Assembly (NCBI GenBank): GCA_945882415.1
Contig: CAMCWC010000001.1
Span: forward strand, 1-64,000
Direction: 5' to 3'
DNA from: Chthonomonas calidirosea
GTDB taxonomy: Bacteria > Armatimonadota > Fimbriimonadia > Fimbriimonadales > Fimbriimonadaceae
DNA: 64,000 nucleotides
The translations under genes and the position numbers were made by a program. Position 1 is the stretch's first letter. Each line of letters opens with the position of its first letter. Below the pieces are notes generated by a model, which worked only from the letters and a program-made list of their open reading frames with translations, was not told where the DNA came from and did no database searches. Shown here piece after piece: positions 1 to 64,000 of the stretch.

Positions 1-428
1 TCACCACCGCGCTTTAGAAGCCCAAACACCGGGATCTTGCCGCCCGCACCTCTGCCTCTCTTGCCGGGCCGAGCAGCGCCAAAGTACGACTCGTCAACTT
101 CAACTTCGCCACCAAGCGGCGTTGCAACGAGGGCCGACTCCTGGGCGATGCGAAGCCGCATTCGGTTGTAATGAGCGCAAACCGTCTTGTGGTTCAGCTT
201 CAGGTCTTTCGCCACTCGGCTGGCCGGAACCAGCAGCCAGAACAAGCGGGCAATCTCTTTCAGCTGAGCCCTCGTCAGCTTGCCGTTCCGAGACTTTGTC
301 GTGTATTTCTTTCCGCAGGCGACGCACTTGCGCCGTCCATCGCCCAGTTTGTAATGACGTTTCTCGCCACAACCCTTGCAGCCAACTACGCCTTTAGCGA
401 TACTTGAACCCTTCGTTTGACTCTTCAA
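1..428 (-). CDS. IS1595-family (ISXO2-like) transposase, 3' part beyond window edge
   Basis: Transposase that would cut and join the ends of its insertion sequence. The frame runs from a TTG at 428 leftwards off the window, about 142 codons with no stop. It begins with a zinc ribbon (Cys17/Cys20 and Cys35/Cys38), continues with a helix-turn-helix-like segment, then has VDESYFG (Asp112, expected first acidic catalytic residue) followed by GKRGRG and PVFG, the usual block in ISXO2-like DDE enzymes. The rest of the catalytic core lies outside the window, so integrity cannot be judged. The start is uncertain: an in-frame TAA lies at about 440-442 and TTG is the first usual start codon after it. 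The family call is firm. Confidence 0.85.
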   Translation of the reverse strand, partial: MKSQTKGSSIAKGVVGCKGCGEKRHYKLGDGRRKCVACGKKYTTKSRNGKLTRAQLKEIARLFWLLVPASRVAKDLKLNHKTVCAHYNRMRLRIAQESALVATPLGGEVEVDESYFGAARPGKRGRGAGGKIPVFGLLKRGG

Positions 429-482
429 CCCAGTTCTAGCTTAATCTAGTCCGAACTGACGGAACGATCCCTTAATTAATTA

Positions 483-540
483 CGCCCTTTTGGGGGCGCT
501 TTGGATGGCTTTGAATGGCCTTGCTTGGCTTTGCATGGCA
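483..540. repeat. short hairpin plus four 10-bp tandem units, possible IS end
   Basis: Bases 483-499 can fold (CGCCC/GGGCG). They are followed by four imperfect 10-base units at 501-510, 511-520, 521-530 and 531-540, each close to TTGnaTGGCt. The block lies upstream of the transposase start and before the next gene's promoter, where one terminus of the element would be expected. I cannot see the other terminus, so its identity as the inverted repeat is a guess. Confidence 0.35.
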
Positions 541-607
541 CTCTGCTTATAAGTGCCTGGCGACGAAAAAAGTCAACCAGCGATCTGAGGTTTTTGCGCT
601 CGTGCCT

Positions 608-613
608 TATAAT
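608..613 (+). promoter_or_regulatory. -10 box TATAAT, 7 bases before ATG 621
   Basis: Consensus TATAAT followed by a 7-base spacer and ATG 621. This selects 621 rather than the in-frame ATG at 612, which overlaps the box. Confidence 0.6.
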
Positions 614-620
614 GACGGTC

Positions 621-1961
621 ATGGCAAGCGTGGCGTTGATTGGGCTGGTCTGCCTGAGCTCTGGATTCGTTCCGCAGGATGAGATCCCTCTTCAGACCAA
701 TCTCATCAGGAATGGAAAGGGGGCATATGAAGACTATGTTCTGGCCGGTGAGCGCGTTCAGGGCTCCATTGCGAGCACGTTGATTTCATACGATTCCGTC
801 GAGCGCTTACAGGAAGCCATTAGAATTGCCGAGGCCAAAAGAGGCGAAGACGAGAATGACATACTCGGCACCAGTAAGCAACTGGCGAGACTTAGGGAGG
901 CTTTTAAGGCTTTACCTTCTGGACCGGGACACCCAACCCCGCTAGATTTCGACCGCGCAATCACCAAGGATTTTGGTCCGGCCTGGACGCTTATCCTGCG
1001 TGGGAACCAGAAGCCGAGAACAATGCCGCGGAGCAAAATTGACGCGGAGACGCTTTTCCCCGAGTTCGCGCAATTTCGACTTCTAGCCCGAGCGGCATTT
1101 CGCAAAGCGCGGTCTGAGTTTGCTAACGGTAACGGGTCCAGTGCCCTGGCAACGTACCGAGAGACTAATCGATTTATTCAGCGCATTGGTAACGAGACCG
1201 TGATTTCACGCCTTGTGGCAACGAGTTGCGAAGCGATGCTTTTCGCCGAGATCGAGAGGAACTTGTTCGTAATGCCTTCTTCAGGTCTGGTTGGCCTCAT
1301 CGACGATCTGAAAGGCAACATCCCGACATCGCCCCGAATTAAAGAGTGTCTTCAAACGGAAAGAGACTTTTTCTACTTTGGCCTTGGAGAGATGCAAGCG
1401 AAGTATGAGTCTGGGAAAGGGAACCCGAAACTAGAAATGACTGATCCGGAAGAGGACGCCGATTGGGACCGTTTGTCGAAAAAGCTCGCCGCAATGCCCA
1501 CGGGCGCCCGCCTAGCCTTCATGAAGGAAGCTGGGAAGAGGCTTGACGATGAACTGTTTGCCCTCTCCACCAAGCTAAATGAGCCTGAATCCAAATGGCC
1601 GCTCGGGCCAACGACAGCCCGACCACAAAGTGAGATCTCGACGTTTCTAAATGCAAACGCCCTCGATTTCTCAGCCTTGTGCCGGATAGAAGCCGAGGCG
1701 AGGACGCGGACTCGAGTCGCGATCATCACGTTACTCGCCCGCGAGCACGCTTGGCAGCACGGTTTCTACCCGGCTGGGCTCAAAGACTTTTTACCGGAAA
1801 GCGCAACCATCGATCCGTTAACTAACCAGCCGTACAAGTACTCGATTTTGAACGGCGCGGTGGTCGTCAAAACCGCCGCCCATCCGGTCCTCGGCGAAAT
1901 CTCCCTCCGCCGCCCGCCGAGATCAGACGCAAGCTCAGGTAGCAAGGCGATATTGCCGTAG
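621..1961 (+). CDS. exported or membrane-anchored protein of unknown function
   Basis: About 446 residues. The N-terminus (MASVALIGLVCLSSGFVPQ) is hydrophobic and resembles a signal peptide or membrane anchor. The rest is a soluble, largely helical, Lys/Glu-rich body. Near the C-terminus a segment with HGFYPAGL, then DPLTNQPYKY, resembles the tail of large secreted proteins I associate with Planctomycetes and related groups, but I cannot name a family. No catalytic motif is visible. It stands alone between the insertion element and a second unknown gene. The reading frame stays open upstream to 501, but the -10 box at 608 argues for the start used here. Confidence 0.6.
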   Translation: MASVALIGLVCLSSGFVPQDEIPLQTNLIRNGKGAYEDYVLAGERVQGSIASTLISYDSVERLQEAIRIAEAKRGEDENDILGTSKQLARLREAFKALPSGPGHPTPLDFDRAITKDFGPAWTLILRGNQKPRTMPRSKIDAETLFPEFAQFRLLARAAFRKARSEFANGNGSSALATYRETNRFIQRIGNETVISRLVATSCEAMLFAEIERNLFVMPSSGLVGLIDDLKGNIPTSPRIKECLQTERDFFYFGLGEMQAKYESGKGNPKLEMTDPEEDADWDRLSKKLAAMPTGARLAFMKEAGKRLDDELFALSTKLNEPESKWPLGPTTARPQSEISTFLNANALDFSALCRIEAEARTRTRVAIITLLAREHAWQHGFYPAGLKDFLPESATIDPLTNQPYKYSILNGAVVVKTAAHPVLGEISLRRPPRSDASSGSKAILP

Positions 1962-2047
1962 GTTGGCATTTTTATTGTCGTTATGAGGAACTTTAAAGCG
2001 CAGTCTCGGCACTTGGCTCGATCTGTTTCGCTTGCGAAAGGGCTTGA

Positions 2048-2521
2048 ATGAAAACTAACGAACCCCGTGACTTGGCCATCGCGGGTACCACAACAATTTT
2101 GTTCTGTTGCGGTTGGAGCTTCTCCTTGTACTACAACCACAAGTCTGTTTACGATATTAGAGTGTTTAACGACACGTCGATTGCAGTAGAAGTCGACGAA
2201 CTAGGTGGACCATGTGACGGCAAAGTTCTCCCCGGAAAGTACCTTGAGGCAGACTGCGGAATCTATAATCCAAACAGTGCAACGCTCGAACTCAGAATTG
2301 CGAGCTGGGGCGAAGATTACGAACTGGATCTGTATCACGTAGTTCGCGCCTACCAAAAGCTGCCGGACAAAACAAAGCCCGTTATCGTCAACGTGTCGGA
2401 GATCGTCTTGCGAGGACGTAGGTCAGAAGTATCCAAGAATCCAGAAAAAGCAGACTTACAAAGGAAGCTGAGACGTATGGAAGAGGTTGCCCCAAGTAGG
2501 TTCTCAAAACAGAGAAACTAA
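2048..2521 (+). CDS. small membrane-anchored protein of unknown function
   Basis: 157 residues. One hydrophobic stretch (about residues 10-28, ATTTILFCCGWSFSLYY with preceding residues) would anchor it to the membrane. The remainder is a probable beta-rich domain followed by a charged C-terminal helix. Unlike many genes here it has a Shine-Dalgarno-like GAAAGGG five bases before ATG 2048, so it is probably translated from a leadered message. Its promoter is not obvious in the 86 bases after the preceding gene. I do not recognise the family and its role cannot be inferred from its neighbours. Confidence 0.55.
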   Translation: MKTNEPRDLAIAGTTTILFCCGWSFSLYYNHKSVYDIRVFNDTSIAVEVDELGGPCDGKVLPGKYLEADCGIYNPNSATLELRIASWGEDYELDLYHVVRAYQKLPDKTKPVIVNVSEIVLRGRRSEVSKNPEKADLQRKLRRMEEVAPSRFSKQRN

Positions 2522-2743
2522 TGGACATGTCGCTGATAACGAGACGCGTCGTAGGCATTAACTTTGTGGGCAAGTTTCACGAGAACCATTAGCAGTTCGT
2601 ATACCGTGTCAGTCCGTGCGCATTTCTTGCGGTTACAGATTGATTGGGCATCCAGTGTGCGGATTTGTGGGTGTTCACAGATAATATTTGTGCGATCCGC
2701 AATCCAAATATTACTGCGGCTAGCGTGCAACCATCGGTTGTGA
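2521..2743 (-). pseudogene. decayed PIN-domain toxin (VapC-like) remnant
   Basis: Directly downstream of the antitoxin gene, where vapC normally sits. One frame encodes a segment ending TDTVYELLMVLVKLAHKV then AYDAS. This resembles the C-terminal PIN pattern TDxYLLxLAVxxGGKLxTFD, with insertions breaking the spacing. The N-terminal part carrying the first catalytic Asp and a normal start are missing; about 220 bases remain where about 400 would be needed. I read it as a truncated, inactivated toxin. It could instead be chance similarity in a short intergenic region. Confidence 0.4.
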
Positions 2744-2971
2744 TTAATCGCCGAGTTCTTCACGCAATTGATTGATAAGTTTCGAAGTGATCACGGCCCC
2801 ACGCTTTGGCAGCGGGCGGAAACCCATGAAGTCTGCCGAGTCCTCTGGCACGGAATCAAGACCTTTCCTGGCAAGTTCGGAAATCATCTGACCAGTAGTT
2901 TTGTTACTCTTCTTTGCCAGCTCTTTCGCGGCTAGAAGCACATCATCCGCGATTTTGAGAGTCTTACGCAT
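2744..2971 (-). CDS. VapB-type antitoxin
   Basis: 75 residues. It opens MRKTLKIADDVLLAAKELA, the ribbon-helix-helix beginning of VapB-type antitoxins that bind DNA and neutralise a PIN ribonuclease. The middle GQMISELARKGL and the tail FRPLPKRG..IT..LINQLREE match the version of this family normally followed at once by vapC. Here only a degraded toxin remnant follows, so the antitoxin appears orphaned. A TATTCT box 7 bases before the ATG suggests it is still transcribed. It lies directly downstream of the photolyase gene, 27 bases away and on the same strand. Confidence 0.75.
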   Translation of the reverse strand: MRKTLKIADDVLLAAKELAKKSNKTTGQMISELARKGLDSVPEDSADFMGFRPLPKRGAVITSKLINQLREELGD

Positions 2972-2978
2972 ACGTCTG

Positions 2979-2984
2979 AGAATA
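2979..2984 (-). promoter_or_regulatory. -10 box TATTCT, antitoxin gene
   Basis: TATTCT on the minus strand, 7-base spacer, ATG at 2971. Confidence 0.5.
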
Positions 2985-2998
2985 TATCGTCGAGCATC

Positions 2999-4444
2999 TC
3001 AGTCGGGACTATTCGTGATCTTGTCGGGACCGTTGGCTGGGCGCTTCGCCGCAGATGCCAGCAAAGCAATCGCCTTCTCCTTTTGCGTTGCGTGATCGAC
3101 GATTGGGCGAGGGTAGTTCTCGCCTAGAGAGACTCCCGCCGCAGACAGATCAAACGAAGAGGCTGTCGCTGGGGCGTGGATGTACTTGGCGGGCAAGTCT
3201 TTTAGTTCGGGGATCCATTCGCGAATGAACGCCCCATCGCCGTCAAACCGTTCGCTCTGCAGCGCCGGATTGAAGATTCGGAAGTACGGCTGCGCGTCGG
3301 CGCCGGTGCTGGCGGCCCATTGCCAGCCGCCGTTGTTGGAGGCGAGTTCAAAATCGAGCAGCTTCAACGCGAAGTACGACTCGCCAAGTTTCCAATCGAT
3401 CAGCAAGTCTTTGGTGAGGAACGAGGCGACGATCATGCGGAGGCGGTTGTGCATCCAGCCCGTGGCGTTGAGGCAGCGCATGGCGGCGTCGACGATCGGG
3501 TAGCCGGTTTGACCTTGACACCACGCCTCGAAGTGCTCCGGCTTTCCGGGCCAGACGAGCCCATCGAACTGCGGCTGGAACGTGCCTTTCACGACGTGCG
3601 GGTTGTTCCAAAGGAGGTCCTGATAGAACTCGCGCCAGATGAGTTCGTTTAGCCACTTCTCGCCTTCGTCGCCGACTTCGTATGCCCGGCGCACCATTTC
3701 GCGCACGCTGACGGTGCCGAATCGCAGGTGGACGCTCATGCCGCTGGTGCCGGGTTTGCTGGGGAAGTTTCGGGCTTCTTCGTACTCGCGAATCTTAGGC
3801 TGAAACTCGTTCAGCCGGCTTAGCGCGCCGCTTTGCCCAGGTTCCAGCCAAAGCTCGGTTTCCGAGAAGCCAAGATTCGTCAGGCTCCAGGTCGGCACCC
3901 GGCGGGGATCAAGTTTCAGTAGCTTGCTGAGGTCTGGCGTGAGCATCGGGGCTTCACGGCGGACGTCGGTCAGCTTTTTCCAAGCGCGGCTGAATGGGGT
4001 GAAGACCCGGAACGGGGTACCGCTTTGCGAAAGCACGACTCCTGGCTCGTGGATCACGGTGTCTTGGACGGTGTGGAACCGGTCGCCGAGAGCCTTCTTC
4101 ACCGCCACGTCCCGTGAGCGTGCGTATGGTTCGTAGTCGCGGGCAGTAACCACGAGGTCAGCCGCAAACTCTTCGACCAGTTCGGGGATCAGCACCATCG
4201 GATCGCCGTGCCTAACCCACAGCGCGGCGTCGTGCTCGCGCAAAACCTCGTCAACTTGCTGGAGAGATTTGTGAATGAAGGTGACGCGGCGGTCGTCACG
4301 CGGAAGTGAAGCCAGGATGTTCGAATCAAAGATGAACACGACCTGAACCTCTTCGGCGTGTTCGCAAGCGTAGTGCAACGCGGCGTGGTCCGAGGTGCGG
4401 AGGTCGCGACGAATCCAACACAAAGCACGCTTCACCCGGGACAT
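2999..4444 (-). CDS. phrB: deoxyribodipyrimidine photolyase
   Basis: Blue-light flavoenzyme that splits cyclobutane pyrimidine dimers. It has 481 residues, the usual class I length. It opens with the antenna-domain signature CWIRRDLRTSDHAAL. The FAD-binding helical domain contains LNELIWREFYQDLL, TGYPIVDAAMRCL..TGWMHNR and the diagnostic NNGGWQWAASTGAD.QPYFRIFNP stretch. It is the third gene of a minus-strand run after the DsbA-family and DHFR-like genes, 17 bases after the latter, with an AAGGGA motif touching its ATG. A cryptochrome is possible from sequence alone, but the conserved repair-type pattern favours photolyase. Confidence 0.95.
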   Translation of the reverse strand: MSRVKRALCWIRRDLRTSDHAALHYACEHAEEVQVVFIFDSNILASLPRDDRRVTFIHKSLQQVDEVLREHDAALWVRHGDPMVLIPELVEEFAADLVVTARDYEPYARSRDVAVKKALGDRFHTVQDTVIHEPGVVLSQSGTPFRVFTPFSRAWKKLTDVRREAPMLTPDLSKLLKLDPRRVPTWSLTNLGFSETELWLEPGQSGALSRLNEFQPKIREYEEARNFPSKPGTSGMSVHLRFGTVSVREMVRRAYEVGDEGEKWLNELIWREFYQDLLWNNPHVVKGTFQPQFDGLVWPGKPEHFEAWCQGQTGYPIVDAAMRCLNATGWMHNRLRMIVASFLTKDLLIDWKLGESYFALKLLDFELASNNGGWQWAASTGADAQPYFRIFNPALQSERFDGDGAFIREWIPELKDLPAKYIHAPATASSFDLSAAGVSLGENYPRPIVDHATQKEKAIALLASAAKRPANGPDKITNSPD

Positions 4445-4461
4445 TCCCTTGGAATACGTGC

Positions 4462-5073
4462 TTAGCTCGAGGGTCGTCGCCGATAGCGGAGGAAAAGCTC
4501 GTCCTCAACTTGGTGGGTCTCGATCAAGCTGAACTTCTGGATTTCCGCGCGGGCGAGTGGTTCGCCATCGGCAATGGTTGGAACGTCTCGTCCGAGTTTG
4601 ATCTTCGGCGCGAGGGTCAAGAAGATTTCGTCGACTAGGCCGGCGCGGAAGAACTGGGCATTGATCTCACTTCCGCCGAGGACGAGCAAGTTCCGAACTC
4701 CGTTATCAAAAAGGTGAACAGCAAGCGCGTCGAAATCGACAGAATCTTCTCCAAATGACAACTTTTGAATAGGCGGTGGATAATCCACGGTCGCAGTCTT
4801 CGGCAAGACCACGATTGGCGTTCCGTTGCTCAAGTAGCCTGAATCTAACGGCACCTTGCCGGACTTCGACACGACGATGCGAGTGTCGGAATTCGGATTC
4901 CAACTCCGCTGCGCCGCCCGCAAGGTTTCTGCTCCAAGCAACACCGCATCGGCGGCCGCCTCAATGCGCTTCATCAGCACCTTGTCGGTCTTCGATCCCA
5001 GGTCGTGTACGCTCTCGTTCCGCTCACCGGTGATGATCTTGCCGTCGATAGTGCTCACCATGTTGATGAACAC
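4462..5073 (-). CDS. RibD C-terminal/dihydrofolate reductase-like reductase
   Basis: Predicted NADPH-dependent reductase of the RibD_C fold. The body has FINMVSTIDGKI near the start, a central LGAETLRA, and the cofactor-loop motif LLVLGGSEINAQFF, followed by EIFLTLAPKI. There is no separate deaminase domain, so it is a stand-alone reductase; the substrate is unknown (pteridine- or pyrimidine-type is typical). The GTG at 5073 is the first ordinary start codon, but the open frame continues upstream and would encode IYESLSFPPSTEDRPYV, which looks like genuine protein. The true start may therefore be non-standard and lie near 5129, overlapping the end of the DsbA gene. It is followed closely by photolyase. 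Confidence 0.8.
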   Translation of the reverse strand: MFINMVSTIDGKIITGERNESVHDLGSKTDKVLMKRIEAAADAVLLGAETLRAAQRSWNPNSDTRIVVSKSGKVPLDSGYLSNGTPIVVLPKTATVDYPPPIQKLSFGEDSVDFDALAVHLFDNGVRNLLVLGGSEINAQFFRAGLVDEIFLTLAPKIKLGRDVPTIADGEPLARAEIQKFSLIETHQVEDELFLRYRRRPSS

Positions 5074-5129
5074 ATACGGCCGATCTTCAGTGGAAGGTGG
5101 AAAAGAGAGCGATTCGTAGATGTGGATGT

Positions 5130-5735
5130 TTAGGCTCCGGCGAGGGCAGCGACGATTGCCTTGCGCAGAACAACCGTCGGTTGTTCGGCATAGCGTTCGT
5201 CACCGATCCAATAGGTTGGTACGTTGAAAACGCCATTCGCGTAGGCGGGATCGTCGAAGCCTACGAGGTTTTCGAAGTAGCGTCGCTCTTCGATGGACTT
5301 TTGCAGCTCGGAAACGTCGCCGAGGATTGGCGAGGCAACCTGCAGAATCACATCCAACTCGGCGATGTTTTCTGCGCGGAGCCAGAACGCTTCGTACAGC
5401 GCCGCGTTGAGTTCTTCGGCCTTTCCGATGGTTTTGGCAAACTCCACGGCAAGGTGTGCCTTCGTGGTCCGGATGCGCTTTGGTCGTTCCATCTGGGGAA
5501 TCTCCATTTCTTCGAGATGCAGCAGGAACTCAAGTCGGGATGGAGTTTTGGGCTTGTTAGGAATCTCCGGGGTCGGCGCGCTCGGTTCGGGGAACTCCAG
5601 CACTTCTGGCCAGAGCTCATAGCCAATCCAGTCGAACTCGACATCAAATTCGGCTTTCAGCTTGCTCGTCTGGATGAACGCGACCCAGCACCAAGGACAA
5701 ACGAAATCGTGAGCGACCGGTATGGTTAGAGGCAT
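5130..5735 (-). CDS. DsbA-family (FrnE-like) thioredoxin-fold oxidoreductase
   Basis: About 201 residues. The thioredoxin-like N-terminus carries the redox motif CPWC (residues 13-16) in HDFVCPWCWVAF. The C-terminal end VFNVPTYWIGDERYAEQP supplies the cis-proline region and the closing helix of the DsbA/FrnE family. There is no signal peptide, so it probably acts in the cytoplasm as a thiol-disulfide oxidoreductase or isomerase-like protein. The ATG at 5735-5733 overlaps the ATG of the divergent lipoprotein gene (5734-5736). The frame remains open upstream to 5963 and another ATG exists at 5753, but 5735 best fits the family. It heads the run leading into the reductase and photolyase. Confidence 0.85.
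   Translation of the reverse strand: MPLTIPVAHDFVCPWCWVAFIQTSKLKAEFDVEFDWIGYELWPEVLEFPEPSAPTPEIPNKPKTPSRLEFLLHLEEMEIPQMERPKRIRTTKAHLAVEFAKTIGKAEELNAALYEAFWLRAENIAELDVILQVASPILGDVSELQKSIEERRYFENLVGFDDPAYANGVFNVPTYWIGDERYAEQPTVVLRKAIVAALAGA
5721..5726 (+). promoter_or_regulatory. -10 box TATGGT inside the divergent gene
   Basis: TATGGT, 7-base spacer, ATG 5734. The box lies within the first codons of the opposite-strand DsbA-family gene. Confidence 0.5.
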
Positions 5736-6126
5736 GAATCGATTCTGGCGCATAGGGTTAGCCGGAATTCTTGCAGTCCTAGGATTGTTTGGCTGCGCCG
5801 GCCAAACGACTACGGGTGCATGGTACGGCCCGCTTCCGTTGAAAGATGCGAAGGAATGCCGCATTCGGATTTTTGAGAACCGAACGTTCGATTTCAGTTG
5901 CCAGCAGGACCGCTGGCTTGGGGCAGGCAAGGTGGAGCTCTCGGATAAATCGATCAAATTCAAATGTCATGCGATTGCCGAAAGCGGCAAAGTGAGAAAA
6001 ACGGACTTGCCAGAGTTTGAGATCAAGTTCATTGGTCATGGGAATGAACTCACACTTGAATTCCCAGATGGTAGCAATCACAAGTGGGTCCGCAAGTATC
6101 AGCCACCGCCGCAACCTAACTTTTAA
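5734..6126 (+). CDS. small lipoprotein of unknown function
   Basis: About 130 residues. A classic lipoprotein signal (MNRFWRIGLAGILAVLGLFGC) ends in the lipobox LFGC, so the mature protein should start at Cys21 and be lipid-anchored. The mature part is a short, probably all-beta domain with the two extra cysteines of ECRIRIF and DFSCQQD. An alternative ATG at 5722 would add four residues. The start used here is favoured by the -10 box and by the signal sequence beginning NRFWR. It lies just upstream of the NHL lipoprotein array and may share the lipoprotein maturation route, but nothing shows a functional link. Confidence 0.65.
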   Translation: MNRFWRIGLAGILAVLGLFGCAGQTTTGAWYGPLPLKDAKECRIRIFENRTFDFSCQQDRWLGAGKVELSDKSIKFKCHAIAESGKVRKTDLPEFEIKFIGHGNELTLEFPDGSNHKWVRKYQPPPQPNF

Positions 6127-6153
6127 ACCGTACAGCTGACTTGGGAAAACCGA

Positions 6154-6159
6154 TAAGCT
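6154..6159 (+). promoter_or_regulatory. -10 box TAAGCT, NHL lipoprotein 1
   Basis: TAAGCT, 6-base spacer, ATG 6166. The same hexamer precedes the second paralog. Confidence 0.6.
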
Positions 6160-6165
6160 AGTACG

Positions 6166-8832
6166 ATGCGTTATAAGTTTCGCGCTGTAGGCCTGGCTGG
6201 GCTCGTGGCATTGTTTGGCTGTGGAGGTTCGGGTGGCGGCGGCAGTGCCAGTCCCGTTGATCCGATTGCTCCGACCGAGAAGGGGACAGCGAAGTTCAAC
6301 GTTGATGTTGCAACGGGCAAAGTTGCGATTACGCCGCTGGAGACCGGCTCTACGAAGTCGGCCGTTCTCACTGGCTCTGCCGTGACGTTCGAAACCACAA
6401 CTCTCCTCGCCGAAGGCGGGGAAGTTGGTCGACGGGCCGTTCGGGTTCGGCTGAAAAACAACTTGCAAGAGGCCATTGGTGTTGGGCGGCCGATTCGCAT
6501 TCAGTTTGGCGTTTTTGGACCCCAAAACACCTATCCGACAGACTTGCGGTCCTTGGCAACGGTGAGTACCCCGCTCCGAGACACAACCGCGGGTGGGTTT
6601 TTGGATGGTCCGGCTGGATCGGCGCTTCTTTCCAATCCGAGCGCAGTCGCGGTTGGAAAAGATGGATCCATTTACTTCAATGGAACCGACAATCGCATCC
6701 GAAAATTTGCTGACGGATACGTTTCGACGGTTGCCCAGAATGTCCCCGCGACGGGATTGGTTTATCTTACAGACGCCGTTTCTGGACGTGAGTATCTTGT
6801 CGCCTCTTGCGCTAGCTTGCACAGTATCAAGCTCATCCCGGTTGCGAGCGGCAGTGTAACCACCTGGGCGGGGGCAGATAACGCAGCCGGAAATATCAAC
6901 GGTGCGGCTACGACCGCTCGGTTCGCGTCTCCGGCCGGCGTCGGTATCGATGCGAGCCAGAGTCAGGTGTTGGTCGCGGACAGTTCCAACGGGGCAATTC
7001 GAGCGATTCCGTTCAGTTTTGTGGGTGGGAACCTCGTTGCAGGCACGGTAAGTAGCCGATACTCCGGTCTCACGAATCCGACAAACGTTCACGTTTCCGA
7101 AAATCGCAGTGTCGCCGTAACCGAGACGAGCTCAAACAGAGTCCGGATTTACAATGCTGGCTCAAGTCGCGAAGCCATTTTTGGTGGCACGTTTGGAAAT
7201 GTTAACGGCGATGGTAACGTAGCCCGGTTTGGAGGTCCACGTGGCATCACATCATTGGGGAACACCTTCTACTTGGCTGATGGTGATAACAACCAGATCC
7301 GGCGAATCGAGCTCAAAGATGGTGCTGCGCCGCTGTTGGCAGCAAACTGGACGGTCAGCGTTCTTGCCGGCACCGGTGGGGCTGGCTTTAACGACGGCTC
7401 TGGAACGACAGCGAATTTTGCCAACATCGTGGGGGTCACCACGGATGGTCAAGGTCGCTTGCTGGTCGCGGATAATGGAGCAAACGGAATTCGCCGCATT
7501 GTTTCGGAAGGTGCTTTCGACTTCGGAAGCCCAACCGGCGCAGCGTCTGGCCAAGCCAGCCTTGCAAACCCAACGGGCTTTGCAGACCTCAACGGGCAAC
7601 AGCGACCGTACATCGACATCGCGCAGCGCGTGGAGCCTGGTCAGTCGATTGAAGCGGGAGAATGGCAGTTCTCGATTCCATCGGGCTTGAGTTCTTTCCG
7701 GTTCGCTGTCACGGTCGAAGCGGGTACGAGCGTTTATGCTGGACTTGAAGCGGTGCTCAATCCGAGTGGAGGGGCCGGATCGCCGAACGTAGTGGGGCAA
7801 TTCTTGTCGCGCAATGTGGTAAACGGGAGCCTTGTTGGTCGAATCGACAACGTCTCCTTTGATTCGACAACAACGTACATGAGCTCCGATGCGGCAGGAA
7901 ACCTGTTCGTTTCTGACGGAAATTTGCAAACGATCCGACGCATTGACACCGCCGGAAATGTTACATTGGTTGCGGGCAAGGCTGGGAACGGTGGCGGTGT
8001 AGATGGTGCGGGTTCCGATGCACGGTTCGGATATCCGAACGCGTTGCAGGTGAATCCGGAAGGCACGGAGATTCTCCTCGCCGACGAAGCGAATAGCACG
8101 ATCCGCCGGATCGCGCTTTACTATGATGGTGCTGATCCAAGGATCGCAAACAATTGGAACGTATCCACGATTGCTGGTGCGAATGGCTTACCGGGAGACA
8201 CCAATGGGCAAGGCGACGTTGCCCGATTGCGAGGACCGGTCGCTCTGACGGGGCCGTCGACGGACGAAGTCTTTTTGACGGAGTACACCGGACACCGCAT
8301 TCGACAACTTCGCTACATTGGAGGGAACCGAGCCTTAGCCTCGTCCTGGTTCGTCGCGACGATCGCAGGAACCGGCGCGCCTGGGTACCAGGACGGCGGT
8401 CCCTTTGTCGCGACATTTGGAAATCTGGTCGGCGCTGTCTATTCAGCGGAGGCATCTAAGCTCTTCATCTGCGACCGTAGCAACAATCGAATACGAGCGA
8501 TGGATTTGCTCACCAGAAATGTGACCACGGTTGCGGGTGACGGAAACTATGGATTCCAAGACAATGCCAACGCAACATTGGCCCGCTTTACGTATCTCAA
8601 TGCGATTACTACCGATGCGACGGGTGCCCTTTATATCGGCGATCACACGCGGGTTCGCCGACTCTTCGACGGTGCAATCAAGACGGTCGCTGGCGGTGGG
8701 GACGGCTCGGCAACGACCGGGGACAAGATCCTGCTTGGGTTTGTTTATGGAACGGGAATGAACAAGCAGGGAGACCTGCTCGTCAATTCGGGCGGACGGC
8801 TTGTGCGTCTAACTCGAAAGCTCGGCCGGTAG
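6166..8832 (+). CDS. NHL-repeat lipoprotein, paralog 1 of 4
   Basis: 888 residues. Signal peptide with lipobox ALFGC (Cys19), followed by a Gly/Ser linker (GGSGGGG). Residues about 38-120 form a conserved domain with EGGEVGRR and RIQFGVFGP. From about 145 to 450 come NHL-type repeats, recognisable by VAVGKDGSIYF and six blade-closing strands such as NRIRKF, HSIKLI, GAIRAI, NRVRIY, NQIRRI, NGIRRI. Residues about 450-560 form a probable beta-sandwich ([17 protein letters not shown]). A second set of six strands (QTIRRI, STIRRI, HRIRQL, NRIRAM, TRVRRL, GRLVRL) ends the protein. I infer two six-bladed propellers held on the membrane surface, suited to binding protein or sugar ligands. A terminator and a separate promoter follow, so it is probably transcribed alone. 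Confidence 0.8.
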   Translation: MRYKFRAVGLAGLVALFGCGGSGGGGSASPVDPIAPTEKGTAKFNVDVATGKVAITPLETGSTKSAVLTGSAVTFETTTLLAEGGEVGRRAVRVRLKNNLQEAIGVGRPIRIQFGVFGPQNTYPTDLRSLATVSTPLRDTTAGGFLDGPAGSALLSNPSAVAVGKDGSIYFNGTDNRIRKFADGYVSTVAQNVPATGLVYLTDAVSGREYLVASCASLHSIKLIPVASGSVTTWAGADNAAGNINGAATTARFASPAGVGIDASQSQVLVADSSNGAIRAIPFSFVGGNLVAGTVSSRYSGLTNPTNVHVSENRSVAVTETSSNRVRIYNAGSSREAIFGGTFGNVNGDGNVARFGGPRGITSLGNTFYLADGDNNQIRRIELKDGAAPLLAANWTVSVLAGTGGAGFNDGSGTTANFANIVGVTTDGQGRLLVADNGANGIRRIVSEGAFDFGSPTGAASGQASLANPTGFADLNGQQRPYIDIAQRVEPGQSIEAGEWQFSIPSGLSSFRFAVTVEAGTSVYAGLEAVLNPSGGAGSPNVVGQFLSRNVVNGSLVGRIDNVSFDSTTTYMSSDAAGNLFVSDGNLQTIRRIDTAGNVTLVAGKAGNGGGVDGAGSDARFGYPNALQVNPEGTEILLADEANSTIRRIALYYDGADPRIANNWNVSTIAGANGLPGDTNGQGDVARLRGPVALTGPSTDEVFLTEYTGHRIRQLRYIGGNRALASSWFVATIAGTGAPGYQDGGPFVATFGNLVGAVYSAEASKLFICDRSNNRIRAMDLLTRNVTTVAGDGNYGFQDNANATLARFTYLNAITTDATGALYIGDHTRVRRLFDGAIKTVAGGGDGSATTGDKILLGFVYGTGMNKQGDLLVNSGGRLVRLTRKLGR

Positions 8833-8840
8833 TCCTACAG

Positions 8841-8881
8841 AAGCATGGTCCGCACTTTGCGGGCCATGCTTTCTTGTTTTT
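8841..8881 (+). terminator. intrinsic terminator after NHL paralog 1
   Basis: AGCATGGTCCGCA and TGCGGGCCATGCT pair across a 3-base loop (one G-U pair), followed by TTCTTGTTTTT. It separates paralogs 1 and 2. Confidence 0.85.
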
Positions 8882-8896
8882 GCGTCGCTCATGCGC

Positions 8897-8902
8897 TAAG
8901 CT
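8897..8902 (+). promoter_or_regulatory. -10 box TAAGCT, NHL lipoprotein 2
   Basis: TAAGCT, 7-base spacer, GTG 8910. It supports the GTG start over the in-frame ATG at 8874, which lies inside the preceding terminator. Confidence 0.6.
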
Positions 8903-8909
8903 GAAAACT

Positions 8910-11576
8910 GTGCGACGGTTGTATTTTCCTTTCTTTGCGCTCGTTTTTGCGATAGCTGGTTGTGGTGGTTCAGGTGGTGGCGGGACTACTGCAATTGATC
9001 CGGTTGCGCCGACCGAGAAGGGAACGGCAAAGTTCTCGGTTGATGTTGCCACCGGCAAGGTTGCAATCACTCCACTGGAAACGGGCTCAACGAAGTCGGC
9101 GGTGCTGGGCGGATCGGCCGTAACTTTTGAGACCACGACGCTATTCTCAGAAGGAGGAGAGGTTGGCCGAAGAGCGGTTAAGGTGAAGTTGAAGAACAAC
9201 CTGCCGGAGGCGATTGGAGTCGGAAGACCGATCAGAATTCAGTTCGGCGTGTTTGGACCAGCGACCAGTTTCCCCACCGATATCCGGTCAAACACCAGTG
9301 TCAGTTCGCCGGTCTCCGACCCTACGGCGGGTGGCTACCAGGATGGTCCAGCGGGTTCCGCATTACTCACAAATCCGAGCGCGGTAACGGTTGGAAGGGA
9401 CGGTTCAATCTACTTCAATGGGACTGACAATCGGATTCGAAAGCTTTCGGACGGATACGTTTCGACGGTTGCGCAGAACGTGCCCGCGTCCAGCCTGATC
9501 TACCTAACCGACGCACTCACTGGGCGTGAGTACTTGGTGGCGGCGTGCCCGACTCTTCACAGCGTCAAGCTCATTCCCGTTGCCAGCGGCAGCGTGACCA
9601 CCTGGGCGGGCGCAGATAATGCGGCGGGCAACGTTAATGGCGCTGCAACCACGGCTCGATTCAATACTCCTTCTGGCGTTGGAATCGATTCGAGCCTCAG
9701 CCAGGTGCTGGTAGCCGATACCACTAATGGTGCAATCCGGTCCATCCCGTTCAGCTTTGTCGGGGGCAACTTGGTAGCGGGCACCGTGAGCTCGCGCTAC
9801 TCTGGCCTCACCGGCCCTACGAGCGTGAATGTATCCGAAAATCGAAGCGTCGCGGTCGCAGAAACCGGAATCAATCGAATCCGAATCTATAACGCTGGCT
9901 CGAGTCGTGAGGCGATTTTCGGGGGCACCGCTGGAAACGTAAACGGCGATGGCAATCTTTCTCGTTTCAATGCACCACGAGGCATCACGTCCCTTGGAAA
10001 CACGTTTTACATTGCGGACTCGGGGAATTTTCAGGTCCGGCGCATCGTGGTCAAAGACGGGGCGGCTCCGCTTCTCGCCGCCAACTGGGCAGTTAGCGTT
10101 GTGGCGGGAACGGGCGTTGCTGGTTCTGGCGATGGATCTGGCGTAGCCGCGAATTTTGCGAATCCACAAAATCTCGCAACCGACAGCCAGGGCCGCCTGG
10201 TTGTTGCGGATAGCGGTAACAACGCGATTCGGCGGATTGTCTCGGAAGGGTCGTTCGACTTCGGGACGCCGACGGGATCGTCCGTTGGGCAAGCCAATCT
10301 GACAAACCCGACCGGTTTTGTTGACCTAAACGGCCTGCAACGCCCCTTCATTGACATAGATACCCGGGTTGAGCCGGGACAAACGATTGAGGCTGGTCAG
10401 TGGGTGTTCTCCATTCCAGATGGGCTCACCTCGTTCAATTTCAGTGTTACGGTCGAAGCGGCACCCGCAAACTATGCGGGTCTGGAGGCCGTTCTGAACC
10501 CGTCTTTCGGGGCAGGATCGCCCAACGTCATTGCTCAATACTTGTCAAATGTTGGGACCGCTGGGTCTCCCGTGGGCCGACTTGAAAATGTAGCGTTTAA
10601 CAATGGATTGCATCAGTCTTCGGTAGATGTGAATGGAAATCGCTTCACGGCGGACGGCTCTCTCCAGACTGTGCGGAGAATTTCCCGCGATGGAAATGTC
10701 ACCATCGTCGCGGGCAAAGCCGGTTTTTCGGGGGGCGCCTCCGGCTCTGGGGCAGTGGCAAGACTCTATTACCCCGCAGGCATTCGAACGAACCCCGAAG
10801 GCACCGAGCTGATTGTTACCGAACCGGACAGCAATACGGTGAGACGGATCGGCCTCATTTCTCCCGGTGCGGATCCCACTCTCGCCGAGAACTGGCAAGT
10901 GACAACAATTGCCGGCCTGGCTTTCGCCGGCGGAAACACCAACGGAACTGGAGACGTTGCCCGATTCAACGGTCCAGGCAGCGTGGCAGGACCGTCAAAC
11001 GACGATCTTTACATAACGGAGTTTTACACTTCTCGTGTGCGGTCACTCCGGTATGTGGGTGGCCCAAGGGACGTGGCGACGTCATGGGTGGTGTCTCCAG
11101 CGGCGGGTTCTCTTTCGGGAGGGACTGGCTATGCCGATGGGGTCGGCGAGGCAGCCCTGTTCAACGCTCCGATTTGCATAACGTACGCGCCGAGTGGCAT
11201 TTTGTATATTACGGATCGTTCGAATCATCGAATTCGTGCTTTCAATCCGGCAACCGGGGCGGTAACTACCGTTGCCGGGAACGGTGCTGCTACGCGGGCT
11301 GACAACACCGTTGCACTCGATGCCAGTCTTGAGTTCATCAATGGTATTGCGGCGGATGCCTCTGGAGCGGTCTATTTTTCAGATGGCGGAGTCATCCGAA
11401 GATTGTATGACGGCGCCGTCAAAACGGTCGCCGGTGGGGGAGATAGCTCCGGTACGACCGGAGACAAGGTGCAATTCGGCGGGTCCTTTATCGGCCTTTC
11501 TTTAGATTCAAAGGGCGATCTCTTTTTCGTCACGGACAGCCGCCTTGTGCGACTAACAAGGAAACTGGGGCGGTAA
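8910..11576 (+). CDS. NHL-repeat lipoprotein, paralog 2 of 4
   Basis: 888 residues from the GTG start. Signal RRLYFPFFALVFAIAGC with lipobox IAGC (Cys18), then GGSGGGG. The N-terminal domain from TEKGTAKFSVD to IQFGVFGP is almost identical to that of paralog 3, including long stretches at DNA level, whereas the propellers differ more. The order of parts matches paralog 1, with blade strands NRIRKL, HSVKLI, GAIRSI, NRIRIY, FQVRRI, NAIRRI, then QTVRRI, NTVRRI, SRVRSL, HRIRAF, GVIRRL and a closing RLVRLT. Starting at 8874 would add 12 residues with no lipoprotein character and begin within the terminator hairpin region. Confidence 0.8.
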   Translation: MRRLYFPFFALVFAIAGCGGSGGGGTTAIDPVAPTEKGTAKFSVDVATGKVAITPLETGSTKSAVLGGSAVTFETTTLFSEGGEVGRRAVKVKLKNNLPEAIGVGRPIRIQFGVFGPATSFPTDIRSNTSVSSPVSDPTAGGYQDGPAGSALLTNPSAVTVGRDGSIYFNGTDNRIRKLSDGYVSTVAQNVPASSLIYLTDALTGREYLVAACPTLHSVKLIPVASGSVTTWAGADNAAGNVNGAATTARFNTPSGVGIDSSLSQVLVADTTNGAIRSIPFSFVGGNLVAGTVSSRYSGLTGPTSVNVSENRSVAVAETGINRIRIYNAGSSREAIFGGTAGNVNGDGNLSRFNAPRGITSLGNTFYIADSGNFQVRRIVVKDGAAPLLAANWAVSVVAGTGVAGSGDGSGVAANFANPQNLATDSQGRLVVADSGNNAIRRIVSEGSFDFGTPTGSSVGQANLTNPTGFVDLNGLQRPFIDIDTRVEPGQTIEAGQWVFSIPDGLTSFNFSVTVEAAPANYAGLEAVLNPSFGAGSPNVIAQYLSNVGTAGSPVGRLENVAFNNGLHQSSVDVNGNRFTADGSLQTVRRISRDGNVTIVAGKAGFSGGASGSGAVARLYYPAGIRTNPEGTELIVTEPDSNTVRRIGLISPGADPTLAENWQVTTIAGLAFAGGNTNGTGDVARFNGPGSVAGPSNDDLYITEFYTSRVRSLRYVGGPRDVATSWVVSPAAGSLSGGTGYADGVGEAALFNAPICITYAPSGILYITDRSNHRIRAFNPATGAVTTVAGNGAATRADNTVALDASLEFINGIAADASGAVYFSDGGVIRRLYDGAVKTVAGGGDSSGTTGDKVQFGGSFIGLSLDSKGDLFFVTDSRLVRLTRKLGR

Positions 11577-11585
11577 CCAACGTAC

Positions 11586-11628
11586 TGCCGCTTGCTGGGC
11601 TCTCGCCAGGCGAGCGGCAATTTCTTTC
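11586..11628 (+). terminator. intrinsic terminator after NHL paralog 2
   Basis: TGCCGCTTGC pairs with GCGAGCGGCA (with G-U pairs) around a loop and is followed by ATTTCTTT. Confidence 0.7.
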
Positions 11629-11700
11629 GGTTCTACGATTCGCAAGTGCTCATCCCACTTTCCCTTCGTTAACAGCTATACAACTAAGTAAACAAACCGC

Positions 11701-11706
11701 TATGCT
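11701..11706 (+). promoter_or_regulatory. -10 box TATGCT, NHL lipoprotein 3
   Basis: TATGCT, 6-base spacer, ATG 11713. Confidence 0.55.
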
Positions 11707-11712
11707 TGCGGT

Positions 11713-14385
11713 ATGCGGAAGATGTATCGTGCGGCCAGTTTGGTTGGGCTCCTGGCTTTGTTTGGCTGCGGAGGCTCGGGCGGAGGCGGCGGAAGCGCCA
11801 GCTCGATCGATCCGGTCGCTTCGGACGAGAAGGGTACGGCGAAGTTCTCGGTCGACGTTGCTACCGGCAAGGTTGCAATCACTCCACTCGAAACGGGTTC
11901 GACAAAGTCGGCCGTGCTGGGCGGGTCGGCCGTAACCTTCGAAACCACGACGCTATTCTCCGAGGGCGGCGAGGTTGGCCGAAGAGCGGTTAAGGTGAAG
12001 TTGAAGAACAACTTGCCGGAGGCGATCGGCGTCGGAAGACCGATCAGAATTCAGTTTGGAGTTTTTGGGCCTTCGACCAGCTATCCGACAGATTTGCGAT
12101 CGCTTGCAACGGTGACAACTCCGCTTCGTGACCTAGGCGCGGGCGGCTATTTAGACGGCCCGGTTGGTAGCGCACAACTCACCTCGCCCAGCACGGTAGC
12201 CATTGGAAAAGATGGTTCGATTTACTTTAACGGGACCGACAATCGGATTCGAAAACTCTCCGAAGGATATGTCTCAACCGTTGCGCAGAACGTTCCGGCC
12301 TCTGGCTTGGTTTATCTCACCGATGCGCTCTCGGGCCGGGAATATCTCATCGCGTCCTGCCCATCCTTACATAGCATCAAGCTGGTTCCGATTGCGAGCG
12401 GAAGTGTTACGACTTGGGCTGGCTCAGACGGCGTAGCGGGCAATGTAAATGGCGCGGCAACGACCGCACGGTTTTCATCTCCAAACGGCGTCGGCATCGA
12501 TGCGGGTTTGAACCAGGTCTTGGTTGCCGACACATTAAACGGTGCGATCCGGGCGATTCCGTTTAGCTTTGTCGGTGGCAACTTGGTCGCGGGAACGGTC
12601 GCAACTCGCTATTCCGGTTTATCAAGTCCGTCGAAGGTTCACGTCTCTGAGAATAGGAGCGTTGCCGTTTCTGAAACCGGTGCGAATCGCGTGCGGATCT
12701 ACAATGCCGGATCGAGTCGGGAAGCAATTTTTGGCGGAACGGTCGGAAACGTTAATGGCGATGGCAACCTCGCTCTATTCTCGGGACCACGGGGCATCAC
12801 TTCAATTGGCAACACTTTCTATGTCGCCGATGGCAACAATTATCAAATTCGGCGAATTGAGTTGAAAGATGGTGCAGCACCCTTGCTGGCCGCGAATTGG
12901 ACAGTGAGTGTGCTGGCAGGAAATGGTAGTGCCGCTTTCGCAGATGGCCCAGGTACCACCGCCGGTTTTCGTTATCCCTTTGGCCTGGCGACCGATGCCC
13001 AGAGTCGACTCATCGTCGCAGACTTCGATGCCAACGGCATCCGCCGCATTGCTTCAGAAGGCTCGTACGATTTTGGTACCCCAACTGGTTCTTCGACTGG
13101 ACAAGCCAGTCTGATCGACCCGACGGGCTATGCAGACCGCAACGGATTGTTACGCCCATACATCGACATCGATACTCGGGTTGAACCAGGTCAGACGATT
13201 GATGTTGGCAAGTGGGTTTTTGCCATTCCATCTGGCCTCACGGCGTTTAACTTTGCGGTGACGGTAGAAACCGCTCCAGAAACGTACGCTGGCCTAGAGG
13301 CCGTGTTGAATCCAAGTGGGGGGACCGGATCCCCCAATGTGGTCGCGCAGTTTCTGTCCAATGGCAGAAGCGGTGGCGCCATGTTCGGTCGACTCGAGAA
13401 CGTGTCGTTTAGTAACAGTTGGGGCCAAACCAGCGCGGATGCGCTTGGTAATCGTTTCATCGCGGATGCGGATTTGCATATTGTGAGACGAATTTCCCAA
13501 GCTGGAATGGTGACACTGGTGGCCGGTAAAGTCGGAACTTCGGGAACGACCAATGGTCTTGGAAACACCGCAAGATTCAACTTCCCAACTGGAATAAGGG
13601 TCAATAGCGAAGGCACTGAGCTGATGATTTCTGAAGAAGGCGGTAATGTCATTCGCCGAGTTTCGCTCGTGTCCAATGCCGCAGATCCTGAGATCGCAGA
13701 CAGTTGGAACGTTGCGACGATCGCGGGTATCTCAACGTCGGGAGATGCAAACGGCCCGGGTGGTTCCGCTCGGTTCCGATCGCCCCGAGCGATTGTCGGA
13801 CCTTCGAATGACGATCTCTACGTTTTGGAATCGAATGGCGCTCGATTGCGATCGGTGCAGTATGTAGGGGGGCCAAGAGATCAGGCGTCGTCCTGGTTAG
13901 TCGCTCTGGCTGCGGGCTCTGATAGCGGACTGACAGGATACGTAGATGGCACTGGCGCGACGGCGCGATTCAACTTCCCGACAGGAGCGGCTTATGCTCC
14001 GGACGGAACGATTTACATCTCCGATGGCAGCAATTATCGTATCCGCGCCTTTGATCCGGTAACAAATTCCGTAACAACCGTAGCTGGTTCAGGCGTTGCT
14101 GGGCAAAATGACCATGCTAACGCGCTGTCCGCTCAGTTTCTTTTCCCTTGTTCGGTGGCGGTGGATTCCTTCGGAGCCGTTTTCATTTCGGATCTCAACT
14201 CGATTCGTCGGCTGTACGATGGAGCGGTAAAGACGGTGGCGGGTAACGGCGGCGGAGCCAGCACAACCGGTGATGAAATCTACTTCACAGCGATCATCTT
14301 AGGCCTTGCACTTGATCCGAAGGGCGATCTCATCTTCGTGAATGGGAATCGGCTGGTTCGGCTGACCAGAAAGCTCGGTCGATAG
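11713..14385 (+). CDS. NHL-repeat lipoprotein, paralog 3 of 4
   Basis: 890 residues. Signal MRKMYRAASLVGLLALFGC (lipobox ALFGC, Cys19), then a longer glycine linker than its sisters. The N-terminal conserved domain matches paralog 2 nearly residue for residue. The first propeller contains SSIG- and VAIGKDGSIYF-type strands, the middle sandwich contains VEPGQTIDVGKWVFAIP, and the second propeller ends with [11 protein letters not shown]. The surface-exposed loops between blades differ from paralogs 1 and 2, as expected if the copies recognise different partners. No terminator separates it clearly from paralog 4, only a 47-base gap with a new -10 box. Confidence 0.8.
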   Translation: MRKMYRAASLVGLLALFGCGGSGGGGGSASSIDPVASDEKGTAKFSVDVATGKVAITPLETGSTKSAVLGGSAVTFETTTLFSEGGEVGRRAVKVKLKNNLPEAIGVGRPIRIQFGVFGPSTSYPTDLRSLATVTTPLRDLGAGGYLDGPVGSAQLTSPSTVAIGKDGSIYFNGTDNRIRKLSEGYVSTVAQNVPASGLVYLTDALSGREYLIASCPSLHSIKLVPIASGSVTTWAGSDGVAGNVNGAATTARFSSPNGVGIDAGLNQVLVADTLNGAIRAIPFSFVGGNLVAGTVATRYSGLSSPSKVHVSENRSVAVSETGANRVRIYNAGSSREAIFGGTVGNVNGDGNLALFSGPRGITSIGNTFYVADGNNYQIRRIELKDGAAPLLAANWTVSVLAGNGSAAFADGPGTTAGFRYPFGLATDAQSRLIVADFDANGIRRIASEGSYDFGTPTGSSTGQASLIDPTGYADRNGLLRPYIDIDTRVEPGQTIDVGKWVFAIPSGLTAFNFAVTVETAPETYAGLEAVLNPSGGTGSPNVVAQFLSNGRSGGAMFGRLENVSFSNSWGQTSADALGNRFIADADLHIVRRISQAGMVTLVAGKVGTSGTTNGLGNTARFNFPTGIRVNSEGTELMISEEGGNVIRRVSLVSNAADPEIADSWNVATIAGISTSGDANGPGGSARFRSPRAIVGPSNDDLYVLESNGARLRSVQYVGGPRDQASSWLVALAAGSDSGLTGYVDGTGATARFNFPTGAAYAPDGTIYISDGSNYRIRAFDPVTNSVTTVAGSGVAGQNDHANALSAQFLFPCSVAVDSFGAVFISDLNSIRRLYDGAVKTVAGNGGGASTTGDEIYFTAIILGLALDPKGDLIFVNGNRLVRLTRKLGR

Positions 14386-14420
14386 CATCGCTGAGCTAGA
14401 TAACTGAACGTGATGGCGTA

Positions 14421-14426
14421 TAAACT
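14421..14426 (+). promoter_or_regulatory. -10 box TAAACT, NHL lipoprotein 4
   Basis: TAAACT, 6-base spacer, GTG 14433. It favours 14433 over the in-frame GTG at 14427 that touches the box. Confidence 0.55.
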
Positions 14427-14432
14427 GTGCGC

Positions 14433-17099
14433 GTGCGCCATCTGCTTCCTTTATCTTTTCTTGCCATTGCATTAGTAGGCTGCGGCGGATCGGGGGGCGG
14501 ATCGTCCGTTGTAACCCCGGTCCCCGAAACCCCGACGGAGAAAGGCACCGCCTTGTTCAACGTCAATGTAAATACCGGCAAGGTCACGGTGGTGCCCTTG
14601 GAAGGGGCGGATAGCCGAGCAAAGTCCTCCGTTCTCGGTGGAAACGCCGTCAGCTTCACCACTTCGACCTTGCTGAGCGAAGGCGGAGAAGTTGGCCGTC
14701 GAGTCGTGAAGGTTCAAATGAAGAACAACCTGAGCGAGGCGATTGGCGTCGATCGGCCGATTCGGCTCCAGTTCGGAGTGTTTGGCCCGCTGACTGATTA
14801 CCCGACGGACCTGCGCGACCAAGCCGCCGTAAGCACGCTCGTGCGAGACCTGAATCCCGGCTTCCTCGATGGCCCCGCTGGTTCTGCCCGCTTCTCGAAC
14901 CCAACTGCCGTTACCGTCGGTGCAGACGGCGCGATTTACTTTAATGGCACCGATAATCGAATCCGTCGATTGCTAGATGGCTACATTTCGACGGTGGCTC
15001 AAAACGTCGCCGCGAGCGGGCTGACCTACCTAAAGGATCCGTTGACCAATCGTGAGTACATCGTTGCCGCCAGCTCCGCGACCCATTCCATCAAGCTAAT
15101 CCCCGTTGCAAGCGGATCGGTCACCACCTGGGCGGGGGCGGATAACACTGCCGGAAACATCAACGGTGCCGCTACTTCGGCTCGATTCAACAGCCCATAT
15201 GGGGTAGCAGTGGACGCTCAAAGCTCCCAAGTCCTCGTGGCCGATTCGGGTAACGGCGCGGTTCGAGCCATTCCGTTCACCTTTGTTGGCGGAAACTTGG
15301 TCGCCGGAACAGTACTCACCCGCTACTCCGGACTTACGGCCCCCTACTGCGTTGCCGTGGCTTCCAACCGAACTGTCGGCGTCATCGAGGGCAACCTTAA
15401 CCGAGTACGACTTTACAACGCGGGTTCCAGCCGGGAGGCGATTATTGGAACCGGGACCGCTGGCAACGTCGTTGGCAGTGGCAACATCACCCAGTTCTCG
15501 CTGCCCATTGGCATCACCGCACTCGGGGAAACCTTCTTTGTCACCGACGTGAATAACCGTCAGGTCAAGCGGATTGCCCTCAAGAATGCGGCCGCGCCGC
15601 TCCTTGCCGCTAACTGGACGACGTCGATCCTCGCTGGTACAGGCAATCTTGGCGTAGCCGATGGATCTGGTTCTGCCGCCGAGTTCAGTTCGATTCCTGG
15701 TATCACGACCGATTCTCAAGGCAGACTCGTTCTTGCCGACCAGAATTCGAACTCTATTCGTCGAATCGTTAGCAACGGTGCCTTTGACTTTGGTACGCCA
15801 GACGGATCAGCCGTGGGTGGAACCGCCCTGGTGAATCTGACCGGCAACGCGGACCTCAACGGTCTTCAACGACCTTTCATTGATCTGAACCAGACGATTC
15901 AACCCGGAGAAACGATTGATGCCGGAGAGTGGCAGTTCAGCATTCCAGATGGAGTGTCAGCCTTCCGCTTCGCGGTGACCGTAGAAGCTGCAACGCCTTT
16001 CTATGGTGGCTTAGAGGCCGTTCTAAACCCGACTGGCGGCCCCGGCTCGCCAAACGTTGTGGCGCAGAAGTTGAATCGTCCCACCTTTCCTGCAGTCTAT
16101 ACCGGTCGTCTGGAGAACGTCTCCTTTGTCCCTGCGGGTGGGAATATGGCCCATGATGCGGCTGGCAATATGTATGTGGCCGAGTTCGATTTGCCGATTA
16201 TTCGGCGAATCAGCTCGACCGGTAACGTCACTCTCGTTGCCGGGCGCGAAAACTCATATGGCAGTGCAAATGGAACTGGGTCGCAAGCGCGTTTTCTCGG
16301 CGTTGGAGGAATCGTCGTGAACCGCGAGGGGACCGAGCTTTTAGTAGCCGACGGCACGTCAAGTACCATCCGTCGGGTTGCGCTGAACGTAGGATCAGAT
16401 CCGGCAAATGCGGATAACTGGTCGGTATCTACCATCGCAGGTACAGTTTCGACGCCTGGAGACACCGATGGAAGTGGCACGGAGGCGAAGTTTAGGTTTC
16501 CTTGGGGGTTGGCTGGCTTCAGTAATGACGCGATATACATCTCCGAATCAAATGGAAACCGGATTCGGTTGTTAAAGTATGTCGGAGGAGATCGTGCCCA
16601 AGCCTCATCATGGGCCGTCACATTCGTCTGCGGCTCGCCAATCGGAGATTTGGGTTTTGCGGATGGCTTGGGTTCGAACGCGCGATTCAATAATCCGTAC
16701 GGTGTTTCGCTTACGAAGAATGGCACCCTCTATATTGCGGATTACGAAAACAATAGAATCCGTGCTTTAAACACGGCTAACGGGACAGTGTCCACCGTCG
16801 CAGGAACCGGAGGTTTTGGTAGCAGCGATAGCACTTCGGCAACAACTGGCACTTTGTCCGCTCCGTTTGGCATCGTCGCAGATGATTCGGGAGCGGTGTA
16901 TTTCAGTAGCGGCAGTAGGGTACGTCGTCTTCTTAATGGCACGCTGAAAACGGTTGCAGGCGGCGGGAACGGCACAGGAACTACCGGGGACACCGTGCAG
17001 TTTCAATTCATATATGGTCTTGGCATCAACCGCCAGGGAGATGTAACGCTAATCACGAATGGTCAACTGGTTCGGCTGACCAGAAAGCTCGGTCGCTAG
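14433..17099 (+). CDS. NHL-repeat lipoprotein, paralog 4 of 4 (most divergent)
   Basis: 888 residues from GTG 14433. Signal [16 protein letters not shown] with lipobox ALVGC, then GGSGGGS. It keeps the same parts, but the N-terminal domain differs more ([20 protein letters not shown] and [14 protein letters not shown]). The first propeller has LLDGYIS in place of the sisters' DGYVS with other changes, and the sandwich has [17 protein letters not shown]. The last residues are [10 protein letters not shown] as in all copies, and the final 29 or so bases are nearly identical to those of paralog 3. It is probably the oldest or least homogenised copy. It is followed by a short GCAA-loop hairpin and then icd. 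Confidence 0.8.
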
Positions 17100-17114
17100 C
17101 ACGGCCCGATTACT

Positions 17115-17130
17115 GCCCGGGCAACCGGGC
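17115..17130 (+). terminator. GC-rich hairpin with GCAA loop between NHL 4 and icd
   Basis: GCCCGG-GCAA-CCGGGC, a perfect 6-bp stem, followed by GGTATTCTAT with no U-run. It may terminate weakly or protect an mRNA end. TATTCT at 17133 could serve as the icd -10 box, 10 bases before the ATG. Confidence 0.4.
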
Positions 17131-17148
17131 GGTATTCTATCGGATAGC

Positions 17149-18447
17149 ATGGCAACTCCGATTCGCATGACCAGCGCCGGTCTCGACGTTCCAAACGACC
17201 CGATTATTCCATTCATCGAGGGCGATGGTACTGGCCCAGACATCTGGCGATCCAGCGTTCGCGTCTTCGATGCCGCGGTTGAAAAAGCCTACGGCGGAAC
17301 CCGAAAAGTAGCCTGGCAGGAAGTGCTTGCGGGCGAAAAGGCGTTCAACGCCACCGGAAACTGGTTGCCCGACGAAACCCTCGACGCCTTCCGAACTTAT
17401 CTGATCGGCATCAAGGGCCCGCTCACCACCCCGGTTGGCGGCGGCATTCGTTCGCTCAACGTCGCTTTGCGACAGATCCTCGACCTCTATGTTTGCCTTC
17501 GCCCCGTGCAGTGGTTCACCGGCGTTCCTAGCCCGGTCAAGAATCCAGGCGCGGTGGACATGGTCATCTTCCGGGAAAACACGGAAGACATCTATGCGGG
17601 AATTGAATATGCCGCCGGATCGGAAGACGCGGCGAAGATCCTCAACTTCCTGCAAGAGAACTTCCCGAAAGAGTTCGCAAAGATTCGATTCGGCACGACG
17701 GAAGCGGGCGAGAAGTGGAACGAACAACTTAAAGGCGTCGGACTTCCCGAGCGCGATGCGACCCTCGAAGTCGGTATCGGCTTTAAGCCGGTCAGCTACC
17801 TCGGCACCGAGCGAATCGTCCACAGCGCGATTGAGTACGCGATCCGAACCGGTCGAAAGAGCGTCACCCTCGTCCACAAGGGCAACATCATGAAGTTCAC
17901 CGAAGGTAGTTTCCGAGACTGGGGCTACAAGGTCGCGAAGGACTTCTTCGGAGCCGAAGAGATCGACGGTGGCCCATGGTGCCGAATTCCAGAAGGGAAG
18001 CCAGGCGCGGGATTGATCATCAAGGATGCCATCGCCGACATCACCCTTCAGCAGGTTCTCACCCGACCAGAAGACTTCGATGTCATCGCAACGCTCAACC
18101 TCAACGGTGACTACCTCAGCGACGCGCTCGCGGCGCAGGTTGGCGGCATCGGGATTGCTCCGGGCGCAAACATCAATTACGTGACGGGACACGCGATCTT
18201 CGAAGCCACCCACGGTACCGCGCCAAAGTACGCGAACCTCGATAAGGTCAATCCTTCGTCGGTGATCCTTAGTGGCGAAATGATGTTCCGCTACCTCGGT
18301 TGGACCGAAGTTGCCGACCTCATTCTGAAGGGCGTCGAAGGCGCCATCTCTTCCGGCAAGGTCACTTACGACTTCGCTCGATTGATGGAGAACGCAACCG
18401 AAGTGAAGTGCAGTGGTTTCGGCGACGAAATCATCGCAAACATGTAA
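17149..18447 (+). CDS. icd: isocitrate dehydrogenase (NADP+ type)
   Basis: TCA-cycle enzyme converting isocitrate to 2-oxoglutarate and CO2. 432 residues, the length of the bacterial homodimeric enzyme. Seen here: [12 protein letters not shown] (residues 22-33), the substrate loop RSLNVALRQ (Ser102, Asn104, Arg108), [15 protein letters not shown], and the C-terminal metal and substrate region [25 protein letters not shown]. Ser102 corresponds to the serine that is phosphorylated in enteric bacteria; no kinase gene is nearby. An acetyltransferase gene follows after 8 bases and may be co-transcribed. The NADP preference is inferred from the family. Confidence 0.95.
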
Positions 18448-18455
18448 GGCACATC

Positions 18456-19226
18456 ATGTCGGCTGCTCGCGAGGCTACGGATCAAAAGATCTTGCGAGCA
18501 GCCGATTCCTTCTTTCACGGCTTTACCCTTCATCGCAGCCGAACTTTTCCGTATATCATCACGCGTTCGGAAGGGCTCACCGTTCTCCACGATGCCCCAA
18601 GGAAGAAGCTGAAAGATGTCCGCCGTGCGGAGGCGATTACCATTGATCGGACGCCATCTGATGTTCATTCGGAAACCGAACAGTTAAATCACGAGCATCC
18701 CCGGTGGAGTCTTGGGGCAATCTATACCGACGAAGCGAGCTTGGCTGAAATCGAAGCACAGTATCGCGAATTGGGCTATCGGCTGGTTGCTCGAGAGGCA
18801 TTCTTTACTCACGACCATCGCAATCTGCCAACGCTGAATCCTAACCTGACGGAACGAATTTCAACTTGGGAGGGAATGGAACGATACGCCCAGACAACGG
18901 GACGAAAACCGTATCGCCGTTCGGACATGGAAGGCGACTCGCCGCAGGTCCGTTTTTATTGTTCGGTTTCCGAAACAGATATCGTTGGAGCCGTCGCGTC
19001 TATTCAAACTCCGAGCGATACCTTTTGGGTTTCTAATCTTTGGGTGACCGAAGAAAGAAGACGAGAGGGAAGAGCCACTGCGATGATGGCGCTGCTGCTT
19101 CTTGAGAATAGTCGGGCCGGAGAGGGAATGACGGTTCTCCTGAGCAGCAAGACCGGAGCGCATCTCTATCCTCGCCTAGGCTTCGAGCAGATCGGTACGT
19201 TGTTGCTCTACCAGCCCCCCAAATAG
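18456..19226 (+). CDS. GNAT-family N-acetyltransferase
   Basis: 256 residues. The C-terminal half has the acetyl-CoA-binding pattern: VSNLWVTEERRREGRATAMM (motif A), then YPRLGFEQIG near the end. The first 120 residues form a less familiar N-terminal part with LHRSRTFPYII, perhaps a second degenerate GNAT lobe. Substrate unknown. It begins 8 bases after icd without its own -10 box, so it is probably translated from the icd message. This could mean protein acetylation linked to metabolism, but that is speculation. Confidence 0.75.
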   Translation: MSAAREATDQKILRAADSFFHGFTLHRSRTFPYIITRSEGLTVLHDAPRKKLKDVRRAEAITIDRTPSDVHSETEQLNHEHPRWSLGAIYTDEASLAEIEAQYRELGYRLVAREAFFTHDHRNLPTLNPNLTERISTWEGMERYAQTTGRKPYRRSDMEGDSPQVRFYCSVSETDIVGAVASIQTPSDTFWVSNLWVTEERRREGRATAMMALLLLENSRAGEGMTVLLSSKTGAHLYPRLGFEQIGTLLLYQPPK

Positions 19227-19230
19227 TGAC

Positions 19231-19236
19231 TAAAAT
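19231..19236 (+). promoter_or_regulatory. -10 box TAAAAT, PhyH-family gene
   Basis: TAAAAT, 5-base spacer, ATG 19242. Confidence 0.5.
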
Positions 19237-19241
19237 ACGGC

Positions 19242-20093
19242 ATGTCAACGCTGACCGATGCCGAAGTCGCGCACTTTTTAGAGTTTGGGTACATCAAAGT
19301 TCCGAACGCCATCCCCCGTTCGGTATGCGAACAAGCCGAACGTGAATGTTTCGAGCGACTTGGGTTCGACATGGAAGACCAAAGCACCTGGTCGATGGCC
19401 AGAATTCACATGCCCAGCACCAAGCATCGTGAGGTGAAGGACGTTAGCCCGGTCGCTTACGAAAAGATGTGCGCTCTCGTGGGCGGAGAGCATAAGCTCA
19501 AGCAGCCGTGCACGTGGTCTGACGGTTACATCGTTAATCTCGGCGTCAGAGCAGATGACCCTTGGGAGCCGGCCGGGCCAGACTGCCCGGGTTGGCACGT
19601 CGATGGCGATTTCTTCCTGCACTTCTTAGACTCTCCCGAGCAGGCACTTTTAGTTATCGTCCTATGGACAGATGTTGTTCACCAGGGCGGTCCAACCTTC
19701 ATGGCGTCTGATTCGGTCCCGGTGATTGCCAAGTACCTTGCCGATCACCCAGAAGGTGTTGAGCCAAACGGCTTTGATTTTCAGCAACGAATCCGCGAGT
19801 GCAGCCGGTTCGAAGAGGCAGCCGGGCAAGCCGGAGACGTATTCCTGATCCACCCTTTCACCCTCCACGCCACCTCGCAGAACGTCTTGCGAAAGCGACG
19901 GATCATCACCAATCCAACCTTGATCCTGAACGAGCCCATGCGATTTGACCTTCCTTTGAACGAGCTTTCGCTGGTTGAACAGAAGACCGTTCATGCGCTC
20001 GGCGGAGAACCGTTTAAATTCGTTCCAACCCGAGAACGAGAGCGACGGGTCGCTGGTCCTAAGCAAATGCCCAAAACAACTTCCGAAGGTTAA
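19242..20093 (+). CDS. phytanoyl-CoA dioxygenase (PhyH) family protein
   Basis: 283 residues. Fe(II)/2-oxoglutarate-dependent oxygenase fold. The HxD metal pair is seen in PGWHVDGDFF (His119, Asp121), and the distal His is probably in LIHPFTLHATS, with a nearby Arg in RKRRII that would hold 2-oxoglutarate. The family hydroxylates diverse small molecules, so the substrate cannot be named. It has its own -10 box and stands apart from the genes on either side. Confidence 0.8.
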   Translation: MSTLTDAEVAHFLEFGYIKVPNAIPRSVCEQAERECFERLGFDMEDQSTWSMARIHMPSTKHREVKDVSPVAYEKMCALVGGEHKLKQPCTWSDGYIVNLGVRADDPWEPAGPDCPGWHVDGDFFLHFLDSPEQALLVIVLWTDVVHQGGPTFMASDSVPVIAKYLADHPEGVEPNGFDFQQRIRECSRFEEAAGQAGDVFLIHPFTLHATSQNVLRKRRIITNPTLILNEPMRFDLPLNELSLVEQKTVHALGGEPFKFVPTRERERRVAGPKQMPKTTSEG

Positions 20094-20169
20094 GATTTCT
20101 TAATAAAGCATAGACATGCGTCTACGTTTTGGTGATAATGACTCTAGCCCTGAGCGGCACGCGGAAAAC

Positions 20170-20532
20170 ATGTCCACTTTAGAAATCGCGAACGAACTCG
20201 TCACTCTCGTCAAAGAAGGCAAAAATGCCGAAGCCATCGAAAAGCTGTACGCAGACAACATCGTCAGTGTCGAAGCCGTCGCCGGGCCAGAGGGCGACAC
20301 TGCGACCGGCATCGAAGCCGTGAAAGGCAAGCTCGAGTGGTGGAACAACTCGATGGAAGTTCATGAAGCCAAAGTTGATGGCCCATACGTCAGCGGCGAC
20401 CAGTTCGCGGTGAAGTACGACTACGATGTGACGGACAAGAACTCCGGTCAGCGATATCCGATGATCGAAGTAGCGATTTACACCGTGGCAGAAGGAAAGA
20501 TCAGCCACGAGCGCTTCTTCTACAACATGTGA
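20170..20532 (+). CDS. SnoaL/NTF2-like small protein
   Basis: 120 residues. The sequence has the order of the NTF2-like cone fold: N-terminal helices (IANELVTLVKEGKNAEAIEKLY), then strands with GIEAVKGKLEWW and a C-terminal ISHERFFYN strand. Proteins of this fold are small hydrolases, isomerases or binding proteins; no catalytic residue can be assigned. A longer frame begins at 20116, but the protein-like part starts at ATG 20170. A GATAAT about 30 bases upstream could be the -10 box, giving a short leader. It is followed by a strong hairpin. Confidence 0.7.
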   Translation: MSTLEIANELVTLVKEGKNAEAIEKLYADNIVSVEAVAGPEGDTATGIEAVKGKLEWWNNSMEVHEAKVDGPYVSGDQFAVKYDYDVTDKNSGQRYPMIEVAIYTVAEGKISHERFFYNM

Positions 20533-20539
20533 GCTCAAT

Positions 20540-20572
20540 CGGAGTTCTGCCACCCTTGGTGGCAGAACTCCG
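20540..20572 (+). terminator. perfect 15-bp hairpin without a U-run
   Basis: CGGAGTTCTGCCACC, loop CTT, exact complement. It is followed by TAGTACC rather than a U-tract. It probably acts as a transcript 3' end or stabiliser between the NTF2-like and OsmC genes. Confidence 0.6.
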
Positions 20573-20586
20573 TAGTACCTCGTGAT

Positions 20587-21045
20587 ATGCCAGCACAGAT
20601 TCACGAGTATCCGGTCCTTGCCCATTGGGTAGGTGGTCGCGACGGCCAAGGCGACCTCACTCCCCAAGCGAGCGGAAAGACCATTCCGATCAATGTTCCG
20701 CCCGAGTTTATGGGACCCGGTGGAGAAACGAACCCCGAAGAGCTCCTAACCAGCGCGGTTACCGGTTGCTACAGCATTACTTTCGGCATCATCGCGGCAA
20801 ACCGCAAGCTACCGGTTACGTCTATCACCGTCAATGCGCTCGGCGAGGTCGAGCAGAATGGCGCGTCTTTCAAGTACCGAAAGCTCACCCTGCGACCGCA
20901 GATTGAAGTGTCAGCGGATGCTACCGACGAGCAGATTCAGCAGACTTTGGACTTCGCGCACAAGGCCGATGCGTACTGCATCGTAACGAACGCCGTGCGC
21001 GGAAATGTCGAAATTCTGATAGAACCAACGGTTATACGAAAATAG
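20587..21045 (+). CDS. OsmC-family peroxiredoxin-like protein
   Basis: 152 residues. OsmC/Ohr proteins reduce organic peroxides using two cysteines. Both are present: Cys61 in TSAVTGCYS and Cys131 in DAYCIVTNAVRGN, in the expected contexts. The opening residues carry the DGQGDL and PGGETNPEELL signatures typical of OsmC rather than Ohr. It would be cytoplasmic. It is a single gene between two hairpin or leader regions, and no start-proximal TAnnnT box was seen. Confidence 0.9.
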   Translation: MPAQIHEYPVLAHWVGGRDGQGDLTPQASGKTIPINVPPEFMGPGGETNPEELLTSAVTGCYSITFGIIAANRKLPVTSITVNALGEVEQNGASFKYRKLTLRPQIEVSADATDEQIQQTLDFAHKADAYCIVTNAVRGNVEILIEPTVIRK

Positions 21046-21104
21046 ATAGATTAGGGGCCGAGAGTCCCGCTTTGGTGTTACTGTAGTGCTTCTTAGACGT
21101 CCTA

Positions 21105-21110
21105 TAAGGT
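21105..21110 (+). promoter_or_regulatory. -10 box TAAGGT
   Basis: TAAGGT, 6-base spacer, ATG 21117. The AGG could also serve as a weak ribosome site. Confidence 0.4.
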
Positions 21111-21116
21111 GAAGCC

Positions 21117-21611
21117 ATGGCAAAGAAGAACAAGATCGTTGGTCCCATTCTGGTAGGCGCTGGAATCATGGTCGCGATTGGTTTTTCCGTGGCTGCCCTT
21201 CGACCGCAGGTCGCGATGGGCTTAGCGGATCGTGCGTTAGAAGTGATTGGCGTCCACAACGTGATGGGCTACAAGACGTTCAGCTTTGATGCCGTTGCCC
21301 TGAAGCGCAAGTTCACTACGTACGGCGACTTGAACGCGATGCCATTCAAGAGCGAAGGTGAGGTAGCGGTGGAGGTCTCCGAAGTTCCTCAGGAGATCCC
21401 CGCCACCCTCTATCAAACAATTGCCAACTGGGAGCGACTCGACGAACGCTTGTCGCTGGAAAAGATGGCGGCAAAGGTTCCCGGTCACATGCAGAACCAT
21501 GTCTTGCTCCGTGCGCGGATCGAGAAGCCATCGAGCGTGAAGGCTAAATCCGCTTGGTCCAATCCAGTCATCGTTTGGGTCGGTCCAAAGAACCAAGCCG
21601 CGAAGAAGTAG
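21117..21611 (+). CDS. single-pass membrane protein of unknown function
   Basis: 164 residues. A lysine-rich start (MAKKNK) and one hydrophobic helix (about residues 8-30) anchor a probable extracytoplasmic domain. The C-terminal part, with ANWERLDERLS, RARIEKPSSVKAKSAWSNP and a basic tail, resembles the corresponding part of the next gene (GNWRRIE, RARLLNSKTMEPLTEWS). The two look like diverged tandem paralogs. I recognise no family. Confidence 0.55.
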   Translation: MAKKNKIVGPILVGAGIMVAIGFSVAALRPQVAMGLADRALEVIGVHNVMGYKTFSFDAVALKRKFTTYGDLNAMPFKSEGEVAVEVSEVPQEIPATLYQTIANWERLDERLSLEKMAAKVPGHMQNHVLLRARIEKPSSVKAKSAWSNPVIVWVGPKNQAAKK

Positions 21612-21654
21612 ACGTCACTCATTTTCGTGACACGAATATTTCTTTACGTTCCGT

Positions 21655-21660
21655 TAAAGT
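21655..21660 (+). promoter_or_regulatory. -10 box TAAAGT
   Basis: TAAAGT, 6-base spacer, ATG 21667. Confidence 0.5.
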
Positions 21661-21666
21661 GAACCT

Positions 21667-22113
21667 ATGGCAAGGTTCTCGGCCGGATATGCACGTTGGA
21701 TCGTGCTCGGACTCGTTTCTCCAATGGCCGCTGCGGTGCTCGGGTTCATCACTTTGAGCATGGCAATGCCGAAGACCTTGAACATCATCGCGCAAGAAGA
21801 CCCGAAGAAGCCGTTGCCACCCCTCGACTTCGCTGCGGTGAATCGAAACGGTCGTCTCGAGGTCGCAGAACTCGGAACCGCGATCAAAAACACAAACGGT
21901 CAGTTCATCGTTGCCATCGATGTTGCGAACAGCACCTGCCGTCCTGGCAATTGGCGAAGAATTGAGAGCTCGCTCGCGCAGCTCAGCGGCGGAGTTCGAC
22001 TGCCCCATGACTTTTACCGGGATAGCCGCGTTCGAGCTCGCTTGCTCAACTCCAAGACTATGGAACCCCTCACCGAGTGGTCCAAAATCAGTTCCGTTCG
22101 GAACGTGAACTAA
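21667..22113 (+). CDS. single-pass membrane protein of unknown function, paralog of the preceding gene
   Basis: 148 residues. A hydrophobic helix at about residues 11-34 (ending LSMAMPK) precedes a short linker and a beta-rich domain. The spacing of NW.R......, RARL and the tryptophan-serine near the end parallels the preceding membrane protein, which suggests an old tandem duplication. It has its own -10 box, and tpiA follows 45 bases after its stop. Function unknown. Confidence 0.55.
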   Translation: MARFSAGYARWIVLGLVSPMAAAVLGFITLSMAMPKTLNIIAQEDPKKPLPPLDFAAVNRNGRLEVAELGTAIKNTNGQFIVAIDVANSTCRPGNWRRIESSLAQLSGGVRLPHDFYRDSRVRARLLNSKTMEPLTEWSKISSVRNVN

Positions 22114-22158
22114 GCCTCTCTGTCCCAGTTTTCGGCCCGCCAAAAGGTAAAACGGGCC

Positions 22159-22953
22159 ATGCGTAGAAAACTTGTTGTCGGCAACTGGAAGATGAACATG
22201 ACCCGGGCCGAGGCCGCGGCTTGTGTGGAAACCTTTGTCGAGCAAGTAAGTGCGGGCCAGGAATGTGATGTTGCGATTTGCCCTCCATTCCTCGCGATTT
22301 CGGTTGTTCACGACCTACTGAAGAAGACCCAGATCAAAACCGGCGCGCAGGACGTTTTCTGGGCTGAGAAAGGCGCCTTCACGGGCAGCGTGAGCGCCAG
22401 CATGCTTGCCGATGCCGGCGTATCCTTCTGCATTGTCGGCCATAGCGAAACGCGCGGCCGATTTGGAAAGCTTGAAGTTCCTGCCGAAACCACGGGCTAC
22501 TTCGCAGAAACGGACCTGACGGTTAACCTGAAAACGAAAGCTCTCCTTGAGCGCGGAATCTCTCCAATTCTCTGTGTCGGCGAAACGCTGTCGGAGCGCG
22601 AAGGCCTCCAAACCGACAACGTTATCCAGGCTCAGCTCAAGGCTGGTCTAGACGGCATCGATGGAGCGGAATTCGCCGAAGGCGTCATCGCTTACGAACC
22701 GGTTTGGGCAATCGGTACGGGCATGACCTGTGACTCTCCCGAGGCAAGCCGAGTTTGCGGCATGATTCGCGCTACGTTGGCCGAGATTTGGGACGAGGAT
22801 GCCGCTAGCCGCGTTAGGATCCTTTACGGTGGTAGCGTGAAGGGCGCAAACGCTCACGAGCTGTTCGCGCAACCAGACATTGACGGCGGGCTCGTGGGTG
22901 GCGCTAGCCTCGTGGCAGACGAATTTCATCGCATTGTCGCCGCGGCAAAGTAA
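22159..22953 (+). CDS. tpiA: triosephosphate isomerase
   Basis: Interconverts glyceraldehyde-3-phosphate and dihydroxyacetone phosphate in glycolysis and gluconeogenesis. 264 residues, normal for the TIM barrel. Catalytic residues are visible: Lys11 in VVGNWKMN, His95 in IVGHSETR and Glu180 in AYEPVWAIGTG. The phosphate loop YGGSVKGAN and the terminal GGLVGGASL are also intact. The usual SERR after the catalytic His reads SETRGRFG here, a mild variation. A near-consensus TAAAAC lies 5 bases before the ATG. Confidence 0.95.
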   Translation: MRRKLVVGNWKMNMTRAEAAACVETFVEQVSAGQECDVAICPPFLAISVVHDLLKKTQIKTGAQDVFWAEKGAFTGSVSASMLADAGVSFCIVGHSETRGRFGKLEVPAETTGYFAETDLTVNLKTKALLERGISPILCVGETLSEREGLQTDNVIQAQLKAGLDGIDGAEFAEGVIAYEPVWAIGTGMTCDSPEASRVCGMIRATLAEIWDEDAASRVRILYGGSVKGANAHELFAQPDIDGGLVGGASLVADEFHRIVAAAK

Positions 22954-22975
22954 TGCCGGGCGGCTAGAATTCGTC

Positions 22976-22981
22976 TAACCT
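22976..22981 (+). promoter_or_regulatory. -10 box TAACCT, GH16 gene
   Basis: TAACCT, 6-base spacer, GTG 22988. Confidence 0.5.
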
Positions 22982-22987
22982 GATACC

Positions 22988-23827
22988 GTGTTAAGTATCG
23001 CCGTCGTATTAACCGCCGTCATGTCAATCCAAGATCCAAGCCAAGCTCAGGGGCTCAGTGGCAAGTCCGACACCGCCATCGTGCGCCAGCCGTTTGATCC
23101 GAAGAAGTGGAAGCTGGCCTGGAACGACGAATTTGATGTTCCGGGACTTCCTAATTCCAGCCGCTGGGACTACGAGGAAGGGTACATCCGCAACAACGAG
23201 GCGCAGTACTACACCAAGGGACGAAAAGAAAACGCGCGCGTAGAGGGCGGAAAGCTCATCATCAATGCGCTGAAGGACAACTGGAACGGAAAGCCCATCA
23301 CCTCCGCGAGTTTGGTCACGAAAGGTAAGCGGGAGTTCCTCTATGGCCGCATTGAAGCCAGGGCAAAGATTCCGACCGGAAAAGGCACTTGGCCAGCGAT
23401 TTGGACACTCGGAACCAACATCGGACAAGTTGGCTGGCCGACTTGCGGTGAGCTAGACATCCTCGAGAACGTCGGCTTCGACCCAGATCGCGTCCACGCG
23501 AACATTCACGTGAAGACCTTCAATCACACGAAGGGCACCGGAAAAGGGAACAACATGCTCGTTGAGAAGCCGTATGAGGGCTTCCACGTTTACGCGCTGG
23601 AGTGGTATCCAGACCGGATTGACTTCTTCTTTGACGACAAGAAGTACTTCACCTTCCGAAAAGAGGCTAACTACACGAACGCAGAATGGCCGTTCGACAA
23701 GCCGCAGTACCTAATTCTGAACCTCGCCATTGGCGGCGCGTGGGGTGGAGCGCAGGGGATTGACGATTCGAAGTTCCCTCACCAATACGAAATTGAATAC
23801 GTTCGATACTACGAACCCGTGAAATAA
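22988..23827 (+). CDS. secreted glycoside hydrolase family 16 (beta-glucanase-like)
   Basis: 279 residues. A signal peptide (LSIAVVLTAVMS with cleavage near residue 20) directs export. The mature enzyme has LAWNDEFD and NNEAQYYT near the start, which line the GH16 cleft, and the catalytic GELDILENVG with Glu155 (nucleophile), Asp157 and Glu160 (acid/base). The C-terminal LILNLAIGGAWGG strand is also typical. It probably degrades beta-1,3- or mixed-linkage glucans such as laminarin; the exact polymer cannot be told. The stop overlaps the start of the thioesterase gene by one base (TAATG), so the two are probably translated in coupled fashion. Confidence 0.9.
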   Translation: MLSIAVVLTAVMSIQDPSQAQGLSGKSDTAIVRQPFDPKKWKLAWNDEFDVPGLPNSSRWDYEEGYIRNNEAQYYTKGRKENARVEGGKLIINALKDNWNGKPITSASLVTKGKREFLYGRIEARAKIPTGKGTWPAIWTLGTNIGQVGWPTCGELDILENVGFDPDRVHANIHVKTFNHTKGTGKGNNMLVEKPYEGFHVYALEWYPDRIDFFFDDKKYFTFRKEANYTNAEWPFDKPQYLILNLAIGGAWGGAQGIDDSKFPHQYEIEYVRYYEPVK

Positions 23828-24354
23828 TGGAAGCCGTAACTGCCGCCTCGACCCGCACCGTCATGAGCCAGATCATGACGCCAGACGACGCCAACTTCTT
23901 AGGCAAGGTGTTTGGCGGCAAGTTACTCTCCCTGATCGACCTTTGCGCCTACACCACGGCGGCTCGGTTCAGCGGGGAAGTCTGCGTCACCGCCAGCTTT
24001 GATCGCGTCGACTTTCTCGAGCCGATCGAAGTGGGTGATGTGGTGACAATGGCAGGAGAAGTCTCGTTTGTCGGTCGCACGTCGGTGGAAGTAACCATCG
24101 AGGTGTACGCGGAGAACATCCTCAAGCGAACCAAGCGCCACACGAACACGGCCAGGGTCACGATGGTTGCCATCCGGGACGGCAAGCCGGTTGCGGTGCC
24201 GAAGCTGATTTGCGAGGATCGCGATGAGAAAATCCGATTCTTGGCCGGTCGGTACCGCCGAGAACTCCGACCTAAGTACACCGAAGAACGAGAGAGATAC
24301 GCAGAGAGTCTTGCGAAGCTGAGCGATGCTGAGCTCGACGAACTCCTGAAGTAG
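23827..24354 (+). CDS. acyl-CoA thioesterase, hotdog fold
   Basis: 175 residues. Cleaves acyl-CoA to free acid and CoA. The hotdog helix and active-site loop are seen in DANFLGKVFGGKLLSLIDLCAYTTAARFSG, where the Asn-phe-leu-gly and the Asp after LSLI are typical of YciA/acyl-CoA hydrolase proteins. The following GDVVTMAGEVSFVGRTSVEV forms the beta sheet. A charged C-terminal helix ends it. It would be cytoplasmic, so its tight coupling to the secreted GH16 is probably transcriptional convenience. Confidence 0.88.
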   Translation: MEAVTAASTRTVMSQIMTPDDANFLGKVFGGKLLSLIDLCAYTTAARFSGEVCVTASFDRVDFLEPIEVGDVVTMAGEVSFVGRTSVEVTIEVYAENILKRTKRHTNTARVTMVAIRDGKPVAVPKLICEDRDEKIRFLAGRYRRELRPKYTEERERYAESLAKLSDAELDELLK

Positions 24355-24397
24355 GACCTTCCGCACAAATAGTTTCCCCTTTTTGCGCCTTCCGTCG

Positions 24398-24403
24398 TAC
24401 AAT
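24398..24403 (+). promoter_or_regulatory. -10 box TACAAT
   Basis: TACAAT, 6-base spacer, ATG 24410. One of the clearest examples of the pattern. Confidence 0.6.
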
Positions 24404-24409
24404 TCCCTA

Positions 24410-24997
24410 ATGGGGATAAGGATTCCGGCGGGACCAGCGTTGGCAGTGGGGATATCACTTGTAGCCTTTGGCTACATGTACTATCAGTTAAAGGGATCTG
24501 GCGGTGAGACCGCAAATTACGCCATCTCCTATGATGAGCCAAAAGGCTGGGATCCGGTACCGCACGGTCCGCAGACTCTTTTCCTGTACAAGCACCCAAA
24601 GACGGGCTTATTGCTTCGAGGTGCCCAGAATCAAGTCGTCTCCGATGTGAATCCCACCCCTGAGCTGGATAGCCGCGGCATGGCTCAGTACTACATCGAC
24701 CGAACCAAAGAGAACCTTCCGGACTGGAAAGCTGAACTGGCCGGAGAAGTCGCCGCAGATGGCGTGAAGTTCAATCTCATCCGCCGATCACGAAACGGCA
24801 AGACCGTCGTTACCGCATTTGGCGTCCGTGGGAACACCACGTTGATTGTCAGCTTGAGTGGCGCGGACGATGAACAGAAGAGCATCGATAGTGGCGGTAT
24901 GGACTTCCTGCGCGACTATGTAGGTCAAGTCTCGTTCGCCAAAGCAGACCCACTGAAACGATCTCCGACCGCGTCCATTCCGGCGATCATGCGATAA
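24410..24997 (+). CDS. membrane-anchored protein of unknown function
   Basis: About 195 residues. An N-terminal helix (ALAVGISLVAFGYMYY) anchors an outside domain whose strands (ANYAISYDEPKGWDPV, RTKENLPDWKAELAG, FNLIRRSRNGKTVV) suggest a PsbP/DcrB-like sandwich. That resemblance is only by pattern, and I would not name it. It has its own leaderless-type promoter and ends at a bidirectional terminator shared with the ATP synthase operon. Confidence 0.6.
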   Translation: MGIRIPAGPALAVGISLVAFGYMYYQLKGSGGETANYAISYDEPKGWDPVPHGPQTLFLYKHPKTGLLLRGAQNQVVSDVNPTPELDSRGMAQYYIDRTKENLPDWKAELAGEVAADGVKFNLIRRSRNGKTVVTAFGVRGNTTLIVSLSGADDEQKSIDSGGMDFLRDYVGQVSFAKADPLKRSPTASIPAIMR

Positions 24998-25030
24998 AAA
25001 AAGGCGGCTGGACTTTGAAGTCCAGCCGCC
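24996..25030. terminator. bidirectional intrinsic terminator
   Basis: GGCGGCTGGACTT (25003-25015) pairs perfectly with AAGTCCAGCCGCC (25018-25030). For the minus strand it is followed by a run of T (complement of 24996-25002), so it is a strong terminator of the ATP synthase operon. It can also end the plus-strand gene at 24997. Confidence 0.9.
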
Positions 25031-25046
25031 CGTTTCAACCGTGCGC

Positions 25047-25904
25047 TTAGTTCTTGAGCGCTTCGGCGCCACCGACGATTTCGAGAATCTGGGTGGTGAT
25101 GCTCGCTTGGCGAACGCGGTTCGCTTCGAGCGTGAGGCTCTTGATCATCTTTCCGGCGTTATCGGTTGCACCGGTCATTGCCGTCATTCGGGCACCGAAC
25201 TCAGATGCCGTACCTTCCAAGAGAGACTGCCAAACCAAGGTCTGGAAGTATCGAGGAAGCAAGGTGTCCAGTAGCGTGTCGGCATCTGGCTCAAACTGCA
25301 CATCGCCGGCGCTCTTGGTTTCCGTGGCCGTTGGAGGCTCAATCGGAAGCAACTGCGTGATCTGCGGTACCTGCCGAATGGCGGAATAGAACTTGGCGTA
25401 GCAGACGAAAACGGCGTCAACTTCGCCCGATTCGTACAAGTTTCGCGCTGTTCGAGTTACTTCAATCGCGTTAGCGAGCGTTGCTCCGCTACTTGGAACG
25501 GAGAGGTTATGCACCACGTCGTATCCACGGCGGGAGAAGAACTGATTGCCCTTCTTACCGACCGTAAGGAGAGTTACGGGAACCGATTCCTCACGAATAA
25601 ACTCTGCGGTTTTTCGGATCAGAGATGTGTTGTACGCACCAGCAAGACCTCGATCGGAGGTGATGATGATGAGGCAGATCTTCTTGACCTCTCGCTTCTC
25701 CATCAGCGGGTGCGGAGGAAGTTCGCCACTTGAGCTTAGGCTTTCCATGACGTCTTTCAGCTTGTCGGCATAAGGCCGGGCTTCGAGTACTCGGTCGGTA
25801 GCGCGTTTCAAACGCGCAGCGGCGACCAGCTTCATCGCTTTCGTGATTTGCTGGATATTCTTTGCCGCTTTGATCCGGCTGCGAATCTGCTTTAAGGTTG
25901 CCAT
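25047..25904 (-). CDS. atpG: ATP synthase subunit gamma
   Basis: 285 residues. Central rotor stalk of F1, which couples c-ring rotation to catalysis. Recognisable by the N-terminal helix ATLKQIRSRIKAAKNIQQITKAMKLVAAARL and the C-terminal ASEFGARMTAMTGATDNAGKMI..L....NRVRQA.IT.EI-type helix, both highly conserved. It is the last gene of the operon: after it comes the terminator, not atpD. The beta and epsilon subunits it must meet are therefore encoded elsewhere. Confidence 0.97.
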   Translation of the reverse strand: MATLKQIRSRIKAAKNIQQITKAMKLVAAARLKRATDRVLEARPYADKLKDVMESLSSSGELPPHPLMEKREVKKICLIIITSDRGLAGAYNTSLIRKTAEFIREESVPVTLLTVGKKGNQFFSRRGYDVVHNLSVPSSGATLANAIEVTRTARNLYESGEVDAVFVCYAKFYSAIRQVPQITQLLPIEPPTATETKSAGDVQFEPDADTLLDTLLPRYFQTLVWQSLLEGTASEFGARMTAMTGATDNAGKMIKSLTLEANRVRQASITTQILEIVGGAEALKN

Positions 25905-25925
25905 CTACAGATAATCAGGGTAGTT

Positions 25926-25944
25926 GCCCCGGCGTTGCCGGGGC
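25926..25944 (-). other. intercistronic hairpin between atpA and atpG
   Basis: GCCCCGGC-AAC-GCCGGGGC on the minus strand, a perfect 8-bp GC stem in the 47-base gap. No U-run follows, so it is more likely an mRNA-processing or stability element than a terminator. Confidence 0.6.
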
Positions 25945-25951
25945 GAAACGG

Positions 25952-27478
25952 TTACTTGAAGGAAGCCTTGAACTCGAGAACGGCTTTCTTGAGAGTTTCT
26001 TCGGTGTCCTTTCCGAGTGCCTTAGTGGTTCGAACGGTTTCGATCACGTCGGGGTACTTGTCGTGGACGAAAGCCTGGAGGCCCGCTTCGAACGACTTAA
26101 CCTGCTCGTTCGAGAGATCGTCGAGCACACCCAAACTTCCGGAGAAGATCGAGATGATCTGGTCGATAACCGCCATCGGCGAAGCCAGGTCCTGCTTCAG
26201 CAACTCGGTGAGTCGCTGACCACGGATGAGCTGCTGCTGGGTGGCTTTATCCAAGTCCGAAGCGAACTGCGCGAAGGCAGCCACGTCTCGGTACTGGGCC
26301 ATTTCTAGCTTCAACTTACCGGCGACGGACTTCATTGCCTTGATCTGAGCGTTTCCACCAACTCGGCTAACCGAGATACCGACGTTAACGGCAGGTCGGA
26401 TACCGGCAAAGAAGAGGTCGGGTTCGAGATAGATCTGACCGTCTGTGATCGAAATAACGTTGGTCGGAATGTAAGCCGAAACGTCTCCCTGCTGGGTTTC
26501 GATGATCGGAAGGGCGGTGAGCGATCCTCCGCCATTCTCGTCGGACATCTTTGCCGCTCGCTCCAGAAGTCGCGAGTGCAGGTAGAAGACGTCTCCCGGA
26601 TAGGCTTCTCGTCCTGGCGGACGTCGAAGAAGAAGCGACAGGGCTCGGTAAGCCTGAGCGTGCTTACTCAAGTCATCGTAGATGACCAAAGCGTGCATGC
26701 CGTTATCTCGGTAGTACTCACCAATCGTGGCACCCGCGAACGGAGCAAGGTACTGCATGGCGTTCGATTCAGCAGCGGAGGCAACAACAACCGTGGTGTA
26801 TTCCATGGCGCCGAACTCGGTGAGAGTCTGGACAACACGGGCAACGTTTGCCATCTTCTGTCCGCAGGCGACATAGATGCAGTAGACCGGCGAGCCACCT
26901 GGCTCGTGGGTCTGCTTCTGGTTAAGAATCGTATCGACGCAGATCGAAGTCTTTCCGGTCTGTCGGTCTCCAATAACGAGTTCTCGCTGACCTCGACCGA
27001 TCGGAATCATGGCGTCGATGGCCTTAATACCGGTCTGAAGAGGTTCGGTAACTGGCTGTCGTTCGATAACGCCCGGTGCGAGCGTTTCGATCAGTCGGAA
27101 ACTGTCGGAAGCGATTTCGCCCTTGTTGTCGATCGGCTGGCCGAGCGAGTTGACAACTCGTCCGAGCAGGCCCTTACCGACAGGAATTTCGATAATTCGG
27201 CCGGTCTCTCGAACGGGGTCGCCTTCCTTGATCTGCGTGTCGTCGCCGATGATAACGGCGCCGATGGACTGCTCTTCAAGGTTGAGGGCGAGGCCCATGA
27301 TGCCGTCGGGGAACTCAAGGAGTTCTCCCATCTGACAGTTTGGCAAGCCGTAAACACGTGCGATGCCGTCGCCAACTTGGATGACGGTACCAACGTGTTC
27401 GGTATCGACTTTCTTCTCAAACTTTTCAAGTTCGGCACGAAGAATGCCTGTAATCTCTTCGGGTCTAATGCTGGCCAT
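25952..27478 (-). CDS. atpA: ATP synthase subunit alpha
   Basis: 508 residues. Forms the alpha3beta3 head of F1; its nucleotide sites are regulatory. The P-loop [10 protein letters not shown] (residues 170-179) is intact. Also seen are the [19 protein letters not shown] beta-barrel region and the [15 protein letters not shown] and [26 protein letters not shown] signatures. Length and motifs are normal. It follows atpH after 13 bases and precedes atpG. Confidence 0.98.
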
Positions 27479-27491
27479 TGAGTTTCTCTGA

Positions 27492-28046
27492 TTAGCTCTG
27501 CTTCAAAAGCTCATAGCGCAATTTCTCGCGCAACTTGCCGATGGATCCGCGGACGGTGCCATCTAAAACGTAGTTGTCGTAAGCGACCTTTACTCCGCCA
27601 ATAACGCGGACATCGGTCACAAACTCGGGTTCGATCTTCTTCTTGATCCGTAATTCCACCTTTTCGACCAGGGCAACTTTCTGCTCTGGCGTGAGGGGCT
27701 CGCGGGAAGTGACGGTGGCAAAGACGATGCCGTCTTCGCTTCGTCGAAGCTTGACGAACTCGGCGTGTACAGATTCGAGGTCGGCTTCTCGTCCTCGTTC
27801 GATCATGAGTCGAAGGACTTGCATGGTCAAGCTAGTGACTTTGTCGCCGAACACGTTCTGGAAAATCGTGGTTTTGTCATCCCGTCCGACAAGCGGGGTC
27901 ATGGTGAAATGTCGGAATTCCGGGTTGCTTCGAAGCGCATCGACGACTGCTCCGAGGTCGGTTTCGACCGCTCGGACCATTTCGCCTGCTCGGGCGGCTT
28001 GGAAAAGCGCACCGGCGTATCTTCGGGCAACGCGAGAATCAATCAC
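27492..28046 (-). CDS. atpH: ATP synthase subunit delta
   Basis: 184 residues. Peripheral stalk protein joining F1 to the b subunits. The N-terminal [15 protein letters not shown], the middle [22 protein letters not shown] and the C-terminal [27 protein letters not shown] match the OSCP/delta family. It starts 2 bases after the stop of atpF and is clearly part of the same transcript. Confidence 0.96.
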
Positions 28047-28048
28047 GG

Positions 28049-28678
28049 TTACGCGACCACCTCGACGGAATTGATGTAGTCGTCAACGAGACGTCGGTTT
28101 CGCTCGCTGTCCATGTTCTCGCCAACAACCTTTTCGGCTGCGGCAAGCGCCAGGTCGACAACATGGGTTCGAAGTTCGACAAGCACTTTCTGCTTCTCGG
28201 CTTCGATTTCGGCAGTTGCTTGCTGCACGAGCGCATCGGCTCGGGTCGCAGCTTCCGCCATCAGGCTGCTTCGCAAATTCTGAGCTTCGCGAATCTGGCT
28301 CTGAATCTGTTCGCGAGCGTTAGCTTCGCTTTCGGCGAGCCGTCGGTCGTAGTCAGATTTCATTCGTTCCATTTCGGTTCGAAGGTTCTCTGCTTCCGTG
28401 AAGGTTCGCTCCAAGTCGCTGTTTCGCTCTTGGATGGCATCCTGTAGCGGCTTAATGAAGAACGACTTGATGACCGGGAAAAGGATCAAGAACACGCCGA
28501 TGGTGCCGATGGTCTTTCCGAAGTCAAGCGGAATTCCTTGGCCTTCAAGGGTTTCCTGAATGCCGCCTACTCCAAGTGCTTTCGCATTCAAGGAGAGGTA
28601 GGTGCCGCCCACCATAAGTATCGCACCAATGATGATGCCGACTATGGGTGATCCCGATGATTTTTGTTCGTTACTCAT
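28049..28678 (-). CDS. atpF: ATP synthase subunit b, with extra N-terminal hydrophobic segment
   Basis: 209 residues. Peripheral-stalk coiled coil: from about residue 78 the chain is almost continuous charged helix (QERNSDLERTFTEAENLRTEMERM...). The usual membrane helix is at about residues 53-75 (GKTIGTIGVFLILFPVIKSFF). Unusually, it is preceded by another hydrophobic stretch (residues 11-31, IVGIIIGAILMVGGTYLSL region) and a 20-residue linker, so the protein may cross the membrane twice or carry a cleaved signal. Standard b subunits have one helix. It is the only b-type gene in the operon; no b' copy is present. Confidence 0.92.
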   Translation of the reverse strand: MSNEQKSSGSPIVGIIIGAILMVGGTYLSLNAKALGVGGIQETLEGQGIPLDFGKTIGTIGVFLILFPVIKSFFIKPLQDAIQERNSDLERTFTEAENLRTEMERMKSDYDRRLAESEANAREQIQSQIREAQNLRSSLMAEAATRADALVQQATAEIEAEKQKVLVELRTHVVDLALAAAEKVVGENMDSERNRRLVDDYINSVEVVA

Positions 28679-28705
28679 GAACCGCTTTCGTGATTAAGGG
28701 TTTTG

Positions 28706-28723
28706 GGGCCGGTTGCCCGGCCC
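28706..28723 (-). other. intercistronic GCAA-loop hairpin between atpE and atpF
   Basis: GGGCCGG-GCAA-CCGGCCC on the minus strand, a perfect 7-bp stem closed by a GNRA-type tetraloop in the 75-base gap after the c-subunit gene. No U-run. Probably protects or terminates part of the atpE message, helping c to outnumber the other subunits. Confidence 0.6.
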
Positions 28724-28753
28724 AAAGTGATTGTTTTGCCTGATCGTGTTGGC

Positions 28754-29005
28754 TTATTCTGCCGCAGTCGTCGCAGCTGCACCCTCGACCTTAGTGGTCG
28801 TGATGCTCTCCTTGAAGGAGCTTGGCGCGATAAAGACGGTGAGCAAGAATACGAGTTCGACGAACGCAAGCGCGATCAACATCGCGGTCTGCAGTTTGCC
28901 AATCGCTTCTGGCTGTCGTGCCATGCCCTGCATTGCACTGTATCCAATCATTCCGAGGCCGATAGCGACGCCAAGCGCCGCGAGTCCGAGTCCTAGTCCT
29001 AGCAT
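28754..29005 (-). CDS. atpE: ATP synthase subunit c
   Basis: 83 residues. Two-helix hairpin that forms the ion-carrying ring. Helix 1 is glycine-rich (GLGLAALGVAIGLGMIG), the loop has the conserved RQPEA, and helix 2 carries the essential carboxylate Glu50 in ALAFVELVF. The residue after Glu50 is Leu and not Ser or Thr, so the sodium-binding pattern is absent and a proton ring is likely. A Thr/Ala-rich C-terminal tail of about 20 residues extends past the usual end. The leader is strongly purine-rich. Confidence 0.96.
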   Translation of the reverse strand: MLGLGLGLAALGVAIGLGMIGYSAMQGMARQPEAIGKLQTAMLIALAFVELVFLLTVFIAPSSFKESITTTKVEGAAATTAAE

Positions 29006-29037
29006 TTTCCTTGTTTCTCCCTTTGTTTCCTTTTTTG
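29006..29037 (-). promoter_or_regulatory. purine-rich translation leader of atpE
   Basis: On the minus strand the 32 bases before the ATG contain three Shine-Dalgarno-like cores (AAAGGAAA, AAAGGGAG and AAGGAAA) and almost no pyrimidines. Most other genes in the window lack such a site. It fits high translation of the c subunit. Confidence 0.6.
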
Positions 29038-29054
29038 TAGATAGATAAAAATCG

Positions 29055-29828
29055 TTAGTGCGCGGCCGCCGCTTCGACGTGATCGTCGTGGTGAGCAGTA
29101 ACCAGCGAGATATAGACGCAGGTGAGCAAGCAGAAGATGAGCGCTTGCACCACGCAGGTCAAAACCTTGATCGGCAATAGGAAAGCACCGACCGGAATGA
29201 AGACCGGGTCGCCAATCTTGTTCATGGCAAGAACGGCCTGGTGACCACCTTCGATGTTTCCGAAGAGTCGCAAGCTGAGCGACACATTCTTCATGACTTC
29301 CGAGATCAGTTCGATCACGAAGATCATGATGCTGATCGGAATCAAGGCGACTGGAAGCTTCGGACCTGCGAAGTGGCTGAAGTGCCCGATAACCCCGTTG
29401 GCCCGAATTCCCTCGTACTGAACGTATCCTACGGCGATCAACGCCATTCCAAGGTTGAAGCTGAGGTCGGCCGTTGGTGCCGTTGGCATGAACAGCGCGA
29501 TCACGTTCGAGACGAAGATCACGAGCCAGAAGACCATGATCATCGGAATATATCGGCGACCGTGGCTGCCAATGATCCCAACGCACATGTTTTCGAGGAA
29601 CAAGTAAAGCTGTTCAAAAATCGAAGTGAAAGGATTCTTGAAAACTCGCTGGTTAAGCCCAGACTTGGCCTTCGACATCATGAAGAACAAAATGACAACC
29701 GTGAGCAATACGTAGACGGCCAAGCCAATAAAGCTAGGGCCGTGATGCCCCTCCGCCTTGTGTGCTTCGCCCGCATGCTCTTCCACCCCTGCGATCAGAT
29801 GAAACCCAGTTGTCAACAAGTTGCCCAT
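29055..29828 (-). CDS. atpB: ATP synthase subunit a
   Basis: 257 residues. Membrane channel protein of Fo that passes protons to the c ring. The essential arginine is in VSLSLRLFGNIEGGHQ, and the last helices (QALIFCLLTCVYISLV) match the family. The N-terminus contains a His/Glu-rich stretch (EEHAGEAHKAEGHHG), presumably outside. It ends with EAAAAH. It lies between the AtpI-like gene and atpE. Confidence 0.96.
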   Translation of the reverse strand: MGNLLTTGFHLIAGVEEHAGEAHKAEGHHGPSFIGLAVYVLLTVVILFFMMSKAKSGLNQRVFKNPFTSIFEQLYLFLENMCVGIIGSHGRRYIPMIMVFWLVIFVSNVIALFMPTAPTADLSFNLGMALIAVGYVQYEGIRANGVIGHFSHFAGPKLPVALIPISIMIFVIELISEVMKNVSLSLRLFGNIEGGHQAVLAMNKIGDPVFIPVGAFLLPIKVLTCVVQALIFCLLTCVYISLVTAHHDDHVEAAAAH

Positions 29829-29845
29829 ACAGCATTAAGGGCACT

Positions 29846-30205
29846 TCACGATGAAGTGAGCACCCTTCCAACGAGGACGGAGTATACCAACAACATTCCA
29901 AGCAGGAAGCATGTAATCGCGGCAGATCCGTGCCTTTGTGCGAACGTTCCGGCGATGTAGAACAGGGGAATCTTGGCGAAGAACGCCGCGACGATGCCGG
30001 TGGTTTGCCAGACCGGCGATTCTTGGTCCGCCATCATTCGGCTGAAGTGGCGAACTGCGAGCCAAAGCGCGACCAAGTTGAACGTCGATGCCCCCAATCC
30101 GTACGCCATCCCGATGAACCCGGAGGTTCCATACCGAAAGTGGGAGAAGGTGAGCCCGATGGCGATGACTCCGAGACAGACCAGCAAGAACTTCATCGCC
30201 GTCAC
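29846..30205 (-). CDS. atpI: ATP synthase subunit I-like membrane protein
   Basis: 119 residues with four predicted membrane helices (LLVCLGVIAIGL, ASTFNLVALWLAV, GIVAAFFAKIPLFYIAG, ITCFLLGMLLVYSVLVG). By position and topology it is the AtpI/subunit I protein that helps assemble the c ring. It starts with GTG overlapping the stop of the upstream gene by four bases (GTGA), so translation is coupled. Sequence conservation in this family is low, so the call depends mainly on context. Confidence 0.75.
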   Translation of the reverse strand: MTAMKFLLVCLGVIAIGLTFSHFRYGTSGFIGMAYGLGASTFNLVALWLAVRHFSRMMADQESPVWQTTGIVAAFFAKIPLFYIAGTFAQRHGSAAITCFLLGMLLVYSVLVGRVLTSS

Positions 30206-30660
30206 CGAGTATTCGTACGATTCATCATCATCACGGCTGCCGCGACGCCGATAAACGCGCCGATCAAGGTTCCAAAGTTCCGGCCGGTCTGCACGACACT
30301 GTTCCCGTCAATCGCCCACCCGATCAAGTAACCCGCCACCGGCATACCGAGAATGGTGTACGCGATCGAGAGTCCAACGCCGAGGCCCTTCGCGCTCTCG
30401 CGGTCGCTCTTCTCTTTGGTCGCCTGGGTTTTAACCGCCGCCGCTCGTTTTTCCTGAATCACCTTGGCGCGATTCGAAATTTCTTCGTACCGCTGGCGAA
30501 ATTCGGCATCGTCGAAGGGATCGACGCGAACCTCCGGAATGACGACTTCCGGCGCGTCGTCCAGCATTTCCGCCGCAATCTTTGCCCGTGCGTCTTTCAG
30601 GCGAAGCTCAATCTCGTCTTTCGTGGGCAGCTCTGGTCGCGGTTCCAGTTCGTCCGACAT
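30202..30660 (-). CDS. AtpZ-like protein at head of ATP synthase operon
   Basis: 152 residues. The first 100 form a charged, probably coiled cytoplasmic part (EIELRLKDARAKIAAEM, FRQRYEEISNRAKVIQEKRAA). It is followed by two membrane helices (SIAYTILGMPVAGYLIGWAID and GTLIGAFIGVAAAVMMM), the AtpZ/ATPase_gene1 topology, which is linked to ion supply or assembly of Fo. The long soluble N-terminus is unusual for AtpZ, which is normally under 110 residues. ATG 30660 is chosen because the frame upstream is not protein-like. It is divergent from recG, 52 bases away. Confidence 0.75.
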   Translation of the reverse strand: MSDELEPRPELPTKDEIELRLKDARAKIAAEMLDDAPEVVIPEVRVDPFDDAEFRQRYEEISNRAKVIQEKRAAAVKTQATKEKSDRESAKGLGVGLSIAYTILGMPVAGYLIGWAIDGNSVVQTGRNFGTLIGAFIGVAAAVMMMNRTNTR

Positions 30661-30712
30661 GGCTTCATCGTACCGCCCGCGTCCATTTCTGGTACAGCTA
30701 CGTCTACATAAG

Positions 30713-32866
30713 ATGATGCCGAGCCGATCACTCGACATGGATGTCCAATTCCTGAAGGGAATCGGGCCTCGCCTCGCCGCCGGGTTAAAAAAGGCCGGCC
30801 TCAATACCGTCGGAGATGTCCTCTGGCGGTTCCCGCGTCGTTACGAGGACCGCACGAACCTGCCGCCCATTTCGCAGACCACGCCCGGGCAGGTTGCGAC
30901 CATCCGTGGTGCTATCGCCCGCGTGGAATCGCGAACGGTGAGAGGTGGGCGCACCATTCTCACCGCCACGGTGAAAGACCCCACCGGCCAAATCACCCTG
31001 GTGTGGTTCAACCAGCCTTGGATCAAGCGGCAACTGGAAAACGCCACCGGCGAGATCATCGCCTTCGGGAGCGTCAAAGACGCCGGCCGTCACTACGAGA
31101 TGTCGAACCCAGAGTGGGAGATCGTAGACGAAGAGGATGAGAGCGAAGACTTCGCCCGCATCTTCCCGGTCTATCCGCTCACCGATGGCCTTCAGCAGCG
31201 CACGGCACGCAAAGCCGCCGAAAGTTCGCTGATGTTTGCCGACGTTGCCGAGGAAACGCTTCCCGCCAGCTTTCGACGGAAATTCCAAATGCCGGATCTT
31301 CGGATGGCACTGGAACAAATGCACCGTCCCGAATCCGAACCGATGCGCCGGCGCGCACGAGAACGCTTTGTCTTCGAGGAGTTCCTCGTGCTCCAACTCG
31401 GCCTCGCCATGCGCCGAGCAGAAACGGAACTTGAAATCGGCATCGCCTTTCCGATCACTAAACTGATTCGGGGCGAGGAAGCTTCACCCGAGTCGACCCA
31501 CTTGTTCGGATCTCAAGAAGCCTCCGCTCGCCAAGGAGAACCGCTTTGGGAGCAAATTCGGCGCATGATGCCCTTCGAACTGACCGGTGCCCAGAAGCGC
31601 GTGGTCGAAGAAATTTGGAGCGACATGGCCCGCCCGCATCCGATGAATCGGCTGGTTCAAGGCGATGTCGGCTCCGGAAAAACCGCCGTCGCCGCCTGTG
31701 CGATTTTGGCTGCCATTCGAAGCGGATACCAAGCCGCCCTCATGGCCCCGACCGAAATCCTAGCGGATCAACACGCCCGCAACCTCACTAAGCTCTTTGC
31801 CCCGCTGAACATCCGCGTTGATCTTCTGGTCGGAAAGCACGCGGCTAAAGAAAAGAAGGAAGCGATGCGTCGACTAGCTTCGGGCGAAAGCCACCTCGCC
31901 GTCGGCACCCACGCCCTGATCCAAGAAGGCGTGCAGTTCCACAAACTCGGCCTCGCCGTGGTGGATGAGCAGCACCGATTTGGCGTGCTGCAAAGGAAAG
32001 CCCTGCGCGACAAGAGCGACACGAACCCCGACGTGCTGGTCATGACCGCCACCCCGATCCCGCGCACCCTCACGATGACGGTGTACGGCGATCTCGATCT
32101 GAGCGTGATCGACGAACTTCCTCCCGGCCGGAAGCCGATCAAGACCCACTGGAAGCGACCATCCGAACGCGAGTCGGTATATGAAGGCGTGCGGAAGATG
32201 ATTGAGCAAGGCCGCCAAGCCTTCTTCGTTTGCCCGCTCGTTGGCGAAAGTGAGAAGCTCAATGTCCAGGCCGCGGAGGACCTTTACTACCGGCTCAGCA
32301 CCGAAGTTTATGCGGATCTTAAGGTTGGCCTGCTGCATGGCCAGATGAAGCCGAAAGAGAAGGACGCCGTTATGGATCAGTTCCGCGCTGGAGACTTTGA
32401 CATTTTGGTCAGCACGACCGTCATCGAAGTCGGTGTGGACGTTCCGAACGCCAGCGTGATGGTGATCGAAGACGCCAATCGCTTCGGCCTCGCTCAACTT
32501 CACCAGCTCCGCGGCCGCGTTGGACGAGGCGCAAACCAGAGCTTCTGCATCCTCATTGCCGACGCGACGAATGAGGACAGCCGCAAGCGCATGGAAGTCA
32601 TGGTCGAAACTACCGATGGCTTCCGGATTGCCGAAGAAGATCTCCGCCTTCGCGGCCCGGGCGTTATAGCTGGCACCCAGCAGAGCGGCAACAGCGACTT
32701 CAAAATAGCTGACATTCTGCAAGATGGTCGTCAGCTAGAAATCGCCCGGCAAGCGGCGATGCAGGTCATTGAGCAGGATCCTAGGCTGGAGAATCCAGAA
32801 TGGGCGATCATCCGCGAGAAGGTCCTCGCTCGGCGGTCCGACATGGCGGTGATTGCGGTTTCGTAA
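30713..32866 (+). CDS. recG: ATP-dependent DNA helicase RecG
   Basis: 717 residues. Remodels stalled replication forks and Holliday junctions. The N-terminal part has FLKGIGPRLAAGLKKAGL and the OB-fold wedge. The helicase core shows GDVGSGKTAVA (Walker A), APTEILADQH, VVDEQHRFGVLQR, TATPIPRTL, and in the second lobe VSTTVIEVGVDVPNA and QLRGRVGRG. The usual C-terminal TGxxQSG-type loop is present as GTQQSGNSDF. The frame is open upstream, but ATG 30713 (or 30737) fits. The stop overlaps the next gene's ATG by one base. Confidence 0.96.
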   Translation: MMPSRSLDMDVQFLKGIGPRLAAGLKKAGLNTVGDVLWRFPRRYEDRTNLPPISQTTPGQVATIRGAIARVESRTVRGGRTILTATVKDPTGQITLVWFNQPWIKRQLENATGEIIAFGSVKDAGRHYEMSNPEWEIVDEEDESEDFARIFPVYPLTDGLQQRTARKAAESSLMFADVAEETLPASFRRKFQMPDLRMALEQMHRPESEPMRRRARERFVFEEFLVLQLGLAMRRAETELEIGIAFPITKLIRGEEASPESTHLFGSQEASARQGEPLWEQIRRMMPFELTGAQKRVVEEIWSDMARPHPMNRLVQGDVGSGKTAVAACAILAAIRSGYQAALMAPTEILADQHARNLTKLFAPLNIRVDLLVGKHAAKEKKEAMRRLASGESHLAVGTHALIQEGVQFHKLGLAVVDEQHRFGVLQRKALRDKSDTNPDVLVMTATPIPRTLTMTVYGDLDLSVIDELPPGRKPIKTHWKRPSERESVYEGVRKMIEQGRQAFFVCPLVGESEKLNVQAAEDLYYRLSTEVYADLKVGLLHGQMKPKEKDAVMDQFRAGDFDILVSTTVIEVGVDVPNASVMVIEDANRFGLAQLHQLRGRVGRGANQSFCILIADATNEDSRKRMEVMVETTDGFRIAEEDLRLRGPGVIAGTQQSGNSDFKIADILQDGRQLEIARQAAMQVIEQDPRLENPEWAIIREKVLARRSDMAVIAVS

Positions 32867-33420
32867 TGGCACCGATCTACTTTCTGACCGGCGCACCGGG
32901 AGCAGGCAAGTCCACTCTAGCTATCGCGCTGCTACGCCACTTCGAGCGCGGAATCCATATCCCGGTCGATGATCTGCGCGAGTGGGTGGTTTCAGGAATA
33001 TCTCATCCTCTGCCCTGGACCGACGAAACGTCTCGACAGTTCACTCTCGCGGAGAACGCCGCTTGCGATCTAGCGATCCGCTATCAGGACGCCGGATTCG
33101 CCGTTGTGATTGATCATTGCCACAATCTCGGATCGTTCGAGCCGCTGGTCAACACTCGACTCGCGGGCAGACGGGTGCATTGCGTTCTGGTCGATTGCAC
33201 GCTCGAAACGAACCTGAATCGCAACGACATGCGACAGCACAAACCGTTTGAGCCAGAGCTGCTCCACCCGACAATCCATGACCTGAACTTGAGACTGCGC
33301 AAAGAGGCAGAGACCTTCTCCGGTTGGCTGGTGTTTGACAACAACTCGCCAGATGTCGACGCGGCGGCGACTCGCCTTTTCGAACTCACGGAGGGCAGGG
33401 CAGGTAATTTGAATCCATGA
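32866..33420 (+). CDS. P-loop kinase-like ATPase
   Basis: 184 residues. A Walker A (TGAPGAGKSTLA) opens the protein. It is followed by DDLREWV and the hydrophobic strand VVIDHCHN, a layout seen in small AAA_33/zeta-like kinases that phosphorylate small molecules or RNA. A conserved LVDCTLETNLNRN segment could be the lid. Substrate unknown. It is tied to recG (TAATG) and to the rhodanese gene (ATGA), so the three form one coupled unit. Confidence 0.75.
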   Translation: MAPIYFLTGAPGAGKSTLAIALLRHFERGIHIPVDDLREWVVSGISHPLPWTDETSRQFTLAENAACDLAIRYQDAGFAVVIDHCHNLGSFEPLVNTRLAGRRVHCVLVDCTLETNLNRNDMRQHKPFEPELLHPTIHDLNLRLRKEAETFSGWLVFDNNSPDVDAAATRLFELTEGRAGNLNP

Positions 33421-33734
33421 AAGAAGTCACCGGACCCGAACTCGCAGCAGAACTTGCAGCCGGTAAGTCGCCTCTGCTCCTCGATGTGCGAGAACCGAAC
33501 GAGCTTGAGATTTCTAAACTCCCGGGAGTCCTCGCTATCCCGATGGGCCAAGTTCCGGCCCGTTTGGCCGAAGTACCAAAGGATGCTGACATCGTCGTCA
33601 TCTGCCGCAGCGGCGGCCGAAGCGGTCAAATCACCCAGTTTCTGACCGATCAAGGTTACGGACTGGTTCGGAACCTAATCGGCGGAATGAACGGCTGGGC
33701 CGACCAGGTCGACCCAACAACTACAAAGTACTGA
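33417..33734 (+). CDS. single-domain rhodanese-like sulfurtransferase
   Basis: 105 residues, one rhodanese domain. The active-site loop CRSGGRS (Cys63) is complete, preceded by VICR and the conserved LLDVREPNE. It probably carries persulfide sulfur for cofactor or tRNA thiolation or for detoxification. Its start overlaps the kinase stop by four bases, and it converges on the glutathione peroxidase gene with only three bases between the stops. Confidence 0.9.
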   Translation: MKEVTGPELAAELAAGKSPLLLDVREPNELEISKLPGVLAIPMGQVPARLAEVPKDADIVVICRSGGRSGQITQFLTDQGYGLVRNLIGGMNGWADQVDPTTTKY

Positions 33735-33737
33735 GCC

Positions 33738-34283
33738 TTAGCCCAGAGCTTTCGTGATCGCTGCCTTCAATGCTGGGCTCTCAGGCTTTTCCTGAGGGCC
33801 GAAGCGCTTGATGAGCTTTCCATCTTTGCCCACGAGGAACTTGGCAAAGTTCCACTCGATCTCGTCGTTAGGTCGATCGCTGCTGGAAACGAGCCAGTTG
33901 TATAGCTCGGCTCGATCCGAGCCTTTGACCGAGATCTTGCTGAACATCGGGAAGCTGACGCCGTAATTTCGAGCGCAGAACTCAGAGATCTCCTCGTTCG
34001 AACCGGGCTCTTGTCCGCCGAAGTTGTTCGCCGGGAAGCCGAGGACGACAAAACCTTTGGCCTTGTTTTCCTTGTAGAGTTCTTCGAGCCCCTTGTACTG
34101 GGGTGTCAGGCCGCACTTGCTGGCGACGTTCACGATGAGCACCACCTTGCCCTTGTACTTGTCCAGCTTCAACGACTTGCCTTCAATCGTGGCCATTGTG
34201 AAGTCGTAGAGGGACTTAGGTGCAGGCTCGGGGGAAGTCATCATGGTCGTCGAAGTAAGGGCGAGGATTGCGGCGATGCTCAT
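33738..34283 (-). CDS. glutathione peroxidase-family thiol peroxidase
   Basis: 181 residues. Reduces hydroperoxides; bacterial members usually take electrons from thioredoxin. Peroxidatic Cys57 in VNVASKCGLTPQY, Gln91 in FGGQEPG and the Trp/Asn of IEWNFAKF form the catalytic set; a second Cys103 may resolve. The extra 25 residues in front (IAAILALTSTTMM) look like a signal peptide, so it may act outside the cytoplasm. A -10 box lies 6 bases before the ATG. Confidence 0.92.
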   Translation of the reverse strand: MSIAAILALTSTTMMTSPEPAPKSLYDFTMATIEGKSLKLDKYKGKVVLIVNVASKCGLTPQYKGLEELYKENKAKGFVVLGFPANNFGGQEPGSNEEISEFCARNYGVSFPMFSKISVKGSDRAELYNWLVSSSDRPNDEIEWNFAKFLVGKDGKLIKRFGPQEKPESPALKAAITKALG

Positions 34284-34289
34284 ACTAAA

Positions 34290-34295
34290 ACTCTA
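34290..34295 (-). promoter_or_regulatory. -10 box TAGAGT, peroxidase gene
   Basis: TAGAGT on the minus strand, 6-base spacer, ATG at 34283. Confidence 0.5.
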
Positions 34296-34303
34296 CTACG
34301 TTC

Positions 34304-35710
34304 CTAACCCTGTTCTATAGCAACCTGAGCCAACCGATAAAAAATGTGCGCATAAATTCGGCTCATTTTGAAAAGGTGCTCCACTTTGAGGCGCTCGTCG
34401 GTTTCATGCGCTTTTCCATCTCCAACCCAACCGGTACCGATGCTCACCGTGTTCGGAACGGCGCGGGCATAGGTGCCGCCGCCCATCGTTCCGGGTGCCA
34501 ACCGCTCGCCCGTTTCGGCTTCATGGACATCTACAATCGTCTTGACCAACGGGTGTTCGAGAGGGAAGTAAAGCGGCGGGCTATCGCGGGAAACCTCTAG
34601 ATGTGGCTTCGCGGAAAGCTCGCTGAAGAACTTCGTCGCCCGGGCCCGGAGACTCTCGCTCGAGTGCGTTACCGGATACCGAATGTTGATGAGAAGGTGG
34701 ACGTTATCCCCGCGAGTGTCGAGCACGCCTAGGTTGGAAGTCAGGTCTCGGCTTGGCTCGTCGGTTCCCGAAATGCCGATGCCGACGCCGCCAGGATGAG
34801 TCATCTCCAGTAGCTCCTGGTAATAGACCTCGTCCCGAACCGGCGAGATTTCGAACAGGAATCGGAAAAGCCGAGTAGCTGCCGAATCGCCCATGAACGG
34901 GGTCGATCCATGGGCTGCCTTTCCGGTGGTGAAGATTCCGAGCACATCGCCTTCCCAAGCGAACGTCACGTTTCGGTCCCAAGCATCGGCCAGCTTCGAC
35001 TCGACTTCCGCCCGAACCTCGCTGGAAACCCGAACCTTGGCAGAGCACGAATCGATCACGATATTCGGTCGCTGCCCGCCAGAAACTTCGATGATTTCTA
35101 GCCCGCCCTTCTGGATCGGAACGTCGATTTCAAAGTTGATGATCCCCTTCTCAGCGTGATACAGCGGCCAGCCACTATCAGGCGCGACTCCAAAGGTTGG
35201 AATCTCCTCTGTCTGCACGTACCGCTCAACGCAACCAAAGCCGGACTCTTCATTGCAGCCAAACGCCTGTCGGAAGCGAACGCCTAAGTCTGGAGCGACC
35301 GCTTGGATGGCCTTCATGGCATAGAACGACGCCATTGTCGGACCCTTGTCATCCGTTGTTCCTCGAGCGTAGATGTAGCCATCCTCAATCTCTGCACCAA
35401 AGGGATCGTGCTTCCAGCCCGGACCGGTTGGCACGACATCCAGGTGTCCCAAGGAAAGGATCATCTTGTCCCCGGATCCAAACTCGGCGTACCCCAGGTG
35501 ACCTTCAAGGTCCGTGACCCGCATCCCTGCTTGTTCTGAAAGCGACAAAGCCAAATCCAACGCGGCTCGGTTTTCCTTGCCGTAAGGCGCATTTGGCATC
35601 GCTTCGGATTCGAGTGATGGAATTTGCAACATAGCGACGGTGTCGCGGAGCAGATCATCTTCGTGGGCGCGGAGCCAGTTTTGAATCTCGATTAACTTGG
35701 GGTCAGACAT
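34304..35710 (-). CDS. M20-family dipeptidase (PepV/Sapep-like)
   Basis: 468 residues. Zinc peptidase of the M20 family. The first metal His is in LSLGHLDVVPTGPGW, the bridging Asp in ARGTTDDKGP and the catalytic Glu pair in GCNEESGFG. The inserted lid domain in the middle and the C-terminal MGGGTYARAV fit Sapep/PepV dipeptidases. It would be cytoplasmic and release amino acids from dipeptides. ATG 35710 is chosen over longer frames because a TAACCT box lies 7 bases before it. Divergent from galK. Confidence 0.9.
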   Translation of the reverse strand: MSDPKLIEIQNWLRAHEDDLLRDTVAMLQIPSLESEAMPNAPYGKENRAALDLALSLSEQAGMRVTDLEGHLGYAEFGSGDKMILSLGHLDVVPTGPGWKHDPFGAEIEDGYIYARGTTDDKGPTMASFYAMKAIQAVAPDLGVRFRQAFGCNEESGFGCVERYVQTEEIPTFGVAPDSGWPLYHAEKGIINFEIDVPIQKGGLEIIEVSGGQRPNIVIDSCSAKVRVSSEVRAEVESKLADAWDRNVTFAWEGDVLGIFTTGKAAHGSTPFMGDSAATRLFRFLFEISPVRDEVYYQELLEMTHPGGVGIGISGTDEPSRDLTSNLGVLDTRGDNVHLLINIRYPVTHSSESLRARATKFFSELSAKPHLEVSRDSPPLYFPLEHPLVKTIVDVHEAETGERLAPGTMGGGTYARAVPNTVSIGTGWVGDGKAHETDERLKVEHLFKMSRIYAHIFYRLAQVAIEQG

Positions 35711-35717
35711 GCCATGA

Positions 35718-35723
35718 AGGTTA
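35718..35723 (-). promoter_or_regulatory. -10 box TAACCT, M20 dipeptidase gene
   Basis: TAACCT on the minus strand, 7-base spacer, ATG at 35710. Confidence 0.5.
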
Positions 35724-35727
35724 CCGG

Positions 35728-35733
35728 TACGAT
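35728..35733 (+). promoter_or_regulatory. -10 box TACGAT, galK
   Basis: TACGAT, 8-base spacer, ATG 35742. It stands only four bases from the divergent -10 box, so the two promoters nearly abut. Confidence 0.45.
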
Positions 35734-35741
35734 TCTCATTC

Positions 35742-36902
35742 ATGGCGCTGCAGGCAGTCAGTAATCTTTTCCACGACCAGTTCGGAACCGATCCGTCCGT
35801 CGTGTCGGTCGCTCCCGGGCGAGTCAATCTCATTGGCGAGCACACCGACTACAACGAGGGGTTCGTCTTTCCCGCCGCCATTGATCGTGAAACTTGGGTA
35901 GCGGCCAGCCTAACCGAGGGTGAAACCTCCGTCGTTTCGTTACAAACCGGTCCGGGACATTCCTTTTTTGCGGATCGAGTGGAGCCGGGAAATGTTCATG
36001 GCTGGGCGCGCTACATCGCAGGAATGGCTTGGGCTTTTCGAGAGATCGGGATTCCCGTGCCAGACGCGCAGTTTGCGGTCTCCAGCAATATCCCCATGGG
36101 CAGCGGCGTGAGCTCGAGTGCAGCGCTTGAAATGGCCATTGGCACCGCTTGGCTCGCCCTGATGCGCCGAACCCTGACCCCGAGCGAACTCGCCATCCGC
36201 GGTCAGCGTTGCGAAAATGGCTTCGTAGGCGTCCAAAGCGGAATCATGGACCAGATGGCCAGCGCCAACGGCCGCGCCGGGCAAGCCATGTTCCTTGACA
36301 CGCGTTCGCTCGAAATCACGTACGCGCCAATCCCGTCGGAGTGGAAGATCGTTTTGCTGGAAACGGGGAAGGCGCGAGCACTCACGAAGTCGGCATACAA
36401 CGAACGTCGCTCTGCTTGCGAGGCCGTTGCCGCGAAACTTGGTGCCGGCAGCCTACGGGATGTTTCGCTTGAAGACCTTGAAGCCAATCGCGATGCTGTT
36501 GGTGCGAACTACCCGCGTGCCAAGCATGTGGTCACCGAGAATATCCGGACGCTAGAGTTCGTCGATGCTTTACGAACGTCCGATACGGAACTCGTTGGGA
36601 GCCTGATGCGCGAAAGCCACGAGAGCCTTCGCGACGACTACGAAGTGAGCTGCCCAGAACTTGACGCGATGGCGGAAGCGGCCAGGATTACCGAAGGTGG
36701 CATCGGCGCGCGACTCACCGGCGCTGGCTTTGGTGGCGCTTGTGTTGCCTTGGTCCACCAAGACCATGCAGATCAGTTTTCGGAAACGGTGATCCGGCGG
36801 TACCAAGAGGCTATTGGAGATACCAACGGATATAAGGGTAACGCGCTCGTTTGTGGTACGGTTGAAGGTGCCCGAATCACACTTTCGCGTGACGCTGAAT
36901 AG
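35742..36902 (+). CDS. galK: galactokinase
   Basis: 386 residues. Phosphorylates galactose to galactose-1-phosphate, first step of the Leloir pathway. GHMP kinase signatures: the galactokinase mark GRVNLIGEHTDYNEGFVFP, the ATP loop PMGSGVSSSAALEMA and the C-terminal GAGFGGACVAL. No galT, galE or transporter gene lies nearby, so galactose use must be completed elsewhere. Confidence 0.96.
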   Translation: MALQAVSNLFHDQFGTDPSVVSVAPGRVNLIGEHTDYNEGFVFPAAIDRETWVAASLTEGETSVVSLQTGPGHSFFADRVEPGNVHGWARYIAGMAWAFREIGIPVPDAQFAVSSNIPMGSGVSSSAALEMAIGTAWLALMRRTLTPSELAIRGQRCENGFVGVQSGIMDQMASANGRAGQAMFLDTRSLEITYAPIPSEWKIVLLETGKARALTKSAYNERRSACEAVAAKLGAGSLRDVSLEDLEANRDAVGANYPRAKHVVTENIRTLEFVDALRTSDTELVGSLMRESHESLRDDYEVSCPELDAMAEAARITEGGIGARLTGAGFGGACVALVHQDHADQFSETVIRRYQEAIGDTNGYKGNALVCGTVEGARITLSRDAE

Positions 36903-36921
36903 TGCTCCATAGTTCGCAAAT

Positions 36922-36951
36922 TTGAACTTGTGTACGAAATACCGGTAAATT
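36922..36951 (+). promoter_or_regulatory. candidate promoter of LuxR-type HTH gene
   Basis: TTGAAC and TAAATT separated by 18 bases, giving a leader of roughly 95 bases before ATG 37052. An alternative -10 is TAAGAT at about 36957. Confidence 0.4.
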
Positions 36952-36989
36952 CGCTGTAAGATTCTGACGTTCAGTGATTTCGTATTTTG

Positions 36990-37025
36990 GAACTCACTTT
37001 AGGTGCGATTGAGCACCGAGAGTTC
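36990..37025 (+). other. structured leader upstream of the HTH gene
   Basis: Nested stem: GAACTC (36990-36995) pairs with GAGTTC (37020-37025) outside, and GGTGC (37002-37006) with GCACC (37013-37017) inside. An AAAGAAAGG ribosome site and the start codon follow. It may control translation. Confidence 0.5.
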
Positions 37026-37051
37026 ACTTACTTAAAGAAAGGTTCTTACGC

Positions 37052-37327
37052 ATGGTAGAAGCAACGTCGCCAACGCCGGTCTCACGTCCGGTTCGCTTAA
37101 CAAAACGTGAAGTCGAAGTCCTCGGACTTATTGCCGCTGGCCACAGTAGCAAGGAAGCCGCAGACTCCCTTTACGTCAGCAAGCGAACGGTAGATTTCCA
37201 TCTCGCAAACATCTACGACAAACTCCAGGTCAACAACCGGGTGCAGGCTTTCCGAGCGGCAACTCGACTCGGCCTCATTCCTTTCGAACCTACGATGAGC
37301 ATGATGCGATTCGCCTCAGATAACTGA
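37052..37327 (+). CDS. stand-alone LuxR-type (GerE) DNA-binding protein
   Basis: 91 residues, nearly all helix-turn-helix. Seen: LTKREVEVLGLIAAGHSSKEAADSLYVSKRTVDFHLANIYDKLQVNNR, split in the usual scaffold, recognition and dimer helices. No receiver, PAS or ligand domain is attached. It therefore either binds DNA constitutively or is controlled through its amount, which would suit its long folded leader and clear Shine-Dalgarno site (AGAAAGG). It precedes comF; the target genes are unknown. Confidence 0.9.
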   Translation: MVEATSPTPVSRPVRLTKREVEVLGLIAAGHSSKEAADSLYVSKRTVDFHLANIYDKLQVNNRVQAFRAATRLGLIPFEPTMSMMRFASDN

Positions 37328-37347
37328 ACCTTCATCCACTCGAGTTC

Positions 37348-37929
37348 TTGTTCCCGCGCAAGTGCGCCCTGTGCCATGCCATTGGGGAGAATTCTCCTTG
37401 TGGCGAGTGTCGCGCCGAGATGGTCGCCCCTGGACCCATCATCATTGAGTTGGGGGAGTTGGACGCGGCGCATGCAGCTTATGGCTACGAAGGCCGGGCA
37501 GGGCAGGCGGTTCGTAAGCTGAAATTTAACCGGTCAACGAGCCTTGCGCCATTTATGGCAGCCGAGATTGTCCGGGTAGCAACTGGGCTGACCTACGACT
37601 TTGTCTGTCCGGTCCCGATCCATCTCTTGCGATGGTGCTCCCGCGGATTCAACCAAGCCGAGCTACTGTGTGCTGAGTTTCCAAGGTCCGAACGCCAAGA
37701 TCTCCTGCGCCGTATCCGATTCACTCGTCCCCAAGTCGGACTATCCGCGCAAGATAGACGCACCAATTTGGTCGGCGCTTTTCAATCCCAATTGAATCTG
37801 GCGGGCAAACATGTGCTCGTCATTGACGACGTGGTTACCACCGGCGGAACGGCCCGTGAGTGCGCAAAGGTCCTGAAGTCAGCTGGGGCGGCGCGAGTTG
37901 AACTTGTCGTGTTCGCGTCCCAAAACTAA
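37348..37929 (+). CDS. ComF-family phosphoribosyltransferase-like protein
   Basis: About 193 residues. An N-terminal zinc-binding CALC..CGEC pair is followed by CPVPIHLLRWCSRGFNQAELL and the PRPP-binding loop VLVIDDVVTTGGTARECA. This is the ComFC arrangement, linked to DNA uptake in competent bacteria. The start is uncertain: TTG 37348 gives FPRKCALC, while a CTG at 37324 would add the family-typical LEFL before it and overlap the HTH gene's stop. The stop overlaps the convergent ispDF stop by three bases. Confidence 0.85.
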   Translation: MFPRKCALCHAIGENSPCGECRAEMVAPGPIIIELGELDAAHAAYGYEGRAGQAVRKLKFNRSTSLAPFMAAEIVRVATGLTYDFVCPVPIHLLRWCSRGFNQAELLCAEFPRSERQDLLRRIRFTRPQVGLSAQDRRTNLVGAFQSQLNLAGKHVLVIDDVVTTGGTARECAKVLKSAGAARVELVVFASQN

Positions 37930-39047
37930 GCTTCGCGCAAGGTCGCCACTGCCCATGCGGCAATGCCTTCTTCTCGTCCGATCGCGCCCATCCCTTCGTT
38001 CGTCGTGGCCTTGATGGAGATTTGCGAATCGGAAACGCCAAGAGCACGGGCAATTGTCTGACGCATCTGTTCGGCCTTGGGCATGATCTTCGGCTTCTCG
38101 GCAACCACCGCAATGTCTAAGTTGACGAGCGTATAACCTGCCGATTTCGCTCGCTCATAAGCGAACTCAAGGAACCTGATCGAGGGTGCGCCGTGCCAGC
38201 GAGGATCGGTGTTGGAGAAATGCACGCCGATATCGCCGTCTGCGCGAGCCCCGAGGATCGCGTCCGTGGCAGCGTGGAGAAGGACATCTGCATCCGAGTG
38301 TCCATCAAGCGCGGTTGCTCCGGGAAAGGCAACTCCTCCGAGCATCAAAGTGCGGTCCGGATCGGTACTGAATCGATGCACGTCGTAACCGAACCCGGTT
38401 CGGGTGAGCGGACCGCCAAATTTTGCTCGGGCGCGAAGCACATCCGAAGCATGGGTGACCTTGAAATTCTCCGGGCTCCCGTCGACCAGTTGCACTGAAT
38501 GTCCGAGCGACTGCACCATCGAGAGTTCATCGGTGTACTCCGTGGCGGCCTTCGCGAGTGCTTCGCGGAGCCAATCAACCCGTACCCCTTGCGGCGTCTG
38601 CATGGCTCTTAGGGTAGTGCGGTCCAACGACGTCACCGATCCATCGGCGACGGATGTGATGCTGTCCACCACCGGAACACAAGCCGCCGCCGCCCCGCAG
38701 CTCCGCGCAGTGGCAACCACCCGCGAAATGGTTTCCTCATCCACAAACGGCCGAGCTCCATCGTGGACCAAAAGAATCTCCGTCCCCTCCGGACAGGCCC
38801 CTACTGCCGCGAAGGTCGAGTCTTGTCGTCGATCCCCTCCGAGCACATGAGCAATAGCCGGAACCTGTTGCAGCGTCTCCAGGTTGTCCGGTCGACCAAC
38901 CAAAATCACGCCATCAATCTCAGGGTGATTGGCGAAGGCATCGTATGACCAACGCCACACTGGACGATCTCCAACGGAAACGGCCAATTTATCTCGGCCA
39001 AAGCGGGTTCCGCGTCCAGCGGCGAGAATGGCCGCAATCACTTTCAT
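37926..39047 (-). CDS. ispDF: bifunctional IspD/IspF of the MEP isoprenoid pathway
   Basis: 373 residues. The N-terminal half is MEP cytidylyltransferase (IspD: AAILAAGRGTRFGRDK, LVHDGARPFV). The C-terminal half is MECDP synthase (IspF: GYDVHRF, LDGHSDADVLLHA, KATTNEGMGAIGREEGI). Together they carry out steps three and five of isoprenoid precursor synthesis; step four (IspE) is not in this window. Fusions of this type are known in several phyla. The gene begins at the last base of the PIN-TRAM gene's stop, so it is co-translated with it. Confidence 0.95.
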   Translation of the reverse strand: MKVIAAILAAGRGTRFGRDKLAVSVGDRPVWRWSYDAFANHPEIDGVILVGRPDNLETLQQVPAIAHVLGGDRRQDSTFAAVGACPEGTEILLVHDGARPFVDEETISRVVATARSCGAAAACVPVVDSITSVADGSVTSLDRTTLRAMQTPQGVRVDWLREALAKAATEYTDELSMVQSLGHSVQLVDGSPENFKVTHASDVLRARAKFGGPLTRTGFGYDVHRFSTDPDRTLMLGGVAFPGATALDGHSDADVLLHAATDAILGARADGDIGVHFSNTDPRWHGAPSIRFLEFAYERAKSAGYTLVNLDIAVVAEKPKIMPKAEQMRQTIARALGVSDSQISIKATTNEGMGAIGREEGIAAWAVATLREA

Positions 39048-40225
39048 CAGGAGGCTCTACGAGCCCGGCGTCGACTTGGTATCTCTTCTGCGCCATCAAC
39101 CTCGGCAAAAATCATCTTTCCGCGCTCGGTTTGAATGACCTGGGTGACCAATACTTCGACCGTTTCGCCGATGAACGGCTGGCCGTTTTCGACAACAACC
39201 ATTGTTCCGTCATCCAGGTAGCCGACCCCCTGGCCGTATTGGTTACCCTCACGAATGATCTTGAGAGGAAGGTTTTCCTGGGGAAGAATGTTCGTGCGAA
39301 GCGCAAGGGCGAGGTCGTTAAGGCTCAAAACCCGAATGTCCTGCAGAGTCGCTACTCGGTTCAAGTTGAAGTCGTTTGTCACGACGTCGGCTCCCAGAAG
39401 TTTCGCCAACCGGACGATCCGGGCGTCGACTTCTTTCGGCATATCCGGCGCGTTCTTATCTTGGGTCCCGATCTCGATCGGGAAGTCGGCCTGCATGTGC
39501 TTTAGAACCTCAAGGCCGCGACGTCCTCGCTGCCGTTTCAGGGCGTCGCTAGAATCGGCGATGTACTGAAGCTCTTCCAGAACAAACTTTGGAATATAGA
39601 GTTGACCTTCAAGAAATCCGGCTTTTGCAACGTCGTATATTCGGCCGTCGATGATGACGTTCGTGTCGAGAATCTTGATCCCGCTGCGTCGAGCTTTGCC
39701 ACGCGACTTGTTCCACGGCAGAATGTCCGCCATTGACCAGAGCGCATACACGCTCAGCGCCGAAAGGCCGGTGGTTACCGCAAGATACAAGAGCACCCGG
39801 ATGGCTGGCTCTAGGTTGAGGAACTGGAAAACTTGGAGCAACGGAACCGCGGCAACCAGTCCGGCAAAGACACCGAGAAACAGGGTGACTTTGTCGCCCA
39901 CGTCCATCTTGTCCCAGCGCATGCCGAGCTTTTCCATCGATCGGACAAAGCGCCCGCCGATGATGATTCCAACAATCCCGCCAAGAAAACCGAGCGGGAT
40001 GATGGTCGCGGGAACGCGAGGGAAACTGAACTGCGTGGGCCGATCACTGATTCGCGGCCAGATGGTTGAGATCTGCCCATAAAGGGCATCCATCACCTGC
40101 GGACCGGCAAAGCCGAACACGATGGCGCTGAACAAACAAAAAGCCAGCAGAACCACGGCGCCCGCTCGGCTTCTAACGCCGACTAGGAGTTCGCTTGTTC
40201 TGCTGGATTTTTCGGTTTGGCTCAT
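39047..40225 (-). CDS. membrane PIN-TRAM domain protein (YacL-like)
   Basis: 392 residues. Four or so N-terminal membrane helices (VVLLAFCLFSAIVFG, TIIPLGFLGGIVGIIIGG, VTLFLGVFAGLVAAVPLL, LLYLAVTTGLSALSVYAL). They are followed by a PIN domain with the acidic residues of ILDTNVIIDGRIYD and DARIVRLAK..., then TNDFNLNRVA, and a C-terminal TRAM domain (GEVEVLVTQV-like, GETVEVLVTQVIQT). It is presumably a membrane-tethered RNase. In several phyla this gene stands next to ispD, as it does here. It follows the transglutaminase gene after 26 bases. Confidence 0.88.
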   Translation of the reverse strand: MSQTEKSSRTSELLVGVRSRAGAVVLLAFCLFSAIVFGFAGPQVMDALYGQISTIWPRISDRPTQFSFPRVPATIIPLGFLGGIVGIIIGGRFVRSMEKLGMRWDKMDVGDKVTLFLGVFAGLVAAVPLLQVFQFLNLEPAIRVLLYLAVTTGLSALSVYALWSMADILPWNKSRGKARRSGIKILDTNVIIDGRIYDVAKAGFLEGQLYIPKFVLEELQYIADSSDALKRQRGRRGLEVLKHMQADFPIEIGTQDKNAPDMPKEVDARIVRLAKLLGADVVTNDFNLNRVATLQDIRVLSLNDLALALRTNILPQENLPLKIIREGNQYGQGVGYLDDGTMVVVENGQPFIGETVEVLVTQVIQTERGKMIFAEVDGAEEIPSRRRARRAS

Positions 40226-40251
40226 GAACTCACCCGGACCCGCCGGTCACG

Positions 40252-41715
40252 CTATCGACTCAAGGTCTTGGCAACCTTAATTTTCGTGTCTGCCAAGAAC
40301 TTAAACGAGAACGCTTTATCTACGTTACCGCTCGCCAACTTCAAATGGACGGCCGAAATGGGCATTTCGGGCAAAGTTGTATCAACTCCCACCCATTGCG
40401 AGCCGTCCCAGATTTCGGTCCACGCATGGTAGTAGAACGCTCCGTCGGAGTAAATCATTCCCCCGACAAGGCGCGCCGGAATATTTGCCGCGCGGAAAAG
40501 GGTCGTTGTCAAAATCGCGTGATCTCGGCAAACCCCTTCCATCGAGCCAAGCACTTGCTCGGCGTTTCGCAACACACCCATTCCCGCATTCGTTTTCATG
40601 TTGGTGTGAACGTACTGATGAATAGAACGGGTTGCCTTGGCAAGATCGTTCGTGCCGCCGGTGATCTTTCGAGCCAATGCGCGGAACTTAGGCGATGTGG
40701 CCGGAATATGCAATGAAGCGTTGAGCCAAGACTTCTTGTCGCTTTCCGTGGCCTTGGAAACCGTCGCCCCGACAACCATGTCCACCGGATGGATGGAAAC
40801 GCGCCAACCTTCTCCAATTTTAGACACCGACTGATGCTCATCGGACTTCACAAGGTTCATATCCCCGCCTTCCACGTCCAATGTCAGAAGCTTCAGGTTG
40901 CGAGCATCCTCGATAGGGTCCGCTACCGGAACGCGGGTGACATCGGCAAGGTCTACGGCGAGGCCTGTTGGTTTAGCGAGCGCATCAATCTTCGGTATGG
41001 AGCGGATCTCGATGCCCAAGGCACTCTCGGCTCGTATGAGGTCGCCTTTCGGCCCCAAGTACACCTTGGTCGAAACTCGTGGATCGATAATTTCAACGAA
41101 GTCGGCGTTAACTTCGCCGGCCTCAGTAGTGATCTTCACTTTGCCTCGGTACTTCACTTCATTCTCGATGAACGAGACCGTCATCGGGTCGAGAACCCAA
41201 AACTTCGTACTGTCGCCAGGTTTGAGGCGCCCCGAAGCAACCAACGGCAGAGGATCATCGATGATAAATCCGGAGGTTGGCACCGGGATGCGAGACGTAG
41301 TCTTCTTGCCGATGTTGTCAATAATGAGGCGAACCGATTTGCCTTCGAAGTAGGCCTCGACGTTCTGAGTCAGGCCCGCACTGGCAACCTTGAACCGCAT
41401 TTGGAAAGGCGTTCCGTTTGGACTGGTCCAAGTCTTGCTGTCCAAACGCAGATTGAGCGCTGCCCCGATGAGTTCGGCATTCATCACCGTGGTTGAGTCC
41501 GTATAGATCGCAGGCTTGTTGTTCCAGGTCGATTGCGAAGTTTTGGAGGAGGTGTAGCCGATGCGCTGACCCTTGGCGAAGAGGCCAAAGTACTGCGTTT
41601 CGGCGCTCGGCTGGCGAGCGGTGTTCGGTCGATTCGCGATCGGCGAGGCGCCGATGGACAGAAGGGCTCCCGCGATAACGAGAAGGGGTGCAAATTGTCG
41701 CCTGAATCCGTTCAT
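40252..41715 (-). CDS. secreted transglutaminase-like (cysteine peptidase fold) protein
   Basis: 487 residues. A signal peptide (RQFAPLLVIAGALLSIGASP) is followed by about 300 residues of beta-rich sequence and then a transglutaminase core: the catalytic Cys in MEGVCRDHAIL, His in FYYHAWTEIW and Asp in WVGVDTTL. Bacterial members usually act as proteases or amidases outside the cell, not as crosslinkers. It is first in a run with the PIN-TRAM and IspDF genes. The beta-rich N-terminal region resembles the unknown domain often found before such cores. Confidence 0.85.
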   Translation of the reverse strand: MNGFRRQFAPLLVIAGALLSIGASPIANRPNTARQPSAETQYFGLFAKGQRIGYTSSKTSQSTWNNKPAIYTDSTTVMNAELIGAALNLRLDSKTWTSPNGTPFQMRFKVASAGLTQNVEAYFEGKSVRLIIDNIGKKTTSRIPVPTSGFIIDDPLPLVASGRLKPGDSTKFWVLDPMTVSFIENEVKYRGKVKITTEAGEVNADFVEIIDPRVSTKVYLGPKGDLIRAESALGIEIRSIPKIDALAKPTGLAVDLADVTRVPVADPIEDARNLKLLTLDVEGGDMNLVKSDEHQSVSKIGEGWRVSIHPVDMVVGATVSKATESDKKSWLNASLHIPATSPKFRALARKITGGTNDLAKATRSIHQYVHTNMKTNAGMGVLRNAEQVLGSMEGVCRDHAILTTTLFRAANIPARLVGGMIYSDGAFYYHAWTEIWDGSQWVGVDTTLPEMPISAVHLKLASGNVDKAFSFKFLADTKIKVAKTLSR

Positions 41716-41923
41716 GATTTAACGCCTCACAAGGCATGCGCATCCAATGCGCGACATTCAAGACGAAGCAACAGGCAAGGACTTCGCCGGAGAATTCACA
41801 ATGTTCAGCCGATATCCGTCAAAACGAGGCAATTCAGCGTAGACCTTTGACAGACTAGGCGAAGCTGGTGTGACTTTTCGTATCGGCTCGTACTCGTAAC
41901 TTCGGACATTTCCGCAAAACTCC
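41716..41923. promoter_or_regulatory. divergent intergenic region with hairpin
   Basis: 208 bases between the transglutaminase gene and topA. GCGCAT-CCA-ATGCGC at 41738-41752 is a perfect short hairpin in the transglutaminase leader. TTGACA at 41847-41852 is a consensus -35 for topA, but no good -10 is seen 17 bases on. Nothing coding recognised. Confidence 0.4.
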
Positions 41924-44665
41924 ATGGCAACCAAACTCGTCATCGTAGAATCGCCCGCCAAGGCAAAGACCATCGGCAGCTATCTCGGCTCGGACTATGA
42001 AGTCCATGCCAGCATCGGGCATATCCGAGATTTGATGCCCAATGCCAAAGGGCTTCCCGACGATCTTCGGAAGAAGTGGTGGTCCGACTATGCGGTCGAT
42101 GTGGACAACGGCTTTGAGCCTTTCTATGAGGTTCCGCCCGAGAAAGCGGCGCAGGTGAAGAAGCTTCGAGATGCGATGAAGGGCAAAGACACCCTCGTCC
42201 TCGCAACGGATGAAGACCGAGAAGGTGAGGCCATTTCCTGGCACCTTCTCCAAGTGCTGAAGCCCAACAAGTCGGTCAAGGTTCAGCGAATTGCCTTCCA
42301 CGAAATCACGCGTGATGCTATCCAGCGAGCCCTTCAGGCACCCCGAGACATCGATGGTCACCTTGTCGAGGCTCAGGAAACTCGGCGAATTCTAGACCGA
42401 CTGTACGGTTACACCCTTTCCCCGGTCCTTTGGTCGCGGGTGATGAAGAACTTGAGCGCGGGACGAGTCCAGAGCCCAGCGGTAAAGATCATCGTCGAGC
42501 GCGAGATGGAGCGCAAGAACTTCCGCAGCGCAACCTACTGGGATCTTAAAGCCGAGTTCGAAGCAAGCGAGCAGAAGTTCCAAGCCGAACTGAAAGAGGT
42601 TGATGGTCTGCGCGTTGCCAACGGTTCCGACTTCGAGGACACGACCGGACAACTGCGGGACGGCCGCGTGGACAAGGTGCTTTGGATATCCCAAGAGCGA
42701 GCCGCCGAGCTTGCCGGACTGGCAAAAGAAGCGAAGCCGTACGTCGTTTCGCGACTCGATACGACGGAAGGCACGGAAAAACCGGCGCCTCCGTTCATGA
42801 CCACGACTCTCCAGCAGGACGCGAACCGAAAGTTTGGCTACGCGGCCGACCGTACGATGCGCATCGCACAGACCCTTTACGAAGGCGTCGACCTCGGAGG
42901 CGAGCAAGTTGGTCTCATCACCTACATGCGTACAGATAGCCTCAGCCTGAGCGCCGAAGCCATTAGCGGAATGCGCGCCTTCATCACGAAGAATTATTCC
43001 GACTGTCTACCGGCCAAACCGGTGCAGTACACGAGCAAAGTTAAAAACGCCCAGGAGGCTCACGAAGCCATCCGACCAACCGACGCCAATCGACGCCCCC
43101 AGGACGTTGCCCGGTACCTAAACGACGATCAGCTCAAGATCTACACGCTCATCTGGCAGCGCGCCATTGCTTCGCAGATGCTCCCGAGCCGAGTGTTGCG
43201 AACCGAAGTTGACGTCACGACGCAGGCCGAGAACACCACGCTCACCTTCCGAGCCAGCGGAAAGCAGGTTCTGTTTGATGGTTTCCGCCGGCTTTACACG
43301 GAGACCAGAGAAGAAGAGGCCGAACCGGCCGATCGAATGTTGCCGCGACTAACTGAAGGTATGGAAGTGGCCCTCAGTGATCTTAACGAGCAGATTCACG
43401 AGACAAAGCCGCCAAGCCGCTTCACCGACGCAACGCTGATCAAGAAGTTGGAAGAGATGGGCATCGGTCGCCCGAGCACGTACGCCAGCATCATCTCCGT
43501 GATCGTGGATCGAGGTTACGTCCGAAAAGCGGGCCGACAACTCGTACCAACATTCCGGGCCTTCTTCGCCTTCCAAGTTCTTGAAAACAACTTCCAAGAG
43601 CTCATGGACCTCGGCTTCACCGCACGAATGGATGAAGTGCTGGACGAAATTTCGGAAGGAAAAGAGAACTCAAAGAGCTACCTTGATGGATTCTTCCTTG
43701 GCGAGCGAGGACTCAAGACCTTGGTTGATGCGCGAAAGCGAGAAATCGCGTATCCGAATGTGCTCGTGGGCCAGCACCCCGAAGATGCGGCGGACATCAT
43801 TGTTCGAAATGGTAAAGACGGTCGACCGTTCTTGCAGCACGGCGATGCCACGACAAAGCGATTTGCCGATATTCCCGACGATGTCGCTCCTGCTGACCTG
43901 ACGGTGGATATGGCGGTCGAACTTCTGAACAAGAAGTCCGCCCCGGCCGAGAGCATCGGCTTTGATCCGACGACCGGCAGAAGATTGATCCTCAAGTATC
44001 GCCAGGGCTACTACCTCGAAGTCGAGCGGACCCCAGAGGAAGTTGAGAACAAGGTGAAGCCAACCTGGGTTTCGCTTCCGCCGGACGCTGATCCGAAGAC
44101 CCTGAGTCAGGAAGATCTGAACTATCTGTGTTCGCTACCGAAGACGATCGGCAAGCACCCGGATACGAACGCGGCGATCGAATTCCGAATCGGAAAGTTT
44201 GGTCCGTACCTGGAGTCCGGCGAAGAACGGCGAACGGTAGAAGATTGGCGACTCGCGATGGACATCGACGTGGACCGCGCGGTTGAAATTTTGGCGATGC
44301 CAAGAGGTCGTCCGGTTCGAAAGGCATCCGCTCCGATCGCAGAGTTTGGCGAGATCGAAGGTGCGGCTGGACCAGTCAAGGTGCTCGCCGGTCGGTTTGG
44401 ACCCTACGTCACAGATGGAACGACCAACGCGACGCTGCCAAAGGGCATCGACCCGGCGAAGTTCACCGCCGAAGAGGCCAAAGCGCTGCTAGACCGGAAG
44501 CGAGAAGCTGGACCAGCGGCTCCACGAAAGCCGTTGCGAAAGACGGCGACAACGAAGAAGGCGGCCGCACCAAAGAAGGAGGCGGCTCCAAAGCCCGCCG
44601 CTAAAAAAGTAACCAAGGCCACCACCAAGAAGGCAAGCCCTAAGAAGAAGTTGCCGAAGGCGTAA
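41924..44665 (+). CDS. topA: DNA topoisomerase I
   Basis: 913 residues. Type IA enzyme that relaxes negative supercoils. TOPRIM domain KLVIVESPAKAKTI and DEDREGEAI, catalytic Tyr334 in GLITYMRTDS, and GIGRPSTYASII in the later core. There are no four-cysteine zinc ribbons; instead come two C-terminal repeat modules (FRIGKFGPYL, LAGRFGPYVTDG) and a Lys/Ala-rich tail (KKAAAPKKEAAPKP...), as in actinobacterial and deinococcal-type enzymes. An acetyltransferase gene follows 2 bases after its stop. Confidence 0.97.
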   Translation: MATKLVIVESPAKAKTIGSYLGSDYEVHASIGHIRDLMPNAKGLPDDLRKKWWSDYAVDVDNGFEPFYEVPPEKAAQVKKLRDAMKGKDTLVLATDEDREGEAISWHLLQVLKPNKSVKVQRIAFHEITRDAIQRALQAPRDIDGHLVEAQETRRILDRLYGYTLSPVLWSRVMKNLSAGRVQSPAVKIIVEREMERKNFRSATYWDLKAEFEASEQKFQAELKEVDGLRVANGSDFEDTTGQLRDGRVDKVLWISQERAAELAGLAKEAKPYVVSRLDTTEGTEKPAPPFMTTTLQQDANRKFGYAADRTMRIAQTLYEGVDLGGEQVGLITYMRTDSLSLSAEAISGMRAFITKNYSDCLPAKPVQYTSKVKNAQEAHEAIRPTDANRRPQDVARYLNDDQLKIYTLIWQRAIASQMLPSRVLRTEVDVTTQAENTTLTFRASGKQVLFDGFRRLYTETREEEAEPADRMLPRLTEGMEVALSDLNEQIHETKPPSRFTDATLIKKLEEMGIGRPSTYASIISVIVDRGYVRKAGRQLVPTFRAFFAFQVLENNFQELMDLGFTARMDEVLDEISEGKENSKSYLDGFFLGERGLKTLVDARKREIAYPNVLVGQHPEDAADIIVRNGKDGRPFLQHGDATTKRFADIPDDVAPADLTVDMAVELLNKKSAPAESIGFDPTTGRRLILKYRQGYYLEVERTPEEVENKVKPTWVSLPPDADPKTLSQEDLNYLCSLPKTIGKHPDTNAAIEFRIGKFGPYLESGEERRTVEDWRLAMDIDVDRAVEILAMPRGRPVRKASAPIAEFGEIEGAAGPVKVLAGRFGPYVTDGTTNATLPKGIDPAKFTAEEAKALLDRKREAGPAAPRKPLRKTATTKKAAAPKKEAAPKPAAKKVTKATTKKASPKKKLPKA

Positions 44666-44667
44666 CG

Positions 44668-45153
44668 ATGACGGTCAGTCAAATCGTACACGGAAGCCCA
44701 GAGTACGCCGCCGCCGTTGAGCTTCGACGGCGGGTTCTTCGGCTGCCTTTGGGGCTAGATTTCACGGCTGCCGAATTGGCATCCGAAGCCGACCAATTTC
44801 ACTTTGGTTTGTGGGACGGAGACGATCTCGTGGGTTGCCTAAGTCTCGTTCGCAACGGGCCATCACGGTTAGTTTCGAATCGTGACGAAGGAACGCTAGG
44901 TTGTGTCGAGATCATCAAGTGGGAAAGCCAATTCAAAATGCGGCAAGTGGCGGTCTCTCCAGATCGACAGCGACAAGGAATCGGGAAGCGTTTGGTCGAA
45001 GCGGCAGAAGCGTTTGTTGATACCGGCGAAATCTCCCTTCACGCCCGAGAAGTTGCGGTCCCTTTCTACGAAGCGATGGGTTATGCAGCAGTCGGTGACC
45101 CCTTCTTAGAAGTCGGAATTCCGCACCTGAAGATGACAAAACGGGTCGGATAA
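44668..45153 (+). CDS. GNAT-family N-acetyltransferase
   Basis: 161 residues. Standard GNAT: LRRRVLRLPLGLDF at the start, then MRQVAVSPDRQRQGIGKRLVEAA as the acetyl-CoA loop and VPFYEAMGYAAVGDPFLEVGIPHLKM. The last motif is typical of the ElaA/YjcF-like subgroup. It shares a transcript with topA (start codon 2 bases after the topA stop). Substrate unknown. Confidence 0.85.
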   Translation: MTVSQIVHGSPEYAAAVELRRRVLRLPLGLDFTAAELASEADQFHFGLWDGDDLVGCLSLVRNGPSRLVSNRDEGTLGCVEIIKWESQFKMRQVAVSPDRQRQGIGKRLVEAAEAFVDTGEISLHAREVAVPFYEAMGYAAVGDPFLEVGIPHLKMTKRVG

Positions 45154-45212
45154 CGTAAAAATACTGGCACCACCCAACGGTTGAACCTGATTGCCGGGTA
45201 AAAGCACCGATC

Positions 45213-48119
45213 ATGCGTGGAAGTCTCGCGTTTCTAGCCCTTTCTCTTGTTTCGATTTCGATGGCTCAAGAAGGGCCTCGGCTCGATAAGAACGCGGAAC
45301 GAACGAAGTTCCATCCGACGGCGGTCAAAGGAACCTCTGCCGCCGAACGATTGGCCGCCCGCGATGCTCGCGAAAAGCTAAAGGCCGCAAGCTACTTTGG
45401 CGGAGTCAAGTGGAGAAATGTCGGCCCAGAGATTCAAGGTGGACGGGTCATTGACATTGAATCCCCGGCAAGCGATCCAGATACGGTCTTCGTTGCTTTT
45501 GCCACCGGCGGCTTGTTCCGTACCAAGGACGATGGAATCACCTGGGAATCGCTGTTTGACGACCAGAGCACCTACGGCATCGGCGACATTGCGGTGAGCA
45601 AAGACGGCAAGACGCTCTGGGTCGGAACAGGCGAATCCAACAGTCAACGAACCAGCTACGCCGGAACGGGAGTGTTCAAGTCGACCGACGCCGGCAAGAC
45701 CTGGGCGAACGTTGGACTGCCCGAAAGCCACCACATCGGCAAGGTCATCATTGATCCAAAGGACGAAAACACCGTTTACGTCGCGGTCCTTGGCCACCTC
45801 TACAGCCAGAACGAGGAGCGAGGACTCTACAAAACGACCGACGGCGGCAAGACCTGGAAACTCATCCTCAAGTCGAACGAGTACACCGGCGCGATTGACG
45901 TGGTTCAAGATCCGACGAACCCAAGAATCATCATTGCCAGCATGTGGGACCGGGATCGACGAGCTTGGAACTTCCGTGAGAGCGGCGAAGCCAGCGCGGC
46001 CTACCGCAGCGTCGATGGCGGCAACACCTGGGCGAAAATCACCGATCTTCCTACCGGAAACGCGGCGGGCCGAACCGGCCTTGCCCTATGCCCCGGTAAG
46101 CCAAACGTGGTTTACGCCTTCGTAGATAACCAAGACATTGATCCAGATTGGAACTACCGAGACGAAAAGCAGCCATCCGGCCGCTTAACGCCAAGTCGAT
46201 TCTTGTTGCTGACCGATGAGACTTTGAAGCAACTGGAAGTAAAGCCGCTCGATGATTTCCTTCGAGGTTACGGACGGGCCGAGCTCAAAGCTTCCGAGGT
46301 CATCGAGCAAGCAAAGGCAGGCAAGATGACCATCGCGGACGTGAAGGCAAAGCTGCTGGCTGCCTATCCCGACATGTTTACCGGCGACATTCTCCAATCC
46401 GAGGTCTACCGGTCGGATGACAGCGGAAAAACGTGGAAGAAGCAAGCACCGATCGGCGGAATTGGTGGCTACTACTGGGGCAAGATTTTTGTTCACCCAA
46501 CAAATCCCGATGAAGTGTTCATCACCGGCGTACCGTTGCTTCGCAGCCGTGACGGTGCCAAAACGTGGGAGAGCATTGCGGAAGATGCCCACGTGGATCA
46601 TCACTCCGTGCTTCACAACGCGAAGAACCCAAACAAGGTTTGGATCGGCAACGATGGCGGCGTCTATCTGAGCTACGACGGCGGCACCACCGTTCGGCAC
46701 ATCAACAACCTGAGCCTGGCCCAGGCAACCACGGTTGCGGTCGACAACAAGCGGCCCTACAACATCATCGTTGGCAACCAGGACAACGGCACCATGCGAG
46801 GGCCGAGCACCTATGTACCGGGGCGATCCGACAAGTCCCTTTGGAAGGATCTGTTCGGCGGCGATGGCAGCGCGATCGCGGTCGATCCACGAAATGATGG
46901 CGACCTTGTCTACGTGGCCTACCAGTTCGGTCAGCACTTCGCGATTGACGCCGCCGCACCCCAAGCAAGACCCATAACGCCAAGGTCCGATATCCGAGGT
47001 CAGGAGCTCCGATTCAACTGGATTTCGCCCCTGGTCATCAGCTCGCACCAGCCCGATATCCTGTACTTAGGTTCTCAAAAGTTGCACAGATCGTTCAACC
47101 AGGGTCGAAACTGGGAAGCGATTAGTGGCGACCTAACCAAGAACCGACCGAACGGCGATGTCCCGCACTCGACGATCAAAGACGTCAGCGAGAGTCCGCT
47201 GAAGTTCGGCCTGATCTACGTTGGAACCGACGACGGCAACGTGCAAATGACGCCGAACGGTGGCTACTCCTGGACCAACATCAACACTCCAGCCCCCGAT
47301 AAGTGGGTGACTCGAGTGGTCGCGTCGAAGTACGACGTGAACACCGTTTACGTTTCTCAGACGGGATATCGAGAAGACGACTTCAAGGCGTATCTCTGGA
47401 AATCAACCGACCAAGGGAAGTCGTGGTCGAGCATCGCCAGTAATCTGCCAAACGAATCGATCGACGTAGTCCGCGAAGACCCCAAAGACAAGAACATCCT
47501 GTACGTCGGCACCGAGATGGGCGTGTACGTAACTTTCGATGGTGGAAAGGAATGGATGACCCTTCACGGCGGCTTGCCAAACTCCCCAGTTCACGATCTC
47601 GTTATCCAAGAACGCGCCGATGACCTCGTCATCGCGAGCCACTCGCGCGGAGCGTGGGTGCTGCCGCTGAAGTGGGTTCGCGCCTTAAAGCCAGACCTGA
47701 CGAGCAAAGACCTCACGATCATCGACTTAGCCGACGTCCGAAGGCTGCCAACTTGGGGCTACCGACGAGGAGATGCTTGGAACTCAGCCGATCCAAACGC
47801 ACCGATGGCAAGCGGAAACGTCTTTGCGAAAGAAGCCGGGAAGGCAACGGTTCGGTTGCTGGACAAGGACGGTAAGGTCGTCCACTCGCAAGATCTCGAT
47901 CTCGTCCGAGGTTTCAATGCCATTTCGTTCTCGCTAGAATTGGCGAAGGGCTCCAAGGCCCCGATTGACATCAAGGGAAGAAAGCCAAAGGACGCGAATG
48001 AAGTGTTGGCCGACCCGTTTGAGGCGCGACGTCCGAAGTATGTTCCGGTCGGCGAATACACCCTTGAAATCGAACAAGCCGGTAAGAAAGTCACGAAGGC
48101 GTGGAAAGTAACGAGCTAG
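45213..48119 (+). CDS. large exported sortilin/BNR-type beta-propeller protein
   Basis: 968 residues. A signal peptide (RGSLAFLALSLVSISMA) precedes repeats of the BNR/VPS10 kind: KTTDGGKTW, KSTDAGKTW, RSDDSGKTW, RSRDGAKTW and KSTDQGKSW mark the Asp-box turns of a large propeller. Between repeats, about residues 320-390, is an inserted helical stretch (LLTDETLKQLEVKPL, SEVIEQAKAGKMTIADVKAKLL). The last 120 residues form a beta domain ending EYTLEIEQAGKKVTKAW. Such proteins are common in environmental bacteria and of unknown function. No glycosidase active-site pattern was found. Confidence 0.8.
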   Translation: MRGSLAFLALSLVSISMAQEGPRLDKNAERTKFHPTAVKGTSAAERLAARDAREKLKAASYFGGVKWRNVGPEIQGGRVIDIESPASDPDTVFVAFATGGLFRTKDDGITWESLFDDQSTYGIGDIAVSKDGKTLWVGTGESNSQRTSYAGTGVFKSTDAGKTWANVGLPESHHIGKVIIDPKDENTVYVAVLGHLYSQNEERGLYKTTDGGKTWKLILKSNEYTGAIDVVQDPTNPRIIIASMWDRDRRAWNFRESGEASAAYRSVDGGNTWAKITDLPTGNAAGRTGLALCPGKPNVVYAFVDNQDIDPDWNYRDEKQPSGRLTPSRFLLLTDETLKQLEVKPLDDFLRGYGRAELKASEVIEQAKAGKMTIADVKAKLLAAYPDMFTGDILQSEVYRSDDSGKTWKKQAPIGGIGGYYWGKIFVHPTNPDEVFITGVPLLRSRDGAKTWESIAEDAHVDHHSVLHNAKNPNKVWIGNDGGVYLSYDGGTTVRHINNLSLAQATTVAVDNKRPYNIIVGNQDNGTMRGPSTYVPGRSDKSLWKDLFGGDGSAIAVDPRNDGDLVYVAYQFGQHFAIDAAAPQARPITPRSDIRGQELRFNWISPLVISSHQPDILYLGSQKLHRSFNQGRNWEAISGDLTKNRPNGDVPHSTIKDVSESPLKFGLIYVGTDDGNVQMTPNGGYSWTNINTPAPDKWVTRVVASKYDVNTVYVSQTGYREDDFKAYLWKSTDQGKSWSSIASNLPNESIDVVREDPKDKNILYVGTEMGVYVTFDGGKEWMTLHGGLPNSPVHDLVIQERADDLVIASHSRGAWVLPLKWVRALKPDLTSKDLTIIDLADVRRLPTWGYRRGDAWNSADPNAPMASGNVFAKEAGKATVRLLDKDGKVVHSQDLDLVRGFNAISFSLELAKGSKAPIDIKGRKPKDANEVLADPFEARRPKYVPVGEYTLEIEQAGKKVTKAWKVTS

Positions 48120-48126
48120 TCCGTCA

Positions 48127-48132
48127 TACTCT
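48127..48132 (+). promoter_or_regulatory. -10 box TACTCT, TerC gene
   Basis: TACTCT, 6-base spacer, GTG 48139. Confidence 0.5.
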
Positions 48133-48138
48133 CATATC

Positions 48139-48903
48139 GTGTTTGAATGGGTAAGTTCACCGGCGGCCTGGGCCGGTCTCCTCACGCTTTTGCTGTTGGA
48201 GATCGTCCTAGGCATCGACAACATCGTGTTCATCTCGATCTTGGCCGGCAAGTTGCCGACCAAGGAAGAGCAAGAAAAGGCCCGAAAGATGGGGCTCGGT
48301 ATCGCGCTGATTTCGCGAATCTTGCTGGTCTTATCGGCAAGCTGGATTGTTAGCCTAACCAAGCCAATCTTTACGATTCCCGGCATTGCGGATCATCACA
48401 TCGCGGAGATATCCGCGCGTGACCTTATCCTGATCCTCGGTGGCGTCTTCTTGATCTATAAAGCGGTCAAGGAGATTCACCATAAACTGGAAGGTGCCGA
48501 CGATGCACACAATGCCAATGCGAAGCCAAAACTCTCGGCGATCCTCGCTCAGATCTTGCTGCTGGACGTCGTATTCTCAATCGACAGCGTGATTACCGCG
48601 GTTGGAATGGTCAAAGAAGTTTCGATCATGATCGTTGCCGTCATCGGTGCGGTGGCCTTCATGCTGGTCTACTCCGGACCGATTGCTCGATTTGTTGAGA
48701 AGCACCCGACCGTCAAGGTCTTGGCGCTTTCGTTCTTGATCATGATCGGTACAAGCCTCATCGCCGAAGGAACCGGATTCGAGATACCGAAGGGATACAT
48801 CTACTGCAGCATGGCCTTCGCCATTCTGGTTGAGGCGATCAACCTCCGGGTTCGGCCAAAGCACGCTCCGGCCGATACACCTGCGATCGAAGAAGCGCAC
48901 TAA
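48139..48903 (+). CDS. TerC-family integral membrane protein
   Basis: 254 residues with about seven membrane helices. The two signature segments are present: LEIVLGIDNIVFISILAGKL and LLDVVFSIDSVITAVG, each with the acidic residue thought to bind metal. TerC/Alx proteins are implicated in manganese export and metal loading of secreted enzymes. It starts at a GTG with a -10 box just upstream and converges on the aldo-keto reductase gene (four bases between stops). Confidence 0.92.
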   Translation: MFEWVSSPAAWAGLLTLLLLEIVLGIDNIVFISILAGKLPTKEEQEKARKMGLGIALISRILLVLSASWIVSLTKPIFTIPGIADHHIAEISARDLILILGGVFLIYKAVKEIHHKLEGADDAHNANAKPKLSAILAQILLLDVVFSIDSVITAVGMVKEVSIMIVAVIGAVAFMLVYSGPIARFVEKHPTVKVLALSFLIMIGTSLIAEGTGFEIPKGYIYCSMAFAILVEAINLRVRPKHAPADTPAIEEAH

Positions 48904-48907
48904 ACGG

Positions 48908-49801
48908 TTAGGTCAGGCTGTGCCAGTCTGACGGAGCCGCTTCCTGCCATCTTCGGCGGAATTCCATATTGAGGGCCTCATCCGCTGGGTAGCGGGTGAG
49001 GTTCTCAACGTTTTGGCGGAACCGACTCTTTGATGAAGAACCCACGATGGCTGTGCAAACTGCCGGCTGGCTCAGCGTAAAGTTCAATGCTCGGGCTACG
49101 GCTTCGTCGCTTGCCGTCTGCAGCGCGGCGTACTGGAGAACTTGATAGCGCTCCCAATACGGTCGGGCGTAGAGCCCTTCCTCGGGCTCAGAGAGCCACG
49201 CGGCGTTTGCGACCGGACGCTTTACGATGACTCCAACTTGGCGCTCCGCGGCATATGGGAGCACGTTCGTGATGTTGGCCTGATCCATCACGTTGACCGA
49301 GCATTGGAGGGCGTCAAATCGGCCAGATTCCACCGCGAACTTCGCCGCATCGTTGTCTCCGCTGTAGCCAATGTAGCGCGCCTTTCCGGCCGCCTTGGCT
49401 TCCTCCAGAACTTCGATGATTTCTCCTTTCTGAAGGAGTTCCAGCGAGCAAGTGTGAAGCTGGATCAGGTCAACGTAGTCGGTCTGCAAGCGCTGGAGAG
49501 ATCGGTCGATCTGCTTTCGAAGCATTTCGGGCTCCCAATCTTCGCCCTCCATGCCGCTCGTGTGACCGCACTTCGTGAACAAGTAGAACTCGCTTCGGCG
49601 GTGACTGACCGCTTTGCCAATTTTCTCTTCGCTGTCTCGGTAACACTCGGCGGTGTCGATGATGTTTAGCCCGGCATCGAGCGCGTCGTTCAGAAGATCA
49701 TCGACAACGTCTTGGGGTGTTTCGCGGAAACCGATCTCCGAGGTGCCGTAGCCGATTGCGGACACTTTCATGTCCGTCTTGCCGAACTGCCGATATTGCA
49801 T
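48908..49801 (-). CDS. aldo/keto reductase
   Basis: 297 residues. NADPH-dependent carbonyl reductase, TIM barrel. Seen: GTSEIGF, the catalytic Asp/Tyr in IIDTAECYRDSEEKIGKAV, the Lys in YLFTKCGH and LIQLHTC. The C-terminal AIVGSSSKSRFRQNVENL binds the cofactor phosphate. Substrate unknown. Confidence 0.92.
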   Translation of the reverse strand: MQYRQFGKTDMKVSAIGYGTSEIGFRETPQDVVDDLLNDALDAGLNIIDTAECYRDSEEKIGKAVSHRRSEFYLFTKCGHTSGMEGEDWEPEMLRKQIDRSLQRLQTDYVDLIQLHTCSLELLQKGEIIEVLEEAKAAGKARYIGYSGDNDAAKFAVESGRFDALQCSVNVMDQANITNVLPYAAERQVGVIVKRPVANAAWLSEPEEGLYARPYWERYQVLQYAALQTASDEAVARALNFTLSQPAVCTAIVGSSSKSRFRQNVENLTRYPADEALNMEFRRRWQEAAPSDWHSLT

Positions 49802-49807
49802 GCAGGG

Positions 49808-49813
49808 AAGTTA
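49808..49813 (-). promoter_or_regulatory. -10 box TAACTT, aldo/keto reductase gene
   Basis: TAACTT on the minus strand, 6-base spacer, ATG at 49801. It lies just beyond the stop of the ABC-F gene. Confidence 0.5.
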
Positions 49814-49818
49814 CCGCA

Positions 49819-51723
49819 CTAGCCAGCGCGCTGAGCGTTCAGTTCTTCGAGCCGAATGTTTTGCTCCTCCCACGCCGACATCGTGCCTTCGAGGGCTTCC
49901 TTCGCGACTTGGTACTCGGTGGTAAGGGCCAGAATGTCTGCGTCCGGCTTCAGGTTCGCCAAGTCTGCTTCGATGTCCTTAATGTCCTCTTCCTGATCAG
50001 AGATGCGATTCTCGAGCTCGGAGATCAACTTTTCCGTCCGCTCGATTTCCTTGCTGAGTTCGCGCGGGGAAAGCTTAGGCTCCTTGGGTTCCTCGACGAC
50101 CTTCTTCTGATTGCTCGGCTGGACTTTCGGTGCGATCGTTGCGCCGCGACGGTAGTCGTCGAAGGTGGAGTTGTAGATGACGCAGCCCGATTTCTTGACA
50201 TCGAGGATGTTGTCCGCGATTTGACTGAGCAACCATCGGTCGTGCGAGACCATGATGAGCGTGCCTTTGTACTCTCGCAGAACATCGACCAAAGCATCTC
50301 GACTCGCCATGTCCAAGTGGTTGGTAGGCTCGTCCAAAACGAGAAGGTTCGGGTTCAAATGGGTAAGTTTGGCAAGCGAAAGCTTGTTCTTTTCACCGCC
50401 GCTTAAGGTCTTGATCGGACGATAGACGTCGTCTCCCGTAATCAAGAATCGCCCCAGAAGGTTTCGCGCATCGGGTGGCTTGAGGTCAAGGCCGAAGACG
50501 AAGTAGTCCAGCGGCGACTCTTCCGGGTCTAGGTCGCTGGCGTCCTGCGTGAAGTAACCCGCGGTGACGTTGCTACCAAGTCGAACCATGCCGCCTTGGG
50601 CTTCTAGCTCGTTCATGGCGACCTTGATGAGCGTTGATTTGCCAGCACCGTTCTCGCCAATCACGCCCCATCGTTCGCCGATTCGGACCGTCCAGTCCAA
50701 ACCTTTGATGAGCGTCGTTCCTGGGAAGCCGACGTCCAGCTTTTGCGTTGCCAGAACAATATCGCCCGATCGCGCTGCCTCTCCGAATCCGCCGCGCATT
50801 TGGCGGTCGTTCTTTGGAGATTCGACTTTCGTCTCGATGAGCCGGTTCATGAGCTTCAACCGACCCCGCGCCTGGGCGGTTCGCTGGCTGTTCATAAACC
50901 GCCGAACGTATTCGTCCATCTTCGCGATTTCGCGATCCTGCTGACGAGCAACCTCGGCAAGCCGGGCATCCTCTTCCTTTCGAAGATCAAGAAACTTCTC
51001 GAATGGACCAGGGTAGGCAAAGACTTGTTGTTGCCGTAGTTCAAGAACCCGCTCGGCCGTATTGTTCAAGAACGTTCGGTCGTGACTTACCAATAAGACA
51101 GCGCCATGGTAGGCCTTGATCCAGCCTTCGAGCCATTCCGTCGCCTGAAGGTCAAGGTGGTTCGTAGGTTCGTCGAGGATCAATAGCTCGGGTTCCTCGA
51201 GCAGCAGCCGGGCAAGCGCAAGCCGCGTTCGCTCCCCACCGGAAAGCTTCGAAGTCGGCTTGTCAAACTCGTCCTCCGTAAAGCCCAACCGCTTCAGAAC
51301 CGCGCGCATGTCGGTCTCGGCGCTATAGCCTTCGGCGTCTAAGAAATGCTCGTGCACGAGGGCGTACTCGTCGATATCCTCTTGGCTCGCCGTGCCCGAA
51401 TCCAGTTTGAGTTGCAGTTCTTCGAGGCGAGCTTGCAGCTCGAGCTGATGCTCACGGGCCGACTGCGCTTCTTCCAGAACGGTCTTTCCGCTGGTGACCG
51501 GCATGTCCTGCTTCAGGTAGCCGATCTTCGCGCCGCGAGCGAGGTTGCAAGATCCGTTATCCGGCTTGTACTGCCCGGTGATGATGCGAAGCAGGGTGGT
51601 TTTCCCGGCCCCGTTTCGCCCGACGAGAGCCACTTTTTCTCGGTTTTCCAAGCGAAAAGTGACCCCGTCCAAGACGACATCGACATTAAAGGCTTTTCGG
51701 ACGTTGGAAACGGACAGCAACAT
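49819..51723 (-). CDS. ABC-F family ATPase (Uup/EttA-type)
   Basis: 634 residues with two ABC domains in one chain and no membrane part. First domain: GRNGAGKTTLL, LSGGERTRLALARLLL. Second domain: GENGAGKSTLI, LSGGEKNKLSLAKL, then LLVLDEPTNHLDMAS. A helical linker lies between them (RFMNSQRTAQARGRLKLMNRL), and the chain ends in a coiled coil (about residues 555-634), as in Uup. ABC-F proteins act on ribosomes or at DNA repair, not in transport. Some give antibiotic resistance, but a housekeeping role is more likely. Confidence 0.93.
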   Translation of the reverse strand: MLLSVSNVRKAFNVDVVLDGVTFRLENREKVALVGRNGAGKTTLLRIITGQYKPDNGSCNLARGAKIGYLKQDMPVTSGKTVLEEAQSAREHQLELQARLEELQLKLDSGTASQEDIDEYALVHEHFLDAEGYSAETDMRAVLKRLGFTEDEFDKPTSKLSGGERTRLALARLLLEEPELLILDEPTNHLDLQATEWLEGWIKAYHGAVLLVSHDRTFLNNTAERVLELRQQQVFAYPGPFEKFLDLRKEEDARLAEVARQQDREIAKMDEYVRRFMNSQRTAQARGRLKLMNRLIETKVESPKNDRQMRGGFGEAARSGDIVLATQKLDVGFPGTTLIKGLDWTVRIGERWGVIGENGAGKSTLIKVAMNELEAQGGMVRLGSNVTAGYFTQDASDLDPEESPLDYFVFGLDLKPPDARNLLGRFLITGDDVYRPIKTLSGGEKNKLSLAKLTHLNPNLLVLDEPTNHLDMASRDALVDVLREYKGTLIMVSHDRWLLSQIADNILDVKKSGCVIYNSTFDDYRRGATIAPKVQPSNQKKVVEEPKEPKLSPRELSKEIERTEKLISELENRISDQEEDIKDIEADLANLKPDADILALTTEYQVAKEALEGTMSAWEEQNIRLEELNAQRAG

Positions 51724-51765
51724 GGGATCGGATGCTTTGCGGCAACCGAGAATGTACCGCGTTCC

Positions 51766-54348
51766 TTACTTGCCAGCCCGGAAAATGGCGTTGAAAAGCA
51801 ACTTAAACGATCCGTGGCTCTGGCCGCGGAAGTTGACTTCTGGGCCAAAGAGCACAACCTTGCCTTTGCCAACGCTGACATCCACGATGGCCGTGGTTCC
51901 TTTGAGCCTCTCCTGCCCCCAAGCCCAGCCCGAGCGGAGGGGCTTGTCGGTCACGAAGGTCGCCACGGGCGACACCGGCGCGTCGGCGGGCAACAGGAAC
52001 GCCGGACTGTCATCAAAGATCACGTCTAAGTCCTTGTCGCTATAGCCAAGGGTCAGCGGTCCAGGATTCAGTCTCAGGCTGAGCACCGATCCGGGAATGT
52101 AGAAGTTGGTGTCCGGGATCGGTTTCCCGTCCTCTTGTAAAGCGCTCATCGCTGGGAGACTGAGGTGCTTGGCCAAGTTGCCCGCACTGCTGCCGATCCC
52201 GATAACATGCCCGCCCGCTTCAACAAATGCCTTCAATCTCGGCATCGTTTTGCTCACCGAGATGTTCGCCCAGCGTCGCTTGAGCTCTGCCGAAATGGTC
52301 GGATCATCGGCCAAGGGGTTAGTGGCGCCACGAGTCGAATCTTGTGACGGCACCGCTCCGGAAGGGAACACAATCACGTCATATTTCGCCGCGAGATCAG
52401 CGTTATCGAGGTCCTCGCCGTACACCACTTCGTAGTTAAAACCGAACTCATCAAACAGCCATCGCGTCCAGCCGCTCGGCATGCTGCCGCCGTAGCGATC
52501 CCAAAGCGCGATGCGGACCGGCTTCACCGGAGTCGTAGCACTTCGATCCATCACCTGCGTCGTTCGGCCGTAGCTCCGACCCTTAAGGACGGTCGCCAGC
52601 TTCGCTGGATCCCCCGAAACCGCAAACGCACCAGCGGCGGAACGCTCAACCTTCATTCCGGCCTTCAAAGCCACGTTCGCAATCGCAAACGACTCGTTCT
52701 CACCCGCTGGAAGCGCAACCGTATCGGCACCGGTGGTTGGAAGGTCAACGAGGTTCTTGCCCGAACTGATCGGTACGGCGCTGTACGTTCGCTCTTCAAG
52801 CACTCGGTCAAACTTAACGCCCATCTGATACGCCAGCGTATAGCCCGCGTTGTCATACGGCGCAATCGGTGGTCCGCCGGGATAACGGAAGTCATTTGGA
52901 TAATCCTGCGGCTCAAACATATCCAAAACGTGTGGTCGATATGGCTGCGCGGTTCGAACGACCAAAGATCCAGCTGGATATCCAAACTGGTCACCTTTCA
53001 ACTGCTCAACGCGAACCCCCGTGCGCAGTAATGCTTCCGCAAACCGGCAAGCCGCTCCCCAGTTCTCCTGGCTCTTCGGAATCACGTACGCCCGAGCGTC
53101 TCGCAGTTCGGGCTTGGTCAGCGCCTCCGCCTTCAGTTCACGGATTCGGCTCGGATACCGGGTCCAGTAATCCTTCTGCCCACGCTCAATCGAGTTCTTT
53201 CCGGCACGATAGACGCTAAAGAGCAGCTTCTCCCGATAGCGAGAGGCATAGTCGAGAATCGCGTAGTTCGCCTGAATCTCGTACTGCAGCGAGTCCTTCA
53301 GGTGCCACAAGCGGGTATCGACCGGCTTGGGTAGATCAATCGAAGGAATCTGCCGTTCGGTCAAAAACGGTACGGTTGTCGGGTTTGGGCTACCCCAAGT
53401 CTCGGTGAGAATGCCGACCTGGTTGTGGAAGTACGTCGTCGTCCGCAGTCCCCCGTTCCACCAAGCCGAGAACGACGCGCCGTCGCGCATCACCGTCCCG
53501 CCTAGGCCTTCCGAGATGAGCCGTTGGTGCATGTTCAAACCGACAACATCCGTCGCGGTCTGGATGATCGGATCGACGTGGTAATTGAAAGGGTTCCGGA
53601 ACGGCGGAATGAACATGATCGTGCCGCTCGGCGCGCTCTGGTGGTGGTTGTAGACCACCTGCGGATGCCACGTCTCATACAGCACGCGGTTCATGTTCCG
53701 CGTCTCCGCCATGTTCATCGCGTAAAAGTCGCGATTGTTGTCATGGCCGCCGTACTTTTGGTAAAGCTCGGGGATGTTCGCGAGAGACCGTTGCCGTGCG
53801 ACCGGTTGTCGCATGTACCAATTGCTCACCAAATCCATGCCATCTGGGTTCGCGTGGACGAGCAAGATGATCGTGTCTTTCAGGATCCGATTGTTTTCGG
53901 CATCGGTCCGACTGACGAGCTGATACGCCGTTTCGATAAGCTGCTGCGCGCCGAGGACCTCGTTGGCGTGCAAACCGCCATCAATCCAAACCACCGACTT
54001 CGCTTTCTTCGCCGCTTCCCGGGCAAGCTCGTCGGTCGCAAAATCCGCTTGGCTGAATTTTTCACTAACTTTGCGGTGCCGCTCGAGATACTTCAGGTTC
54101 AGCGGATCGCTGATGATCGTCATCCACTGCTCGCGCCCGAACTCGGTCTTGCCCATGCTGACCAAGCGGGCGCGAGGGCTTGCCTTTGCCAGAGCCTGCC
54201 AATACCTGGTCAGGTCCTGATAGTTGGCAAGCCAATAGTCCTCGCACACGTCATGGCCAAAGAACTCCTTCGGGCTCGGAACTTGGGCCAGTACCGAACT
54301 TGCAACCAGGAATGAGGATAAGACCAAAGGGGTGCGCCAGCGAATCAT
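51766..54348 (-). CDS. secreted M14-family zinc carboxypeptidase
   Basis: About 860 residues. Signal peptide IRWRTPLVLSSFLVASSVLAQ. The M14 core has the zinc pair in GGLHANEVLG (HxxE) with the later ligand His in VYNHHQS, and RDFYAMNM between. After the catalytic part, from about residue 540, comes a long region with a class I glutamine amidotransferase-like stretch (DVIVFPSGAVPSQD, FVEAGGHVIGIGSSAG). This tandem is typical of large secreted M14 proteins in environmental bacteria. ATG 54348 is preferred to 54357 because the -10 box overlaps the latter. Confidence 0.88.
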   Translation of the reverse strand: MIRWRTPLVLSSFLVASSVLAQVPSPKEFFGHDVCEDYWLANYQDLTRYWQALAKASPRARLVSMGKTEFGREQWMTIISDPLNLKYLERHRKVSEKFSQADFATDELAREAAKKAKSVVWIDGGLHANEVLGAQQLIETAYQLVSRTDAENNRILKDTIILLVHANPDGMDLVSNWYMRQPVARQRSLANIPELYQKYGGHDNNRDFYAMNMAETRNMNRVLYETWHPQVVYNHHQSAPSGTIMFIPPFRNPFNYHVDPIIQTATDVVGLNMHQRLISEGLGGTVMRDGASFSAWWNGGLRTTTYFHNQVGILTETWGSPNPTTVPFLTERQIPSIDLPKPVDTRLWHLKDSLQYEIQANYAILDYASRYREKLLFSVYRAGKNSIERGQKDYWTRYPSRIRELKAEALTKPELRDARAYVIPKSQENWGAACRFAEALLRTGVRVEQLKGDQFGYPAGSLVVRTAQPYRPHVLDMFEPQDYPNDFRYPGGPPIAPYDNAGYTLAYQMGVKFDRVLEERTYSAVPISSGKNLVDLPTTGADTVALPAGENESFAIANVALKAGMKVERSAAGAFAVSGDPAKLATVLKGRSYGRTTQVMDRSATTPVKPVRIALWDRYGGSMPSGWTRWLFDEFGFNYEVVYGEDLDNADLAAKYDVIVFPSGAVPSQDSTRGATNPLADDPTISAELKRRWANISVSKTMPRLKAFVEAGGHVIGIGSSAGNLAKHLSLPAMSALQEDGKPIPDTNFYIPGSVLSLRLNPGPLTLGYSDKDLDVIFDDSPAFLLPADAPVSPVATFVTDKPLRSGWAWGQERLKGTTAIVDVSVGKGKVVLFGPEVNFRGQSHGSFKLLFNAIFRAGK

Positions 54349-54355
54349 TCCCGCC

Positions 54356-54361
54356 ATTCTA
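54356..54361 (-). promoter_or_regulatory. -10 box TAGAAT, M14 peptidase gene
   Basis: TAGAAT on the minus strand, 7-base spacer, ATG 54348. Confidence 0.55.
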
Positions 54362-54368
54362 ACGGCTT

Positions 54369-54752
54369 TTAGGCGGCTTCGACTTCCGAATTTGTCTCTT
54401 CGGCATACAACGCACAAACTGCACCGGCCGGGTCCTTAATGACCGCCATGGTGCCACCGTTCGATTGGTACACGATTTCTCCGCCGTTTGCCACCACTTT
54501 CTCCAGCGATTCCGCGAGATTCGCGACGGTGATGTAGAGAAGCCACTGAGCCGGTACTCCAGAGTTAACGCCACGAGCGTGACAGATTCCCGATACGCCA
54601 TCTCCCGAAGGGGACTTCATGACGTAGTCCTCATATCCGCCCATGTCCAAACCTTCATAGGTCCAGCCCACAACGGCGGAGTAAAAATCGCGCACTTCGT
54701 CGGCATTGGGGACGGTTAGGTCGTGCCAGTTAATCGTTCCTTGGGTACTCAC
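54369..54752 (-). CDS. VOC (glyoxalase/bleomycin resistance) family protein
   Basis: 127 residues. One vicinal-oxygen-chelate domain: INWHDLTVPNADEVRDFYSAVVGW opens it and GGTMAVIKDPAGAVCALYA closes it. Candidate metal residues are His9 and the C-terminal Tyr/Glu region. Such proteins are dioxygenases, isomerases or binding proteins; function is not predictable. The GTG at 54752 is picked because a TACACT box lies 6 bases before it; longer in-frame starts give a non-protein-like leader. Confidence 0.82.
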   Translation of the reverse strand: MSTQGTINWHDLTVPNADEVRDFYSAVVGWTYEGLDMGGYEDYVMKSPSGDGVSGICHARGVNSGVPAQWLLYITVANLAESLEKVVANGGEIVYQSNGGTMAVIKDPAGAVCALYAEETNSEVEAA

Positions 54753-54758
54753 CGGATA

Positions 54759-54764
54759 AGTGTA
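54759..54764 (-). promoter_or_regulatory. -10 box TACACT, VOC gene
   Basis: TACACT on the minus strand, 6-base spacer, GTG at 54752. Confidence 0.5.
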
Positions 54765-54811
54765 AGGTTTTTTGGTGGGAATGGCTAGACAAAGCGACAT
54801 AATAGAGATGC

Positions 54812-54841
54812 CTGCACGCATTTCTGCGTCGGGTGTTTTTT
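54812..54841 (+). promoter_or_regulatory. hairpin and U6 run in the DEAD-box helicase leader
   Basis: ACGCA-TTTC-TGCGT forms a short stem, and a GGGTG is followed by TTTTTT directly before ATG 54842. This resembles a weak terminator placed in the leader. CATAAT at about 54798 could be the -10 box. Confidence 0.3.
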
Positions 54842-56110
54842 ATGTTACAAACCCCAAATACGGCAGGCTTTGATGGTCTGCACCTGAGCCCGCGAACTCT
54901 CGCAACGCTCAGCAAGCTCGGATACTCAACGCCTACGCCGATCCAGGCGGCAACCATTCCCTCTGCAGTAGACGGAAAGGACGTCATTGGTCTCGCCCAG
55001 ACCGGAACGGGCAAAACACTGGCTTTCGCCCTCCCCATCGTAGAGCGAGTGCAAAAAGGGCAGTGTGCCCTCGTCATGGCCCCAACTCGAGAGTTGGCCC
55101 TCCAAATCGAAGAGACCCTTCGAAAACTCAATCTTCGCACCGCCCTCCTCGTTGGCGGCGCCCCGATGGGCCGGCAGATCAGCCAGCTCAAAACGAACCC
55201 CACCGTTGTGGTTGCCACCCCTGGTCGACTTGAAGATCACCTCAAGCAGCGAAACCTGACGCTCAAGGCTGTCTCAATCGTCGTTCTCGACGAAGCCGAC
55301 CGCATGTTGGACCTTGGTTTTGCTCCGGCAATTCGCCGAATTCTCTCCCAAACCCCATGGCCACGGCAGACGCTGTTGTTCTCCGCCACCATGCCAAAGG
55401 ACATCGCATCGCTTGCCGATGAGTATCTGCAAGATCCGGTTCGGGTCGAAATCGCTCGCCCCGGCACCGCGGCTGCGAACGTGACTCAGGAGCTCATCGT
55501 CATTCCTGGCGAAGCGAAAGAGTCCACCCTGCAAGACCTGTTGTACGAATCGAAGGGACCGGTTTTGGTCTTTGCTCGAACCCGGCACGGCGCGCGAAAG
55601 CTTGCCAAAACGGTTCGAAACATGGGCCACTCGGCGGCAGAACTCCACTCCGACCGAACCCTGAACCAGCGCCGAGAAGCGATGACCGGATTCAAGTCCG
55701 GCTCATATCGAATCTTGGTCGCCACCGACATTGCTGCTCGCGGCATTGACGTGAAAGACATCGAACTCGTAATCAACTACGACGTTCCCGACTGCGCGGA
55801 GGACTATGTTCACCGCATCGGTCGAACTGGCCGAGCAGGCGCAAGTGGACGAGCGATCACTCTCGCCACTCCAGCCCAGCACAAGGACATTCGAGATATC
55901 GAGCGAATCATGAAGACGAAGATGGAACTGTCGCCAAAATCGACAACCAACTTCCCAGCCGGTGCCCCTCAGGCCCAGCCGAAGCCAGGAGCAAATCGTG
56001 GCGGCGGTGGCGGACAGGGCGGAGCCCGTCCAAACTCGCGTCACGGCAGTCCGAAAGGACCAGGCCGACCGTTCAGCGGCCCACGACCAGCGCGACCCCG
56101 CGTCGCCTAA
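54842..56110 (+). CDS. DEAD-box RNA helicase
   Basis: About 422 residues. Unwinds RNA duplexes with ATP. All motifs are visible: Q motif STPTPIQAATIP, AQTGTGKT, APTRELALQ, VATPGRL, VLDEADRMLD, SATMPK, then DIAARGIDV and HRIGRTGRAG. The tail is rich in Gly, Arg and Pro (RGGGGGQGGARP), as in RhlE-type helicases that act in cold adaptation or ribosome assembly. A GTG at 54833 would add three residues. It converges on the alcohol dehydrogenase gene through a strong hairpin. Confidence 0.95.
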   Translation: MLQTPNTAGFDGLHLSPRTLATLSKLGYSTPTPIQAATIPSAVDGKDVIGLAQTGTGKTLAFALPIVERVQKGQCALVMAPTRELALQIEETLRKLNLRTALLVGGAPMGRQISQLKTNPTVVVATPGRLEDHLKQRNLTLKAVSIVVLDEADRMLDLGFAPAIRRILSQTPWPRQTLLFSATMPKDIASLADEYLQDPVRVEIARPGTAAANVTQELIVIPGEAKESTLQDLLYESKGPVLVFARTRHGARKLAKTVRNMGHSAAELHSDRTLNQRREAMTGFKSGSYRILVATDIAARGIDVKDIELVINYDVPDCAEDYVHRIGRTGRAGASGRAITLATPAQHKDIRDIERIMKTKMELSPKSTTNFPAGAPQAQPKPGANRGGGGGQGGARPNSRHGSPKGPGRPFSGPRPARPRVA

Positions 56111-56119
56111 AGCACCCGC

Positions 56120-56153
56120 GCTTAAGGGTTGATCTACCGATCAACCCTTAAGC
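56120..56153. terminator. perfect 15-bp hairpin between convergent genes
   Basis: GCTTAAGGGTTGATC, loop TACC, exact complement. It is symmetric, so it can act on both strands. No U-run on either side. Confidence 0.65.
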
Positions 56154-56164
56154 AACAATTTCGA

Positions 56165-57277
56165 TCAGAACTCGATAACGCTGCGAATCACGTCGCCCGT
56201 TTCCATGGCGTGGAACGCTTCTTCAACCTGTTCCAGCTTGATGCGATTCGTCACCATTTTATCCAGATTAAGCTGACCCTTAAGATACAAATCGGCCAGG
56301 ATCGGGAAGTCGTGGCTCGGAAGGGTATCGCCACAGTGGCAGACTCGAAGGGAAGCCTTATTCCAATAGACCCCCGTCGCCATGTCGCCTAGATTTAGGT
56401 TCACGGCATCCGTCGCGGCAGGGAAGCCGATGGTTGTGGCCGTGCCGCCATACGCCAGCATCTTGATCGCCTGCTCCGTGCACATCGGAATCCCGGTTGC
56501 TTCGAAGGCGTAGTCCACTCCGCCGTCCCAACCGTCTTCGGTTAGAGCTCGAACTGCCGCAACCGGATCGCCAGACTTCGCATTAACCGCGTCGGTTGCG
56601 CCGAACTCGCGAGCCCAACCTAGTTTCGTTGGGTTTACATCAACCGCAATAATCTGCTTCGCACCGGCAATCTTCGCGCCCTGAATCACGCTTAGCCCGA
56701 CTCCGCCACATCCGATCACCGCGACGCGAGACCCCCGCTCAACTGGCGTAGTGTTAAACGCGGCACCGACGCCGGTGATCACTCCACAGGCCAGCAGGCA
56801 TGCTCGGTCCAGCGGCATCTCTTCCGGCATCTTGATCGCCGCCTTAGAATGCACCACCGCGTGGGTCGCAAATGTCCCGCATCGCAAGACTGGCGAGCAC
56901 ACCGCGCCGTCGGAAGTCCGCTTGATGCGAGGTCCGGGCCGAAGCGCCATGTAGCATCGACGAGGATCGCCCCGACGGCAAGCCGGGCATTGCTCGCAAG
57001 GCGCGCGATAAGCCAAAACCACCGGATCGCCGGGCTTCAGGTGCTTAACGTTCTCGCCAACCGACTCAACAATTCCCGCCCCCTCGTGCCCGAGCACGAT
57101 CGGGAACGCCATTCCATTTCCGTTAAGTGCCTTTACGGTGAGGTCGGTGTGGCATACGCCGCTGTACTTGATCTCAACCCGAACTTCATCAGCGGAAGGT
57201 GGATCGATTGAGATCTCTCGAACGACTGCCGGCTGACCGGGCTCTTCCAGCAACGACGCCAGACCTTGGATAACCAT
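56165..57277 (-). CDS. zinc-dependent alcohol dehydrogenase (class III-like)
   Basis: 370 residues. Catalytic zinc ligands in GVCHTDLT and GHEGAGIVE, structural zinc cysteines in CEQCPACRRGDPRRC, and the NAD-binding VAVIGCGGVGLSVIQGAKIAGA. The long chain and the RTSDGAVC segment resemble the S-(hydroxymethyl)glutathione/class III alcohol dehydrogenase group, though it could equally be a mycothiol- or general aldehyde-handling enzyme. It is the last gene of the minus-strand run and lies 12 bases after the M42 peptidase gene. Confidence 0.9.
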   Translation of the reverse strand: MVIQGLASLLEEPGQPAVVREISIDPPSADEVRVEIKYSGVCHTDLTVKALNGNGMAFPIVLGHEGAGIVESVGENVKHLKPGDPVVLAYRAPCEQCPACRRGDPRRCYMALRPGPRIKRTSDGAVCSPVLRCGTFATHAVVHSKAAIKMPEEMPLDRACLLACGVITGVGAAFNTTPVERGSRVAVIGCGGVGLSVIQGAKIAGAKQIIAVDVNPTKLGWAREFGATDAVNAKSGDPVAAVRALTEDGWDGGVDYAFEATGIPMCTEQAIKMLAYGGTATTIGFPAATDAVNLNLGDMATGVYWNKASLRVCHCGDTLPSHDFPILADLYLKGQLNLDKMVTNRIKLEQVEEAFHAMETGDVIRSVIEF

Positions 57278-57289
57278 TCACCAAGGTTA

Positions 57290-58321
57290 TCACGCGATCA
57301 GCTTTTGAAGGAGCGCAATGGTGAACTCCGCGAGCTTGGGAATAGCCTGAGCATGCATGATTTCTAGTCCGTGCGAGTTTTCCATCGGCAAGCCCAGCGT
57401 GATTGGCCTGGCACAAAGCCCATGTGAAGCCGCGCACGAGGCGTCGCTACCACCGCGAGAGAACGCCTGATATTGTAAAGAAATGCCCGTAGACTTGCTG
57501 ATTTCGTGCAGCAGATCCGCATCCGCGGCGCTCGTCTGTGAGTAACTGTCCGTCATCCAAACTGTTGGGGAAGCGGAAAGCTCCACCGGCGCATCCGGCA
57601 CGTTCGCCCCGAGTTCGAGCGCGATGCAGATATCGGCCGGATTCCGGCTCAGGTGGTAAAGCGCACCCTCGCCACCGACTTCTTCGGAGGTCGTAGCAAG
57701 GAAAGTAATCGGCGCCGAAACGTCTTTGAACGCCTCAAGGATGATCAGCCAAGCCGCCAAATCCGCGCGATCGTCCAAGAACCGTCCCGCGACATGATGC
57801 GGCAGCGTCACCAAATCACGCGAAGCGGAGGCAATAACGACCCGCGTGCCGACCCGAACCCCCGCTTCTGCAAGTGCGTTCGCGGAGATCCCGGTGAAAA
57901 CCTCCGCATCGTCCCACTTCAACGCTCCGTTGCGGGCCCGAACCGTGTTGCTTCGCGGATCCTCGGTGTGGATACTTCCGAAGCCTAGTATCCCGGGCAG
58001 AGTCGCGTGTGTGCCCAGAATGTCCACCGCGCACTCGCCCAGCTTCCAAGGATGCAAACCGCCGAGTGCACGTACTTTCAGTTTGCCGCTCGCCGAGATC
58101 GAAGTGACCATCAGCGCGATCTCATCAAGGTGGGCAGTGACAACGATGTGATTAGGTTCACCAAGGGCAACTTTTAAATTTCCCTTGCCATCGACCGTGC
58201 TTGGTAGCCCTATCTGGGAAACAAAACCCGCAAGAACATCTCGGATAGCGCCCTCCTGCCCCGGCGGTCCCGGTGCCCGAACCAGACTCTGCAAAACCTC
58301 AAGCGACGCAAATCGACTCAT
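57290..58321 (-). CDS. M42-family metallo-aminopeptidase
   Basis: About 343 residues. Two-metal aminopeptidase of the PepA/FrvX/endoglucanase-M type. Ligands: His in VVTAHLDEIALMV, Asp in FLDDRADLAAW, the Glu pair in TTSEEVGGEGA and the distal His in MENSHGLEIMHA. It would trim peptides in the cytoplasm as a large complex. ATG 58321 overlaps the stop of lnt by one base, so translation is coupled. Confidence 0.9.
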   Translation of the reverse strand: MSRFASLEVLQSLVRAPGPPGQEGAIRDVLAGFVSQIGLPSTVDGKGNLKVALGEPNHIVVTAHLDEIALMVTSISASGKLKVRALGGLHPWKLGECAVDILGTHATLPGILGFGSIHTEDPRSNTVRARNGALKWDDAEVFTGISANALAEAGVRVGTRVVIASASRDLVTLPHHVAGRFLDDRADLAAWLIILEAFKDVSAPITFLATTSEEVGGEGALYHLSRNPADICIALELGANVPDAPVELSASPTVWMTDSYSQTSAADADLLHEISKSTGISLQYQAFSRGGSDASCAASHGLCARPITLGLPMENSHGLEIMHAQAIPKLAEFTIALLQKLIA

Positions 58322-59808
58322 CAAACCACCTTATTCTTTCCACGATTCTTTTTGCCGTGAGTCGGGTTCGAGAACCGGAAAAGGACGCCGGCCCAGAAGA
58401 ATCCAAGGGAGATCACCGGAAAGGCCAAAGTGCCGATAAAGCTGGAAGGCTTCTTGGGCACTGGAAGCTCGACCACCATCGCTGCCGGAGGTCCGATAGG
58501 GGCTTCGTCAATGACAACACCCCGCCCCGTCACGGCAAAAGTTGCTCCGAGACCTCCAACGCGGGCAATCGGATTACCGGTTTCCACCGCTCGCCAAACC
58601 GATGCGGTGCGCAACTGCTCAATTGCAGGAGTGCCCATGAACCAGTCATCGATGCTCATCACGGCAATCATCGTGGTGCCCGAGTTGGCGTGTCGCCACG
58701 AGATATCCGGGAAAAGCGCCTCAAAACACAAGATGGGTCCAACCTTTGCAAACGGCAACGTGAATTGTTTCAGCCCATCTTTGCTTTCTTCCAAGTCGCC
58801 CGAAGGCAGATTGAATCCTTTCGGGAGATACTGCCGAAACGGAACAAACTCCCCGAAAATGACGAGTCGAGTTTTGTCCGCGTACTTCCAAGATTGGTTG
58901 CTAAACAAAAACGCGCTCTGAAAGGTCGGCTTTTTACTGCGTTGTCCGCCAAAAAGCACCGGCGTCTTTTCGGGAAGATAGAACGGCACCGAAGGCGGCA
59001 TTGTCGGCGCAGAAGTGATTCCTTCCGGCATGACAATCAGTTCTGGCTCACTATCCAGCGCAATCGGAAGGAGTTCTCCAAAACGAGATAACAAGCGCGT
59101 GAACTCGGTATTGCTATCGCCGAAGGCGAGGTCTTCTCCCGGTTGTAACAGGCCGACCCTTACCGGCTTGGTATCCGTCTGCATCGCTGCCCGGCCAAAG
59201 TTGAGCGCCAGATACACTGTGATCCACACTGCCATGGCGATCCAAGTTCGGCCCTTCGGCTTTCCGAAAACTTCTGCGGCCAACACATTTACCGCCACAA
59301 GGGCCGCACTCACCAAGAAGATCGTGCCGAAGTAAGCCCCTTGAATGAACTCCGGATACCTTCCCAGTGGTGCCGCCAAGAGACTCCACGGGAACGCCAG
59401 GATCGGAATATAGGATCGAAACGTCTCCATTCCGGCCCAAACCAGCGGGATCATCCATCCCTTGTCGGCCCGATAGCATTTCGAAATTGCCATCCCAACG
59501 AGGCCGTAATAGATCGCAAAGAGGATGGTGACAATCACCCACGGGATAGCGCCGTAGACCGGACTACCCGTCCACTTAAGAATGAATCCGAAAACCCAGA
59601 AGAGTTGGCTGGCACCGTACCAAATCCCCATCCCATAGCCGCTTTTCCAAGCCTGCTTGTGATCCATCTCTCGAAGCGAAATGAGCCAAGGAACAAGCGC
59701 TACAAGGAGAACTAGGGCAAATCCAAACGGCGGAAAGGCCAGCATCAGCAAGATGCCGGTTGCAAGTCCAGGGCCAACTTTCTTGAGAACTTCTTTCGCC
59801 TTTTTCAC
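58321..59808 (-). CDS. lnt: apolipoprotein N-acyltransferase
   Basis: 495 residues. Adds the third acyl chain to the N-terminal cysteine of lipoproteins in the inner membrane. About seven membrane helices are followed by the nitrilase-like domain. The catalytic triad can be placed: Glu in VMPEGITSA, Lys in ADKTRLVIFGEFVPF, Cys in GPILCFEALFPD. The loop NPIARVGG is the usual NPLLRxAxTG-like segment, changed. It starts with GTG overlapping the phosphatase gene by four bases. It would process the many lipoproteins of this genome, including the four NHL proteins in this window. Confidence 0.93.
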   Translation of the reverse strand: MKKAKEVLKKVGPGLATGILLMLAFPPFGFALVLLVALVPWLISLREMDHKQAWKSGYGMGIWYGASQLFWVFGFILKWTGSPVYGAIPWVIVTILFAIYYGLVGMAISKCYRADKGWMIPLVWAGMETFRSYIPILAFPWSLLAAPLGRYPEFIQGAYFGTIFLVSAALVAVNVLAAEVFGKPKGRTWIAMAVWITVYLALNFGRAAMQTDTKPVRVGLLQPGEDLAFGDSNTEFTRLLSRFGELLPIALDSEPELIVMPEGITSAPTMPPSVPFYLPEKTPVLFGGQRSKKPTFQSAFLFSNQSWKYADKTRLVIFGEFVPFRQYLPKGFNLPSGDLEESKDGLKQFTLPFAKVGPILCFEALFPDISWRHANSGTTMIAVMSIDDWFMGTPAIEQLRTASVWRAVETGNPIARVGGLGATFAVTGRGVVIDEAPIGPPAAMVVELPVPKKPSSFIGTLAFPVISLGFFWAGVLFRFSNPTHGKKNRGKNKVV

Positions 59809-60419
59809 CGTTCAAACTCCTCGCCGAGGTGCCGCAAATCATTGAGCCGCCTGATCATATAGCCGTTATCGTTTCTTCGCTCTAGCTCGGTGAGACCGGT
59901 GTTGCCGAATCGAAAGGAACGGCAAGTTTTGACCGTTGCCAAGATCATTCTAGCGATGATGACGCCCGCGGTTCCGCCATGCGTGACCACCAAAACGTTA
60001 CCGGACAAGGTCTCGATCTCTTCCAGAAATGGTCCCACTCGGTTCCAAACATCGGCAAAAGATTCTCCGCCGGGCGGTCGCACTTCGGAAGTATCGAGCC
60101 CGGTGTTCTCGCCCAAATCTCGGAGCGCCGCGTGGAGGTCGGTAAAGTGCCGTCCTTCCCATTCTCCGAAACTGCGCTCGCGTAAATCGGCACGAACCTC
60201 GACCTTCGTTCGCACGGCCGCTTCGAAAGTGGCAATCGTTTCGCGGCACCGTTTGAGGTCCGAGCAAAAGATGCGATCAATCGGAATCTTCAGCAAATGA
60301 TCCGATAGCAGTTGCCCCTGACGGCGGCCGTCTCCATTTAGGCTGATGTCCGTGTGGCCCTGGGCATAGCCGTGCTTATTCCAGTCCGTTTCTCCGTGGC
60401 GCACGACAAAGACCTTCAT
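59805..60419 (-). CDS. histidine phosphatase family protein
   Basis: 204 residues. Phosphoglycerate-mutase-like phosphatase: VVRHGETDWNKHGYAQGHTDISLN carries the phospho-accepting His, CSDLKRCRETIA the second Arg, ERSFGEWEGR the acid region, and VVTHGGTAGVI the second His. The absence of mutase insertions points to a phosphatase, of the CobC/GpmB type. ATG 60419 starts the clear domain. It is translated with lnt downstream. Confidence 0.9.
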   Translation of the reverse strand: MKVFVVRHGETDWNKHGYAQGHTDISLNGDGRRQGQLLSDHLLKIPIDRIFCSDLKRCRETIATFEAAVRTKVEVRADLRERSFGEWEGRHFTDLHAALRDLGENTGLDTSEVRPPGGESFADVWNRVGPFLEEIETLSGNVLVVTHGGTAGVIIARMILATVKTCRSFRFGNTGLTELERRNDNGYMIRRLNDLRHLGEEFER

Positions 60420-60466
60420 TCGACAACGCCTCTCATGCAACCACGGCTCTCATTAGACCGAGGAGT

Positions 60467-61393
60467 CTACACTTGCCAAGGTCGAGGCTCCGGTAACTCG
60501 CGGCCCGCGCGATCGACTTTGATTGAGCCCACCTTCAAAATGGGGACGGGTGTGGGCGGAACAGCCGTTGCTCGCAGCTTCAATATCTGCTGCGCAAAGT
60601 CGATATCCTCAATAAACCCAATCCCGATCTCCTCACCATGCGATCGCGCCAACCCGCACAGCAAACTCTGGTACGCGGATCCTGGCACAACGTGCAATTT
60701 CGGAACGTGAAACGCGTCAAGAACCGCAGAGATCTCTTCTTCGGTCGGGGAATCGGTGACCACGGCAAACGCACTCGCGGCCGAAACTTCAAGGTGCAAA
60801 CACCAATTTAAGCCGAGCTTCCTGCGCTCCTCAAAGCCGATCATCTTCCCAGATCCTAAGCGCAGACCTTCGATCGACACGCTGGAAAGCGGCAACTCAT
60901 GATCAAACGACTCGTCCCAAAGCCGCATCCAGTGCGCTTTGCGTTGAGCCTCCAGCACCTGAGTCGTTAGAGACGCCGCCAACTCAACCGGCTCGGGTTC
61001 AAGCGGGATTCCCCAGCCGCCGGTCGGGGTTTCACATCGCTCGCTAACCAATAACTCATCTGGGTTCAGCAAGCGCAAGAGCAATCGGACCGTCTGAGCA
61101 AGCACGGGGCTAGGCCGATAGCTGGGAAACAGCACCATGCCATCTCGAAAGTGTTGCTGCGCCTCGGCCAGCGCGGCCACGAGCACGTGCGGCGAGCGCG
61201 TTGCGTCCAAGGAGCCGTAAAACCGAGTCCAAACCGGCACCTCTCCCCGGTACAACGCAATTTGTCCGGGCGGGCCGAGGTTAGGTTCGTTGGGGCTGAG
61301 GCAAAGCAGGTCGGATGAACCGAGATTCTCCCGCAGCCAGTGTCTCCAACTGTCTGCGGGCGAGCCGATTAACGCCGTGATTCCCACGATCAA
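60467..61393 (-). CDS. Clp1/Grc3-like protein lacking a functional P-loop
   Basis: 308 residues. Pattern by pattern it follows the Clp1/Grc3 polynucleotide kinase family: CLSPNEPNLGPPGQIAL (family: DPGQPEIGPPGT), then RSPHVLVAALAEAQQHF, LNPDELLVSE, and a C-terminal domain GIGFIEDIDFAQQILKL...ILKVGSIKVDRAGREL close to the family's GLGVVEEID...LGSIRLD. The Walker A, expected at about residues 10-18, reads LIGSPADSWRH: the GKS/T is gone. The protein therefore probably no longer phosphorylates RNA ends in the usual way. It starts with TTG 61393 (or GTG 61387), 24 bases after the nitroreductase gene. Confidence 0.55.
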   Translation of the reverse strand: MIVGITALIGSPADSWRHWLRENLGSSDLLCLSPNEPNLGPPGQIALYRGEVPVWTRFYGSLDATRSPHVLVAALAEAQQHFRDGMVLFPSYRPSPVLAQTVRLLLRLLNPDELLVSERCETPTGGWGIPLEPEPVELAASLTTQVLEAQRKAHWMRLWDESFDHELPLSSVSIEGLRLGSGKMIGFEERRKLGLNWCLHLEVSAASAFAVVTDSPTEEEISAVLDAFHVPKLHVVPGSAYQSLLCGLARSHGEEIGIGFIEDIDFAQQILKLRATAVPPTPVPILKVGSIKVDRAGRELPEPRPWQV

Positions 61394-61417
61394 ACAGACG
61401 CAGTCACGAGCCGGAAC

Positions 61418-62041
61418 TTACCAATTATTGAAATGCGCCAAGGTTTCTGCTGGAATGCGCTTCACTCGCGGAAGCAACGTGATCTCCGGATTTGCCTTAC
61501 CGATGGCTACGAGTAAGACCGGGATGTGAGTCTCGGGAAGTCCAAATTCCGCGATCACTTTGTCCGGTTCGTAGCCGCCCATCGGCGCGGTGTCCCAACC
61601 TGCTTCTTTCGCGGCGAGCATGAAAGTCATCGCCCAAAGGCTAGGGCCCCGAAATGCCTCGTCGCGTTCGACTCGCTCCGTCGGCCAGCCTTTCTTTGCG
61701 CTGGCGATCCAGCGCTCGCGGCGGTCTTCGCCAAAGTAGCCCGCTTCCATGTTTGCGTCAGCGACGATTTCGGCGTGCTGCTCCGCAGCTTTCAAATTGC
61801 CCAAAACAATCACCACCGCGCTGGCTTCGGTGATCTTCTTTTGGTTGAAGGAAGCGGCCTGAAGCCGAGCTTTCGCCTCTGGGGTGTCACAGACGATGTA
61901 CTCCCACTGCTGTAAGCACATGGAACTCGGCGCCAGGTTGGCTGTGTTCAGGATCTCCAGCAGCACGGTTCGATCGATTGAAACCGAAGGATCAAATGAA
62001 GGCACGGATCGGCGAGAACTCAGTACTTCGAGAAATTCCAT
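61418..62041 (-). CDS. nitroreductase-family flavoprotein
   Basis: 207 residues. FMN enzyme of the nitroreductase fold: LSSRRSVPSFDP near the start binds FMN phosphate, LAPSSMCLQQWEYIV and the middle helix bundle follow, and GWDTAPMGGYEPDKVIAEFGLP is the usual last part. It probably reduces quinones or other small electron acceptors. It has its own -10 box and heads the six-gene minus-strand run down to the alcohol dehydrogenase. Confidence 0.9.
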   Translation of the reverse strand: MEFLEVLSSRRSVPSFDPSVSIDRTVLLEILNTANLAPSSMCLQQWEYIVCDTPEAKARLQAASFNQKKITEASAVVIVLGNLKAAEQHAEIVADANMEAGYFGEDRRERWIASAKKGWPTERVERDEAFRGPSLWAMTFMLAAKEAGWDTAPMGGYEPDKVIAEFGLPETHIPVLLVAIGKANPEITLLPRVKRIPAETLAHFNNW

Positions 62042-62156
62042 GCCGTCAGGTTACATCCGACGAACAAGCAAATGTATGGCGGAGGAAGCTTCCATGCTTC
62101 GACGTCCTTATCGTCCCTCCTGGGCTCTCCGATCAGCGACTATACCAGCCTCGGGC
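62042..62156. promoter_or_regulatory. intergenic region with palindrome
   Basis: 115 bases. TAACCT on the minus strand at 62048-62053 stands 6 bases before the nitroreductase ATG. GGAAGCTTCC at 62084-62093 is a perfect 10-base palindrome that could be an operator. No gene is seen. Confidence 0.45.
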
Positions 62157-63104
62157 TCAGCGTGGAACGGTCTGGCGATCCAGAATCGAAGTGAGAATTT
62201 GGTCTGCCGTGAGTCCTTCCACTTCGGCCTCTGGCCGCAGTAGCACGCGGTGTCGCAAAACGGGCAGGCTCAACTCCTTGATGTCGTCCGGAATCACGAA
62301 GTCGCGATCTCGCAACCTTGCTAAAGCCTTACCGGCGTTGAGCAGAGCGATTCCCGCACGAGGCGAGCCACCGACCAGAAGGTCATTCGCGCGCCGGGTC
62401 TCCTGGACAATTTTATAGATGTAGTCGAAAACGCGGTCTTCGACCGTCGTTTGGCGCACGACTTCCTGAAGCTCGATCAATTCCTGCACCGAGACAACTT
62501 TTTCGATGCCGGCGAGATCAAGCGACTGCGGCCGGAATCCGCCATGGTGCCGCTTCATCACGGCAATTTCTTCTTCCTGGCTTGGGTAGCTCACAAGGAC
62601 CTTCAGCAAGAATCGGTCTTGCTGAGCCTCGGGTAGCGGATACGTGCCTTCAAAGTCGATCGGGTTTTGGGTTGCGAAGACGAGGAACGGAGGCGGCAGT
62701 GGGTAGGCCTCACCGTCAATCGTCGCCTGCCGCTCTTCCATGGCCTCAAGCAACGCCGCTTGGGTCTTCGGCGGAGTTCGGTTGATTTCATCCGCCAGCA
62801 GCACGTTCACAAAGATGGGGCCCTTTCGAAGGCGCAGCTCGTTGGTCTTAAGATCGAAGATGCTCGTGCCGATGACGTCGCTCGGCATCAGGTCCGGCGT
62901 GAACTGCACTCGGCCGTATTCAAGGTCAAACGTCCGCGCTACGGTCCGAACTAAGAGCGTTTTCGCCACGCCCGGAACGCCTTCCAGCAAGATGTGACCG
63001 TTGGCCAGAATGCCCACCAACACCTGCTCAATCACGGCATCCTGCCCAGAGATGGCCTTGCGGACCTGGAGAAGGACCTTTTCTGCAATTTGCGCGACGT
63101 TCAT
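62157..63104 (-). CDS. MoxR-family AAA+ ATPase
   Basis: 315 residues. Chaperone-like ATPase that usually inserts metal or assembles partner complexes containing VWA proteins. Walker A GVPGVAKTLL (residues 42-51), Walker B LLADEINRTPPKTQAALLEAMEE, sensor FATQNPIDFEGTYPLPEAQQDRF. It is followed downstream by no VWA gene within the window, and divergent from the ABC exporter. ATG 63104 is favoured by the TAAATT box. Confidence 0.93.
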   Translation of the reverse strand: MNVAQIAEKVLLQVRKAISGQDAVIEQVLVGILANGHILLEGVPGVAKTLLVRTVARTFDLEYGRVQFTPDLMPSDVIGTSIFDLKTNELRLRKGPIFVNVLLADEINRTPPKTQAALLEAMEERQATIDGEAYPLPPPFLVFATQNPIDFEGTYPLPEAQQDRFLLKVLVSYPSQEEEIAVMKRHHGGFRPQSLDLAGIEKVVSVQELIELQEVVRQTTVEDRVFDYIYKIVQETRRANDLLVGGSPRAGIALLNAGKALARLRDRDFVIPDDIKELSLPVLRHRVLLRPEAEVEGLTADQILTSILDRQTVPR

Positions 63105-63111
63105 TGGCCGG

Positions 63112-63117
63112 AATTTA
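63112..63117 (-). promoter_or_regulatory. -10 box TAAATT, MoxR gene
   Basis: TAAATT on the minus strand, 7-base spacer, ATG at 63104. Confidence 0.5.
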
Positions 63118-63135
63118 CCGAACGTGCGGTAAACA

Positions 63136-63885
63136 TTGTTGGTGTTAGACGTGCGCGGATTGCGCAAAGAGTACAAGCGGCACCTCGCCGTCAACGATTT
63201 GACCTTCAACGTTCAGCCCGGCGAGATCATCGGATTGCTGGGGCCAAACGGGGCAGGTAAGACCACGGCTTTGCGATGCATCGCGGGCATTCTTCGCCCC
63301 ACTGGTGGCGAGGTCTTCATTAACGGGTTTGATGTTGTGCAGGACCAAGCCCGGGCAAAAGCAAATCTCGCGTTCGTCCCCGAAGTACCCGCGCTTTACG
63401 AACTCCTAACCGTCGAAGAGCACTTGAAGTTCATCGCCATGTGCTTCAAGCGGATGGACCTATTCGAGTCGCAAAAGGAAACGTTGCTTTCGCGCTACCG
63501 ACTTTCTGACAAGCGAAATGAGCTCGTTGCTACCCTGAGTAAAGGAATGCGTCAGAAACTCTCCGTGGCCTGTGCGCTCATTCACGATGCAAACGTGTTG
63601 CTCTTCGACGAGCCCCTGATCGGTATCGACCCAGAAGGAGCGCGAGAACTGAAGGACGAGATCACACGAGCACGCGATGCCGGCGCCGCGATCCTCATTT
63701 CAACTCACTTGCTCGACACCGCCGAGAAGCTTTGTGACCGGTTGCTCATCGTCCAGCGTGGCATCCTTCGTGCCCAAGGAACGGTCGCGGAACTACGCGA
63801 ACAGTTCGGTACCGCCGACCAGTCACTCGAAGACATCTTCCTTTCGATTACCGCCGAAGATTCACCTCCGGTTCTTTCTGCTTGA
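63136..63885 (+). CDS. ABC transporter ATP-binding protein
   Basis: 249 residues. Walker A GPNGAGKTT (residues 36-44), Q-loop region LAFVPEVPALYELLT, signature LSKGMRQKLS, Walker B NVLLFDEPLIGID and the switch His in ISTHLLDTAEK. Like other ABC-2/ABC-4-type exporters it lacks a permease domain and must work with a separate membrane protein; the next gene is the natural partner. The start is TTG 63136 or GTG 63142. Substrate unknown. Confidence 0.93.
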   Translation: MLVLDVRGLRKEYKRHLAVNDLTFNVQPGEIIGLLGPNGAGKTTALRCIAGILRPTGGEVFINGFDVVQDQARAKANLAFVPEVPALYELLTVEEHLKFIAMCFKRMDLFESQKETLLSRYRLSDKRNELVATLSKGMRQKLSVACALIHDANVLLFDEPLIGIDPEGARELKDEITRARDAGAAILISTHLLDTAEKLCDRLLIVQRGILRAQGTVAELREQFGTADQSLEDIFLSITAEDSPPVLSA

Positions 63886-63890
63886 ACTCG

Positions 63891-64000
63891 ATGCATCCAC
63901 TGATTTTTCTCGCGGTCCGGTCGTTTCTTAACGGCATCAAGCGTGCATTTTCGAATGTTCGCCGGCTGATTGGCGTGCTGTTCTTCTTTGGTTACTTCGG
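63891..64000 (+). CDS. probable ABC transporter membrane subunit, 5' part only
   Basis: The frame opens at ATG 63891, five bases after the ATPase stop, and runs off the window. The visible 36 residues are an amphipathic start (HPLIFLAVRSFLNGIKRAFSN) and the beginning of a membrane helix (LIGVLFFFGYF). Permease of the exporter is the obvious reading, but too little is present to be sure. Confidence 0.5.
   Translation, partial: MHPLIFLAVRSFLNGIKRAFSNVRRLIGVLFFFGYF

Follow-up and report, generated by a model that had tools for sequence, protein, structure and literature searches.

Four tandem genes encoding predicted nested double-propeller NHL lipoproteins, candidate surface binding proteins of the Armatimonadota

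Four large, similar genes follow one another in the window, the 64,000-nucleotide stretch of DNA that was analysed, and the first-pass annotation had described their products as lipoproteins with two NHL propellers joined by a beta-sandwich, perhaps a set of surface receptors or adhesins. The four open reading frames are consecutive and head to tail on the plus strand, with 888, 888, 890 and 888 codons.

6166 to 8832, plus strand: gene 1, nested double-propeller lipoprotein of 888 residues (open reading frame and AlphaFold2 model; 82% identical to the syntenic copy in the related genome G015)
8910 to 11576, plus strand: gene 2, same nested double-propeller family, 888 residues, GTG start (open reading frame and homology; without a G015 orthologue)
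11713 to 14385, plus strand: gene 3, same nested double-propeller family, 890 residues (open reading frame; 84% identical to the G015 copy)
14433 to 17099, plus strand: gene 4, same nested double-propeller family, 888 residues, GTG start (open reading frame; 90% identical to the G015 copy)

The reading frames, together with a pairwise identity of 56-69% among the four proteins, confirmed that the genes share one plan. The longest reading frame of gene 2 opens at TTG 8874, but the start was set at GTG 8910 because of homology, an upstream terminator and a -10 box; gene 4 has a second in-frame GTG at 14427. The lipoprotein signal, glycine linker and common end described by the annotation were present in all four sequences. 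Each has a signal peptide followed by a lipobox (LFGC, IAGC, LFGC and LVGC in genes 1-4, pattern [LI][FAV]GC after a hydrophobic stretch), the cysteine of which is invariant in a 26-row alignment, then the linker CGGSGGG, and a C-terminal stretch of 10 residues is common to all. A further, distant copy, the fifth in this genome, is found on contig 26 and is 35% identical. The neighbouring genes in the window (photolyase, RibD-like, DsbA-like, icd) have housekeeping roles and offered no hint of function. Another large propeller protein, of 968 residues with sortilin/Vps10-type BNR repeats, is encoded in the same window at 45213-48119.

The AlphaFold2 model of gene 1, made from the 26-row alignment, had a mean pLDDT of 83 and contained two closed propellers, each of six four-stranded blades, with propeller strands at residues about 131-447 and about 542-884; the pTM of the whole chain was only 0.50, a value that leaves the mutual placement of the domains unfixed. 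A second model, restricted to residues 36-535 and based on a 42-row alignment, reached a pLDDT of 86 and a pTM of 0.72. The predicted parts of gene 1 are as follows.

6277 to 6549, plus strand: first half of the beta-sandwich, residues 38-128 (N-terminal profile; joined to the second half in relatives with one propeller)
6556 to 7506, plus strand: six-bladed NHL propeller 1, residues 131-447, inserted in the sandwich (AlphaFold2 strands; structural alignment)
7528 to 7770, plus strand: second half of the beta-sandwich, residues 455-535 (profiles and single-propeller relatives)
7786 to 8820, plus strand: six-bladed NHL propeller 2, residues 541-885, a fast-evolving module (AlphaFold2, structural alignment and substitution rates)

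Both modelled propellers matched solved six-bladed NHL propellers in VIA-align at Z 30-39: propeller 1 was closest to 3hrp, TRIM71, PknD and the designed Pizza6 (Z 30-33), and propeller 2 to SOQ1 and NHLRC2 (Z 39). The claim of two six-bladed NHL propellers is thus borne out by the gene 1 model, in which both appear. The Pfam family NHL (PF01436) scored 60-94 bits in all four proteins (cut-off 20; E-values 1e-16 to 3e-27), and the only significant Pfam families were NHL, TEN_NHL and a weak SGL. No cut-off was reached in an NCBIfam scan, PHROGs gave no match, and none of the best-ranked PDB chains covered the whole gene 1 chain well. The absence of a known family over the full length, as the annotation had it, held for Pfam, NCBIfam, PHROGs and PDB chains; matches on plasmids were partial and limited to the NHL part.

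The weak matches to SGL, Arylesterase and Vgb_lyase raise the possibility that one propeller is catalytic and the proteins are secreted six-bladed lactonases or lyases (SMP-30, arylesterase, Vgb-like). However, SGL reached just 26.8 and 29.5 bits, with the cut-off at 26.3, in two of the four proteins and was below it or absent in the others, while Arylesterase and Vgb_lyase stayed under their cut-offs. The invariant columns of propeller 2 are moreover nearly all glycine, apart from occasional R, A and D residues that belong to the blade motif, and include no cluster of invariant His or Glu, so an enzymatic function is judged highly improbable. Almost as improbable is a role in sensing ligands and signalling by way of a partner, as the PknD propeller does for its kinase: the extracellular PknD propeller is close in fold (Z about 30), but the chain has no transmembrane or kinase part and no signalling gene was found among the immediate neighbours tested.

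The order of the remaining domains differs from the linear plan of an N-terminal domain, propeller, sandwich and second propeller. In the gene 1 model five strands precede propeller 1 (residues 42-114) and four follow it (471-518). Each set is small for a separate sandwich and relatives exist in which the two are contiguous, so that the halves are likely to form one sandwich. A sandwich profile, consisting of the two pieces joined with propeller 1 left out, was searched in 151 Armatimonadota genomes. In double-propeller proteins the pieces matched about 330-370 residues apart. On contig 158 of genome G215, three tandem reading frames (625, 571 and 562 residues; locus L108, 3263-8862), which lie beside a double-propeller copy on the same contig, matched the whole profile uninterrupted with E-values of 6e-37, 2e-31 and 3e-30. 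The gap between the halves was 5-10 residues in these three, the alignment was continuous across the junction, and the sandwich was followed by a single propeller that matched propeller 2; a fourth G215 reading frame (638 residues, contig 192) had a gap of 24 residues. On sequence and model, one beta-sandwich with propeller 1 inserted in a loop therefore most likely has the 'N-terminal domain' and the 'middle sandwich' as its halves. The two propellers of the earlier description stand, but a sandwich does not simply join them; its N-terminal and sandwich domains behave as one domain that propeller 1 splits.

The sandwich halves, separate or joined, had no trustworthy match in Pfam, and when the sandwich was submitted to Foldseek and VIA the match lists were filled by propellers. 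One relative of 796 residues (L102, contig 208 of G204, 2172-4559) has its sandwich halves only about 158 residues apart, and its propeller 1 for that reason looks shortened or broken. The single-propeller form might be the ancestral one. All G215 copies group together in the tree, and since double-propeller proteins are widespread, loss of propeller 1 in G215 is simpler than gain in the others, although the root is uncertain. Either way, relatives with a whole sandwich make it possible to study how a complete domain was gained or lost.

The family is present in many Armatimonadota lineages and, judging from the sequences, has been tandem-expanded several times. At E 1e-30 or better 40 of 291 Armatimonadota genomes matched, of which some may be matches to NHL only; the sandwich profile found matches in 22 of its 151 genomes, and in the Fimbriimonadaceae 19 of 85 genomes had matches, not all of them full-length. 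Copies per genome range from 0 to more than 10; the related genome G007, for example, has three homologues. The survey of array size that the annotation had proposed gave four copies at the locus between the DsbA-like gene and icd in the genome studied here, three in G015, where both flanks are syntenic, and one in G025, directly before icd. Genes 1, 3 and 4 each pair with a G015 orthologue in the tree and gene 2 does not. Genome G050, from another genus, has at least 11 full-length copies, with five complete copies and two contig-end pieces on one 16-kb contig, and G215 has a further tandem set; the expansions at icd, in G050 and in G215 are separate on the tree.

The copies do not evolve evenly along their length. 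The paralogues are saturated at synonymous sites, and gene 4 and its G015 counterpart are the only orthologue pair with usable dS, which was 0.27-0.42 throughout. The dN/dS ratio of this pair was 0.06 in the N-terminal part, 0.06 in propeller 1, 0.05 in the middle part and 0.39 in propeller 2 (counts outside versus inside propeller 2: odds ratio 6, Fisher p 7e-12), and substitution counts followed the same trend in the other two orthologue pairs (p 0.008 and 8e-9), though these are near saturation. In two of the three pairs the changes in propeller 2 fell preferentially in the DA and BC loops (p 5e-5 and 1e-4). Because this bias was absent in the third pair and was also seen in propeller 1 of one pair, it may in part be a general property of long NHL loops. 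The suggestion that differing loops confer separate specificities consequently finds partial support, in the fast propeller 2 and the loop bias of two of the three pairs. The dN/dS of propeller 2 is below 1, a value that relaxed constraint could explain as well as diversifying selection.

This last value would also suit a different function, in which the proteins are scaffold or assembly lipoproteins of the envelope whose propellers bind proteins of the same cell, the copies serving dosage or paralogue-specific partners and propeller 2 being under weaker constraint. NHL propellers inside cells bind proteins and RNA, and the wide range in copy number, with matches in so small a share of Fimbriimonadaceae genomes, would be in keeping with such a role. 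Repeated independent tandem expansion together with one fast module is, however, more typical of proteins that meet variable outside ligands, and we regard the scaffold as a rather unlikely explanation, though a better one than the enzyme or the sensor.

Two further features of the locus may reflect exchange between sequences. Over 14433-18447, gene 4 and icd have a dS to G015 of 0.27-0.51, compared with about 1.0-1.25 for most flanking genes, and may thus form a recombined block. Genes 2 and 3 are 87-90% identical in DNA over their 5' parts (amino acids 31-120; 9000-9270 and 11803-12073), compared with 51-77% elsewhere, and this stretch is likely a gene-conversion tract.

The annotation had further proposed that the genes are individually controlled. 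Generic scans for sigma-70 promoters and terminators gave totals equal to those of shuffled sequences and were dropped, and the evidence used was limited to individual hairpin folds and to a box close to the start.

6154 to 6159, plus strand: -10-like box TAAGCT, 6 nt before the gene 1 start (start-proximal box scan)
8840 to 8872, plus strand: predicted intrinsic terminator after gene 1, 15-bp stem and T-rich tail (-26 kcal/mol, z -7.4)
8897 to 8902, plus strand: -10-like box TAAGCT, 7 nt before the gene 2 start (start-proximal box scan)
11586 to 11619, plus strand: hairpin after gene 2, followed by TTTCTTT (z -4.4)
11701 to 11706, plus strand: -10-like box TATGCT, 6 nt before the gene 3 start (start-proximal box scan)
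14421 to 14426, plus strand: -10-like box TAAACT (in TATAAACT), 6 nt before the gene 4 start (start-proximal box scan)
17111 to 17134, plus strand: hairpin after gene 4, before icd, with a weak T tail (z -3.9)

All four genes, the three G015 counterparts and the distant fifth copy have a TANNNT box that ends 5-9 nt upstream of the start, against a background of 3.7% at random ATG or GTG codons, in agreement with a promoter-like box for each gene. Putative terminators between at least two of the genes were likewise recovered, as the hairpins after genes 1 and 2; folding of the gap between genes 3 and 4 revealed no hairpin. The position of the box fits leaderless transcripts from putative promoters. 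TANNNT also occurs directly upstream of several unrelated starts, for example 19242, 21117, 34283 and 57277, hinting that leaderless transcripts may be common in this genome.

The explanation we lean toward, with somewhat better than even confidence, is that the four genes are locally expanded, outer-surface binding lipoproteins, conserved in the half that anchors them and variable in the half that meets the ligand. The chain would be tethered by its lipidated cysteine and the flexible glycine linker, the beta-sandwich would fold with the whole of propeller 1 in its middle loop, and the second six-bladed propeller would end the chain. The rigid unit of sandwich and propeller 1, which is strongly constrained, probably docks onto the cell envelope or a shared partner, while propeller 2, diverse between copies and orthologues, is probably the half that contacts the ligand. 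Each copy is probably expressed from its own, apparently leaderless, promoter. This reading builds on the lipobox, the two propellers, the split sandwich, the change in copy number, the rate contrast and the boxes, as given by sequence or model; surface export, a binding function, the type of ligand, separate specificities and promoter activity are what we infer within it. Propeller 2 may instead be under relaxed constraint, and the proteins could act as periplasmic scaffolds or, less probably, as enzymes. A bolder version, held only tentatively, is that the Armatimonadota have a diversifying surface-recognition system of their own, made of an anchored sandwich, a nested conserved propeller and a terminal hypervariable specificity propeller, encoded by tandem, individually promoted genes that recombination may reshuffle. 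To our knowledge, almost nothing is known of the surface biology of this phylum. The family displays a propeller nested in a sandwich loop, and its members are concrete candidates for surface binding proteins in which one half is clearly conserved and the other variable. By analogy, the extracellular NHL propellers of teneurins have comparable roles (PMC5851990, PMC13018210), and the PknD propeller plausibly does too.

Several known systems share parts of this architecture. The NHL propellers of the SOQ1 lumenal domain (7djm), NHLRC2 (6g7w), TRIM71 (9jur), PknD (1rwl) and Pizza6 have the same six-bladed fold, their alignments extending over 244-311 residues, whereas the array proteins are lipoproteins with two propellers per chain, one of them in a beta-sandwich, and no Trx, TRIM or kinase part was found in them. 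The NHL surface proteins that Bacteroides encodes in polysaccharide loci (3hrp, 3tc9 and 4hw6; their titles read 'auxiliary nutrient binding protein' or unknown) are also bacterial and exported and have the same propeller fold (Z 30-33), but they have one propeller and come from a different phylum; the array had no glycan-uptake neighbours, and no IPT/TIG domain was matched by the whole proteins or the excised sandwich. The bacterial teneurin-like proteins (9ifo; PMC13018210) carry an NHL propeller beside a sandwich-type FN-plug, and the array proteins match TEN_NHL, but they are about 900 residues long rather than more than 2000 and have neither a YD/RHS shell nor a C-terminal toxin domain: Pfam gave no RHS/YD match, and sandwich and propellers account for the whole chain. 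ScyF (NCBIfam NF035926) is, like the array proteins, exported and has NHL repeats, but at 28-34 bits against a cut-off of 350 they are not ScyF. In a search confined to the papers in PMC, none paired 'NHL repeat' with Fimbriimonas or joined Armatimonadetes, NHL and lipoprotein. The known part of the family is its blades, which are ordinary NHL; the new part, absent from the model libraries, PDB and open papers searched, is the nested double-propeller lipoprotein and its arrays.
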